NCBI GenBank assembly: GCA_012845835.1
Contig: JABAKD010000004.1
Span: 10,675,022-10,739,021, forward strand
DNA: 64,000 bases
Source: Undaria pinnatifida
Lineage: Eukaryota; Sar; Phaeophyceae; Laminariales; Alariaceae
Reading direction: 5' to 3'
The position numbers and the translations under genes were made by a program. The notes below the pieces were generated by a model. That model was not told where the DNA came from. It searched no databases and saw only the letters and a program-made list of their open reading frames with translations. Shown in pieces: positions 1-64,000 of the stretch (position 1 is the first letter of the stretch; every line of letters starts with the position of its first letter).

Positions 1-62
1 ATACTGTTGGTGGGGGTTTGCAGGTTTTTTGGGGGCGTTTTCCTCACTAGATAACCACCTAC

Positions 63-3000
63 CTGCACGCAGACTTGGCTGAGGCGCTCGTACACCTCGC
101 ACATCTTGGTCTTGTAGTTGTGCACCCCTCCGAACACCTGAAAAAAACATTGAACAAACCCCCAAGAAAGCAGAAAGAGAAAAACAAAGAAATGGAACAG
201 ATTGTTGGTGGTCGAAGCATAAAATAGCCGACGTACAACCCCCAAAAACGAAAGGACGCACTCACCAACAAGGGCGTGTCCAATCGCTACACCCGCAGCT
301 GCACCGCTGCTACACCCTATGGCACAAGCAGCATTACATCCACAATACTTTCAACGCCATACCCAGCGTGACATCCGCCGATACACCCGACGATCCGCCG
401 CACATTGCGCCTGAAGTTACATCCGAAACGTTACCCTCGAACCGCTACGCGCAAAACATTACACCGTCCGTTACATCCACCGTTAAACCCGAAACGTTGA
501 TTGCTACCGTTGCATCAAACGCTACACCCTCAGCATTTGACCAACCGTTACACCAACCGTTACACCCAAAAAGTCGCATCAACCGTTACATCAACCGTTA
601 TACCTGAAACGCTACATCGAACCGTTACAAAAACCGTTACAACCGAAACGGCAAACCCAACGTAGATGCCCAACGTTACATCCAACGATACACCCAACAC
701 TATACCCGACCTGACATCCGACGTGACATCCAACGATACGCCCAATGGTACACCAACCGTCACACCCGCAACCGCAGCACCCGAAACGTTGCACCCGACA
801 CTATAACCATGCATACACCGGACATGACTCTACCACCGCTACACCCGAAAGGTTGCATCAACCGACCGTTACACCCGAAACGTTACATCCAACGTAGAGT
901 CCCGACGTTACACCAAGCGGCACACTCAACGCTACACAAAACGTTGCACCCAACGTGACATCCGGTGTACACCCAAACGTTACACCAACCATCACACCCA
1001 CAAGACTAACACCCGAAACGTTACACCCGATACTGTACCCTAGCATCAAACATTGCATTACAACCGTTACATAAACAATGACACCCGAATCGTTATATCA
1101 AACAGTTAAAACGACTTTCAAATCCGAAACGGCACACCCAGTGTAGCCGCCTGGCGTTACACCCAGCGATACACTCAACGCTGCACCCGACATGATATCC
1201 GACGTTACAAAATGTTACACCAACCGTCACACCCGCAACGGTACCCGAAACGATACACCCGACACTATACGCAAGCTTACACCAAACGTTGCATTGGACT
1301 TTACCTGCATGCACTTCGTTTCAGGTGCAGGCATGGGAGCGTGCTCTTCCCTAATCCTCGTCAGGGGAGTCCACTCGGTCTCCAGGCTTGCAAAAATGGG
1401 ACTCTTCTTCGAAGCAGCACCACCACCACCCTTTAAGGCCCGCCGGTGCCGTTCCTCCCGCAGCCTCGCAAAAACTGAACTTTTCCCAGAAGAACCAGCA
1501 CCGGCACCAGCCACACCAACACCACCAACACCATCACTAGCACCGTCAGCTTTCAAGTCTCGCGCCTGCCGCTCCTCCAGCAGCCTCTTTTTGCCATTGT
1601 TACCCTTGCCCTTACCTTTACCTCGCGCATTTCCTCTCCCGCCCCTCCTTCGCCCGGGCGCGGGGTCCAGCCTCGCCGAGAACACGAACCGTACGGAAGG
1701 TGCCTCATCGAATGGCACTTCCGGGACGACACCAGCCGGTAGGCCTGCCTCCTCCGCCTCTCCCTCTCCCTCCGTCCCCCCCTCCGCTCCTTCCCCCTCC
1801 TCCTCTTCTCCTTCGAGGCTGCGTGTTCGCCCTCCCTCGTCTCCCTCTACACCCGCCCCCCGCCCCTCTCCGAGCCATACAGATGCTTCCGATTCGAGCC
1901 TGTGAGCGCGACCGTGGCTGCCAACAGCAGAACGCGGTGGCGGCGGTGGCGCATCGTCCCCCTCCAATAGCAGCCGTCCCCGCTCCCGCCCCAGCCGACG
2001 CCTTCTATCCCGACGCCGCCCCCCCCCATCTCCTGCATCCCCCTCAACATAATCGCCACCACTTCCATCACCAGAGGTACCATCACCAGCACCAGCACTG
2101 CCTTCCCCCGCCCCCTCGCTACCAGGGTTTTCGTCTGCGCTGGCATCTTGATTCCCCGTCGTGGAATTTCCCCCGGAATTTCCTTCTGGGTTGTCGTCGC
2201 CATCGTCGGGAGAATCCTCCGGCGGGGGGAAGCGGCGAGCGGTCCTCCATGGCGGCGGCGCGACCCCCTTGTCTGGGGGGGGGGGGGGTGAGGAGGGAGG
2301 CGGGGCGCGGGGGGAAGGGCGGGTTCGACTGAGGTTTTTATGTCACTGGAGACCCGTGCCAACCGTACCGATATAAATACACTAAATGTCGGCGGAAACT
2401 TGGCTGAGTGAGAGAAAATGTTTTAGCAACAGCTTCGTTTGTCAGCCCTTGTTCACGACGGCAGCAGCAGCAATGACATCAACAACAACACCGGCATCAA
2501 CAGCACCACTACCCCCGCAACGACCACCACCAGCACCACAACCACCACTAGCACCAGCGCCAACAACCACAACACCAACACCAACACCGAAAGTCCAAGA
2601 ACAACCACCACCCTAAACCACGACGAATCATCAACGACAACACCACCCCCAAAATCACCACCAGCAAACCACCAACCGTCACCAACACCAACACCACCAC
2701 CATCACCACCAACCACCACCAAACACCAACCACAAAAACCCGCGTGGCACTTTGTATCCCACCGGCTCTCACCGAACATCAACGGCTCATAGTACGGCAG
2801 CTCTCCCGAGCCCTCCTCGTCGTAAATGGGGTCGGCTTCCTCCGACGGGGTCAGCGGAAGCGACGCCCCCGGGGGGGGAGGATTCGAGTCCAACCCCGGA
2901 TCCGTGGTATTCGCCGGCGCGACCCCGAAATGTGCGGTAACATTGACAGAGAAGCGGGCGAAGGTAGATCGGAAGGATTCCCACTCGGCGATCGTTTCCT

Positions 3001-3685
3001 CGTACGCCTGTTCACAACGGTGGCACCATGACCAAACGAACGCACCATTGTCAATGAAAGAAAAGAAAACAAGACTGCACGTCAAGCAGACCAGTATAAA
3101 AGCAGAAAATAAAAAGAGGAAAAATCGAAAAGAACAGGGAAAAAGAACGACAACAAGAAACGAATAAACATCTGCAAAACCTCCAGGGCAACAAAACCAG
3201 TATACAGCAGTACACGAACACAATGCGGGCCGCGCCCCCCCCCCCCCTTCCCCCTGCCCTCCCTCCTTTCTCCCTTCCTTGCATCGTCACATTTGCGTAA
3301 GGAATGAAATAACAACGACAGCAAGAAACGAATAATCAACTGGAAAACCTCCAGGGCAACAAAACCAGCATACAGCAGTACACGAACACAATGCGGGCCG
3401 CGCCCCCCCCCCCCCCACACACACACGGCCCTCCCTCATTTCTCCCTTCCTTGCATCGACACATATGCGTGAGGAATGAAATAACCAAGCACATAAGTCT
3501 CCATCTACCACCATGCAAAACAAGTATCTACCTACGGCTAACCACGGGCAACAACAGTAGCCAGTACTCTGTAAGTAGGGCGACGCGCGAAATCAAGGAG
3601 AAGAATCCTCAACCCAGCGCCTACACCGACACCACAGGGGGCATCTCACCGTTATACAAACTCTTCGTAGAAACGACCCTGCCAT
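63..3685 (-). CDS. Hypothetical low-complexity protein, 5' portion of gene (3' end outside window)
   Basis: Product not recognised. Proposed exons (minus strand): 3685-3650 (12 codons, ATG at 3685), 3007-2773, 2272-1305 and 137-63. All junctions keep phase: 0, then a codon split 1/2 giving Asp91, then 0. Donors are GTGAGA, GTGAGA, GTAAAG and GTAGGT; the acceptor at 2273 follows a long C tract. The 438 residues seen start with a helical segment (about 13-40) containing W-E-S-F. A Pro/Glu/Asp-rich stretch follows, then a Gly/Glu/Ser-rich region with acidic and Arg-rich blocks. Near 300-400 are related basic motifs with L-E-E-R-Q-A-R and L-R-E-E-R-H-R-R. Exon 4 is better ordered (F-G-G-V-H-N-Y-K-T-K). 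The large exon is unbroken despite its GC-rich, repetitive composition. The first exon is the least certain part, with a weak start context. The gene continues left of position 63. Confidence 0.62.
138..1304 (-). repeat. Intron made of a degenerate CGTTACA minisatellite
   Basis: Almost the whole 1.17 kb intron, strongest at 360-1290, consists of degenerate units of about 10-13 bp built on CGTTACA(C/T)CC on the plus strand. Dozens of variants are present. Spacing is irregular and no unit is exact over long distance. On the transcribed strand the repeat reads as TGTAACG units between the exon ending at 1305 and the exon starting at 137. Confidence 0.8.
2460..2740. repeat. Cryptic (CCA/CAA)n simple repeat in an intron
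   Basis: A biased tract of CAC/CAA/CCA triplets on the plus strand, so T/G-rich on the transcribed minus strand. It fills the intron just downstream of the donor at 2772. Its composition is the same as the tract at 31260-31930 in another minus-strand gene. Confidence 0.8.
3146..3481. repeat. Tandem duplication, two copies of about 168 bp
   Basis: Two adjacent copies (about 3146-3313 and 3314-3481) share an AAACCTCCAGGGCAACAAAA core, a C-homopolymer run after GCGGGCCGCG, and CTCCCTTCCTTGCATCG. The offset, measured on CTCCAGGGCA, is 168 bp. It lies in the proposed first intron of the left-hand gene. Confidence 0.85.
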
Positions 3686-6600
3686 AAGGCATTGCACTAA
3701 TATATTAGGCTTATTGCCGTTCCCATTTCGCTTCGGCCATCACGATGGAAGCCCCTTTTGTAGCCCATACGTTTGCGTGGGATCAGAGTTCTCGGTGGGC
3801 CTTGCCGGCGGCTAATTACAGGCCCGGGGTCAGTCTGGGGGGGCTCAGGTCCGGGTGGGATCAAGCCGGCTTGGGATAAGGATGCCAAGTGGATGCAGGG
3901 TCGGTCATTTGTATTGTGGGTTTCGCGTCAACTACTGTAAGCATTTTCCAGTTCATTTTGGCGCGGTGTCGACCTGCATTCTTCAGTTCATTTGGGTGCA
4001 GTGTCGACCTGTGAAATCATCTGACAGGCCCATTTCTACAACTGATTCCTGTCCTCTCACCGATATCTTGATCTCTCGCTCGTGGAGGGTGGAAGCGTGT
4101 AGGTAGACAGCCGCGATGAATATGGCGATGATCGCCAGAAAGAAAAGAAGAAAAGAAACACCTGTTGGCAAAAGTAGATACTGTATCCATTATTACGAGA
4201 ACAATTTTGGAATTGGAACATGGAACAGAAGATGGAACATACCATTACATGGTACCCTGGTATGTGGAACACCTGCCGTGGTGGCGACAACACTCTAAAA
4301 TCGCAACGCCACGAACGGAGCAAGACAACAAAAAAAAAAACTTCGAACACAAGAGAGAGTAATAAAGGATCACGTGCACCGAAGAATATCCTACGCTCCT
4401 GTTAATATAAAAGGTGAAGGGGTGACACAAATATTGAAATTTATTTACTAGGCGACGATACACCGAACTGATGTTGTGTATCATAGTCTATACCTGGTAT
4501 CCCGTACTTCTTATTAATAGTAAATGCATGGAATGATTCAAACCCAATAAGTCCGAGAGAAGTGGTTCTTCAGGCGTCCGATGTTCGACCCGGAAATATT
4601 CGCGCACCTCGACCTATACTGGAAGTCTGTCATTAAAGGCAAGCGTTGCTATTGCTATTGTACAAGTAGGTCATGAATACGATGGGCGGAACAATCTGTC
4701 CTCGCAGCATACTCGTATGATGGAGTAAGGTTCGTGACGTCACTAACCGATGTTACCCTTCGATATGAGATCAAGCACGCAATGATCTCAGCACGAGCAA
4801 ACCGAATTCCAAACTTAAACGTCGGCGCTGGGTAAAGCCGGATATCTGCGCGTCCAGCCGAAATCCTGAGGCATTTGTTTTCAATGTTCTCTATGCCTTC
4901 CATCAGCGCACACAGTTGACAACCACAAAATACCCGCCAGTGCGAGTTCTGAAGGCTACGCACTCGAATTAGTACCGAGTAGTTGGTATTATGCAGTTAT
5001 TACACGGTATACGAAGCATATTTTCACGAGCGAACGCGAGCTTCTAATTATGACGACGCCGAAAAAAAGGAATTTCGACTTGCCTGAAGAGTCCGCCGCA
5101 CAACACCGCACGATAGCTACAGTGTACTGCTACGTGAGTTCCTAGCGAACCCTACTCGTATGCCACATTATATATCCTCACCGGTAGGCATAGTTCCGTC
5201 AAGGTGGCCATGGTGGTCGTACCGCCCACGCTCCTTCGCGTCCATCGAACATTCAACATTCAACATCCAACATCCAATGTTGAACACACGCGAGAGGAAG
5301 CAGGATCAAACAGGAGCCAGGATAGAAGTCGAGGGGGTTCGTATAAGTAGCATCGCTGGTGAGGATCGCGCGCCGCAGCTGCAGCAGCACAAAGACACCG
5401 CGAGTAACGTGCTTACGCATTGAGCATACGTAGCGCATATCTGGTGCCTGGTAGCGAGTCAATAACGCATACTTACTCAGCCGTGATGGGGTACCCTCAA
5501 GTTGTTGTTCTCACATTAACTCGCATAATCAAGTCCGTGGTCACAGGACAGGCTTAAGTCACTCTGGAGTGGAGGAACACCTCACGGAAAAAAACACAAA
5601 ACAAAAACAAAAATGGTACACGCATATGTCATAGCTGACGCAACTAATGTCTCCGCCAGAAAAATATAAAAATGAAATCGGGAGTCAGCCTACAACGTGC
5701 CAATTTCATACTACTGGTACATACGTCTCACTACTCTCGCCAGACAAAGCCCGACTACACCGCTTGCCACCCAGAAAATACCACTACGTATATATTTTCA
5801 AAAAATATATTACACGTGCTACAGTACTTATCACTACGCATACGCACGCCAGACTCAAGTCAATTGGAAAAGAAAAGAAAATACAGAAAAGAAAAGAAAA
5901 GATAAGAATAAAAGAAGAGAAAAGATCGCGGTACGGCAAAGGAAAAGAAAAGAAAATACAAGACGAAGCAAGGAAAGGAAACACAAACAAAACACAATAC
6001 TAGCAGACCCTAGGAACTGACTACATACGGCATTGGGCTCATAGGGTGTATCAAGTGCGTCAATGGCACTGGGGGAAGAACGCAACAAGGCGAAGAAGTC
6101 AGACCGGCGTTACGATAAGTTGTGACGGCCATTGGAAGGCCAACAAGCTTCAGGACGAAGATGGCCAGACCCAGACTTCAGTCTCTTGGGCAGGACGCCC
6201 CCCCTTCCCACCTCCCCTCTCAGTGCGGGCCTCCAGTTCAAAGCGATTACAATCGCTCGTCACGACCTCGTCCTACAGAGTACGAGTATCGCACTGTTAA
6301 TACTATCCTGGGATAGTCCGAGGGCCCACTTTAGTGCGAATATTGTAGAGTTGCACGGCACGGCACTATGCAAGGATGGACCATGACAGTAACAGCATCG
6401 CACGCACCAGGTACAGTAGTGGATAAGGCATATAAAAATGAGCACAGCGCATAGTGATACTTAAACACACCAGTGGGTATCTCGCAAACACTACCGGCCG
6501 TCTCACAAGAAAGAGCCCCATAAGAAACTTAGCAAAACAATAACGGGGAAATAAGAAATTTCACAGCTGTTATACTGAAAAGTATTGTAGAAAACATTCT

Positions 6601-9005
6601 TCCTCATACTACAAACCTAGACTCAACATTGTTATCTCGGTTTCTTATCAGGGGGGCGTTACTTCAGTGAGCATCGCAGACAGCAGTGGTAGAGTGAGCT
6701 TGCGCATAATGAGATCGAGCATATGCAGTGAGCATCGCATTCTCTCTAGGATCAAGCATCGGCAAGGCACTGGGTGTGTGCTGCACGTAGATGGGTAGAA
6801 ATAACGGTTCAATGTTGAGAACACGCACACAGCATTGAGCGTTGCGATCGACAGGGTATGATGATGGCCGGGCTTGAGGTGTACTGTATTGTCATTCTGG
6901 CATTGAAGTGAAGATCGGCTTGGCCTGCATTTTATAGTGCACACTGACATGCCGATATGCTTTCACATTTACACAACTCTACTCTACAGACCCTCAGACC
7001 CCTGCACGCAACATTCGACACATGCCTTGTTTGGCAGAGATATCTAAAGCTGTCTTCTATTGGGCACCCTGACACGCAGATTTCCTTTCATATTGACGGA
7101 ACTCTTATATACATACAGACGCCTGTATGTACCATATAATGCATGCCAGGTACAGCACAGAAATCAAACAAGGGTTTACGCCGGAATGCTGTCTCGTGGG
7201 CAATATTTCAGAGTGCAGAGGTTCAGAGCTGTAGGTATACGTACACGCTTGGCGCATCATTGACAAGCTGATGCCGACTGACGCCGACAACGTGACAAAG
7301 AACATAACCGATCGCGATGGTAGATATCACTCACAGCACAGGACGTCAGCTGCCGGTAAGAAACAGAAATGCCGACCCAATTTGGGTTTCTTACTTAGGA
7401 GGAGAGGGTACGTTCTAGGCAAACTTCAGTATAATAGCTCCCTGATTTATTTTTTCCGCTAAATCTCAGCCTGCCTTTTTTCCTATCCTGTTTCTTGTTG
7501 GGCGTCTTGTACTATACCGCAGGCACCCCGATGTTAGGGCACCCAAGATAAGAGCATTAGAGCGATCAGGTCGGCATGTCCCGCCTGCACTATTATAACG
7601 AGGCACGCGAAGCGCAACGTCAAGCCTTTTTTTCTTGGTTTCCAAGGAAAAAAACCCTTTTTATACCGGATCGAATACCAGTGTAGGGTGTATCGAAGTA
7701 CGTTCTCTGTTTGTGTGTATGTGCGTATGTTTGTATAAGTCAACATTTTTATCGGCCACGTTTGTCCACCGCACTCAACGTACACGGCACCACGGCCACC
7801 CCGACGGGTCCCGTGCACGAACAAATGACAACCAACTCCTCTCGAGCTGGTTTCGCGGTAAGTCGTAGAGAGCTCGCCGAGGCAGGTGCGGCAACGTGTG
7901 TTTTCACCGGCACCAAAACTGGGTTCCTATACATGTTTTATTCTTCAAGTTTTCAAAACGTCGTAGTAAAACGGCATGTTTTCTTCATGCAAATTCAATT
8001 TACTGAGCCAACCCAATGTGTCCGTCTGTCTGCCCACATTACCATTTGGGTTCGTGTCCCTGAGACATGCTGCAAAATATATGATCAGGCCCACCGTATG
8101 GATGGGGGGGCCGAGAAGCTCTGCAGTAGACACCATGGTGGTGCGTAGAGTACGTACCTCCGATGTTGGACGTCTTTCGATTATCGGAGATAGATGCATA
8201 TTGTTCGCCTTCAAGAATTAAACCGCAAAACAAACAAACTACTGCACGTAGCTTTCTTTAGGGGGCTGATCGAAGAGACGCACGCACTGGGACGCTGACC
8301 CGGCCCTGGTCTCGTGTGCCCTGCTGGTGCTGTTACTACCGCTGCTACTGCTTCTGATTCCGCTGCTGCTGATGCTACGAGTACTACAGCAGCAGCAATA
8401 CGAGTGCCGAGTTTTTTTCTCTGTCTAAAAACAGAACGTAAATATCAAACAGCGCTCGTAGATATTCGTTAGTGTTGGTTTTTGTTCAGTTCACATCTAC
8501 CACATGACTAGGTATGCTGCTGTTCTTTCGCTTGCTGCTCTGCCTCATTAGTGTTTTTTCAGTAGTCACCCAGCATCGCCGATCGACTACAGCAGCTATT
8601 GAGGCCGCGCGCCTCACTATTTACCAATTACTAGTAAACGTCATATATTTCCCATTGTAGATATATACGAGCAACGCGTAGGTAAGAGCGCCTGTTTCGG
8701 TGTGCCACGCGGTAGGGCAACCATTCTGTATACGAATAGATGCTGATATTTTTGCGGGGGGTCTAAAGATGAATTGGTAGGCCTAGCCTATGCCCGGAAC
8801 CGGAGAGGTTTCGGTGGTGACTTTTTCTTGCGTGGTTCCCTTGACGATCGTCCTTCACGGCTGACGCAAGCCCGCGCTGTATTTTGGGTGCACCTAGGCA
8901 AGGAGACTTCCAGGCCTATTGCGAGACATGGGGGTGCAAGGACACCTCACGAATCTGCTGCGGAACATACCCGGCGACTAGTTATTTGATCGCGGGTCAA
9001 CGCCG

Positions 9006-9308
9006 TCATTGACGGGGAGACCTTTCGCGACCCCAGATCTTAGATCGTCTGGCCGGCGACGTGTCCTTTCGCGCATGCGTGTTACGAGATTTAAGATAGG
9101 TATCCCCGACCCTGTCTTCCTCATTGCTCCCCTCTCCTGCGGGTTCCCCTTCGTCGGCTTCGAGAGGCCCTCCCTGGCTGGGGGACGCCAGCGCTCCGAA
9201 CGAGTTGCCCTCTGCTTGTTGAGATGACGAGGCGGGAGTAGAAGAAAAAAGAACGGCGGATTTTCGCACGATGTTTCTTCGACCTGAACCCGGACCGAGA
9301 CTTAACAT
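9006..9308 (-). CDS. Possible small ORF or exon, 100 codons
   Basis: An ATG-initiated 100-codon frame, Ser/Ala/Glu-rich with a basic end. No family is recognised and no strong splice donor or acceptor was found. About 55 bp of it (near 9165-9220) recurs as an imperfect inverted copy at 9418-9475. The 3' part (near 9040-9085) recurs as a direct copy near 9470-9512. It may be a real short gene, an isolated exon or chance. Confidence 0.22.
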   Translation of the reverse strand: MLSLGPGSGRRNIVRKSAVLFSSTPASSSQQAEGNSFGALASPSQGGPLEADEGEPAGEGSNEEDRVGDTYLKSRNTHARKDTSPARRSKIWGRERSPRQ

Positions 9309-9879
9309 TGGTGACCTTTAAACAAGTGACTCAAGCCGCGCTCCTGGTCCAGGTCGAAGAACCGCGCAGAATCCGCCAATCTTGATCTACTTACTGAACT
9401 CGCCTCATCTTGATAAAGAGATGGCAACTAGTTCGGAGCGATGGCGCCCCCCAACCAGGGCGGGCCGCTTAGATGGCCTGATCGGTGACGAGTCCTTTCG
9501 CGCATGGCTCGTACAAGAAAAAAGATACTACTGTGGGTGTCTCCGACGCTGTTTCCGACCAGCAAAAAATAGCTCAACGGCGAGCAGATACTGCTGTCAT
9601 CCTAGAGGGAAGAGTCCGCAGCAAGCAAGAATGGCTAGCTGCACCATCGTATTTCCACAAGCAACGATGCAAGGAAACATGCCAAGCGAGGGAAAACACG
9701 CGCCGTCAAGGGTGAACGGCCGAGCGTTCCGCACTGAAACCTAGAAGTGTGGTGTCAGCCGAGGTACACAGCTAAGACAAAATGTGCTGCCTTGGTCAGG
9801 GGTGAAAGCTATGTCTCCGCAAGGAAATATTAGAACAGAATTTTACGACAGAACTTCAAAGCAAGCGTCCCCTGTTGTG

Positions 9880-10130
9880 TAGGATAGAGAAGGCGCATCT
9901 CGTCCCTACTAAAGTTAAGATGCGGGTTCAAATCCTCCCAAGTGCATGCATACTCGTGCTCGAGGGACTTTTTCTTGCGTAAAAACTGATGAGCGGAAAG
10001 CGCGAAAGCGTGAGTTACGAAAAATTCGATGAGCAAATCGACGAGCATAAAAAGTTGGAAGTGGGAATGCTGCGCGATAAAAAAGAACGCGTGTACAGGG
10101 GGGGGAGCACCTGTGACCACGGCCTGTCCA
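9880..10130 (+). mobile_element. tRNA-derived SINE-like element, copy A
   Basis: The 5' part has a perfect RNA polymerase III B box (GGTTCAAATCC near 9925). The body runs through CTTTTTCTTGCG, GCGGAAAGCGCGAAAGCGTGAGTTA and a GATAAAAAA segment, ending near the complement of CCGTGGTCACAGG. A homologous copy lies in opposite orientation at about 46500-46765, and a tail-only copy at about 23530-23600. No complete tRNA cloverleaf can be drawn, so it is scored as a SINE and not a tRNA gene. Boundaries are approximate. Confidence 0.55.
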
Positions 10131-10804
10131 GCAGGACGCGGAGGGATTAACCTCTGACGGGTGGAGCTGGAGAGTAAAAGTCATGATTAAAAATACAAAA
10201 ATCACAAAGCAGGCCTCGTCGCATGGGTATACCAGGTACCAACGTAACACGCAAGAGCATAACACACCCTCGCGGACGATTTTTCAAAGCTGGTTCTCTT
10301 AACGCGGAGAGTATGCAAGCCGAGCGATGGGTCTAAGGAAAGAAATAGACGAGATTTCGTGGTGTGTACACCACCTGTTGCCGAGAAAATTGGCTCGGAA
10401 ATCTATCCCAGGGGAGGGATGATCTTGCGTGTCACCTCTACCGTAGAAGCGCGCCGTTGCCGAAAAACCCGGTAGTTTGGTACAGACTTTGGGGTGCATA
10501 CACAACCAGTTAGGACAAAGTATTAGAAGGACGATATACATCACTCTACTCTACGTCATACCATGGATCGTCTTTGGTTGCCGCGGCTGGGTTGCCACAG
10601 CAGCAGTCCTTGTGTCCGGGGGTGTCTTGTGCGGCTCGCTGGGGAAGTACTCCCGCATGGGCGGCCCCTGTACAAACATGCTGCACCATGTAGTGGAAAC
10701 CCTTAGACACGAAGCCCTTTAGTTGCAGCGCTTTGCCGTGAACCGAAATAACACTACCTGAGCCCCACTACCTTTCGTACTTGGCAGCTGAAGCAGTGGA
10801 CACC

Positions 10805-13800
10805 ATGTCGGCACCTGCTGGAGGAGTAAGCTCATGGTTCGTCGACCTCATCATGAAGCCCGGTACCTCTGTGCAGTTGGTGAGCGAAGCAAAGAGTTTT
10901 TGCGCTTTGGCTTTTTTGCTGTATGCTGTGTGACTGCCGTCGGCCCAGCAGACCAGTGAGACAAAAATCAAACGGGCACGATCAGCGAACAGTCGTGGTA
11001 TGATCCCCGAGGCCCGCTTGCGTCTCAACATGTTAGTGAGCGGCAAAAATCTAGTACTAGGGGGTACCGAGGCTTGTGTGCTGTAGTTCGTACGCGGTCC
11101 GACGTAGAGGGAGGCGCGTAGTAAGCATGGCGTGTTTCGATCAAAGGGTCTGAAATAGTTCAGTCCAACAAAGCGGCGGATTTGGCGATTCGGCGTTCGT
11201 CTACTTCTTGACATATGATACCTGGTACACTCTATCTGGCACCACACACAAGCATCTCAAGGCACGACGTTCAGTATCATAGCAGCAGACGCAAGGTCTA
11301 CGTACGTATAATAGCTGTACTGTATGATACGCGTCCACCCGAGCCCATGGGTGGCTCGCTTTGGCTCTAGGACGAGACTAAGCTGAGGAGCGAAGGGCTG
11401 ATAAACGTCATGCTGTATCGCAGGAGACGTACTCGCACGCCAGGTGCATGGACCATGAAACTACCAGGGCTTTTCACGGGTCGGGTCAAATCTCGCGGGT
11501 CGGGTCGGGTCGGGTCGGGTCAGCTGACCCGACCCGACCCGCGAGGTTTTCGAGACGTCTTGACCCGACCCGACCCGACCCGCGAGATTTTCGAGACGTC
11601 TTGACCCGACCCGACCCGACCCGCGAGATTTTCGAGGCGTCTTGACCCGACCCGACCCGACCAGCGAGATTTTGAAATCGTCCTGACCCGACCCGACCCG
11701 ACCCGCGACAATCCGAGTGACCCGCGAGATTCGGGTCGTCTGGCGGGTCACGTTAACTTGACCCGTGACATTTCTCACGGGTCAAAGTCAAAAAGTCACG
11801 GATCAAAGCATGTATACCTCGGTCGGTTGGTTGGTCCTTGGTCCCTCGTAATTTTCCCAGTATGTATGTCGTGTTCTCTGCGTTTTTTACCGGCATTGTA
11901 TGCAGCTGATGATTATGTCATGTGGCGTGCGCGCGAGAAATAGCAAAGAAACCGCAACCCACAAGCATGGACATGCCCGTATCGTTAGACCACCGGGTCG
12001 ACCCGACGAGCGACCCGACGAGCGAGCTAGTTATAATTTACAAGTGCAACCTCCGGCCCCGGCAAGCAGCCTAGCTGAGCCGCCTCCGGCAGCAAGCCCA
12101 CAATTGATTGGGGCAGTGGATCTGCCAGCAGGGGCTGCGATCCGCGAGGATGCGTTGTCTGCTGCTGGTGCTTGCTGCTGCCAGGGTGCTGCTGCTGCTG
12201 TGCTGCTGCTGCTGCTGCTGCTGTTGCTGCTTGCTGCTGCTGCTGCTGCTTGCTGCTGCTGCTGCTTCGACAACGGCTGCTCTTCTTCTCGCTTTTTTAC
12301 GTTTGGTCACATTTCGTACTGGTATGATAATTCTCGAGCTAGCTACTACTACTACTACTACCAGTAACTGCTGTATCTATCTTCTATCTGTCTGTGCAGT
12401 CTCCAGCCCCGGCAAGCAGCCTAGCTGGGCCGCCTCCGGCAGCAAGCCCACAACTGGGGCGGTGGGTCTGTCAGCTGGGGCTGCGATCCGCGAGAATCCG
12501 GGGTCTGCTGCTGGTGCTTGCTGCTGCCAGTGCTGCTGCTGCTGCTTCGACGACGACTGCCCTTCCTTGCCTTTTTACGTTTGTTTGGTGACATTTCGTA
12601 CTGGCATGACCGTAATGTTACTGCTGTTGTTGCGGCTTCAGTAGGAACGGGATTCGCGTCACACTGCCGTATGCCTTGGTACGAGTAGCTAGGGGTACTG
12701 CCTGGTGATTGTTCTGCACGCTGTGATGACATATGATCGGAGCATCGGCACGAGGGAGGCAGGAAGCCGAAATGTTTGTATTTTATTGGCGGACCCGCGG
12801 GTCTGACCCGCGGGGCGCCTGCACGACATCAACGTGGCTCTCAGCTGCAAGTTTGAAAAAGGCGGATCCGCCGGCTAGATCCGCGGGTTTGACCCGCGGG
12901 TCAGCCCAAACCAACTCACGGGTCATTATGGCTTGACCCGCGAAGTGACCCGTATCTCGCGGGTCATGACCCGACCCGACCCGCGAGATTTTGAAAACCT
13001 CTTGACCCGACCCGACCCGACCCGCAAGATTTTGAAGCCTTTTGACCCGACCCGACCCGACCCGCGAGATTTTGAAAATCTCTTGACCCGACCCGACCCG
13101 ACCCGTGAGATTTTGAAACGTAATGACCCGACCCGACCCGACCCGCGAGATTTTGAAACCCCCTTGACCCGACCCGCGGGTCGGGTCATGACCCGTGAAA
13201 AGCCCTGGAAACTACCTGCCAACGAGCAGTACAGCAGCAGTGCGGCAGTACGCCTTCATAGATCCGCCTGGTCACAAGCGAAGTTTCTCAGATGTGCGCG
13301 ACCAGCCGTTGTGGAGTATTTCCAAGCACGACGACCTCACGGCACACCGCTTCTTGTTATGGGGTAGGGGTTGTAGCCGCCGACAGCCGGAGCCGGAAAA
13401 TATAAAAATCACCACCAGGAAAAAACCCATTACAGTCTAGTGACAAAACCCTACCTCGTTGAAGCAGCATAGTTGTATTCGAGCACCAAATACACATCCT
13501 GCCTACACCGGACGATTTATCGCGGCACACGGCGGCAGTACGAGACATAGCCCACCGAATGAGAAGAATCCATTAACAAGGGTAGACTCACTTTTTTGTT
13601 ATACGTTGTACTTTTTTTAACAAATTAGCAACACACTCGTGATGAGTTTGGACTGGGAAATCGTGCTGAGCGGCGAGCGCTACGCTGAATTATACTGGCA
13701 CATAGCACGCTATGCTCAAGGTCGGTCACAAGTCGGGGGCGCCTGGGTATGGGGGAGTGTCCGCACTGCAGCGTGCAAATACCAGTTCATACCAGTGCCT

Positions 13801-16800
13801 GAGAAGGGACGGCCTGACACGCGTGCACAGCATGGTTATATTCATACTGCTGCACGCTCCTCCGACGAAGGCGGTTCATGAAATCGCACTTATCGTGTTT
13901 TGGTTTATTATAAAAATTAAAATACACTCCAGCTGTGAGATCGAAGATTTCGTCGAAACTCATCTTTGCAAGCTGTGTGTGATACTCCGATCGCGCGCAT
14001 TACGAGTTGTGTGTCCTCATTAAGGATATAGGTCGGCGACTCCCCTTACAGCTACAGTGTAGCTATCAGGGTCAACAGGATGATTTTAGTCAGTCTGTGC
14101 GCGGAAACTATAAAACCCGTTTCTGAGGGGGACAAAATCTGACAGCTGTGAAGGGAAAGGGGGGGCCTGGTTTTGATCAGAAGCGAGCGGGTTTGGAGGG
14201 GGGCGGGGGGGGAGGGGGGGGGGGAAAAGGGGGATTTGTGCATGTAAGCTATAAATCCTTTCGAGGGGATAAATCTGACGGTTTTGGCACCAGTATATTA
14301 TTGGGGGCGGGGGGGGGGGGGGGGGGGGGGGCAGCTCGATATGTGCCTGGAAACTATACATTATTTCGAGGGGATAAATGTGACATTTTTGGAAATAATA
14401 CATCAGTTTATCGTGTATATCCTGGGGTAAGTCGTACAATCAGTGAGGAAAGAGAGGGTGGGGTTGAGATGGGTTGGGGGGGGGAGGGTGGGGGGTGGGG
14501 GAGGGGGGGGGGGGGGGGGGGGCTTTAGGTGAGGGGTTTGTTATACGTGTTTTGGGGGGGGGAGGGTGGGGGGTGGGGGCGGGGGTGGGGGGAGGGGGGG
14601 GGGGGGGGGGGGCTTTAGGTGAGGGGTTTGTTATACGTGTGGTGCTAGGTCTAGGCGAAGGTGCGGGTGATGGGGAAGAAGGGGGCGTTCGAGGCGGGGG
14701 GGGGGGGGGGGGGGGGGGAACACAGCGGCATGGATGGCTCTCGAAAGATAATGAGGTGATATCCTGTGCGTGAAGTGTTTATCAATGTGGCGGATTTCGA
14801 TATTTGGTGGGGCGTTCGAGTAAGGGAGAGCAAGAGGGGGGGGGGGGGGGGAGATTTTTTAGGAGGTTTAGGTCACAAATAATATTCAAATACACTTCGG
14901 CTGTGAGATCAAAGATATGTATCAGCTTGTTATACGCGTGGTGCTAGGTCTAGGCGATCGTGCAGGTGGTCGGGAAAGAGGGGGCGTTGGTTTATATACC
15001 GGTAGTCATGCAACTGCTGTGGCAATATATTGGAACCAAAATGTTTGACTCTAGGCTTTTACTGTGATAAAACATGGCGTAGTTCAACCTCCGTCAAGAG
15101 TAATGGGGATTGGTGGTAATGAACTATTTTTGCAAAAGATGGACGTGATAAAGCAGTACCTGGTAGTGTTTGTTTTCGCGTTAAACTAATATTTCCACGA
15201 ATGTACACCCAGAACAACCAGTGTCCGTGCTAGTGCCTCATAGAGGGGCGAACTCTGTGGTCACAAACTACGAGACAGCGATACAACTTGCAAATACAAC
15301 AAGGCGATTTGGCCATGCAATGCCAACCGCAATGAGCACGCGGGCAAAAGCTATCCAAGCCAACACACCAGACTATTTGCAAAAGAAAAAACGGAAGATT
15401 AATAGGAACGAAGAAAAGACTAAAAGGAAACGAAAGAGGGAAACAGGACAACACGATAAAACTAAAAACAAAGTACAGCAGCCAGCCAGCAACTAGCAAC
15501 ACAGCATATGACGCCATCCAACCAATGTCGGGGGCAACAACCATATTGGGTTTCGAATGACGATACTGCTGTAGGATTAGGAGCATTGCCGCATGGTCTA
15601 TCATCTGCGCGCTGTTTCGGACGACAATAATGCCAATACCGTCATCGTCGTATCCATACCGAATACAAAAACGAAGCCTAATAATGCCGCAGCAACACAG
15701 CAGATGACACCACCCACCCCGCGTCGAGGGAGCACCCAAACTGAATTCCGAATGCAAACACAATGAGTTACATCAACACCGTTAAACAACCGAGTAACAG
15801 GTACTCTACGGTTTCGAACGAAACCGAACCACACCGTATTATTGCACCGAACCGCGCTGTAATATTATAATGTGATGTAACGGCAACGTGTTTGATATGG
15901 ACGGACTCGGGGCACGTGTTCGGACGGAGTCGGAGCATTGTTAAACATATACAGGGGGGGGGTGGTGAAATTTGTTGAATTCATGCTGTTGAAGTCGCTC
16001 ATTATTTTTGCGAAAGAGGAACGTGATATGGGCTCCCACGAAGGTTGGTTCGTAACTGTGCTTTGTTACGTGCTCTTCGCATTCTGAATCATACCTCCAG
16101 GTGCCGGTGATTAACGTGACTCTTGTTCTCATCGTGGGCCTTCTCGCGTACCTTGCCGTTAACGGAGAGCAAAGCATTCACGTCTACATCATGGGCTTCC
16201 TCTCCGTCGGCCTCATGGCTTCGGTAAACTGGTGAGCCTCGTGTACCATCATTCTTTTGTGGACTTTTGCTGCTGCAAGAATTATCCCACACTAAGTCGA
16301 AGCAATTTGTCTCCAAAAACGCGGTTGCAGTGCTACCGGACTCCGAGTTAACCCTTTTGGGACTTGATTACATCTTGATTATAGTATACAGACCTAAAAG
16401 CGACGAGCGCGACCTAATCACGCGTCAAGGAAAAGCTTGAGGCGGTCCTAGTATCGTCATGCCTCACGCTTGCCTCACACAGCTTCCTGCATTGCAGTTC
16501 GAACGCATGTCCTACCCAAACACCTCGGATTGCTTCGTGTTGCCGATGCTGTAATCGTCAGATTTTATCGTCCATTTAGTTGCGGCTGAAGTTCCAATGA
16601 GGTTAGGAGGGATAAAGTTGGTGACCACAACGAAATAACGATTGCGGCATCGTGCACTGAGTGTTTGGAGAGATGGGAGATGTTAAGTTTTTTATCCGAA
16701 CTATATACGATGCGACGAATCGTAAGACACAAGCGCGGCATCATCCTTTTCGTGCTGCGGTGCGCTCGCACTATTCGTAGGCGACTGCCATGTTACGGCA

Positions 16801-17059
16801 AAAGTTTGCGTGGTGTGGTAACTCATGGTAAACTGATTAGCCTCGCTAACCCTTAGGTACCACGTGGTAAATTAGTAGACCTCGCCGACCATTGCATCAG
16901 CTCTACCGGATAAGGGTGTAAACTGCAAACGTTGCAGACAATTGGGTACCCTTGTCGTTTGGTTAGCGATCGCGTTTCCCTGGTAGACCTCGCTGATCAT
17001 TACCGATCAGCTTTTTTTCAAGGTTAATAGAACAGGAGTCGCGATCTGTTTTGCAGTAG
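10805..17059 (+). CDS. Pkr1-family small membrane protein (V-ATPase assembly factor of the ER)
   Basis: Exons: 10805-10879, 16101-16231 and 17023-17059 (about 80 aa). The start ATG lies in CACCATG. Donors are GTGAGC (10880) and GTGAGC (16232); phases are 0 and 2 and match. Residues 11-21 read W-F-V-D-L-I-M-K-P-G-T. Two hydrophobic helices (about 28-45 and 53-67) flank a conserved-looking S-I-H at 50-52, followed by V-N-W at 67-69. PGT, then SIH, then NW with this spacing is the pattern I know for fungal Pkr1, an ER protein needed to assemble the V-ATPase membrane sector. The family call is from memory of the motif layout. Exon 3 supplies the G completing Trp69 and ends at TAG; this short exon is the least sure part. 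Reading through the second donor would also give Trp and then stop. Intron 1 is 5.2 kb and contains a transposon. Confidence 0.68.
11487..11712. repeat. GGGTC/GACCC minisatellite with central palindrome (left subterminal array)
   Basis: GGGTC pentamers run up to CAGCTG (11521-11526) and then invert into GACCC pentamers, forming a hairpin-capable palindrome. About four units of roughly 42 bp follow, each three or four GACCC pentamers plus GCGAGATTTTCGAGACGTCTT-like spacers. Confidence 0.85.
12187..12265. repeat. CTG trinucleotide run inside the hAT element
   Basis: Nearly uninterrupted GCTGCTGCT triplets on the plus strand. A shorter related run is in the second internal copy near 12510-12545. 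Confidence 0.9.
12960..13190. repeat. GACCC minisatellite (right subterminal array)
   Basis: Five units of about 42 bp (GACCC pentamers plus GCGAGATTTTGAAA-type spacers). The array ends in a 22-bp perfect palindrome at 13166-13187, just inside the right terminal inverted repeat. Confidence 0.85.
13907..14160 (+). repeat. Dispersed repeat of about 250 bp, copy 1
   Basis: Runs from ACACTCCAGCTGTGAGATCG through GGATATAGGTCGGCGACTCC and GGGTCAACAGGATGAT to AACTATAAAACCCGTTT. It is closely matched at 54036-54290 and, inverted and partial, at about 59590-59745. No coding frame or clear terminal repeats were seen. Confidence 0.75.
14185..14855 (+). repeat. Guanine homopolymer cluster with tandem units
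   Basis: Many runs of 8-20 G on the plus (transcribed) strand, separated by repeated units such as GGCTTTAGGTGAGGGGTTTG and ACTATAnATnnTTTCGAGGGGATAAAT. The predicted behaviour is strong G-quadruplex potential. It lies within intron 1 of the Pkr1-like gene. Exact run lengths may be assembly-dependent. Confidence 0.9.
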
Positions 17060-19285
17060 ACGGATCAGTAGAAGGAAGTAATATTGCCACCGACAAGCGC
17101 ATCGTCCCTCTCCGTCTCTGCCGACGCCATGAATTGCCAGGTTCATATCGGAGTTTAGAAAGGTAAAACGACAGCAAGAGCAGGACGGGGGGGGCGATGC
17201 GGCGGGAACAGGGGACGCGGCGGGGCGACAAAAATCGGACTAACGATACCGATTCATCCTATTTTTGTGCGTTTTTTGTGGTGTGTATGGCGGGGTTTGC
17301 TAGAGAGAAGCGGCGTTGACGCTCTGGAAATCAGTTCCGACGAGGACAATCCTTAGCCCTTTTATTGTTTTATGTTCGGTATTGGAACAAAACACGTAGA
17401 AGTAAATTGATATTTTGCTGCGTGGGGAGCAGGTTAAGCCCTTTCGGGACTTGAGAGGGGGGAAATATCGAGAAACAGTGCACTAGAGGTGAGTAGCATC
17501 GGCCACACGAATTAGCGTGAGATGTAGGGCACGCGCACTGCAAGATGGTACTGGCACGGCTACGTTGCATGCGCTCTTCCTATTGTTGGAGATCCATAAG
17601 GCTGCACTCGTCGTTTCTTTGGGTCCCTATGCCTGGGTCCCTAACACATTTTTTAACCGCAAACAGTACTCCACACTATTTTCAAGTATTTCGTCCCCAA
17701 TACGTGAGTACATATAGGTCTTGAGGGGTTAAGCTGCGTTTGCGTTCACGTACTGTTTTGTGAAGACACGAGCTTGTTTGCGAGTCCCATCCCTGCCTTC
17801 GCCATGACTTTTACTGCGTTGTTTGAGAGTCTGCAACGGGCAGCGGACAGCACGGCTCGGCGGCAGCACCATAAACCCGTTTGGATTTCCACCTACGCTT
17901 CTCTGGAAAAAAGTACTTGGAATAAGAGTAAGGGTCATTTTCGCAATAGTTGAAGGGTTTAGCCCATTTCGAGCTGCAGCCACGCGTATTTAGAGACACA
18001 AACTGAATTTGAGCAGTCGCATTGTCATAGCGTACCCTAGTACCGAGTTTCGTTTAGTTGCTTAAGGCGTTTCCCTCCCCTTGATCGCCTCATTTTCAGC
18101 CAGTCGCATTGTCGGCTGAATTTTTATGTACTCATTGATTATCATGGGATTTTTTTCTCATCTCTTGGACCGAAGAGTAGCGAACGAACAGTTTTTTTGT
18201 GATAAAAAGATGCAGAACATTCGTCGTTATAGGTAGGGTACTGGACGTTTTTCGAGCGACATTTTTTTGTCCGCCATTTTATTGATTTTTCTTTTGGCTA
18301 TCGACCGTCTGGAATGGGGTCCTTTTCAATTGTTACGTTAACTTTACCCCGAGATATAATAGCCCCTATTTGGGACTTGGGAGTGAAAATATGGCAAATA
18401 CATGAATATATGCCAAAATACAAGGCGATAACGTAACCGACCACACGAAGCAGCCCGGGCTGCTGGGGTAGTAGTACCGCGATTGTCGTGTTTCTGGCCG
18501 CTATGCCCATGTGCCTCGGTCCCGCTAGGATTAATTCCGGTCTCGCCACCGTTCTGGTTGTCGGGAAAGAGCGTTGATGCGGATTGCTGCTTGCCTCCGA
18601 GCGAAAACAGGGCTTTTCTTCACACGTATAATTTGTTTGCGCCTTGCCCTTTTCGTCGTACCAGGTATCACATTTCTAGAGCAAAAATCTCGTGATAATC
18701 CGAGGTACACGTGAGGCCTATAGATACAGCAAGCAGAAACAGCAATTAGTTGTAATGGGCGCGTGTGGTCTAGAGTCCGTCGTAATACACCTTAAAAAAG
18801 CAGGAAGCCAAACTACCGTAATAACAGGTAAACTATTTCAAAGGCGACATTTTCTGCAGCTCAACAGACCGCGTAGGATTACGAAAAGGCCTAACTCCAA
18901 ATGCTTTGAGGTCGGCACTGTCTGCTGCAGCAAAGGGCCGCACAGGTCAAACACAAAGCCGATCCTAGCCGCTTCTGTCTACTACCCAAACCGTACCAAT
19001 CTCGTGAACAAAATCTCGTTTCACAGCAGAGCCCGCGTGAGTGCATTCGCTCTCTACCCGCTCTCCCCCTCTCTTGCTCTCTGTCTGTCATTCCCCTCTA
19101 TATCCTTATCTAGCCTAAACGGTCAGACAAGGTGCATCCCCAACAGCGTTTAAAATAAAGCGCTACGACGGGCAGCGAGCCCATCACACAAAAGCGCCAA
19201 ACCAACAGTTCCCGTAAAAACGTGCCTCAATAACCGGCGGCAGTGTAGCCGCCGCCTCTCCCCGACACTACAGTAGCATAAAACA
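17060..19285. other. Convergent intergenic region between Pkr1-like and mTERF genes
   Basis: About 2.2 kb with no assembled exons. A short dispersed motif (CACACGAAGCAGCCCGGGCTG at about 18440-18470) recurs near 20098-20125 and 20995-21020. Nothing else was seen. Confidence 0.5.
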
Positions 19286-22200
19286 TCATTCGATGGCGGC
19301 AGCAGCAGCAGAAGATAAAGTTACTCCGGCCTCCTCCCGGGTTTCCAACCCCTCCAACCATTGGTCGAAAAACGCGTCTGTCCGAATGGCCAGCATCCAT
19401 CGGTGCTCCGAAAAGGTAGCAACAACCCCCTTATTCAACATCCTAGCGACCCGCGGGCGCAGCCGCTTCTCGATGCTCGCGCCCAGCAGCCGAGGGTTGC
19501 TCGTGATGATGTCGCGCACTTCCTCCGAGTCTCCTGAAAGGTCATCAAGGAAAAACTCCAGGGTGGGTTTGAGGTTACGCTCGACGTTACAGGTGAAGAG
19601 ACCCGGCCACTTGACCATCATCTGGAGAGCGGTTTGCCGAGACGTTCCGAAAGCTTCTTGTAGCCAGGCGATCTGTTTTTGGGAAACGGCCGTGGTTGTT
19701 TTGATCGTGATGAGGGGGGGGGGGCGGAGAGAGTGGGAGCTGTGTCGAGAAGATATGGCTGGGGAATGTTGGGGCTGGCAAGGGCGCTTCGTTGGAAAGA
19801 GATGGATCGCTTTGCTTCGATTTCGTCAGTCCCCATCTTTTTAGACGGGTGCACAGTTTTCAAAAAAAAAAATCCAACATGCCCCTTTTTGAGCTCTAAA
19901 ACCCCCCCCTACACGTACGAATTCCAATAACGCCCTCCCGAACGGATTTCCAGTAAACAAAGACGTTACGTCGAAAAATCGATAATTTCGAGGACATTGT
20001 CAGCGATCCGCGTGCAAAGGCACCAGCGATACCCCATTAACCCCTTCGCGATTCGACCATAAAACAACGTGCTGAACGAAGTGACGACTCCAGCATCAGC
20101 TACACGAAGCAGCCCCGGCTGCTGATGCAGGGGGTGTGTACCCGAGCTACAATACAAGATTTATCTCAGGCACGCGCTCAGCCTGAACCACCGTGTACCA
20201 CGCCAGATACCACACTCCCTCAGACCAATTTCCGGGCTGGTTTTATCGACAATCGGGAGAGCGTACTCGCCGAGCGATGCGCCCAGGGAAAGCTCTCGAC
20301 GAGATTTTCCCAAAGTCACCCATTTTCGTTGTGTGTGCCCCCCTCGTTTTGGAGAGCATGGGCTCGGAAAATTCGTCCCAGGAGGTGCGTTATCATGCGT
20401 TATGCGGAAGTCGCACTGCAGCGCGCTTCCACTAGATGCTCGAAAAGACTGAACCAAGCATACGTGTGCTCGCTATGTGTGGGACCCAAAATGATTATTA
20501 ATACTCCAGTAATAATAATACCTTGGGCTCCATGTTATCCTCTATGCTGTAGCCGAAGAGGGCGGGCAACGTGAAGACCATCCTAGCGATGTCCGGTCTC
20601 TCCATCCCCAGGGTCTCCTCGAACCAACGAATTTTCACGGCCAGCTTCCGCTCCACGCTCAAGTTCAACACCTGGCGGCAGAACATCGACGGGGGAGCGC
20701 ATGAAACGACAACAGCAGAAGACTTTTAGTTAGGGAGAGCACGGGCAGGCGAATTAATAAATGGTAAAAAACGAGCATCGGCTATGCAGTGCTGTGCAGG
20801 GACTGTAAGAGGAGAGGGCTGAAGGCTGTGCCCCAGGGTCTCCTGAAACCACCCAATTGTCACCGCAAGCTTCCGCTCCTTGCCCAAATGCAACACCTCA
20901 TGGAACGTAAAATGAGGAACGAATTGATACGCTAGGAATTTTCACGGCTGAAACTATCAGAAAAAAACGGCGAGGGCAAGATCAGGCACACGAAGCAGAC
21001 CCGGATGCTAAGGCAGCGGACACATATACCCGAGCTGCATCGTAAGATGATCCCTGTTACGTGCGAAGCACGATTCTTGTCGTATTGCTGCGCGCCGGAC
21101 GCTTGGCTGGTAAGGCCTGACGTAGGTAGGACTACTTAATCGGAAGACGCATCCCAAACCAACGTGCAGCCGCCGTTGTCTTTTTTTTATCACTTTTGGT
21201 GCATTCTCAACAACTTATTTAATTTATTTTAGGTTGGTAAGGCCTGGCCTAGGTAGAACGACTTAAACGGAAGACGTATCCCAAACCAACCTGCAGCCGC
21301 CGTTGTCCTTTTTTCATCACTTTTGGTGCATTCTCAACAATTTAGTTTATTTTACAGTTTGGGTCGCGACACCTGGGCGCCTAAAGGGAAAAATGAACGT
21401 CGACCATTTTGTCGAAGGTAGGTCAGGTCGTAGTAAACGTATACCGAATCAAGCGCCCGCGACCGGGAAAAACCAAATCCATGAATTGGTTGGAACACAT
21501 TTTAATGTACCCTTAACTCCTATTAACCCAGTCCACCAAAAAAAAAACTCGGAATGACTAGCTTCATGAGGAGTCAGTGTGCACTATTAACCGTTGTGTC
21601 CAAACCTAACCCTATCCTGAATGCCTGGGATTTTTCGCGTGATGAAGATGCTCCGAGGAGTTCGTGCGGACTATCATATCAGTCACTTGCCGGAGCTGCG
21701 TCAAGGTCGTAAATGATGACGACTTGAAAAAAAAAATCACCTCGGGAAAATCTCGACGAGATGGTTGAAAAGTGATTTTGACTGTAAATCTCAACCATGG
21801 GGAAATTATCGGTACGAAGTCGCAATGAGTTGCTGTAGTGGGGATTATCAAGTAGTTCTTCCAAGCTGGACCAGGATGTAAATCACTACCGCACTAGAAT
21901 CGGGCTACGGTTACATCTCGCCAATATGGTCAAGACGACATGTGTGTGTTCCTCACAATAAACTGATAGTTCCACCCATCTATCTACCGCACCACAACTC
22001 ACCTCTGGAAATTTTCGAATAATTGCCGCGACCATCTCGATCGACAGCCCCAGCTCCTCGGTCAGGAAGAGCACCGCGGGGGCCATGTTAACCTCGATGT
22101 TATTCGACAGCAGCCTGGGTTGCTTCAGGACTATCGCGCGCAGTTGATCCTGACTAACTGCAAGGTTCGTTATCATCCACGCCAGCCTTTCGGACGGCCC

Positions 22201-24653
22201 CTCCCCGCTCATGGCGAGCAAGCACGGGTGCTTTAGCACGACCTGGGAATGATTATCATTGCGCGATCAGACCGTGAGATAAGACTGGTGAGCTTCTCCT
22301 GCAACATACCGCAACCAAAAAATTATGCAAAGCCTATTGATACTAGCAAAACCTCCACCTAACAATTTCGAATGCATTTGAAAGGCCCAAGGCGCCCCTC
22401 GAAACGGAAAGCGCTTACCGAAGGCGTATCGAGCCGTATCCAGGTAGTTCCTCTCGGAAAAGTGGGTTACACTTTTGAAGAGGCAACCAACTCATAGACA
22501 AATTCGAATCTTACGATATCCACACAACACAAGCGCAAGAGCACGCGCACCTTTTTGCATTCCTCGGGCGTCATGCCAAGCCGCGGCCCCCGCAGCACAG
22601 CTATAACGCTGCAGTCTTGGCCAGGCTCGCCGTCCAGACTCCGCGCGAGCACCTCTCGCCTGCGCTCGTCCTTGCGAACAGAGGGGGATTTTCGTTGCAG
22701 CAGCGCCATCTCTCGGTCCGTGAAGCACAGCCAGCTACCCACGGTATCGACGCCATCTTCCTCGCGCTTGGGCACCGCCTTCGCCACAGATGGCATACGT
22801 ACCGCCGGTGGCATTGGTGTGTCCACGTATGTGCCTGAGCAAAACGGGTAAGTATCACACGCAGCATGCAAATAGGAGTTTCGGCATCTTCCACGATTTC
22901 GCGATTTCACAGGTGGCCAAGGCGTGTCTATGCACATGCCTGCGAAAAACGGGTATGTTTCACACGAAGCCTGCAAACATGAGTTTCGCCTAAACCCGCG
23001 ATTTCGCAACTGAGGTCTCTTTTTTACGTGAACAAACACGTCCTTGAAATATTTGTATAACAAAAAAAAAAACGCCGCGGTAACGTCTGCCTCGCGCTTG
23101 GCCACAGCGTTCGCCACCGGTGGTGTAATTCTTCCTTGTTTTTTTTGGGAGGGGCGTACTCATTTGTTGCCTCCCTTAGTCATTTGACCATTGAGCACGC
23201 ATGCCTTTCGAGACAGGGGGGGCGGGGCGGACATCTAAAAACTACTATTGATAGTATACAATTGATACCAGTACGAACAACGGCTTTGGCCAGGCATGAA
23301 CCAAGCGCTCTCTACCCCTGCGTCCCCACGGGATTGTTAATAAAATCATCATGTAATCGTGTCGCGAAAGTACTAGGGTCGTATCGTGCTGGCGTTCTGT
23401 TCCTGCTGTGAAGAGCGTTATGTAGTCGTATTATCCTTATGTTTATCTTTTTAGTTTTAGTTTTTCCTTATCGCTTTTAATCTCCAGCTAAACTCCTGAG
23501 AAGATTTACCCTCTTCAGCGACCTTCTGGGCAAGCGGTGGTCACAGCTGTCTTCCCCCCCCGTACTTGCCTTCAATTTTTTTCGCATTGAGATTCCAACC
23601 TATGATCTCGATCTCAAAAAGTTAACCGGATTACTATTAAAATAGTAGTATTCATATTGGACAACCGGGGACGACGGCTTATGTGATCGTGATATCTTTG
23701 ACTTTGTATAATACGTCATCATGAACGGTATCATGAGCAGAGCTACCATATGTTGGGAAGGTTTTCATTGTTAGCTTGCGATCGTGTTGCGCAAGTGCTG
23801 TGATCGCGTTGTAATCGTGCTATCTTGATGTGATCATGCTACTACGGCTAGACCTACGCAGGCAACGCTAGCACGATTAGGCCTACGCAGGCACACCAGC
23901 TTATGTTAGCAGCTATGTCAGGCTCGTACGTGCGCTACCGTAAACAGGTGTGTCGGGGAGTACACACTGCAACACTGCATTAGCAGTTTTATAGAAGCAG
24001 CAGTGTGACAGAGAATCTGGGTTTGAAACGCGGCACAAACACAAAATCACGAAAAACTACCAGACTACCCATCCAGCGTGCACCACACCAAACCCATCGA
24101 ACCCACCTGCAATCGCAGCAGATGTTCCCGGCGACGCATCGATCCTGTGTGAAGCAGCCCGCAGCTGCTCCTGGCGCTGTCGCCTTGGTGATGGTAACCG
24201 TCGGTTGTCGCCAGCAGGGGAGCATGCTACGCCACCGTCCTCGAGACCGTGTGTTGCATGTGTCGTCCCCAAAGTTGATGTTGGTAACTGTACTGCCGTT
24301 GATGTCGTCGTCACTGCCGAGAACAAACCAGGGTACGAGTCTCGATGTCGCCTGCGTCTGAACGACGACGAGACCCCCACCTCGCCTCCACCTAAGTCAC
24401 CTCGTTCCCTTCTTCTGCTGGCGCTGCTGCTGCTGCTACTAGCTCCCCATCGACATATCTGGGCTGCGTCACCCATGAAGTGTCGAACTGCTGTTGTGCT
24501 GCATTTTGGGCTCGCGTGGTGCGATCCATACTGATGACAATGCTGCCGCCCAGAGGAAAACGGAGGTGCCACAAACGCCTCCGAGCGAGGGCATCCTTGG
24601 TTTGCCTCCCACCAACAACCCCACGCGCAGAGCTGCTTGAGAAGAGGGAGCAT
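19286..24653 (-). CDS. mTERF-repeat protein, organelle-targeted (probable plastid)
   Basis: Five exons, 535 aa: 24653-24107, 22834-22551, 22242-22003, 20671-20522 and 19672-19286 (TAG/TAA-type stop at the end). Phases are 1, 0, 0, 0 and agree at every junction. Donors are GTGGGT, GTGCGC, GTGAGT and GTATTA. Residues 270-500 are tandem helical mTERF units with the usual Leu/Pro pattern, for example L-K-Q-P-R-L-L-S-N-N, T-L-P-A-L-F-G-Y-S and S-N-P-R-L-L-G-A-S-I-E. Several introns fall at unit boundaries. mTERF proteins bind organellar nucleic acid and act in transcription termination, initiation or RNA maturation. The N-terminus is Ser/Arg-rich and low in acids; S-E-A-F27-V-A-P-P resembles the ochrophyte plastid cleavage motif, though the hydrophobic stretch before it is short. 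Exon 1 was chosen by phase and by that motif. Which organelle, and any upstream exon, remain open. Confidence 0.88.
20831..20902 (-). pseudogene. Decayed copy of mTERF exon 4 5' half in intron 3
   Basis: About 70 bp match 20607-20674, including the AG|GTGTTG acceptor junction. On the minus strand it still reads V-L-H-L-G-K-E-R-K-L-A-V-T-I-G-W-F-Q-E-T-L-G (compare V-L-N-L-S-V-E-R-K-L-A-V in the real exon), and then homology stops. It is not used in the assembled reading frame. Confidence 0.75.
21107..21358. repeat. Tandem duplication, two units of about 127 bp, in mTERF intron 3
   Basis: The units (21107-21233 and 21234-21358) each run from TTGGTAAGGCCTGnCnTAGG through GGAAGACG and CAGCCGCCGTTGTC to GGTGCATTCTCAACAA. 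Divergence is about 10 percent by eye. Confidence 0.88.
22905..23117 (-). pseudogene. Decayed partial copies of mTERF exon 2 edge in intron 1
   Basis: Around 22913-23000, a sequence resembling the exon 2 acceptor and first codons recurs (TACCCGTTTTTCGCAG followed by a V/I-D-T-P-like frame). At 23077-23117, another piece matches the part encoding V-A-K-A-V-P-K-R-E-E-D. Both remain open in frame with exon 2 but are not needed for the phase-consistent gene model. Confidence 0.6.
23530..23600 (-). mobile_element. SINE-like element, tail-only copy
   Basis: CAAGCGGTGGTCACAGCTGT, C run, TTGCCTTCAATTTTT and CGCA match the tail of the element at 46500-46765 in the same orientation. The tRNA-like head is absent. 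Confidence 0.55.
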
Positions 24654-27600
24654 TATTTTCGTTGTCTCAGTCTTGCCCGTTTTGGACTTTGGACGCAATG
24701 AGGGGTTTCCGAATCATGTTTTGGATGCATGTATGCGGGACTAGGGGACACAATCCATATCAACCTGGGAAAGGATTTGGCACCACCGGCACCAATACAC
24801 GACAAGGCACATGAGTCCATAGAGGCAATGGGTCCCCTTCGAGCTGCGAGTATCCCGGGTTGTGCGAGGATCGGGGGGGGGGGGGACTTCGGGGCAGTAG
24901 AAATAACAGCATTTGCGTTCTTCTTGCATCGTTTCGTACGGCCTGCTGAGGAAGATACTGCGACCCGGAGGACGAGTTTATTGGTACATTTTACCAATAT
25001 CTTGACGGGCAGGCTCTGCATTTAATATTTTCATGAATGATTTGTACTGCTGTGGTACAGGGTTGTTCGCACGCCAAGGTGATACTCGAGCACCCGTACC
25101 TGGTATTAATAGTACGTACTGCTGTACAACACAGCGCAGAAACATTGTCGTTAAAGATTTTCAACAATTATTAGAATAATTGAGTCATCTCGTCATTTTC
25201 GTGCATACGTATGAGCCCACAGGTAGTACGCAGTACGCACTCAACCTCTTTGTGTGAGGGGAGTATCATACTCTGGATAGGCTCCTTGCATCGCATTCAT
25301 ACTTCGGGCATCAAGTTTATCACCCCCCCCCCCGATTTACAAGCAGGGGCAGAATCTATAGTCTGATCCGTGGGGCGAGTAAATCAATCGCCATTTTTTT
25401 CTTGCGTCTTCGCCCTTTTGCCCCAGGAGTCCCCTCAGCAGCAGCAGTTATAATAGCAGAAGCGGGCGGCAACAAGAAACTTGGACCTGGGAATGGAGGC
25501 ACTGACAGGAAGGTCCAGCCTTCTGCCGCCGTTATAATGATGTCGTGAACAGATCATTCTATAGCAACCAGTTTGCAAAAAGTACGCATACAGTCTACAG
25601 CAAGCAGCAATGATATATAGTGTATGGGGTACGCAAAGGAAAGGTTACCCGCATCTCCACACCTCTGAGCTTTTAGCAGGAACCCGGAACCAGCATCGCT
25701 GTTCACCCGCCTAGGTAGGTGGACTCCGATTAAAGTGTAAGAGACGGAAGCATAGGAGTATTACATGTTATATGGTGGCGTTCCCAGTTTCCGCATGCAT
25801 GCACGTCCTCTACATGTCGATAGAAAACCCGGTAGACATCCCCGGATTCCGCCCGACCAGACGTCACAGCTCCCCCCCCTCTTCCCCGCAGACCTGAAGA
25901 GGTTTTCGTTGGTTCACATCGTTTTTTTTGTTTTTAGGAACGACCGGTTGCACCCATATATCTCCACTACGGGCAAAGCGACTGGAAAGTATTTTAATCG
26001 GTCAACCCTGCAAGTGGCAGGACTGCTTCCAGCCCACTACTCCCTCTGCAAGCGGGGGCAGACGGTCCAGGCCGGGGCTATTGCTCAACGCAACGGGAAC
26101 ATACTCAGAACGCCTGAGTAAGGTTTTCTCCAAAACTCTCGTTTCGTGCATGCAATTTTGAGAAATAAAACCACGCGAAGATACGGCCGGTCGCAAGTGC
26201 ATGTAGTGATCAGTGATTGTGTTGGTTGGTAGGGGTATTCGATGTCTGCTGCTGACTGCGCTGCTTGTTGCCAAAACAATCACAAACACAACATACAGCC
26301 GTGCCCGTTTTTTCTGCTTGAGGCGTTTGAGCCATGAAACGGTTTCATGGCGTTTGGTACCGGGGCATCCCAAGAAGCGGATATCCACACCTCCCGCATA
26401 TCGATGTCCCTGAAGTTGGCACAAGCCGGGGGCCAGCATCGCTGTACACCTGGCCAGAGGCAGCATAGGTGGACCCACATCAAAGAAACAAGAGCAAAAG
26501 ATACAGATCGACACTACTAGTTTCGGTGCCGTTCCCAGGTCCCGCATACATGCCTACATGTCAGTCGGAAACCCGGGAGGGTATCCCAGGATCCCCTTTA
26601 CGGCACAAGTGGTTGTTCTCCATATATATCCTAGCCCGTGGTCACAAAACAAGCTCCAACAGTCACTCTGCAGCTGTAGAATACCCCAAAAAAGAGTATT
26701 AGTCTAGACTATACCCATGTGTTCTTCCAAAACCAACTGCAATCCAAGCGGTTTGAAGCAACAAGAACTCGAAAAAGGCAGTGGTTTGCTTCCGACAAAT
26801 CTCAGCCTGGCTTTAACGTGTTATTTGTCCTACTACTTGCAGCTGGTGTCCTGTCACGGGCTTGGTGAGCACATGCTTTCTTCAGAAGTAACTACAGTAC
26901 CGCGAGCCGCGACGAGGGAAGAAAATGCTGCACACTTCTCGCGATGACATTTAAGAAGGGCATGCAACGTCTCCATGGGAAGGGGGCGGGAGCGCCTGCT
27001 ATGCGACCCCGCCTTTAAGTTTCGAAGGGGGGAGGCTGAAGAAAGCAGGGCAACAATATTAGAAAAAATGGGCACAAAGAAAACCCTTGGGCTGCGTAGT
27101 CAGCGATGACGATGAAGCCAAACATAAGTTAATGATATGGACTATGGCGAAAAATTGTGCCTCGGCAGAAGAGCCCTACCGGGCCACACACCTCTGGGCG
27201 CGTTATGGCGGGAATTTCTTGTCACCTATGCAGTGCCAGTGAGTATGATCGTATTTCTCTGAAGCGGAGATCAAGGGGGCTTTGTTCGCGCTGGGTAGGA
27301 GTTTAAGTGAACACCTATGACTACTGCTGTTGCACTACTTCATTCAGTATATTTTCCCATTGTACGCTGTATCTGGGCGCTGCCGCCAAAATAATCATCT
27401 ACATGTACACCTACCTAGTGTAAGCAAGGCTAAACTATCTTGATCATAGGCCCCTCTACAATAATATAGTACCAACCGCCGCAGGGCATATTTCACCAAA
27501 ACTGACGAACACGATCCCGCTGCATTCTGAGCGTTGATACAAAATTAAGTAATTCCAACACGGCTTCTCACATTCGGACGCACTGCTCCACTGCATGAAA

Positions 27601-28914
27601 CACGCCAGTATAATAGAGGCCTACGCCAAAACTTGACCAATTGAACAATAGCGCAAGTCTTGCCCACGAAATTGAATTGGAGTCAGGCAGGAGAAGTTGT
27701 CGCTACTAGGAAGTCGGGTGAAGTAGGATGTTTTTCGATTAACTGGGGGTCGTAAATTTGCGTTGGTTAGTTTGTATAATTTGGAGTATAGCTTATTATG
27801 TGAACGTGAATCTCGGTCGGCGGTCGTAAAGCGTCGGTCGCGGTTATGCAGTCTGCTTCAGTCAGCTTGAAAGGGGTCCGTTTACGTTAAGGTGCCGTGA
27901 CGCGTGTTGCGATATAAAGGTAGTACTTTCCGGCTGAACTGTTTTCTGAATGACGGGCGCCTTGACGTAAGTTCGTCGGGAAATTCGTTCATTTTTAAAA
28001 CCAACTTTCGTTGTGCTCCTAGGCCATGGTATTTTCCGTTCCGGTAGAGTACTTTCGGTTTTTTCCGGAAGCATGTTTTGGATGTACATGAAATAATAGA
28101 CAAAATAGTATATATAATTATGTACTCAGTATATAATAATGCATATAATAATGTATATATTATAGGTATAGAGATCCTCACGCGAAGAGCCCCAGAAAAA
28201 AAATGGTGCACCTGAATCGTAGCACGCCCTGTGTAGCTATTAAACTCGCCTTCGCTTGAGTAGTATTAACAGTATAAGTGACATACCAGGTAAGCATTAA
28301 AAAAGTCTAATACCAGCCACCGATAAAGCACTGAAGGCCTCGACGCCGCTCACAGGCAAAACACGTATGCGGTAATCGAGCCAACTAGAAAAAAACACCA
28401 GCATAACTCTTGGTCGCCAAGTGTATTAGAAGTCCCCAGACGCGTGCCATCATCGGGCAATTTAGCAAAACTCGTTCGAGTTAAAAGTTCGCCTTCATAG
28501 GATTGTGATAATTTTGGTACCCAATACCTGCTACCGGTACCCAACCCGTACAACGTTGCACACATCGAACAGATCACGATAGACACAATCTGGGTCCTCT
28601 ACTTGCCTCTGTGAAATGAGGTGCACGAGTAGCATCATACATATCCCACCCATCAAGCGTTGTGCGCAAGCATCGCACGGATCCCACCGGCGAAAGCACG
28701 ATCTAGATCGTGCAGATACTGCAAATCAGGGATATAGCCGCCCCTAAACACCAAGAACAATGAACTTGGGAAAATGATCTGATCTGTCTCATGTTTTTTA
28801 TTTTTACGCTCTGTGAAGTGCTAACCCTACCACTACGTGTGCTGCAAAATTGAAAAGCACACTAAATCCAAGCAATGTGTTTCCCAAACGTGAGTGAACT
28901 TCTAAAGGCGTTAA
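24654..28914. other. Intergenic region, about 4.3 kb
   Basis: It separates two minus-strand genes. It contains a direct duplication of about 180 bp (near 25690-25870 and 26416-26600, sharing CAGCATCGCTGT, TGCCGTTCCCAG/GGCGTTCCCAG and ACATGTC), a diverged inverted copy of the MITE-like family (about 27905-28060) and an AT-rich stretch near 28090-28170. Presumably the mTERF promoter lies just above 24653. No gene was assembled. Confidence 0.5.
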
Positions 28915-31568
28915 TCAGTCATTGCCTGCGGATATGCTCGCTAAAATGCGGTCCACCGCGTCGCTAAACCCGTTAAACCCGCCCGGCGTCAACGGCACCC
29001 CGCTCGACATCCTTTTCACCAGCATGCTGGCTACGTCCCTCAGATCTTTGTCCGCTATCCCCGCAGAGGAGCTTGCCACAGGAGCAGCGGGACAGACCCC
29101 AGGCGCCGAAGGCGCCGCAGGCGCCGCAGCTGCCGCAGCCGAGGATGTCGGCACCCCCCCCCCTGCCTCCGTCGCCGACGCAACATTGCCGGAGAAGCCT
29201 TTGTCGAATGACGTGGGCATAGACCCCGCCGCTGCTGTCAGGGATTCTCTGGCCCCGCTCCTCTCCACCGCAGAAACTTCACCGTTTCCGGCGGCAGTCG
29301 GTGAACTGATAGTGCTTGGGACGGTGTCAGTCGGTGCATTGACAGTGCTTGGGACGGTGTCAGTCGGTGCACTGATAGTGCTTGGGACGGCGGCAGTCGG
29401 CGTGGAGGGCGCTAGCGGTTCGGGTGGTGTCGTCGGACCGTCCACACCTTGCAGTTTTCGTGCCGTCTCGTAGTAGTCGATGCGCTTGCGGTCGACCTGA
29501 GAAATAGTGAGGGGGAGAGGGAGGGAGGTAGGGAGGGGTAAGTCATGAGGGGCGACTGGGCATGTACATTAAAGAAGCGTATAATGTTCCACAGACGTTG
29601 ACTCAACGTCGTAACGTTTTTTTCAGCTGTTTAAAATCCGTGCCTTACTGCAACATGACCCCACAACTATTCCACGCAACCGTTGTCCCCAACATTGTGC
29701 CAAACACGTGGGTACAGTTTCAATGGGCCACAGACCAAAAACAACACTCCCCAAATGCCGAATAGGCAGAGATCAAGAAACTCCTTGCCGTGCCGCAATG
29801 GTTGGCGGAAGATACACCGAAATCGTCATTTTCGTTGTTGTCACTGTTCGTACCTCCCTAAGGAGTCAACAACGATAAACAAGACTGCGTGTCACGGGTC
29901 TCGGTTCGCAACCGGTTGAAGGTTTGGCGTCAGCCCCGAAATAGAAACGCGTCCGTACATTTGTTGGACGCCCCATTTTTTTACTTCTTATTACAAGGCG
30001 AAGGTAGCCACCCATCCCCTACCTCACGTGTTTGCGGTAGCGGTTCTAGGCCACGGCTTTAACGTGAGCTCGTTTTGCGGCATCACCTAAAGGTTATCAC
30101 TCAAATGTGTGGCAACAGCAACACGCATCCTGTGTAATGGTAAATCTCACCTTCTTGCCCTCTAGCCCTCCCCAGTCTCGCTGCTCCAGCATTTTCTGGA
30201 GTTCGCCGGCCCCCACCTCGGTCAGCACCTCTTCGTTTTGCTTGTAGACTAGCCCCGTGGGGATAGACTTTTGCGCCAGGCGCACCTGCGTGTGGTGCCG
30301 AAAAAAATAAAAGAAGCTATTACACCGATGACAATGGGAGGCCGATAGTTTCGCCAAAAAGTTTGCAAAGTTTTTTGGGGGGTATTTGCTGAAAGATTCC
30401 AGGGACCGTCGCTATGGGGGAATTTTTTTTGTTTTTTTTTTTGCTCTGTTTTGGGTCATGGGGTCCAACAGGTCAATTTGTCTATTTTGCAAGCCTTGAT
30501 CAACACTGCCCACCAAACACGATTGACCTTCGATCTCGAGATAGCGACAACCCATGGTCACCCCTCTTCGTTCCGGACAAGGCCACATTAGTGTAGGTGA
30601 CAGCGATGAAGAGTCCATCTCGATCCTTGCCCTAGGGCGTGAGAGGTTGCTTGTGCTGTCCTGTGGTCTTCCGTGAAATCCTCTCAAAACTCTATTTTTC
30701 GCCCGTTGGGAGACGATAGAGAGCGCTTTGTCTCAGTTTTCTACACACTAGCCGCCAAGTGTGTTTGTAACAGAAGCCTGATCGGCGCCCGCCACAAATC
30801 ACCGGCCGTAGATTGAGCTCTGTACACCAAGGGGGAGTCGGAGCCCCTAACAAGCTCGCCACGTTCAGAGTCACGACGCTGTCGTTGTTTTCGTCGAACG
30901 AAGAGTGTGAAGAACACGAAATTGCGCCGCTTCTAATCCAAGATCTGCTTGAGAATTTCTCAGGTGTTGGCCAAGATCGCCGCGAGAAATCGTTTTTTTT
31001 CCGTAATTCTGGAAAGATTAAAAAAACAATTCTACCAAATTGGGTCCATAGGCGACCGTTAGTTTGACTGGGATCTTCATTTAAACTTTTGGCCTTCCAT
31101 TGTCACCGGTCTTAATATAACTTACCTATGGACAAGTGGGTGCGGTGGAAAAAGAGCGAAAACAGCTGTTACATGCCGTGAGATCGTGACCGCCCCCCCG
31201 ATGAAAAACGACGCACACACGAAATGTGATCGGCTGACAACGAAGAATATGACGACAACGAAAACACCAACCCTCACACGACGAACAACATCAACAGCAA
31301 CCACACCATACCAACACCCACAACTCCATCAACAAAAACACCGATACCAGCACCAACACCGACACCAACACCAGCAATAATAACAGCAACAGCAAAAGCG
31401 ACAGCACCAACACCAACACCAACAGCAACAGCATCAGCAACAGCGACAGCAACAGCGACAGCAACAGCAACACCGACACCGACACCGACACCAACACCAA
31501 CACCAACACCAACACCAACAACACCACCAACAACACCACTACCATCACCACCACCAAAAACACTACAA

Positions 31569-31603
<35 letters not shown>

Positions 31604-34600
31604 CCGACACCGACACCGACACCAACACCAACACCAACACCAGCACCAACAACAACACCACCACCAAAACCACCACCACCACCACCACCACCATCAACAA
31701 CAACAACACCCGACGCCACCACCACCACCAACCACAACCCCAGCATCAACACAATCACCAACACCACCACCAGTGCCAACCCTATCACCATCAAAAGCAA
31801 CGACAACAGCATCATCAGAACCAACACCCCAACCACCAACCCCACCCCCAACGCGAACACCACCAACAACAACAACTAGAACAAGAACAATACCAAGAAC
31901 GATAACAAGAATAACAACGGTACTACTATCACGCCACCCGCCGAATAATATCCCACCTGGTTAGTTCTGAGGATGTTGATCATCGGGAACGGAGACCGGC
32001 GCGCGAAATTCGCCGCATCTCCGCTACCAATGCGGTCTCGCCCATCCCTGCAGCAAGCAACACAACAGCACAACACAACCAGCAAAACCGAGCAGCGGCC
32101 AGAAAGAAGCGGCGACGCTCAGCACAAGCGGTTTGCATGCCTCTGGAACGCTCGAGGTACCAAACCTGTTCGTCTGGTTTTAGTAAGCACCGGGATTTGT
32201 TACTTCTGGATACCAATGCTTAGTTTTGGTGCCTAATTGCGTGCCCTTGCACCACGGAAGAAAGGATCGACCAAACACTACGGCTATGATTTGGTTGGAC
32301 TTAATTCACGCCTACAGCAGTCATTCCCCCATTCGCCGGAGGATTAAAACGGAAAAACGGAGAAAAAAATGGGTAGGGGAAGTAGACCAACCAACTGAGT
32401 TGAAGTCGTTCTCGATATAAAACACAGCACGAGCCTTTAACGCAGTTCGTAGTCAAGACGCAAAAACGCAAAGGTCCGTACATTACCCCACGCACCCACA
32501 GTAGTTCTGGCAATTACAATACCTAGCCAGGAAACACCTAGCCAGGAAACAACTAATCGGAGGCTTTAAGTGAACCAAGACACACAATCAGTCCTACCAA
32601 AACGCATGCTACGGTAGGGAAGCAAGTGCCTATATAAGTATGTTGTGGACTCGTGCTGGGATTACCCCTTTTTTACGATTCTCCGCCACGACGGGGGGAG
32701 AGCGAACCGTCCCAGTGAGGGCGTCTTCCCCCACCGCCCGCTTCTCGGGCTTGCAGACAAGAACATAGTGTCCACCACCACCACGTACATCTTATTTGCT
32801 CAGGCAGTCAGATATTGAATGTTTGGATTTCGTTCTTGCGTCACTCCCCTAGGCACTTCCCGGAGGGGAACCTTGTATGTTACGAATCCTCACCCGATGA
32901 TTTCTAAGGCCACACAAACATTGACTTAAACAAAAAAATGAAAGGGCAAACTGTGGGATAGTAGTCCCGAAGCAGGTAGATCTACCTATTCGTTCAGTTC
33001 GGGGTGTGGAGACACACCGAGGCGGGGTTGTGTGGCGTTACCACGCTCTCGGGAGTCAGCAACGAGACGCAATCTCAGAGAGCCCTTCAGCCGAGGATAC
33101 AGACAGGGAAGGTCTTGAAGAATTATAGTGACAACGAGGCGGTGCGGTCTAGGGGATAAGACCTGGTATCCACAAAACCCGACGAGAGATCTCATGATAT
33201 TAAGCTATACAACGAATAAGATTACGAAGCACAAATGGGGTTCGATTTGAAGGATGTTGAAGGATGTTGACTAGTTCCTTACGCGAGGAGCCTAGCCAGT
33301 CACGGATTTCTTTGCCAAAAAGCGCTACCTCTACCGAAGCACACGTCCAAACACCCACCTGAATGCGTACTGGGGGTGGAAGAAGACGAGCTGGATATCG
33401 TCCTCCAAATGGAGGGCTTCCAGCGGCTGGGTCAGCCTGCAGCACCGCCAAGAGGGAAGGGCTGTGAGTTGGTTTACCTCCACGGCTTGTTATTGTAGCT
33501 GTGGGCGCATGCTACTATTGGTGCCCAGCTTTTTCCCCTGTAAGGTTCTTGGCTTGAGGAGTTCCATACCCCACCCACAAATTGTTCTTGATAGCAATGC
33601 AAGCGAAACCCGGTGACAGTACCTTGGCTTACAGTAGGTATGCAAAACAAAAAAACGTTTTTTTTTAATAATATTTCCGCGATTTCCGCGATTTGGGTTG
33701 GAGTCCCGAAGTTCATAACAACAAAAAAAATCGCCATAAAAGTGCTACCTATTTATCGTAGCACGGGTCTGGGTGGCGAAGCGAAGTAAGCCTCGTCTTT
33801 CGAAAAAAAAAGACACGCACCTCGGGCCAGAAACGCGTCAGTCAGATGCAAAAACGCATTACTCCCGCAAGAGTACCTGGCGTTACTAATTACAATACCT
33901 AATAGCCAACTAACAACGAGCCGGCGACTTAGAATCAGCCAACTCCCAGCCTAATTGCGATACCTAGCTAGCTAACTAATAACTAGCCGGCGAGTTAGAA
34001 TCAGCCAACTCCCAGCCTAATTGCAATACCTAGCTAGCCAACAAATAACTAGTCGGCGACTTGTAGTCAGGGAACTCCCAGCCCTAGGAACGGGAGTACA
34101 ATACGGGTCTCCCAATATAAGGCGGTCTGAATAAGGCGCATCCCTGTACAAGTCGGTCAAAATCGCTTGGCACGACTGAGGAATTGCACTCCTAACCTGG
34201 AGTGAATAAGGCGGGTTCCCCCAATAAGGCGGGGTCACATCGCTCTCGCACAATACCGCCTACATGGAGGAGCCCTAGTGTACATACATACAGAGCATGC
34301 TCCCGTTAACCCTTTGGGGGAAAAAAAAGAACGCATTCAAAGTAACTGAGATATGCGGCCTTATCCACCGTCTAGGGTGAGCGCTCAGCAGGATGTGTAC
34401 GCACTACGATGCCGCCTTCCTGTGGTACAACTTCTTGAATTGCACTTCGAAACACGAACTGCTAACCTCTTACGCCAGTCGCCCAATATACTTCGTGTGG
34501 TCTATGCTGAAACGTTCAATTTATTTCGTCAGTATTTTGATCATATGTTTCCTTCTGAAGTTTTTGGGGGGTCCATGTATGGCGACCGAAAATGCACAGG

Positions 34601-37600
34601 GGGGGGGGGGGGGGGGCGATCTTAAGAAGAGCCCCGAGAGGTCGTGCAGCAGTTCCATCAAGCTGTAAATACGCGCGTGTTGCATAGCTCCTGACTTTTC
34701 AGTCCGGGGAAATTTCTTACCTATGAACTACTGCAATCGTCGTTAGTTTTGGGCATGCCTTATGAGGTCTCAAGAGGGCTTAACACCGTCAGGACTGCAC
34801 GCCTGCTTTGAGGAAAAATCTACATGGAGCTAGTGTGGAATGTTTTTTGCAGTAGTAGAACAGCTAACCCGTCTGGGACCCATATATAGCGGCTGAAAAC
34901 ATAACGTTCAAAAATAACGACGAGCGAGGTTGAATCAACATGCATCGCTTGACCAAAGTGCAAACGCAAATGAGTGATCTATTGTGCTACTAACCCTTTT
35001 GAGACTTTAGAGCTAGAAACTGACCAACACACATGACGATTACGGCATCAGGTAAAGCAAAGCAACGCGAGCCGCTACGACGGAGGATGGTGTTTTTAAC
35101 GCCGGACCGATGCAAGCAACATCCGTGTAGCTTGCACTCTCACACGCTGCAAGATCGCACTATGCATTATACGACCGTACTCTTTAGTTGTGGTATCGCT
35201 TGTGTGGCTCCCACAAGGAATTATGGTCTCATTTAAGGGCTCGCTTGCTCACGTCTGCCCAATAACTTCGAATGCCTCGGCGTTGTTCAGCGAGAACTCG
35301 GGCGTGATGAGGAGGGTGGTACTCAGGGTCCGCTCGTTCTTCTCCGATACGAGGAGCTCCACCTTCGAACAAGGACAGAAAAAATACGCAGGGCGGCACA
35401 AAGAACGTGTCGAGGTTAACTAAACCCACCTTTTGGGAACAAAACAACTTCAAACTAGCGTAGGTTGACTTTGGCAGTGGACCACGACTTCGGACCAACA
35501 GGGCGGGCGGGGCGCGGTACGAAGGGCGAGTCAAGGGCAACTCCTCTGGAACTGCCTGCACACACGTTTTTGAGGAAGGAAGACTGCTTGGGACTAGTGT
35601 ACGATGATTTTGGCAGCAGAACAAACATAAAGAGTTGAAAAGAAAAAAACAAGCACGCTACGATAGAGGTCCACCATTTAATTTCTGAGGTTCCTCGCTC
35701 GAGAGGTCTCTACAGTACCTTGCTCTTATTCCGAAAACTGATTTGGGAGGAAAAATGAAAGCGTTTACAGTATACCCGATCAACGACAACAATCCCATTG
35801 CCTAGGTATTCCGCGAAAAAAATATTTACAGCCGCAAAAATCAAAAACGAAAATTCCAACGATTTTTGGTCAACCCCTTTAGAGCCCCAAAATATCTCCC
35901 TACTACACAAATTTCAAGTAACTTGTCCCCGAAAACGGGCTTCCAGGTGTGAACGCGATAAGAGCTCTCGCAATTCTGAGAAAGTTTCAGCCAAAAAGTG
36001 CTACCTGTATCGTAGCACGCGTCGAAATCGGACGCGGTGTAGCACAAAGGACAAGCAAGGATAGCCCCATTCGAACTGCAACTACGTTTTAAGAACGAGC
36101 TGCTTGGCATTAGGATATGCTGACTTTTGCAGCTGTTTTTTTTCTTTTTATACCAACTTTCTCAGCACTGCAACTTTGGTATAACTTTTGATCACATCTT
36201 CAACAATGAATTGAAAGGCGCGGTTAAGAAGGATTCAATAGATACTTCAAAACAAGTCATTGTGAACACGTTGCAACGTTTTTTCAACGCTTTTTTTATC
36301 ATTCGAAAAAGTATCCCATTCAATTTCCACGCAGCTCGTCCTTCCCCCCCCCCTCCAAATGTTTCAGTTGTTAAAGGTTGTTAGAGCGCTAAAAATGACC
36401 CCATTTATATTCCGCGAGGTTTACTCCTTAAAACACGTGTGATAAGAGTAGTACGGTAGTAAAATATAGAATCGTCCCGTGTCAAAGGAACAATGCTACT
36501 CCTACTGATAAAACATGGAGGGACAGGTTGCCATATTGTAACGCGCCGGAACCAAAGCTTGAGCTTCACGCGCCAGACACTCAAACCCTCCCAAAAAATC
36601 CCTCGAAGGATCAACGCAAAGCAACGTTTTCCCGGTATGTTGAAGGTCGTTTGAAGGTCACTTTTGCGTATGTTCCGCGATTTTTCGCCGGATCCCGCGC
36701 GTACTGTACGCGAAGGGTCGAACGATAAGCCGCATAAAACACCTTCTCGTTCGACTTCTGTATACCGGTATACCGCAGCCTCAAGACTCGAAACCCATGC
36801 CATCTTCGACCCACCCCGTGCTAGTATCCCCTGAAGATGGACTCCGCGGTAGTCCAAGCCTACCCCGACCCTCCCCCTTACATACCTTGGGCTCGAAAGT
36901 GAAAACCTAACCCCGCTTTGACCTTCGACCTACCTCTTGCCAGTACTCTCTGTATATGGACTCCGCGGTAGTCTCCCGAGTCACGGGGTAGCGAACATGT
37001 CCGATAGGGAGACCGGCCCGAGATGCGTCCACGCTGAACGGGCACACACCCATGCCTGTGATGACTGCAACGGCAGGGGATAAGGCAAGCGTGCATCGAG
37101 GTAGGGGTAGAGGTAGGGTCAGCTGAGGGCTAGGGGCTTCGATGACGCGATGCTGTTTGGAAAACGCTCTGAGCAACTGGAGTTTTGGGTAGGCTTAGTT
37201 ACGTTTAAGTACGGTTAGTTCTATGTGGAGGCAGGCCGAGAGGCGTCTACCCTGAAAGGGCACACACATTCATGCCCGTGATCACGGTCGATACGGCAAA
37301 GAGTTAGGGCTAAGTAGCTGGCAGAGCATTCGGCAGAAATGAGCTCCGCTCATGTTAAGGTCAGGACTGAGTAGGGCTATGTCCATTAGCATGTCACAGC
37401 GCCCGATAAGGCAAGCGTAAATTAGGGTAGGGGTCAGGGGCTAAGGTAAGGGTACCCCGTCCAATGAGGCGGTCCTGTCACGAAATCGATCTGAGCAACC
37501 GGACACTGTTTCAGGCTAGGGCCTAGGATAGGTTTTATTGTCCTCTCACCCGCCTCCACCCAATCCTTGGTGAGCTCCGTAACCTCCTCGTCTGAAGCCG

Positions 37601-40600
37601 GGACGACGCTCAGCGCCTTCGTGTCCACCTGCACCCCGTCCCAGCCCCCCCCGAGCCCCATGCTCCCCTCGTCATCGTCATCGTCTAGGAGAGATCGGTC
37701 GATATCCCAGTCGCCGTCCCAGTCGGGGTCGTAATCGAACTCGTCCCCCCCTCCGGCACCGGCCACCACTTGCACCTGAAATCGGAAAATATGTGATACC
37801 ACACGTCGGACACGTCAGACCCCAATTTCATATCTGGATAAGTTCGGGCAGTTTACCCATTAGCAATAGCGGTCAATGTCCCAGTTGGAGTCGTAATCGA
37901 ACTCGCCCCCCCGCTGGCGCCGGCCACGCAATAGCGGTCGATGTCCCAGTTGGGGTCGTAATCGAACTCGCCCCCCCGCTGGCGCCGGCCACGTCTTGCA
38001 CCCTCGCCCAAAAACTGGAAAGTATTTAACAGATCTGACAGATCAATTCTCATTCCATGATCTAGATAACTCAAGGTAGCTATATGTATCCATGATTTAT
38101 ACGATCTGCAGGATAATATGGAGCATGTTTTCCGGGCGGTACACGTACGACACGGGTCTCGGACACGTGTTGGTCGGGCAGCATTTATATTATACAACTC
38201 TTGCACATCACCTAACAAATGCAACTATGGGGTCGAGACTTTCTTGTAGGTCGTCATCTGTCCGATGCGTGAAAAACATTCATGTACTGTATATAGGCGT
38301 ACGTGTAATAGGCGCCGAGTACTTGGCGCCACCGCCCACCACCATGGCCAGCCACCGAAGCGCTGAAAGCAACTGTGCCGGAGGTTAGTACTTTTACTAC
38401 AGCGGGTATCCCGATTTAAGAGCACTCCGGGACACGCCGAAACAAGCGCTCTCACCTGCACAGCTCTTACCTGTAGTGGGATTTTATAAACGAAGTAAGT
38501 TTTAAGGCCGGGCACTGACTGGCTGACTCAGTCGGTATCGATTATACTGCGATGAAAATCAATCAGTATACTGGACCGCAGCACTATACTGGACTGCAGC
38601 AGTATACTGGCCGAGCGTAGCTCGGCCAATAGGCCCCCCCCCGGCTCGTGAGGGGGGCCCACTGGAGGCGCCGCCGGAGGCCCCAAAAAAACTCGTTTTC
38701 GTAAATTTTCCCATCTCAAATGGGGCTCAAGGCTGTGTTGGCCGGGGGTGGTTGCGGTCATCTACACAAAAAAAAAACAAGAAAAGTCAGGAAAAATACA
38801 TGCAACGCATGGCGACGATATGGCATTCTTCATGTTGTTTTTTTCGCGCCATGTAAATCGTGCTGACGTATTATATTTAATATGTAATATTTACTGCTGT
38901 TACTCCATCGCTCCTACCCTTGGGGCACAGGGTAGTAGGCTCTCACCAGCAAAGACAAACAAAAATGCGAAAACAAAACAAAAAAAAAGAAGGAACGCTA
39001 CTCGTACAAGTAACCGGTATCAGGTAGCAGGTACTCAACGCAGAGAAAGAGACCAAACACGAAAAAAGTGGAAAGAAGGAACGCGTGAAAAACCTCAACA
39101 GCCAGGGGGCGGCGGAGACCTTATAGTATCGTACAAACAGGAAACGGGCGAGAGGAAGGAACGCGTGAAAAGGAGCAACAACCGGGGGGGGTGGCGGAGA
39201 TCTTTCATCGAAACAAAAAAAAACTACCCCCAAAACGGATCACTGAACAACAAAGAAAAAAGGGAAGAAAACAGAGTTGGTCGGCCAAAACGACAGACTA
39301 GCAATATAGACGAGCAGCTAAAGGTTACACCGCAAGTCCGAATCATATACCAGATATCTGTAACAACAAAAATACACGAAGTCTATAAAAAATAGGAGGA
39401 CAGCATACCCAGAAAAGTAAGGAGAGAGGGGAGGAAGGCGGGGGGGGGGGGGGGTCGGAGAAGTACTGTAACGTATTCGCCAGCATTTGGTGGGTTTCCG
39501 TACTATCATATGGCGTGCTTGTTGGACGTACGTCAGATAAAACTTCTGGCGAATATACTGGCCAGGTCAATCAGTAGATTACTACTGCCTGTACATACTG
39601 AGCCAGTACCCAGTCCGAATACATTTAGTATACACGAGAAATGCCGATTTGACTGATCTCAAGTCACTACTGCTCTTATCCTGGGCTCTCTTGAATCGGG
39701 GTACAACTGTGTTGAAAACGGATTATGAATCAATAACAACTCACCACAAGTGCAGGAGCGGGCGCCCCAGAATTTCCACCTTTGGGGTGGGGGACGATCG
39801 AAACCGTCGTCCCGAACTGTTCGCAAGCATCCTGGCACACCTGACGGTAATCGTTTCCGGAGGTGGGAACAACAAACGATACGCGCACCCCAAAGTCAAA
39901 ATAAAACGGACTCGGTCTCGTAGGGCTGCGATTTTAGAAGGCACGGCTGGCTCACCCAGAAGTCGGGCTCATAAGGTAGAAAAGGAAGGTGTCCGTGCGA
40001 GCAATGAAACCTTGCCTGTACCGCTGGTTGCGCGCTGAGAACACAACTCGATAGCACGATATCAATGAATAGTTACTGTTGTGCGGACGAATTAAACAGC
40101 AGCAAAATGCAGGGAGACAAGAGTAACCAACCCTTGGGCAACCTACTCAAGTCAAGGTTTGTGTAAAAGCTTTGGAGACCCCGGGCGTTGGCGATCGCGG
40201 CGGAGTTGGGGGATGCAAAGCCCCCGTCCCCCCCCCTTCCCACTATTCATACTATACCAAATGAAGAACACACACATGAAATTGGAGCAGCGACACAGGC
40301 CAATGCGCTTGCGCGACGTTTCTCACCTCCAGGTGCTCGTACAAGCTTTGGAGGCCCCGGGGGCTGGCGACCGCGGCGCAGTCGGGGAACGCCAAGACCC
40401 GAGGGGCGCCTGATTTCACGGCAGAAGGGTCTGCCAGCGTTTCCCACACCTCAGCAAGCAAACCTGACAGTCTCGTCACCTGTTTAAGTCACAGACAAGC
40501 CACACACACCACAACCAATCAGACGGCGTTTGAAGGCTGGATGCAATTTCCAATTGGACGTTGTTTTTCGCCCTTTTTCCATCGGATGCAAGTTCCCGAA

Positions 40601-42033
40601 TTGTTGCAGAGTGTTTGTCAACTTGAGTGGTTTGAGGCGCCTGATTGCAAGGCGTGAGGGCCTGCCAGCGTCTCCCACATCTCTGCAAGCATGCCTGACG
40701 GTCTGATCACCTGCCCCAATAACATAGACCCACCACACCACTTGGGTGGCGTATGGGGATTGAGTGCCATTTTCAATTTGAGCATTTTTCTCGCATACTT
40801 TTCGCTCCGTTACCATCGTAAAATGTAGCTATCTCTATTCCCAAGTATTTTGTGGAGGCATTGCCTCAAGGTTGCAGATGCTCCCGCTTGACCAACTCAG
40901 GACACGTACAACTTTCGTTTTCAGCAGGTTCGGCATTGTACGCCCAGATCTCCGTACGAATGATTCGCAACGTACCAGTATATATTTCCGATTACAGAGC
41001 TTCATGGCTTGTACGAGTATCTGAAGAATCGGCACGGACAATGAGTTTGCTGGACGTCGGAAAAAACGATGTACTGCCGTGAAGAACAGACAGCGAGCAT
41101 CACACGGTTATTGGTACTATTGGTGCGCGGTCGAAGCACTGGGTTTGGAGCGCTGAACGCGAAATCTGAGCTCGGTTCCTCGTCGAATCCAGTTGCTTGT
41201 TGGTGAGCGAGGCCATGGCAGCTTGCAAGCACCCACCATGCAACAAGATCAATGCGCCACAGCGGTGTTGTGGGATGAGCAAATTCCCTTGCGGCGCCGA
41301 TCATGTGTACTTGTGGCATATACAGCATTATGTATCGTGTCTCTGGTACCTGGTACGCTGGATCCCAACGCCACGCCATGGCGACACAACACCCAGACAC
41401 TTAAAAGAGTACACCATAATACAGCATGCGCTGTGCAAAATAGGACCCCTGAACTAATTGCACCACCCTACTCAAACGTGGGCTTACAGCAACATGGCGC
41501 AGTCTCGTCGTACGGGAGCCGACCCTATGCCAGTACGGGCCAACGCAGCTGCCAGATGGGCATCTGAAGCGTGTCTCGCAATCTATGATACCCACTCCCT
41601 GCTCCTCATACCCACAACTGCACACACGTTTTCGGATACAGATAGTACAAATACGTGGAATTAGTGCAGGTTGCAGTAGAGTATGCTCTCTCACCGACGA
41701 TACGATCGTAGAGCAGCCTGGAAACCTTTCTTCAGCCCACGTCGTTACACCCTCAACCGAAGTAGACACGCCCATTTCGCCGCCCACAGAGTGCTGCACA
41801 AAGGATTTCCTGCCTGCTGTGTTCCGTTGCAGTGAGGCATGGTCGCTGGGTAGACGCTGTGCAACCGCGTTTGGTGCAACATGAGGGGTGCATTTTGCGC
41901 CGCCTGCTGGTCGAAAAATTTGTGTGGACCTCCTCGAGGTGGAGGAGGCCGGTGGAGGAGGTGCAACGAATCCGTGTGACGACGGAGCAATGAAGGCAGC
42001 CAGCAGGGCGATCGTCCAGAGTGTGGATGACAT
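28915..42033 (-). CDS. DUF1415-domain protein with plastid-targeting presequence
   Basis: Nine exons, 614 aa: 42033-41695, 40479-40327, 37775-37550, 37064-36934, 35362-35253, 33436-33359, 32047-31957, 30285-30151 and 29496-28915. Every phase matches, including split codons for Val240, Thr320 and Arg346. Residues 1-21 form a signal peptide, followed by F22-V-A-P, an ASAFAP-type plastid motif. The family core (about 230-410) shows T-G-M-G-V-C-P-F-S (242-250), T-T-L-L-I-T-P (304-310), F-F-H-P-Q-Y-A-F (338-345) and R-R-S-P-F-P-M-I-N-I-L-R (362-373), the block order I know for DUF1415. The family's biochemical role is unestablished; the Cys/Arg/Ser/Pro blocks look catalytic or ligand-binding, which is inference. 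Residues about 170-205 are an Asp-rich insert. The C-terminal 170 residues are Ala/Ser/Pro/Thr-rich with three 11-residue repeats. The start has CACC before ATG and no in-frame ATG upstream. Confidence 0.9.
29297..29395 (-). repeat. 33-bp coding tandem repeat, three units
   Basis: Three units starting at 29297, 29330 and 29363 encode an 11-residue repeat of the form S-A-P-T-D-T-V-P-S-T-(I/V) in the disordered C-terminus of the DUF1415 protein. Length polymorphism in multiples of 11 residues would be frame-neutral. Confidence 0.9.
31260..31930. repeat. Cryptic CAA/CAC/CCA/GAC triplet repeat in DUF1415 intron 7
   Basis: About 670 bp of near-continuous triplets on the plus strand, hence T/G-rich on the transcribed strand, starting shortly after the donor at 31956. 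It contains sub-blocks of CACCAA, CAGCAA, CGACAC and CCACCA. Open frames across it are compositional artefacts. Confidence 0.9.
33888..34084. repeat. Tandem repeat of about 62 bp, three units, DUF1415 intron 5
   Basis: Units share CTAATTGCnATACCTAGCTAGC, AACTAGCCGGCGA and GAATCAGCCAACTCCCAGC. A short related piece (AATTACAATACCTAGCCAGG) is at 32513-32545. Confidence 0.85.
35660..36030. mobile_element. MITE-like element, copy in DUF1415 intron 4
   Basis: Bounded by ACGCTACGATAGAGGT and the inverted counterpart GTGCTACCTGTATCGTAGCACGCG. The internal order (TTCCTCG, CTGATTTGGGA, CCCATTGCCTAGGTATTC) is shared with copies at 45690-45935 and 52980-53040. It is longer than most copies. Confidence 0.6.
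37864..37993 (-). pseudogene. Two 65-bp partial copies of DUF1415 exon 3 upstream of the real exon
   Basis: Direct copies with 65-bp period encode pieces resembling E-F-D-Y-D-P-N-W-D-I-D-R, matching the Asp-rich start of the exon at 37775-37550 (E-F-D-Y-D-P-D-W-D-G-D-W-D-I-D-R). The upstream G-rich part is shifted in frame by an indel. They lie 90 bp upstream of the real acceptor, in intron 2. Confidence 0.8.
40161..40216 (-). pseudogene. Decayed copy of DUF1415 exon 2, 3' half
   Basis: It matches 40338-40395 of the real exon (CTTTGGAGnCCCCGGGnGnTGGCGA core, plus strand), but the region corresponding to the donor is not preserved. It lies in intron 2, downstream of the exon it copies. Confidence 0.75.
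40632..40714 (-). pseudogene. Decayed copy of DUF1415 exon 2, 5' half with acceptor side
   Basis: It matches 40401-40482, including the CAG|GTGA(C/T)CAGA-type junction. On the minus strand it reads V-I-R-P-S-G-M-L-A-E-M-W-E-T-L-A-G (compare V-T-R-L-S-G-L-L-A-E-V-W-E-T-L-A-D). It lies in intron 1, so the real exon is flanked on both sides by partial copies of itself. Confidence 0.78.
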
Positions 42034-43062
42034 GGTGCCTGGCTGCCTAGGTATTCGGCCCGCGGGTACAGCAGTATCAGGCAACACCAAACAACATGTT
42101 TGATCATACGAAGGAGTTCCACAAAAAAGTTACAACATCATTTAGAAGGGGGTAGGGGCTCACTCTTTTTAAAAGCTTCCCCCCTGCGGCGAAGAGACCG
42201 CACATGCTCTCCCGTCTCCCACCTCCCACATACGGCCACTGCAAGATCTGACAACGCAAGACAGACCCCGTGCCCGGTAAGGCAACGTCGGCGTCATCTT
42301 TGGTGGTGCGAGTGAAGTTGCCAACCGTTTTCGTGAGTCTCCGCCACCGAATCGATTGGATATTTTCGAAACCAAAAGTACATCTCTGGACTCTGTGGGT
42401 GGCCGTGGGTTGAATTTCAATTTTCGATTTTTCGCGCGCCATTGGCCGTTGCCCTTAGCACATGGCTGGACAAGCGCGTTTAGATCCAAAAGCTACCCAG
42501 CCTGCATGAGTGCACGAGCCCCTGTTCGGGGAAGCTGGCAGTTAATCCTGGGGTGATGCATGGCCCAATGTCATCCCTCGAGCTCGGCGCGTTCGTTAGA
42601 AGGAACTACAACAGCAGAAGAACCTGTTGACCTGATGCCTTGACTTCTGGTGGAGGAGGGGTTGAATATCCGTCTTTGAATTTTCGCGCCCCATTGGCAG
42701 CATCCCCTCGGCCTTTGGGCAAAAGTCTGTCACCGCGTAGATTCATAAGCTATCCAGCCTGCAAAAACGCACGAGGCTCTTACACGGGCAAAGTAAGCTC
42801 TGGGATAGTGCACGATCCTCTTTTTCAACCCTTTAGAACTTGGTGAAAATCCGCGATGCTTTCTCGATTGTTTTCTCCAGGAAGCGCGGTGTCTACTCTT
42901 CTTTTCTGCAGAAAACGCGATGTGTTCCTACTTGAAAAAATATCCTACACAAATTCCAAGTAAGTTTCCCCCAAAAACGTGGGTGATGCGGTCCTAAAGG
43001 GGATGCTAATACTCGCTGTTGTGTGTGATACTCCTGCAGATTGAACGGTTCACAACCACACG
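42034..43062. promoter_or_regulatory. Shared divergent promoter interval of the DUF1415 and SYCP2-like genes
   Basis: These 1029 bp separate two start codons on opposite strands. Two diverged direct copies of a segment of about 160 bp (42411-42571 and 42661-42820) each contain TTTTCGCGCnCCATTGG, a CCAAT box read from the minus strand, and a CAGCCTGCA element about 60-70 bp later. A bidirectional promoter is inference from geometry and the duplicated CCAAT motif; no transcription start can be fixed from sequence alone. Confidence 0.5.
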
Positions 43063-46000
43063 ATGAGCTTTCCGAGCCTTTCTGCTGAAGATATGGCCAA
43101 ACTGGTTACAGCCTGCGAGGGAGATCAGGACACTCTGGCAACCATCGAAGCTTTCTGCTCTTCCAAGACTGACGTGGAAGTACGCGAGGTGAGAATGCGC
43201 TACCATGTTCTCGCGAAATCGATCGCAGTTTAGCAATCGGCCACGTTAGGCTAAAGTGATCATCCCTATGTACGTTTACCAAACGGCAGTTTTTTGTGTC
43301 CATGTGCCCATGATGCAGTCCATCTACACGTAGTGCAGTGCGGCGCACTTCCACGTTGTCTGTCGAAATCCATCGCAGCACAGTCAGCCACGCCGGGCTG
43401 ATGTGATTACTATAGACCCTTTCGAGACCCCTACACCGATAAAACAAGTGAGAAAGTGCGATCTTGTCATGGTTTGAGCATGCCGTACGCGATAGAGAGT
43501 GCGTGCAACGCGCACATGCGACAACAGCTTGCATTGGAATCAAGCACTACGAGCTTCACCCCCTATGACCTAGCAGCCCGCGTTGCATCTTGTGAGTGAC
43601 ACTGCAATCGTACTTGTGTTCCCTCCTAACCTCCAAGCGGGTTAATAGGGCTACAGAATATGATGAACATCAGTTTTGGCCAAGCGTTTTGAGGTATCAA
43701 CTGCATCGTTTGGTGGCACCCGTGGGCGCAGTGGCTTTCATGCCCTCCAACCCATCTGCGCATGGCGCCGTGCCGCGCACGCGCACATTCTCGCGAGATC
43801 CACTCGCAGCATCAGTCGGCCGCGCTGAACTAATGCGACCGCCATGCTAGAGGTATCGTCAACAGCAGCTTTTATCATCGACGAAAGTTGAGGCCTCCAA
43901 GACATCGTTGGGTGACCCCATGGTACTCACCACCCGTGCGACTTCGCTTTCATAGCCTGCGAGGGAGATCATGACACCGTGGCAACTGTCGAGTGTTTCT
44001 TATGTTCCAAGACGACGCGGGACTACGCGACGTCCGGTGGGAGTACGTGCGGTGCGGCGCACCCCCACGTTATGTCGAAATATCCCGCAGCTGTTGGCTG
44101 CGCTGGATTCCCGTAGATCCACAAACCAAACAGCAGATTTACGAGTACTCGAGTACTCACTCACTAAGTCAAAAGTTGATATATCACAAATATCGTTCGG
44201 TGCCCACGGGTGGCCCTATCACATCAGTCGGTCGTGTGCGCTTTTGCTTTGATGGCCTCCACTCCATCTGCACATGGCGCGGATGAGATCGCCCTCGGCG
44301 TCACTGGTGCAGTGACATTACAGTCAGAACGAACTCCATAACGGCGCAGTCGACCGCGCTGTACTGATGCTATTACTAGAGCAATACTAGAAACAGCAGT
44401 GTTTAGTCTTCAAAGCAAGTTGAGATCTCAAAAGAAGATCGTATACAGCGTAACCACCGAGCTATACAGTCAGTGGTTGCGCTGTATCTTTAGCCGAAAC
44501 TCGATCCGGGATCTCTCTGACGGTTAAGCCTGCACCTCGGGTCTACTCAAGGGGCCAAGGCTGCGGTAGCGGGGGTACCGCTTTTGTTCGCTACCGGGTC
44601 TGAGCCACTCACACGAGTGCCTCTGTACGTCACGGACAAAATATGTTAGGCGATTTTCTTGGCGCAGCGAAGCTAACGATTCCATTCAGATCCACATCGC
44701 GAAAAAAAAAAAAAAAACGAAATCTAAGACCGCAAAAAGAAAAGGAAGATCACTCGCGCCAGCGACCCCGAACCATTGAAAAAAAAACCCGAAAAGTGTC
44801 CCCCCAACCGTAGCCTCGGGCGTGGGTTGCAATACCTTTAGTCAGCGCTGCCCCGAACAGGCGAGGTTATGGCGCGTATCCTAACCTAGAGGTGTGCACT
44901 ATGACGTTCAGGTATCTACTTGCGTATTTTTTACCGAACAAGAAAAATGAGACATATGGACGTCGGGGGTATCTGGACCCGGTGTTGCGCTTTAGGGTAT
45001 CGTTTGGTTTCCACTGGTGACTCTAAGGTATCTATCAGCGGTGTGCGGTTTCGTTGTTGTAGCCTCGTACCAATCTGCACATGTCACGGATCAGAATTGC
45101 TCGCGATGGAACCGATACGGTATCGCTAACGCCTGAACAAGACGCAGGTTATTACCCATCACCAGCTTCCACGAGACTGCCCTGTGAAGTCGAAGGCGGT
45201 AATCATCCGTGGCGTTCACGTGAAGGCGACAGACATAACCAAATAGCCAACATTATGCGCATGTGTTTTTCATCCCGTGGCATTGTCATGGCACTGCCAT
45301 GTGCCACTCTACGCGCCACGACAATGTCATGTTACTGACACAAGCCACACGTGCACCGCCATGGCACACCAAAAGACACATTTGTCATAGGCATAATGTT
45401 AGGGTTTAGGGGCAGGAACAGGAGTGCCATCGCACGGCAACGGCAGTCCCATGGCAACGTCAAGAGACGATTTCATGGTCATACGAAGAAAAAATTCATG
45501 GCCATGGCAACGTGTGCCATGAAAACCCATGGTAATGCCACGAATATCCGTTGAACTTCCACGGAAGCCCACGAAAGTTCGCGAAAACCCATGAGCGCCC
45601 ATAGAGTGTCATGGGATTCCATGAAATAACATAACCCTAATGGCATCGCTCGTGAAACTGGCGTTGGTTTGCTATGGCACAGGCGATAGCAGACGCATGC
45701 TACGGCAGAGGTGCGACATTTTTTTGTGAGGTTCCTCAATTTGGGAGCTTAAGATCTCTCCCAAAAACTGATTTCGAGAAAAATAAAGCTGCTACACCGG
45801 GTGAAAATTTCCATGGCCTGGGTACACAACGAGAATCCTGCAAAAAAGTGGTCTCTTTCCGGCGATTTTAGGTTAAGGAGGGTTAAGGAGCGCGCCGTCA
45901 TTCAAAAAGCTACCTCTATCGTAGCACGGGTCATTAATATATATACATATGGTACATGGTACATGGTACGGCAGAGGTGCGCCATTTTTCTCTCTGGGGC

Positions 46001-49000
46001 TCCTAACTTGGCGAGCTACACACCACATCCAAAAGAATGGGCTCGAGAAAATTAGTAGTGTAACCCCGTTAGAGCCCCAAAAGTCCCCCTATACTAACAT
46101 GAAGTAAACTTGTAAAAAAAAAAAAGCGTGTCAAGTTGTAAAGGCATTAACTCGACGAACAAACCCACATAGCCTACAAGTTATACACGAAAACAAAAAA
46201 ATGGTGCGAAACAAGAAGGGCGTTCAGATGGGTTTGGGCTAATAGGTTGAGGAGCCCCGTCATTCAGAAAATATTTTTTTATCCCAAAACGTTGTTCTAC
46301 CACTGTCGTAGCACCCGCGAATGCTGCCACAGGGGTTGGCAGTGCCTGATCTTTCTGTGGCTCCTCGTATGAGGAACTCCTCCACGTCACCCATCGACTG
46401 ACTTGGAGAAACTTAACAGTACACCCCGATCAACAACCCGAAAGTATGAGGAACTCCTCCACTTTCTCTCTTCTTTGCACACTTTTACTTTCCAGCTTCT
46501 GAACAAGCCGTGGTCACAGGTGTCATCCCTTCTCCTCCCCGGTTCTTGCCTTCAATTTTTATCGCGCATAGGGTTCAGCAATCCCACTGCTCGTCGATTG
46601 TTCATCGAGTGTTGCTAACTCACGCTCTCGCGCTTTCCGCAAGTCGATTTATCCACAAGAAAAAGTCTCAGCGAATTTATACGAGTATGCACTCGGTGGG
46701 GCTCGAACTCACGAAACTGACCTATACCAGGCTCGAGGATAACCTGATACGCCACCGGGGCGACCGGTCACCCATCGACTGACTCGGAGAAAATTAAGAG
46801 TACACCCCGATCAACAACCCGAAGGCTTAGAGGGTTAAAACGTGAAAACCTCATGAGAGCTTCGAACGATGTTGTTTATGTTCCCCGAAGTAAGGATCCT
46901 CGCCAGTCAGAAACAAATCCGTTAAAATATCCCACCCTTGTCTTAAAGCACGTCGTTGCTGCTGCTGTTGCTGCTGATTGAAGGTGGTATAGGACCGCCT
47001 AGTTCACGCCAAAGGCACGGCCATTTTCAGAACCGGTCTAGCCCGGACGATGTGCGAGCTGAATCTGAACACGTCGTTACTGTTACTGCTGCTGCCGACT
47101 GCAGGTGGTAGAGGGCCGCCTAGTTCACGCCGCGGGCACGGCCGTCTTCGCAACCGGTCTGGCCCGGACGATATGCAAGCTGCGCAGTCTCGGTGGCAAG
47201 GTCGGCTCGCACAAGACAGGCCGGGTTCTGCGGGCTCTAGGGCTGTGCGTGACCAAGGCCTTGCAGACCGGCAAGTGAAAATAACAGACCAAATAATCGA
47301 TAGAAGGGGACGGGGAGAGGGGTACAATCATTCATTGCCAGGCCGAGGCGATGGTATTGTAGTAATGGACCCCAGTTTTTATTCCAAAGCAGAGAGACAA
47401 GAAATTCCGTAGCGGTGAATTTCTCGAAATGACAAAGTACGCCTATTATTGTTTTGACCGAAATTCCACTTCATTTGTGCCCTAAAACGTGTTTATTTAG
47501 TTGATCAAGGGGTCAAGACACGCTTTACGTAAGGTCTACAGTCACCGCCGCGAGTGGCCCTTAGCAGCCGCTGCAAATGAACGGCAATCAAACTTGTCCC
47601 CCTGCCAAATCTGCGTTGTCGTTAGGCGTAGCGTAGCCTGTCAGAACGTGGACTCTCGCATCCCCACGACAGCACGGCGTTGGGGGGAGTCAATCATTGC
47701 CATGCATAGCCGTAGTATTTCAGACCAAACGACCCTCGCATCCATGCAAATACCAGAACTGAGCACGTCGGGTTTTTCATCGACCAGACAGACATTGCTT
47801 GCATCAGGCGCGCACGAAGGAGGGGGTGTACTCATTCGTGGTCTGCATTAGTCATTTGACGATTGGCCACGCACATTCCGTGCGAGGCGGAGCACCGCTC
47901 CTCCTCCTAGTAGAGACACCTCCAAAGTTGGGGGTCACTTTTGAGAGCTCGTGCGACTGGCTACCATATTTAGTCGCAGCCATAGGGTTATTCGGTTTGG
48001 CGATATGTATGTACGGCCGTCATGGAATTGTTTTTTACACTGGACAAAAAAAAGCACGTCTCAGTTAACCTTTGAGCAAGTCATACTCGGTACTTAAAAC
48101 GGGGGTGCCCCTTCCTAACGCAGCTCGAGCTTTCGAAAAAACTACTGTGCTTCCCTCGCCTCCTCAACCTCAGACCTAGCGGAACTGAGGATTTTGGCTC
48201 TGCACCGTGGTCTCCGGCAACCTGCGCTGCTTCTGTCTCTGGCGGAAGTAGTGCCGGACAACAGCGTGGGCTCGGACGCGCAACGAGCATCGGCTTCCGC
48301 CCTTGTTGCCTTTTGTGACGTGAGTTGGTGGAAGACGCGTGCCACGACAGGTATCGGTTTTTGGACAGAATACTTCGGAGCGACGCGGCTTCACTAGTGC
48401 AGACTACCGAACCGTACCCGAGATGTTTAGCACGGGCTATGTCCGCGGTGCACTACTTTTTTTTTCTGAGAGTCCTCACTCGAGAATCTCTGTTCCCCAC
48501 CCAAAACATTAATTTAGAGAAAACTGAAAATTCTACCCAGATAAAATGAACAATCCCATGGGCTAAGCATAAGATGAAAATCATCGCAAAATAACAAGAA
48601 TAATTTTAGGCGATTTTGGGGTTACAAGGAGCCCCCGTCATTCAGAATAAAACTTCTGAAATGTGCTGCCTCTGTCGTAGCGTGCGTCCCCATGTGTGTT
48701 TCATAGTTTTCTCGGTATTGATTTTTGTATCTGGGGCGTGGGACTGTGTGTATCGTGATACCCATCGATAGTTTTTCATAGTCTGCTTATGGGCCAGGAA
48801 TAGAGTTTTTTTTTACGTAGGGAACCTCAGAGAAATTCGGGAGCGCCCATACCATGCTAAATTATTTAGCAGCAAGCGTCATTATATCCACCCTTGACGC
48901 CTGCCACAGTGCAGGTAGTACGTTTTTTGCCAAACTTTTTCTCGATAACGACCCAGGATACGGTAGGCGGGGGTCACTTTCGGGGGAGGTTTTGGCAGTG

Positions 49001-52000
49001 GCTTGGTGGGGGTCAATCGCGCGAGTGACCTCCTTGTTCCTTTGTGGCCTTAAGATTTTGTGTTGTAACATTGAAATTGTGCGACGAGAATCCGCAACGG
49101 AAAGGTAAGCTATGCTGCGCTCGAAGACCCATGCTACGATAGAGGTGCACCACTTTTTTTCTGAAGGTTCCTCAAATTGGGAGCTTAAGACCTCTCCGAA
49201 AGGCTGATTTGGAAAAAAATAAAACAGCTACCGGATGAATTATCCCGTGGCTTGGGTACACAACAAGAATAATGCCAAAAAAAAGGGAATATTTCCGACG
49301 ATTTTGAGTTAAGGAGCGCCGTCATTCAAAACAAGAGTGCTATCGTAGCGTGTGTCCAAAAAAAGCACACAAAGTATCTTTGCCCGTGAGATACAGAGTC
49401 ACTCGTGCGAAAATGGGGGTATGATACTACAATACCGCGGCCTGGGTCTAACGGAGTTCCTCCACTGGGGAGTTACCCAGTACCATTGGATTAACGTGTT
49501 CCTCGATACCAGTTGTTATATAGCTAGGCCGTGGGCTTGTGGACCTGGCTAAATGTTACGTTCAGTCTCAAAATTCGGTGGTTGCGTGGCGTGTAGAGAT
49601 TCTCTGGTGACGAGCGTCAGAAACCTATGCGGCTAGCCCTACCGCAGCACGCGTCCCGGTCTTTTTCCGCTTGCGACGTGAGTTGAAAGCCGTGCTACGG
49701 TAGGGTATGCACGTCGGAGCCCAAACATTTCTCGCTGGCGGGGGAGCTCCTCAACTGATCACTTACCCAAAATCTATGGACATGATGTGCATTTTTTCAC
49801 TATGACCGAGGCTATCATACGGTATAATTCGTATTTGCACATTAATGTTTGCTCCTAGTTTTCGCAAGCGAGTTTAGGCCACTCTCAGACTCGTGCTAGG
49901 ATAGAGGTGGCGCGTTTCGGCTAACGCACTTTCATTTTGATCCAAGTCAGTTTCTGGGTGGGGCATGTAGTAGTTTACCTAGCGAGGGTCCTCGGATAAC
50001 AGGAGGTGCGCCTCTGCCGTAGCCTGTGTCTGTTGCGTCTTACGACGTGAGCCGATTCAAGTCCTGTTGTGCCTCTCTTAGTTGAAGAATCGGCAACGAC
50101 ACTGGGTGCACTGGATATCGCTAGACGGATAGAACAGTTTATTGTGACACATGCATACTTCGCCGGAGAGCAACCATGATATCCCTTTACTGACCGCACC
50201 TGCATTAACACCAGTCCAACACGGCGAAAACAGGGGAAAATGCTGTTGGTAATAATAGGAGGGCGCCGCTTGACCGCTCGAATGGATGCCTTCTACGACA
50301 GAGGTTTGCACCGTTTTTTTCTGAAAGATATAGGGCTCCTTAACCCAAAATCGTCCGAATTTCGTTAGTGTGTAGCAGTGTGTTTGCCGTTTGCCTAGGA
50401 CATGGTAAAGTTCATCGGGTTCAAGTTGCATGTTAATCTAGATATTGTTTTGCGTGAGTTACAGAGGAGTTTATCAAATAAGAAGCCCCTAAGAAACAAA
50501 CAGGTGCACCTTTGCCGAAGCATGTGTCTCAAATAAGGACAACACAGGGAAACAACGTGCTACTGGTGATAATGGCACGACTAGACCCCTTAAATGGTCG
50601 TCCCCGCATAAAAACCTTTGTATGTAAGATTAAGCACACGCTTAGTGTAGCAGGAGACCTCCTTTTAACCCCTTGGGTGACCACCCCCTTACATTTGAAC
50701 CAGTGCACCAAGGCCAAACAGGAAAATGCGTTAGGGGGATCGCGGTTTGACTTACGGCGGTTGTCTCGCACTCTTCCATGGTTTGGAAACATTAAGATCT
50801 AAACCAGTTTGGCGTGCTTGCTTCGTCGACAGAGGTCGCCAACGCTGTGGAAAGAGCTTGCCAAGCTGATTCGAGGTGAAGCGAGACTGCTCAAGGGATT
50901 CTTGGGGCAGGCCTCAGCCCTGGCCTCAATCACTGATCACCGCACTCAGGAGATCGCTTTTGAGGCCGTTTACCGAATGTGGAAGGTAACCTGTAGGGCT
51001 CTGCAGCGCCTTTGCTTGCGTAGAAGAGGACGGAGACTCATGACTAAGAGAGGATTAAATACATTATGTTATAGGGCTATTCCTTCAGATTCCTAACAAT
51101 AGTCATTGATTGGTTGTCCAGGTGTTATTCTAGGTATGGTATTGTAGATATTACTCAGTAATTGTCTAGGTGTTACATTAGGTAGCATCATACCACTCTA
51201 CAATCAGTTGCATTATACGAAAATACTTTGTAGTTTGTTGCGCACGACAGTTTCCGGGGTCTACGTCTGTGCATTTGGCTGGGGCCTATGTGGCTGGGCG
51301 GGGGGTGCTTATTGGTGTTGGCTTTCTGGGAAGCGATTTCGCTGGGCGTTTACTCCGCCATCCATGTATAATAGTTGCTAACCGCTAACCGTCGAGCCCA
51401 ACCAACTCACAGCCGTAACCTTGAAGGGATCAATCGCAGTTGAGACTCGATCTTAGGCTTATGGAATGCACGCCTTGCTGGTTGGGTGGCCATTCCTGGT
51501 TGCGATCGAACACCTAATGTCCATCTTACCCTTGGGTTAATTTGCGCACTCATTCCGCCTTCGGGCGCTGTCAAGGCAATAGGCAGCATAGTTACCTGTG
51601 AGTACCTAGTGCGTGGGCAAAACGATCAAGTATCGGCCTACTGCAAATAGAAAGGCACTCTTGCGTTGCTTCCCCCTCCGAGAGCACACCCCGTTTGGTA
51701 CACAAAAGGGTTTGTAATGAGGTGGACAATTGAGTAAGTTTGATTTTAATAACCGGTTTAGGGTCTTTTGGCGATCGTTGCGGTGTGCTAGTTGGATGTG
51801 CGAACGTCGCGTGTTCTGCCACGTTGGTGTTACCTGCTGGGACTAATCGATAGGTTTGGAAGAAGCAGCCGGGCGGCCCTCCGGCTTTGCCATCGGTAAC
51901 TCCTAAGGAAATCAAGGAAGGACTCTCTGGCATCTCTACCACCGATTTTGAGAGTCAGGTCCGGTCGATGCTTGCCACCATCAACGTTGGTGACCGTGAC

Positions 52001-55000
52001 AGCGATGATGACGGCTACGGTGGACCCCCATCTTCGTTCCCAGTGGAAACGGTGTACCAGGTGGGGAATTGTGGTGAAAGGGCTTAATTTTCCGTATCGT
52101 AGAGTAAAACGGAGGACGAAGGCTACGGTGGGGGGGGGTACCCCATCTTGCATTACCGGGTTTGAGCCACACGGAAAAGTGACCCTATACCTCACTGAAA
52201 AAATACTGTAGACGATGTTTTAGGTGCGGCGCAGGTTACCATCCCATTGCGGGTTCTTATCGCTACACTAAAAAAAACATGAAAGCTTCTATACCGCTAA
52301 CAAACAACAGGGTTCACTCGCGTGAGTGACCCTGAGCCACTGTAAAAGAAGACCCCAAAAGTGGCCTCCCTATTGCTGCCTTGGTCAAGGACGAGCTCTA
52401 TGCCCCATAAAAAAAAGTCACCCAAAAAACGAAAAGTGAGAAAGATAAGAACCGTGCGCGCAATGGGATGACCAATCCCGTTGGCCGCGCAGATGACACA
52501 TAACATGCTACGGTGACGGCACATCACTTGTTTTCTAAGGCTCCTGACTAGATGAGCTCTATTCCCTGATATTCCTCCATCCAATCCATCCAGCACCCTA
52601 TTTTGGGTAAAGTGAAAGTGTTTTTGTGATGAATAAACCCAGGACCTACAGTAGTAGGTATCGTGAAAAATAGAAACATTGCTAAACAAGAATGATTTAT
52701 TTTATTATTCCGACGAGCTTGGGCTCAGGAGCCCCGTCAGTCAGAAAATAGCATATATTACCTACTTTTATCGTAGCGTGTTTCAGATGCCAAACAATCT
52801 TGTAGAGCATGGACGGGGTTGCGAAGGTGTTTATACTAATGGTTCCCTTCAGTATTGCACCGTTGTTGTTGGCACAGACTGCGTGGGATCGTTTAACGGT
52901 TCTGTGTGCACATTCATGTGTGCTCCAAGCCTCGCCGAAACACGACTTTGAGAGCGAAACGAAAGTGCAACCAGAAGAACAATCCCATGGCCTAGGTATT
53001 CAACGAATATAAAATGTTGTTTTCAGCCACCACTGATGGTTCAACGATACCGGGCACTTCCGTACTAGATAGTTGAAAAACCATGTCAGTCGGAAGCCGT
53101 ATGTCCCAAAACTGCCACCCCTATATATCACGCGTGGTCTCTGTGTGCGTGTGTGTCCGTGTGTGCGTGTGTATGCGCGTGTGCTTGTGTGTGTTATGTG
53201 TGTTTATGTGTATGCCGTGTGTGCGTGTGTATATGTGTGCGTGTGTACATATGTACGTGTGTACATGTGTGCTTGTGAGCATGTGTGCGTGCGTGCGTGA
53301 GCGCGTATGTCGTGCTGGTGTGTTTTGTCGTCCTAAACGATGCAATTAGCCCCTTTTCAAGCTGAAGCACTTTAGGGCCCGAGCGTATCCTTTCTACCGG
53401 GGCATAGCTCGACTGCCGTCTGCGACTGTTTTGTTTTGCAGGTTACTGACTGGACGGGGCTAGGCTGCGAACAACGTCTGGGTCATGTCAAGTGGCTTGA
53501 TGTGGGCGGTGACTCGATCAGCATTCAGGTGAGAAAAACAACGGCCTCCTGTCGACGAACGGCCCACCCATAAGCGGAGACACCCTCCCCAGAGCCCTCG
53601 CAGTAACGCAGACAAGAGTAGAACCCACATAGTGGGAGAATGTGAGCTGTACAAGGAGGAATTGATTGTGTCAGAAGAGATTATAAACCACAGAAGGGTG
53701 TGAAATGCAGAAGTTTAGTAGATTATATAGTGCCGAGAAAGCGATCGCTATCCTAGGAGACAGATGGTAACCACAGGTGGGCAAAGAGGAAGTAGATAAG
53801 ACAACAACAAATCTCTTAATGTATTATGTGAAATAAACGTACTTAGCGCCCGAACATTGGAAGATCTCTATAAGGATTGCGAGCGGTGCTCCGTCTCGAA
53901 AGGGACGCGTGGTCAATGGTCAACTGACTAAGGCAAATGCAATAAATGAGTACGCCCCTCGCTGTCGACCCATGCGAAGACAGGGGTTGCACATTTGGGC
54001 GAAAGTGGATGTGGTTGACCGGACTCTTACATATTACAAAAATAAAAATACACTCCAGCTGCGAGATCGAAGATTTTGTCGACACTCACCTTTGCAAGCT
54101 GTGTGTGATACTCCGACCGCGAGTATTACTCGGTGTGTGTTCTCGTTAAGGATATAGGTCGGCGACTCCCCTTGAGACTACAGTGTAGCTTGTACCAGGG
54201 TCAACAGGATGATGTTAGTCAGTGTGTGTGCGGAAACTATAAAACCCGTTTTTGAGGGAAACAAAAATTGACAGCTGTGGAAGGAAATTTACGGCCTTGT
54301 TTTTGTTTTTCACTGGCGCATAGAAAGGTTGGTCGGGGTTGCGCGAGCGAAGGTCTTCGAAGCCATGTTTATTAGGGTTGGATGTTGACCTCCTCATGTT
54401 AGGAGCTCAGAAAATGCTTAGAACCTGCTGCGCACCCCTAGCGCGGGATGTCCATCTTGCTATAGGTTTTGTTGTACGCCTAGGACCTGGGATTGTTCTT
54501 CCGGGACTCGTAGAAATTTTTATTTTTCCGAGTCAGTTGTTGGGTGGGACATAGGAACCTCATAAAATGCTTGGTGCACCTCTACCGAGGCATGGGCCCG
54601 AGGAGCCTCAGGAAATAGTGACTACTGCCTACAGTACCAACATGGATACGCTTGTCGAGGCATGCTGTGGTAGGAGGCCCCAGCGGGAAAATCGTCCCTT
54701 GCTTTCGAGCCAACCTGCGGTAAAGGGGCCAAACGGGAACCATCTCCCTCGATGTTGACTCGCATTGTGATAAAGGGACTAAGTGAGCAAATCTCTTGCT
54801 GTCGAGTCATGCCGCAGAGGCCTCCTACTGTTGCTGTCGAGTCAACCTACAGCAGGGGGTCTTGAAACTTTGTATCAGTGTGCGCCTGACCAAATACAAA
54901 GTACCCTGGCTTTCGATTTCACTATTTTTTTTCTGTTTGGCTGGTGCACGACTTGCTTCAGATACGATGATATGTGCGTGTGCCCTTTTTATTTTCGTTT

Positions 55001-58000
55001 TGGTGAGTTCATTTTTTTTCCTGGCGTATTCTTCCACTGAAGAGTTCTGGGGCATGTTCTGTGACCACGGACTTGATTAGGTGTTTTCTTATGAGAACAA
55101 CAACAACAACAGAGGGGCCAATCCAGCATATCCTCTCTCACCGTCGAGCCATGCTACGGTAGGGGGTCGAAGCTAGGACATCCTGCCGCGCTATCATATC
55201 AAGTCATGCTACGGCAACGGCCCCAAGCGGGGGATCCATTCCTTAGAGGTCGAAGCAGGGAACCAAAGTGGGCTCCCCCCTTTGCTGTCGACTCCTGCTG
55301 CCGTAGGGGGCCCGAGCGGGGGACACCTTCCCTCGCAGTGGAGTCACGCCGCAAACGGGGGCCCAAGCGGGGACCTCCCCCCCCCCCGCCTTCGAGTCAT
55401 GCAAGCTACGGTAGGAGACCCGAGCTCTTCCTCTCCTCTCTCGTTTTCGAAGCTGTCATCCGATATGCAAGAAAGTACGCACAAGGTGCGGAAATCCGCC
55501 TCAAAAGTGTTTCTTAGTAGGATTCAGCCCACCCTTCATGCTCGCGACTCGCCGAGCACCTCATCGCGCTTCGGGTTTGGTGCACGCGATGTCTGCCTGG
55601 TCGGTTAAAACCGGGCTTGCTCTGTCCAGGAATTTTTAGGGTGCGAGGGTCAATGGTCGTAAGACTACGTACGGCTATGAACGAAATGGGTACATGCCTC
55701 GCTGTCGAGTCATGCTACGGTATGGGGCCCAAGCCGAGCTCCTCTCCGCCGCTGTAAAGCCATGCATCGGTAGGGGCGCAGAGTGGGGGGGGCTTCCCTC
55801 GCTGTCGGGTTATACCGAGGTAGAGGTTCCAAACAAGGGCGTGTTATCTCGCTATCTCTGTCGAGTTAGGCTACGGTGGGGGGGCTAACGGAACCCCCTC
55901 CTCCCTGACGGGTCATGCTACGGTAGGGGGGGGAAGCGGTATTTCTTGGGCTCTTGATGAGTTTGGAACTATATACCTGATCCAAACCCCAACGGTGAGA
56001 AAAATTGTGCTTGTGGCTTGACTGTTGCAAAGCCTCACGTAGCAGTGGCGAGGGTGGGTATTTACTAACTGCGGTCCCGATTGCTATGAAGTTAAAAAAT
56101 TACTTCGTACACCGGTATGGTACAGGCGATAATGGAATATATTGAGCGGTGCCTCAGTTTACGTATGCCCCGTCAGTCCGACAGCATTCACTTTGAACTC
56201 ACCCCCTTTACCGTGGCGTGGGGTGCATGCTACGGTAGAGGTGCGCCTACTTATGCCGAGACTACTTATGTGTTTTTACCTCTGAACCTAATCCAAAATA
56301 TATAGAAGGACGGTACGCGCTACTCCATGAACAATTCCATATGCTACAACAGTAGGTCCATAAAACGATTGTTATTCTAAAGCACAAACGATACTCCAGC
56401 GGGGTCGGACACATCCTACGGTAGAGATTCTCGCCGCTTTTTTTCTGAAGCCACTCGTTTGAGGAGGAGCTCCAGATGTATCTCACCCAGAATCTGTTTT
56501 TGAGCTATCATAACTGAATGTGCAACCCGTTGGACAAACCAATGGCCTTGGTGAAAACAAGACTATATTTTAACAAAGCATTACTGATATTCCGACGACT
56601 GATTCTACGATAGACCTCGCAAAAACCAGTGATTTTCTTTAACGAACGTTTCATGGCTCCTCGACACGAGGAAGGATTAAATGAAAACCAAAATGTTCGT
56701 ACGTCTTCTTGCTTGCAATAGACTATCGAACGATGACGTCGGGGGGGCAAGGGGCACCGTATTTCAGGAGATACGGCCGGGAGCTGGTTTCAAAACCGGC
56801 GATTTTGGTCAAGAAATGTTGGGGGGGCTACCGTAGAAACCCCCTCCATCAAAAAACGTTTTGGGCAAAAAGTGCTTCCTCTATACCTCTATCGTAGCGC
56901 GCGCCAATAGTCCACTTGAACGGCCGGTGATCACTCCGGTGGGAGGAAGAAGCATGCCACGATAGAGATGCACCCTCTATTTCTGGGCCTTCTCAGTCAA
57001 GGGACTCTATGCCCAATCCACCAGCTGGGTGGGACAAAAAACAAATTTACTACCCGAAAAACTCCATGTTCTAGGCATATACCACAAGACATTTCGCAAA
57101 ACAACAATGAAAACCCGACGGTTTGGGATTAAGGAGCCCCGTCTTTCGGAGACGTTTTGGCCAAAAAGCGCTACCTTTTATCGTATCACGCATCCTTGAG
57201 ACTCGTGCTACGGTAGGGGTTAGGGTTATTTTTACTAATACTACTCCTCACTTGAGTAAGTCGGTACCCCACAGAAGAAACGAGGACACTGAACGTGCAA
57301 CCCGATAATGAAAAACCGGGCCTAAGCAAACAAAACAAATATATATATATATATATATGTGAAACAAGATTGACGTCCCGACGATTTTGGGTTAAGGAGC
57401 CCGGCCGTTCAAAAACGAAAAATGAAAAAAGTGCTACCTCTATCGTAGCATTGAATCAGAACCAGTTGAGCAGCCCCATCAGTCAGAAATGTTTTGGCCA
57501 CAAAGTGCGACCCCTGTATCGTTAACATGCGTTGAACATGCCGCTCTGTCACGCCACGGGAGAATATATTGATACGAACGAACACCATTTTAAGTGCTAC
57601 CCGTACATATGATGAACATGCGGTATTTCTCTCTGTCACGCATCCGGGATAATATAGGTACGAACAAATACCCTTATTAATACCTTCGTCCGTCGCATTG
57701 AAGCACAAATATCCTGTGCAGGTGGTACCTCCTGAACGGCTGGGCCGAAACGTCGATAGGGTTTCCCCAACCCAGGGTACACGGTTGTAACGTTTACTCT
57801 CGTCCGCAATCAATCACAGGTATACTCCAAGAGCTCATGGGAGGAAGACGGAGAGCTTTCTCCAGGCATGTTTGTCAGCATCCCTGCTAGTGTTGTCGCC
57901 GCATCCAGCAAGATCATGGTTGGCACGAGATCAATGCAATTAGACGTCCCCTTTCTTCAGGTGAGAATTTCGTTTTCGTAAAATGCCCCAGATCTACCGT

Positions 58001-61000
58001 TGTTCAGCTGAAGCGAGTTTTTAATTTGCGATCGCGCCAGAAAAACAGGAACTATTTTCCACACCCATCCGCACGCCTGGTTTCTCCATGTCCTGTCCGA
58101 CCACCTGATTTCACCGACAAAAGAAACAACAGAAAACGAACAGGTGTAACTACTGAGACAGCAGCGCAGCAGCATGTACCAGCAGAGTTGGCTTGGGTCG
58201 GGTTGGGTTAAGTTGGCAACAGTTCCAAATATCCACCAGCACTAGTACCTAGGGAGACGTACAGTGCCTGACCAGGCCTCTGATACCTGTGGTATGTGCG
58301 AGTGGAATGGTAGCGAGGCCAGGTTGCCTCATATGTGCGATGAGTCCCACATCCTTTTAAGGTCGCATGCAACGGTTGCGGGTGCTATTTATCTAAGGTT
58401 TGCCACGGGAGGAACTATATACCCTACCCAAAGACGGATTGATCTTGAGAAAAAAACGGAAGTGCAACCCGATTACAATCTCATCATCTTGACGTACAAT
58501 AAGAAATACCACCGTAAACATGTTGTCCCCCATAAAACCGTGTGTCGTTTCCGTGCACCAAATTGCCCTGATGTATACACTGGGGTGATATATTCTGAAA
58601 GAACAACAGCGCGAAACGAATACCATTCACTAATGCTCTGAGCATTAGCTAATGGTCCCCCATGAAACCGGGTTGTATCCTTTCCGTGCACCAAATCGCC
58701 CCGATGTACGCACTGGGGTGATACATTCAGAAAGAACAACAGCGCGAAACGAATACCATTCGCTAATGCTCGGAGCATTAGCTAATAGTATTCCTCCGGT
58801 GCTGTCGTTGCTTCTGAACGTATCACACCAGGGTTGCATCAGGGCCATTTCGTGCACGGAAACGATTAAGTAATAGCTAATGGTATTATTTTCATGCTTT
58901 CGTTGTTTTTCGACGTGTCACACCAGGGACTGAATCAGAGCGATTTAGTGCACGGAAACGACTCAGCCCGTTTTCAGAATGAAATATTTTAAGCCACTTC
59001 AGTTACATCAACATTAACACCACCAAATACTTGATCTCCATCTTTCTTTCGGTCTAACACCATTCGTGCAGTAGCTCCTATTATGTATCCATCAAGCTGT
59101 CTAAACTTACTACCCCCCCCCCCGCCCCCCCTGGGCACACCCCCCCCTCCCACCAATCACCACAAGGTAATGCACCCACAAGGCGGTTACGTTGTACTCC
59201 CATTGCTGTCTCTGGAAGTGGTCATACCGGAAGTTAAACTAACTCATTGAAACTGTCATCCATATGCAAGTCCGTAAGTCCGTCTTACGAGCAGTTCTTG
59301 GAAGGATGCAGCCCACCCTTCATGCAACTCGTCGACCACCTCACGACGCGTGGCGCTTGGTGCAAGCAATGTCTGCCCGATCGGTGAAAACCCGGTGTGC
59401 TCCGTCCTGGCGTTGTAGGGATGCGAGGGTCTAATAGCTATGGTCATACGACTACAGCCATGCATAAATATCGAGCACCCCCCCCTCCCCGCCCATAACC
59501 AGTATTAAGATAATATCTAGAAGCTGGTGCGCTCCACGGCCTTCAGATTATGCCCCCCTCTAAACGGGCTGTATAGATTCCGTGCGCAGATTGATTGAAA
59601 GGCTTGACGTATTTGTATCACCCTGTTGACCCTGGTACGACTAAGGGGAGTCACCGACCTGTATCCTTCATGACGACGTACACAATACGTAATACAAGCT
59701 CGATCGGAGTGTCACACACAGGTTGCAAATATTACTTTAAACGAAATCCTCGATGTCACAGATCTGTGACATGTTTTGTAAATTTGAAAAAAAAACAATT
59801 GCGCCTCCCTCGCTCCCTATACATGTGGTATATGTTTCGTCTCTCAGATGAGCTCGGCGGTGTTCGCATTGAGCCTGAACCGCCAATGAAAAGTCTTTGT
59901 GTGGCAATTACCAAAGCTTATTTCCAGCGAAATCGAGTTTCTGATTCAAACGCGCCCCAAGAGCAAGGGCCCGTTTGAAGCTCGAATATACGGCCATGGT
60001 TCTACGACTGTCGACCGAGATCTGCGATTTTCATTACATTCTCCAGCCGGCGCACATAAATTGATGGCAGTTACAAGCATCCTGCTGCACGGGTGCCTAA
60101 CGAGAGGCCAAGGTTCATGTAGGGGGATTATTATGTTGTTTTGTGGGGGCTTGTTTTGGAGTGGCTTGGGGCCACTCGCGCGAGCGACCCCCCTCTTTCT
60201 TTTGAGTCGTAAACTTTCGTGGCGTTATTTACAACTTTTGCTATATCAATCCGCAATTGAATGTTAAGGTGCGCCATTAGTCGTCTCATGTAGGTTGTTA
60301 TGTAAATGAGGAACAAAGCCAGAAGTTCAAGTGGCGCAAACCCGGGAGTGAAAAAAGGTGGGTCCCCCCCCTGTCTTAGCTTTGATCAAAAGCTATACTG
60401 TCTTACGACATAGCCCTCCCGTGGTTCTCCGCCTTGTTTGGTGGTAGTGTCCTGCGCTGGTGCGGGTGACCAAGAAGCCCCCGGGGAATGAAGTGAGCAA
60501 TGCGAGCTGCAAGCTCGTTTTTCGACTGCAGGGTGGTGCAAAGACGTTCAACCTATTCCGCAAGGTAAAGCAATGCTGTGCGGTAGTATCGGTCCTCCAC
60601 CAAGGTACAATAACACAGAATAGGGCACCTATTGACCATGGTGAGTGCTGTAGACAAAAATGAAGCGAGAAGTAGGCATAGAAGGGAGTTAGGATTTTGG
60701 GCATACCTGCAGTAGTAGGTTTCCTTCTGTTTCCGTGGCGTACTTCTTTCGAGAATATTGTAAGTGATGAACGTTGAATCTCATGCTGCACATTGCCGGA
60801 TGGAAAGGACAGCAATAATAGTAATAAATACTACGAGTACGCATTCCGGGCTGGCTTTTGGGGGGGGGAGGGGGTGTGCGTATAATGGCTCCTAGATCCT
60901 TGAATCGTTCCTGTAAATGTTAGCTTCTTTTCTTTTGACCCCGTTTCTTATCACAGTAGGTATTCTGCTGTACTGTACTGTCCCAGGCGAGAGTGTCCCA

Positions 61001-62890
61001 TTCCAACCAGTTGGCTGACCTTGGCTGAAAGTGCTTGTCATTGTTGACACGGTGCGGCTCTCCCGTAGCGCTGCTGAAATAGGACCTGTTGCTGGCATAG
61101 TGCCGGTGTAATCACTCGGCACGATTGGGGCCCGCTCTGCTAGTGGCGCTATCGGCACTATGCCCAACGGCGCCGGTGTTTGGTACAACCACTGCCTGTA
61201 TTGTTGGCACAGGCACATGCCGGTACTATAGGGGGACCACCGCCGCTGTAGACTGTCGCGCGCAATCAGCAGATCTATTACGCCACTTGCGGGTATACCT
61301 CTAGCATATTTCTTATTTGGAAGTAAGTGTATATGAAAAATACGCACTTGGTGTAGCGGCTCCTGACTTTCATATTTCCCCAGAATTTTCAGGTTAAGCT
61401 TGTTGTGGGCACGGTTGGGACCCGCTTTTTGCAACATACAAAGGTAGGAAAACGTATTTTTTAACGTTTGTTTTCGCCGATTTTTCGTGTGTTAGGTTGG
61501 CCTTGGATTGTAACTTTCGACGGTTTCAATACTATTCTGGTATGCTTTCCTACACAACCTACCCAACTAAAGTTGGTACATGGCAAAAACCCTACTGTCG
61601 TAGAATAAAAATGAATGGTGTTCGAACGATGCTGGGGAGTCTCCCAGGTGAAGAATATCGTCCAGTCTAACTTGGCTGGGTCAAAAAGTACCACCCCTGT
61701 CCGGGAACGCCGGAAGGCAGGAGCATCTTGTTACTCGAGACGTCGAAACTAAAACGGGCAGATAGGAAATTGATCGACCGTTCGTTTTCGTTTTCGTGCA
61801 ATACACCTGTGGTTCCTCATTATCCACCAACTTTTTGTGGCCCTGTCAAAGGAATAGTGTCGGTTGGTCTCTGTTACCCTTCGCCCCCCGCCATCGCGTG
61901 CTCACTTAGGCAATTGCGGTGCTTATATCCACGGTCGCAAAACATGGAGAGGAGCACCAGAGCTCTAGAACCATCAAGGCGAGTGTTGTGAGCTCCAACG
62001 ATGTGCCGGTGAGGGTGGTACGCACGCGATATGTTGCTCTACTCCGACCGATATGTAATTCCCACCGGTCCGAGCTACGGGGTCCCCATTTTCACTACGC
62101 GATCGGCCTTGCACCTCACTCAAACTCGAAGTTTAACATATTTTGTTGGCGAAGCGTAGCAGCCAATTTCACGGCGAGGCATATCGCGAAATTGTATCCA
62201 AAAGGCTCAAAAGCGTTAATATAGGAAAATCTCTCGCGCGAGTGGCCCCTGAGCCGCTAAAATGAAAGGCCTTCAAGTGACTAGTAGTGACTAATAGTGA
62301 CTAGTAGTAGTGGCTTGTTAAAGTGACTATTACAATCGTAACTAGTAATGGTTTCTTACAGTGACTAGTAGTGACTAATCGTGACTAGTCGTAGTGGCCT
62401 ATTAAGGTGGTTACAGTAGTAGTGACTACGGTATGTAGTGCAATACCGTACCCTTCGTCTATCGAGTACGGACAAGCTGCACCGCGATTCAAGACATTGC
62501 GCTTTTTTTTTGGTAATCGGACGCATTGACGTGCTTGTAGCCCTTCATGCCCTTGATCGTAGCAGATCCGTGATTTATGGCTTCGTGGTTGTGCGGGTCG
62601 ACAGCCAGCTACTGCCCATATTCGAACTGGGCGCCATGACCGTAGATGTCACCCCTCAACGATCGCGGATAATTGAGTATACCAGGTACTAGGTGTGTTG
62701 TAGTACATGTATCTCCACCACGACTTGGGTGCAACAGCCACTGCCAAGATGTGATGAAGGCGTTTTTACTGCGGGAGATCCCAAAACAAACGCTCAGTTG
62801 GTTTACTATGCGTCAACAAAGGACGATGTTATACCTTTTGTTCAATCATATTTGGAGCTTCCACACGCCGGACAGACCAGATCCCTATAG
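43063..62890 (+). CDS. SYCP2-like protein: helical-repeat plus Spt16M-like domain (meiotic chromosome axis candidate)
   Basis: Eleven exons, about 481 aa: 43063-43188, 47105-47270, 48174-48319, 50833-50985, 51854-52060, 53442-53528, 57820-57960, 60448-60564, 61393-61443, 61910-62008 and 62738-62890. All phases agree; Asp98 is split across a GC-AG intron (donor GCAAGT at 47271). Residues 1-255 are short amphipathic helices like ARM/HEAT repeats. Residues about 275-430 look beta-rich. Shared with vertebrate SYCP2, in order: R-T-Q-E-I-A-F-E, then F-E-S-Q-V-R-S-M-L-A-T-I-N near S-F-P, then K-W-L-D-V-G-G-D-S-I-S with S-W-E-E-D about 15 residues on and I-P-A-S-V-V after it. SYCP2 organises the synaptonemal complex axis in meiotic nuclei. 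The gene model is strong; the family assignment is from remembered motif order and needs a profile or structure search. The last exon is uncertain (see 63297-63584). Confidence 0.78.
43207..44390. repeat. Spaced copies of a module of about 60 bp in SYCP2-like intron 1
   Basis: A degenerate block (TCTCGCGAAATC, GATCGCAG, CAGTCGGCCACGCTG, CTAATGTGAT) recurs near 43207-43262, 43360-43412, 43793-43842, 44075-44110 and 44330-44375, separated by related sequence. Interspersed with it is the exon 1 copy at 43953-44030. Confidence 0.6.
43953..44030 (+). pseudogene. Decayed copy of SYCP2-like exon 1 3' part
   Basis: AGCCTGCGAGGGAGATCA and the next 60 bp match 43110-43185, reading A-C-E-G-D-H-D-T-V-A-T-V-E-C-F in place of A-C-E-G-D-Q-D-T-L-A-T-I-E-A-F. 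The donor is not preserved. Confidence 0.8.
45690..45935. mobile_element. MITE-like element (terminal inverted repeat GTGCTACGATAGAGGT-type)
   Basis: Left end GACGCATGCTACGGCAGAGGT. The right end reads as its inverted partner, CTACCTCTATCGTAGCACGGGTC. Internal landmarks in order are GGTTCCTCAATTTGGGAGCT, CTGATTTCGAGAAAAATAA, CCATGGCCTGGGTACACAAC, CGGCGATTTTAGGTTAAGGAG and CCGTCATTCA. No frame spans it. It shows close similarity to 49120-49356. It lies in SYCP2-like intron 1. Confidence 0.72.
46500..46766 (-). mobile_element. tRNA-derived SINE-like element, copy B
   Basis: On the minus strand the head contains TGGCGTATCAGG (A-box-like) and GTTCGAGCCC (B-box-like) about 45 bp apart, with CGGTGG/CCACCG complementarity around them. 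The body (CTTTTTCTTGTGGAT, GCGGAAAGCGCGAGAGCGTG, GATAAAAATTGAAGGCAAG) and the CCTGTGACCACGGCTTG end match copy A at 9880-10130. Boundaries are approximate. Confidence 0.6.
46949..47190 (+). repeat. Tandem duplication of 121 bp that contains SYCP2-like exon 2 acceptor and 5' end
   Basis: Unit 1 (46949-47069) copies the CTG-rich polypyrimidine region and the exon start at 47105. In unit 1 the frame is broken by TAG two codons in (GTG-GTA-TAG) and the acceptor reads AAG, not CAG. Unit 2 holds the functional exon edge. Confidence 0.85.
47826..47900 (+). repeat. Dispersed repeat of about 70 bp (TAGTCATTTGAC family)
   Basis: GTACTCATT, TTAGTCATTTGACGATTGGCCACGC and CGGAGCACCGCTC match 23153-23216 on the same strand and 53880-53960 inverted. 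Confidence 0.65.
48420..48692. mobile_element. MITE-like element, diverged copy
   Basis: It shares TTTTTTTCTGAGAGTCCTC, CCATGGGCTAAG, GGCGATTTTGGGGTTA, GGAGCCCCCGTCATTCAGAA and the right end TGCTGCCTCTGTCGTAGCGTGCGTCC. The left inverted repeat is eroded. SYCP2-like intron 3. Confidence 0.55.
49120..49356. mobile_element. MITE-like element, well-preserved copy
   Basis: Left end GACCCATGCTACGATAGAGG, right end GTGCTATCGTAGCGTGTGTCC. The internal order matches 45690-45935, including GGTTCCTCAAATTGGGAGCT and GGCTTGGGTACACAACAAGA. Confidence 0.72.
52503..52792. mobile_element. MITE-like element, copy in SYCP2-like intron 5
   Basis: Left end CATGCTACGGTGACGGCACA, right end CCTACTTTTATCGTAGCGTG, with GGAGCCCCGTCAGTCAGAAA before the right end as in other members. 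Confidence 0.6.
53130..53310 (+). repeat. TG-rich microsatellite
   Basis: An imperfect GTGTGTGCGTGT run of about 180 bp lies in SYCP2-like intron 5. Confidence 0.9.
54036..54290 (+). repeat. Dispersed repeat of about 250 bp, copy 2
   Basis: Near-identical in order to 13907-14160, about 85-90 percent by eye. The partial inverted third copy is at about 59590-59745. Confidence 0.78.
54640..55935 (+). repeat. Clustered GTCGAGTCATGCTACGGTAGGGGCCC-like units
   Basis: At least ten spaced units near 54655, 54810, 55143, 55205, 55290, 55345, 55397, 55702, 55750 and 55912. Each is built from TCGAGTCATGC, TACGGTAGG, GGCCCAAGCGGG and CTCGCTGTCG. They share the CTACGGTAG word with the MITE ends but lack their interior. 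Confidence 0.65.
55445..55690 (+). repeat. Dispersed direct repeat of about 230 bp, copy 1
   Basis: GAAnCTGTCATCC, GCAGCCCACCCTTCATGC, GATGTCTGCC, GTCGGTnAAAACC and GCGAGGGTC recur in the same order at 59244-59475. Confidence 0.7.
56950..57192. mobile_element. MITE-like element, copy in SYCP2-like intron 6
   Basis: Left end GCATGCCACGATAGAGATGC, right end CGCTACCTTTTATCGTATCACGC, with GGTTTGGGATTAAGGAGCCCC and CGTCTTTCGGA inside. Another copy follows at about 57205-57450. Confidence 0.6.
58530..58975. repeat. Foldback structure: two direct and two inverted units of about 125 bp
   Basis: Units at about 58533-58650 and 58655-58775 run TTTCCGTGCACCAAATnGCC, GTGATAnATTC, GAAAGAACAACAGCGCGAA, and TAATGCTCnGAGCATTAGCT. 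From about 58795 to 58975 the order is inverted twice (GTCGTTGCTTCTGAACGTATC, then AATCAGAGCGATTTAGTGCACGG). A long hairpin is possible. SYCP2-like intron 7. Confidence 0.78.
59244..59475 (+). repeat. Dispersed direct repeat of about 230 bp, copy 2
   Basis: Second copy of the sequence at 55445-55690; see that entry. Confidence 0.7.
59590..59745 (-). repeat. Dispersed repeat of about 250 bp, partial inverted copy 3
   Basis: On the minus strand: AGGATACAGGTCGGTGACTC, CCAGGGTCAACAGGGTGAT and GTGTGTGACACTCCGATCG match the family at 13907-14160 and 54036-54290. Confidence 0.65.
62276..62425. repeat. GTGACTAGTA microsatellite-like tract
   Basis: About 150 bp of permuted TAGTGACTA, AGTAGTGGC and TTAnGGTG units, in SYCP2-like intron 10. 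Confidence 0.75.
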
Positions 62891-63296
62891 ATGTCTTGCA
62901 TGGTCAACAAATCGCTGGCCTATATGATGATCGGCATGCCCTAGAGATCGTGTTTCCGGGTGAGAGTCGGACGATCTGAATGGCCTAACACTGTTTACTG
63001 GATCGGACCTGTGCTGCACAGGTCCCGAATAGCGTAACACAACGACAAACATGGGATCTGGATGAACTAGATTATGGTTTGTCCCATTTGTGTGGCATCT
63101 TCCGCCTCTTGCAGTGCGGCCTAGTTTGGTGTGCTGCACAAACTTAGGGCATTCTGAAGTCACCCAGAGGCTTACACTAAAGGGCTTTAGGCATTTACGC
63201 GCGGTTTTGCGGATACACGCTTGAAATTAGAGTTGGAAGGTTTTTTGAAGTGGTATCATGGTTAAGATATGGTCACTGTGCCGCCTCCGTTTGCAG

Positions 63297-63584
63297 GCCG
63301 AAGCCACCGGTAACCAGTGCTTTTCAGACATCGCACAATCACCCCTACCTAGCAACTCGTCAACAGCGCGTGATACACAGCCAACGCCACATATTGAGAC
63401 AACCTCTATAATACACAAACAAAATGACGCTTGTCAGGGTCACCCCAGCGGGAAAGACCGCCGCCAGCCAAACAAGCAGCTTTCACCAGCGATCGTGCGT
63501 GGCATTCATGGGAACGAGGCGAAGCGTGCTCGGCGGCCGGAAGAAACCCCGACGAAAGCGACCGAACCACAGGCGAGAACGTGA
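63297..63584 (+). CDS. Possible alternative 3'-terminal exon of the SYCP2-like gene, or separate ORF
   Basis: A strong acceptor (CCGCCTCCGTTTGCAG) at 63281-63296 opens a 95-codon frame in phase 0 ending at TGA. It is Ser/Thr/Gln-rich and turns basic near the end (E-A-K-R-A-R-R-P), a plausible nuclear localisation signal. A disordered basic tail would suit an SYCP2-like protein. No convincing donor was found in the exon at 62738-62890, so this could join directly after 62008 as an alternative to that exon. It could also start its own short gene (ATG at 63258). Confidence 0.4.
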   Translation, partial: AEATGNQCFSDIAQSPLPSNSSTARDTQPTPHIETTSIIHKQNDACQGHPSGKDRRQPNKQLSPAIVRGIHGNEAKRARRPEETPTKATEPQART

Positions 63585-64000
63585 TCAACGTAATTTCAAG
63601 CGAAAACGCGGGCTGCTAACTTCACCGCACCCGGTGTAAGGACCCCTTCCGAGATTGTTGTTTAACGACCGCCGACCATCAACGCACACAGCTTGACGAC
63701 AGTAAACAACAGTATGCTGCTCGAGTCCCAGCGGCAGATACACTAAGTTTTTCGAAATTTAGCCATGGAATGGTAGAGGGGATACTTTGGGGGTGGGGCA
63801 TACGGATCTGGTCACCAGGAAAGGGTTTAGTTGATTGCGGCGTTCTTGTTTGGTATTCTTATTCACTACGATCGCAGCCTTAAGCTTGCAATATGAGCCG
63901 GGTTTCCTGTTCAATCGGATGCAGTGACGTAGCTTGCTGTCGTTGATCGTTCACAGTATTATAGCCCATATGCTATTGGTCCATACTCTAGAACGCGAGC
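63585..64000. other. Right edge, no feature seen
   Basis: I see no exon, repeat or RNA gene in this stretch. It may be 3' flanking sequence of the plus-strand gene. Confidence 0.5.

What the first reader, a model, noticed from the sequence alone, without database searches (positions are those of the whole stretch)
43063..62890. SYCP2-like meiotic axis protein candidate in an ochrophyte alga
Eleven phase-consistent exons give a helical-repeat domain followed by a beta-rich domain. The conserved blocks run in the same order as the ARM-like and Spt16M-like domains of vertebrate SYCP2 (T-Q-E-I-A-F-E; F-E-S-Q-V-R-S; W-L-D-V-G-G-D-S-I-S then S-W-E-E and I-P). Meiotic axis components are poorly described outside animals, fungi and plants. 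A clear stramenopile member would support an ancient origin of this architecture.
Basis: partly seen in the sequence, partly recalled or inferred. Interest (0 to 1): 0.8.

Follow-up and report, generated by a model that had tools for sequence, protein, structure and literature searches.

The report
Kelp RED1/SYCP2 meiotic axis gene

Summary
A real split gene is there. Its ATG at 43063 is right. The spliced ARM-PH part aligns with brown-algal proteins (Pylaiella 51%, Ectocarpus fasciculatus 45%), among them an Ectocarpus protein (P0008) that is very probably ecRED1, characterised in 2025 as the Red1/SYCP2 orthologue (PMC12678776). No second locus was found in the genome, which also holds HORMA (HOP1-type) exons. 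Direct evidence for SYCP2 homology is modest: no Pfam match; HHalign probability under 1% though above all shuffles; significant only over the last ARM helices and linker, not the PH part; low-confidence armadillo-then-strands model. Verdict: family right, novelty claim wrong, exon list partly wrong. One possibly new point: the published HOP1-binding closure motif C(S/G)LA is not recognisable in this kelp gene model.

The parts
43063..43188 (+). exon 1, start codon, first ARM helices
   Evidence: ORF, donor GTGAGA; not hit by tblastn, but the spliced model aligns from its residue 6 to P0006 residue 3 and from residue 10 to P0011 residue 8
47105..47270 (+). exon 2 (ARM), inferred GC donor CCG|GCAAGT
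   Evidence: tblastn P0007 E 0.008, P0002 E 0.04; GC donor makes the KALQT-D join equal in length to P0006 KALES-D
48174..48319 (+). exon 3 (ARM)
   Evidence: tblastn P0007 6e-11
50833..50985 (+). exon 4 (ARM; TQEIAFE block)
   Evidence: tblastn P0008 7e-16
51854..52060 (+). exon 5 (end of ARM, linker; FESQVRS block)
   Evidence: tblastn P0006 7e-18
53442..53528 (+). exon 6 (start of PH-like part; WLDVGGDSIS block)
   Evidence: tblastn P0008 1e-7, P0009 4e-15
57820..57960 (+). exon 7 (PH-like strands)
   Evidence: tblastn P0009 6e-17, P0008 9e-6
60448..60564 (+). exon 8 (last PH-like strand), absent from the Undpi1 model P0009
   Evidence: tblastn P0006 1e-7, P0010 3e-6
61910..62008 (+). exon 9 (C-terminal PH-like helix, start of disordered part)
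   Evidence: identical to P0009, 2e-13; FRK|AI join as in P0006
63438..63580 (+). exon 10 (disordered, basic); later exons lie outside the window
   Evidence: identical to P0009, 2e-24; sites read
43954..44033 (+). degenerate copy of part of exon 1 in intron 1
   Evidence: 80% identity over 81 columns with a 1-base gap
46949..47182 (+). 121-base tandem duplication covering the acceptor and first part of exon 2
   Evidence: TRF, blastn 83% over 113 bases

Best explanation
The locus is the kelp (Undaria or a very near relative) orthologue of brown-algal RED1, the Red1/SYCP2/ASY3-type core of the meiotic chromosome axis. Shown here: one gene with in-phase exons, orthologues in other brown algae that match it exon by exon, and a helical-repeat N-terminus. 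Taken from the published Ectocarpus work: ARM, PH and coiled-coil domains, sporophyte (meiotic) expression, and binding of the HOP1 HORMA domain through a short closure motif. Inferred: that the kelp protein assembles through its C-terminal region on meiotic chromosomes and recruits HOP1 to control double-strand breaks.
For: Spliced model vs P0006 51% over 415 columns, P0011 45% over 493, P0007 46% over 433, P0008 53% over 327. C-terminal exons 76664-80867 match the C-terminal region of P0006/P0008/P0010, where ecRED1 has its coiled coil. Five relatives (P0006, P0007, P0008, P0010, P0011; three of them Ectocarpus) carry C(S/G)LA, the published ecRED1 motif core. P0009, an Undpi1 model, is 99% identical over 32% of the query. 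10 of 12 genome matches of P0006 lie at this locus, the other two at E 0.26 and 0.71. HORMA-family exons elsewhere in the genome; joined, their only PDB match at E 1 or better is HORMAD1, E 8.7e-4, over residues 4-45. ARM-end similarity to SYCP2 5IWZ: 0 of 60 shuffles reach it, 0 of 100 by local HHalign.
Against: No Pfam SYCP2 match; PF18581 not found in the genome, though its controls also gave none. Profile searches of PDB sequences gave no SYCP2. HHalign to 5IWZ: probability 0.8%, E 0.07, and 0.4%, E 0.14; reversed SYCP2 16.1 and the best of 40 shuffles 19.9 against 20.7; global mode gave nonsense paths. PH part not above shuffles (28 of 60 local, 60 of 60 semi-global), last ARM plus PH local score reached by 4 of 60. 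AlphaFold mean pLDDT 41 and 49, and SYCP2 is not among the fold rows shown. C(S/G)LA was not found in the kelp model. That P0008 is Ec-22_001630 is inferred, not checked by identifier.
Confidence: 0.92

Rival explanations
1. A brown-algal ARM/HEAT-repeat protein that is not a meiotic axis component; the SYCP2 resemblance is generic armadillo similarity.
For: Fold matches are generic ARM/HEAT proteins such as APC, beta-catenin and importin beta; no Pfam SYCP2 match; PH sequence similarity not significant.
Against: Orthology to the Ectocarpus protein that shows the published layout and C(S/G)LA motif; similarity to SYCP2 extends into the linker after the repeats.
Confidence: 0.05
2. A decayed or non-functional copy of RED1.
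For: Degenerate duplicates of parts of exon 1 and exon 2 sit in the introns; the closure motif is not recognisable.
Against: All ten window exons are open with splice sites, and the model is about 50% identical to relatives; no other copy found in the assembly.
Confidence: 0.03

Closest known systems
Ectocarpus ecRED1 (Ec-22_001630; PMC12678776), very probably P0008 Esi_0084_0095
   Same: Same order of parts: helical N-terminus, PH-like part, long acidic disordered part, conserved C-terminal region; 53% identity over 327 columns of the ARM-PH part, C-terminal exons matched
   Different: Published closure motif core C(S/G)LA reads VRGIHG (aligned to P0011) or KASVV (aligned to P0006) in the kelp model
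SYCP2 (PDB 5IWZ)
   Same: Colinear similarity from the last ARM helices to the DFE/EFE linker
   Different: Below Pfam and PDB sequence-search thresholds; PH part not significant; SWEE match not conserved in brown algae
Yeast Red1 and plant ASY3
   Same: Same published family
   Different: Not compared by sequence here

Membership tests
brown-algal RED1 | orthology with the Ectocarpus protein over its parts | tested here: met
   no second locus (the tool scores only the best candidates)
brown-algal RED1 | conserved C-terminal region (published coiled coil) | tested here: met
   exons 76664-80867, outside the window, align to P0006/P0008/P0010 C-termini; coil formation not computed; the only PDB match of profile A4 is occludin, E 0.043, over this region
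brown-algal RED1 | closure motif CM-R-A core C(S/G)LA (published as common in brown algae; not a defining feature of the wider family) | tested here: inconclusive
   present in 5 relatives; not found in the kelp exons at the aligned place, nor as a further exon in introns 9 and 10, but no transcript to settle the exon model; the paper itself notes absences from poor annotation or lack of conservation
SYCP2/Red1/ASY3 family | N-terminal ARM repeats | tested here: met
SYCP2/Red1/ASY3 family | PH (Spt16M-like) domain after the ARM repeats | tested here: inconclusive
   six strands, two short helices and a closing helix in order, pLDDT under 60; fold rows barely cover that part; sequence vs 5IWZ PH reached by 28 of 60 shuffles; PH published for ecRED1
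SYCP2/Red1/ASY3 family | similarity over last ARM repeats and linker | tested here: met
   0 of 60 shuffles; segment chosen; 0 of 100; but HHalign probability under 1% and 4 of 60 shuffles for the wider segment
SYCP2/Red1/ASY3 family | meiosis-specific expression and axis localisation | not testable with these tools
   no RNA or microscopy data

The most novel reading that the evidence does not exclude
Kelp RED1 has lost the C(S/G)LA closure motif that recruits HOP1 in Ectocarpus, so kelps either use another motif in RED1 or load HOP1 mainly through its own DNA-binding domain: a lineage switch in how the meiotic axis is built.
Probability: 0.25. Interest if true: 0.4.

Novelty: new member of a known kind. 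Interest (0 to 1): 0.22.

Why it matters
It gives a corrected gene model for a meiotic axis protein in a kelp: the matching Undpi1 model P0009 starts in exon 5, skips exon 8 and stops before the C-terminal exons. The possible change of the HOP1-binding motif in kelps is a small, directly testable question.

Tried and rejected
Rejected: a missing exon between exons 1 and 2 (P0006 and P0007 join directly). Rejected: exon 2 donor GTGAAA with exon 3 starting at GATTTTGG; the GC donor gives the join whose length matches the relatives. Tried without result: Pfam and PDB sequence searches (no hit; one unrelated hit each). Foldseek gave no match at E 0.001 or better for either model, and SYCP2 was not among the 50 rows shown in each fold search, which excludes nothing. 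Global HHalign gave nonsense paths, one of them scoring above 98 of 100 shuffles; the semi-global path for last ARM plus PH (0 of 60) is likewise a misplaced pairing and is not counted for the reading. A missing closure-motif exon in introns 9 or 10: three small open candidates, none with the motif. A CSVAT at about 64479 in intron 10 is out of order relative to relatives and was set aside. Papers: PMC12678776 outline with abstract, sections 7 and 11, and passages; PMC8131943 passages only; the others only as search listings. A search for Undaria pinnatifida, meiotic and RED1 together found no paper.

Full report
The window lies in a 511 Mb, 68-contig genome at C48:10675022-10739021. A gene model named jgi/Undpi1 by its source is 99% identical over 32% of the 340-residue query; that Undpi1 stands for the kelp Undaria pinnatifida is recalled, so the species is an inference.

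Exons. A first rough concatenation of clear exons found five proteins, two of them named (Hapterophycus, Sphacelaria). A longer query found P0006 Pylaiella 1291 residues, P0007 1207, P0008 Ectocarpus siliculosus 1203, P0009 Undpi1 570 and P0010 Ectocarpus 1061. A profile search gave 14 proteins, adding P0011 from Ectocarpus fasciculatus and short pieces; those with an organism name are all brown algal, five have none. tblastn of P0006-P0010 on the window plus 39 kb downstream gives a colinear + strand exon chain from 47087 to 80867; exon 1 was not hit by tblastn but aligns once spliced. In the window there are ten exons: 43063-43188, 47105-47270, 48174-48319, 50833-50985, 51854-52060, 53442-53528, 57820-57960, 60448-60564, 61910-62008, 63438-63580. 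All donors are GT except exon 2, which needs GC (CCG|GCAAGT); that choice restores the same length between KAL and LHRGLRQ as in P0006. The spliced product, mainly its ARM-PH part, aligns with P0006 at 51%, P0011 45%, P0007 46%, P0008 53%.

The start is right. The interval to 62890 stops mid-gene: its final piece matches no relative, exon 10 follows at 63438, and about ten further exons follow outside the window, including the conserved C-terminal region at 76664-80867. SWEE occurs in the kelp but not in P0001, P0006, P0007, P0008, P0010, P0011 or P0014, so it carries no weight.

What it is. Kane et al. 2025 (PMC12678776; sections 7 and 11 read) describe ecRED1 of Ectocarpus: ARM, PH and C-terminal coiled coil (residues 1075-1291), sporophyte expression, and a closure motif with C(S/G)LA that binds the ecHOP1 HORMA domain. 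P0008 has the same layout and carries KRPRAVCGLAGS, so it is very probably that protein, though I did not verify the identifier; its N-terminus is truncated relative to P0011. The main text of that paper does not mention Undaria, Saccharina or Laminariales. Tromer et al. 2021 (PMC8131943; passages) had already reported the family in all eukaryotic supergroups and traced it to a single SYCP2-type gene in the last common ancestor. The finding is therefore a further member of a known family.

Independent tests of the SYCP2 link were modest. No Pfam SYCP2 family appears in hmmscan of the rough model (up to E 1), of the model, P0001 and P0002 (up to E 10) or of P0006-P0010 (up to E 10). Against SYCP2 from PDB 5IWZ, HHalign with the family profile aligns ITDHRTQE...DFESQVRSMLATIN with DVGDYELQ...EFETDCRIFLNLVN. 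The score is 20.7, with a probability of only 0.8% and E 0.07; 40 shuffles reach at most 19.9 and reversed SYCP2 16.1. With A3 the probability is 0.4%, E 0.14. On the sub-region the local score is 21.0 and 0 of 100 shuffles reach it; global mode gives a meaningless path. A profile alignment of the ARM-end and linker segment gives z 5 to 8, 0 of 60 shuffles; its limits were chosen. The wider last-ARM+PH local score is reached by 4 of 60 shuffles, and the PH part alone by 28 of 60 (local) and 60 of 60 (semi-global).

Context. P0006 finds 12 matches in the genome: 10 at this locus and two insignificant (only the best candidates are scored). HORMA-family exons lie at C36:487017-490689 and, joined, resemble HORMAD1 (E 8.7e-4), so the expected partner is probably present.

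Mechanism, with its basis. Axis assembly by the coiled coil and HOP1 recruitment by closure motifs are established for the family and published for Ectocarpus; for the kelp they are inferred. One point does not carry over: where five relatives (three of them Ectocarpus) have C(S/G)LA, the kelp model has VRGIHG (aligned to P0011) or KASVV (aligned to P0006), both alignments scoring 57; the alignments to P0007 and P0008 score 30 and 41. No missed exon with the motif was found in introns 9 and 10. This may be a real kelp difference or an exon-model error.

Noticed in passing
43954-44033 +: Degenerate, frameshifted partial copy of exon 1 inside intron 1 (80% identity, 1-base gap).
   Followed up: partly
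46949-47182: 121-base tandem duplication that includes the acceptor and first part of exon 2; only the second copy continues into the full exon.
   Followed up: partly
47270-47277: GC-AG intron (donor GCAAGT) inferred at exon 2.
   Followed up: yes
P0009 versus window: The Undpi1 gene model lacks exons 1-4, part of exon 5, exon 8 and the C-terminal exons; it seems to read through a donor after exon 75436-75724.
   Followed up: yes
41401-42129 -: Reverse-strand ORF containing MSSTLWTIALLAAFIAPSSHGFVAPPPP, which looks like a signal peptide followed by a plastid-targeting type motif (recalled); a possible divergent neighbour gene.
   Followed up: no
L003:8433-8804: Met/His-rich ORF (MDHSSMSMDNDTSSMSMDHDHGDHT) resembling a copper transporter N-terminus (recalled), downstream of the gene.
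   Followed up: no
31286-31911 and 14199-14612: Long CAACAC-type low-complexity array and G-rich tracts.
   Followed up: no
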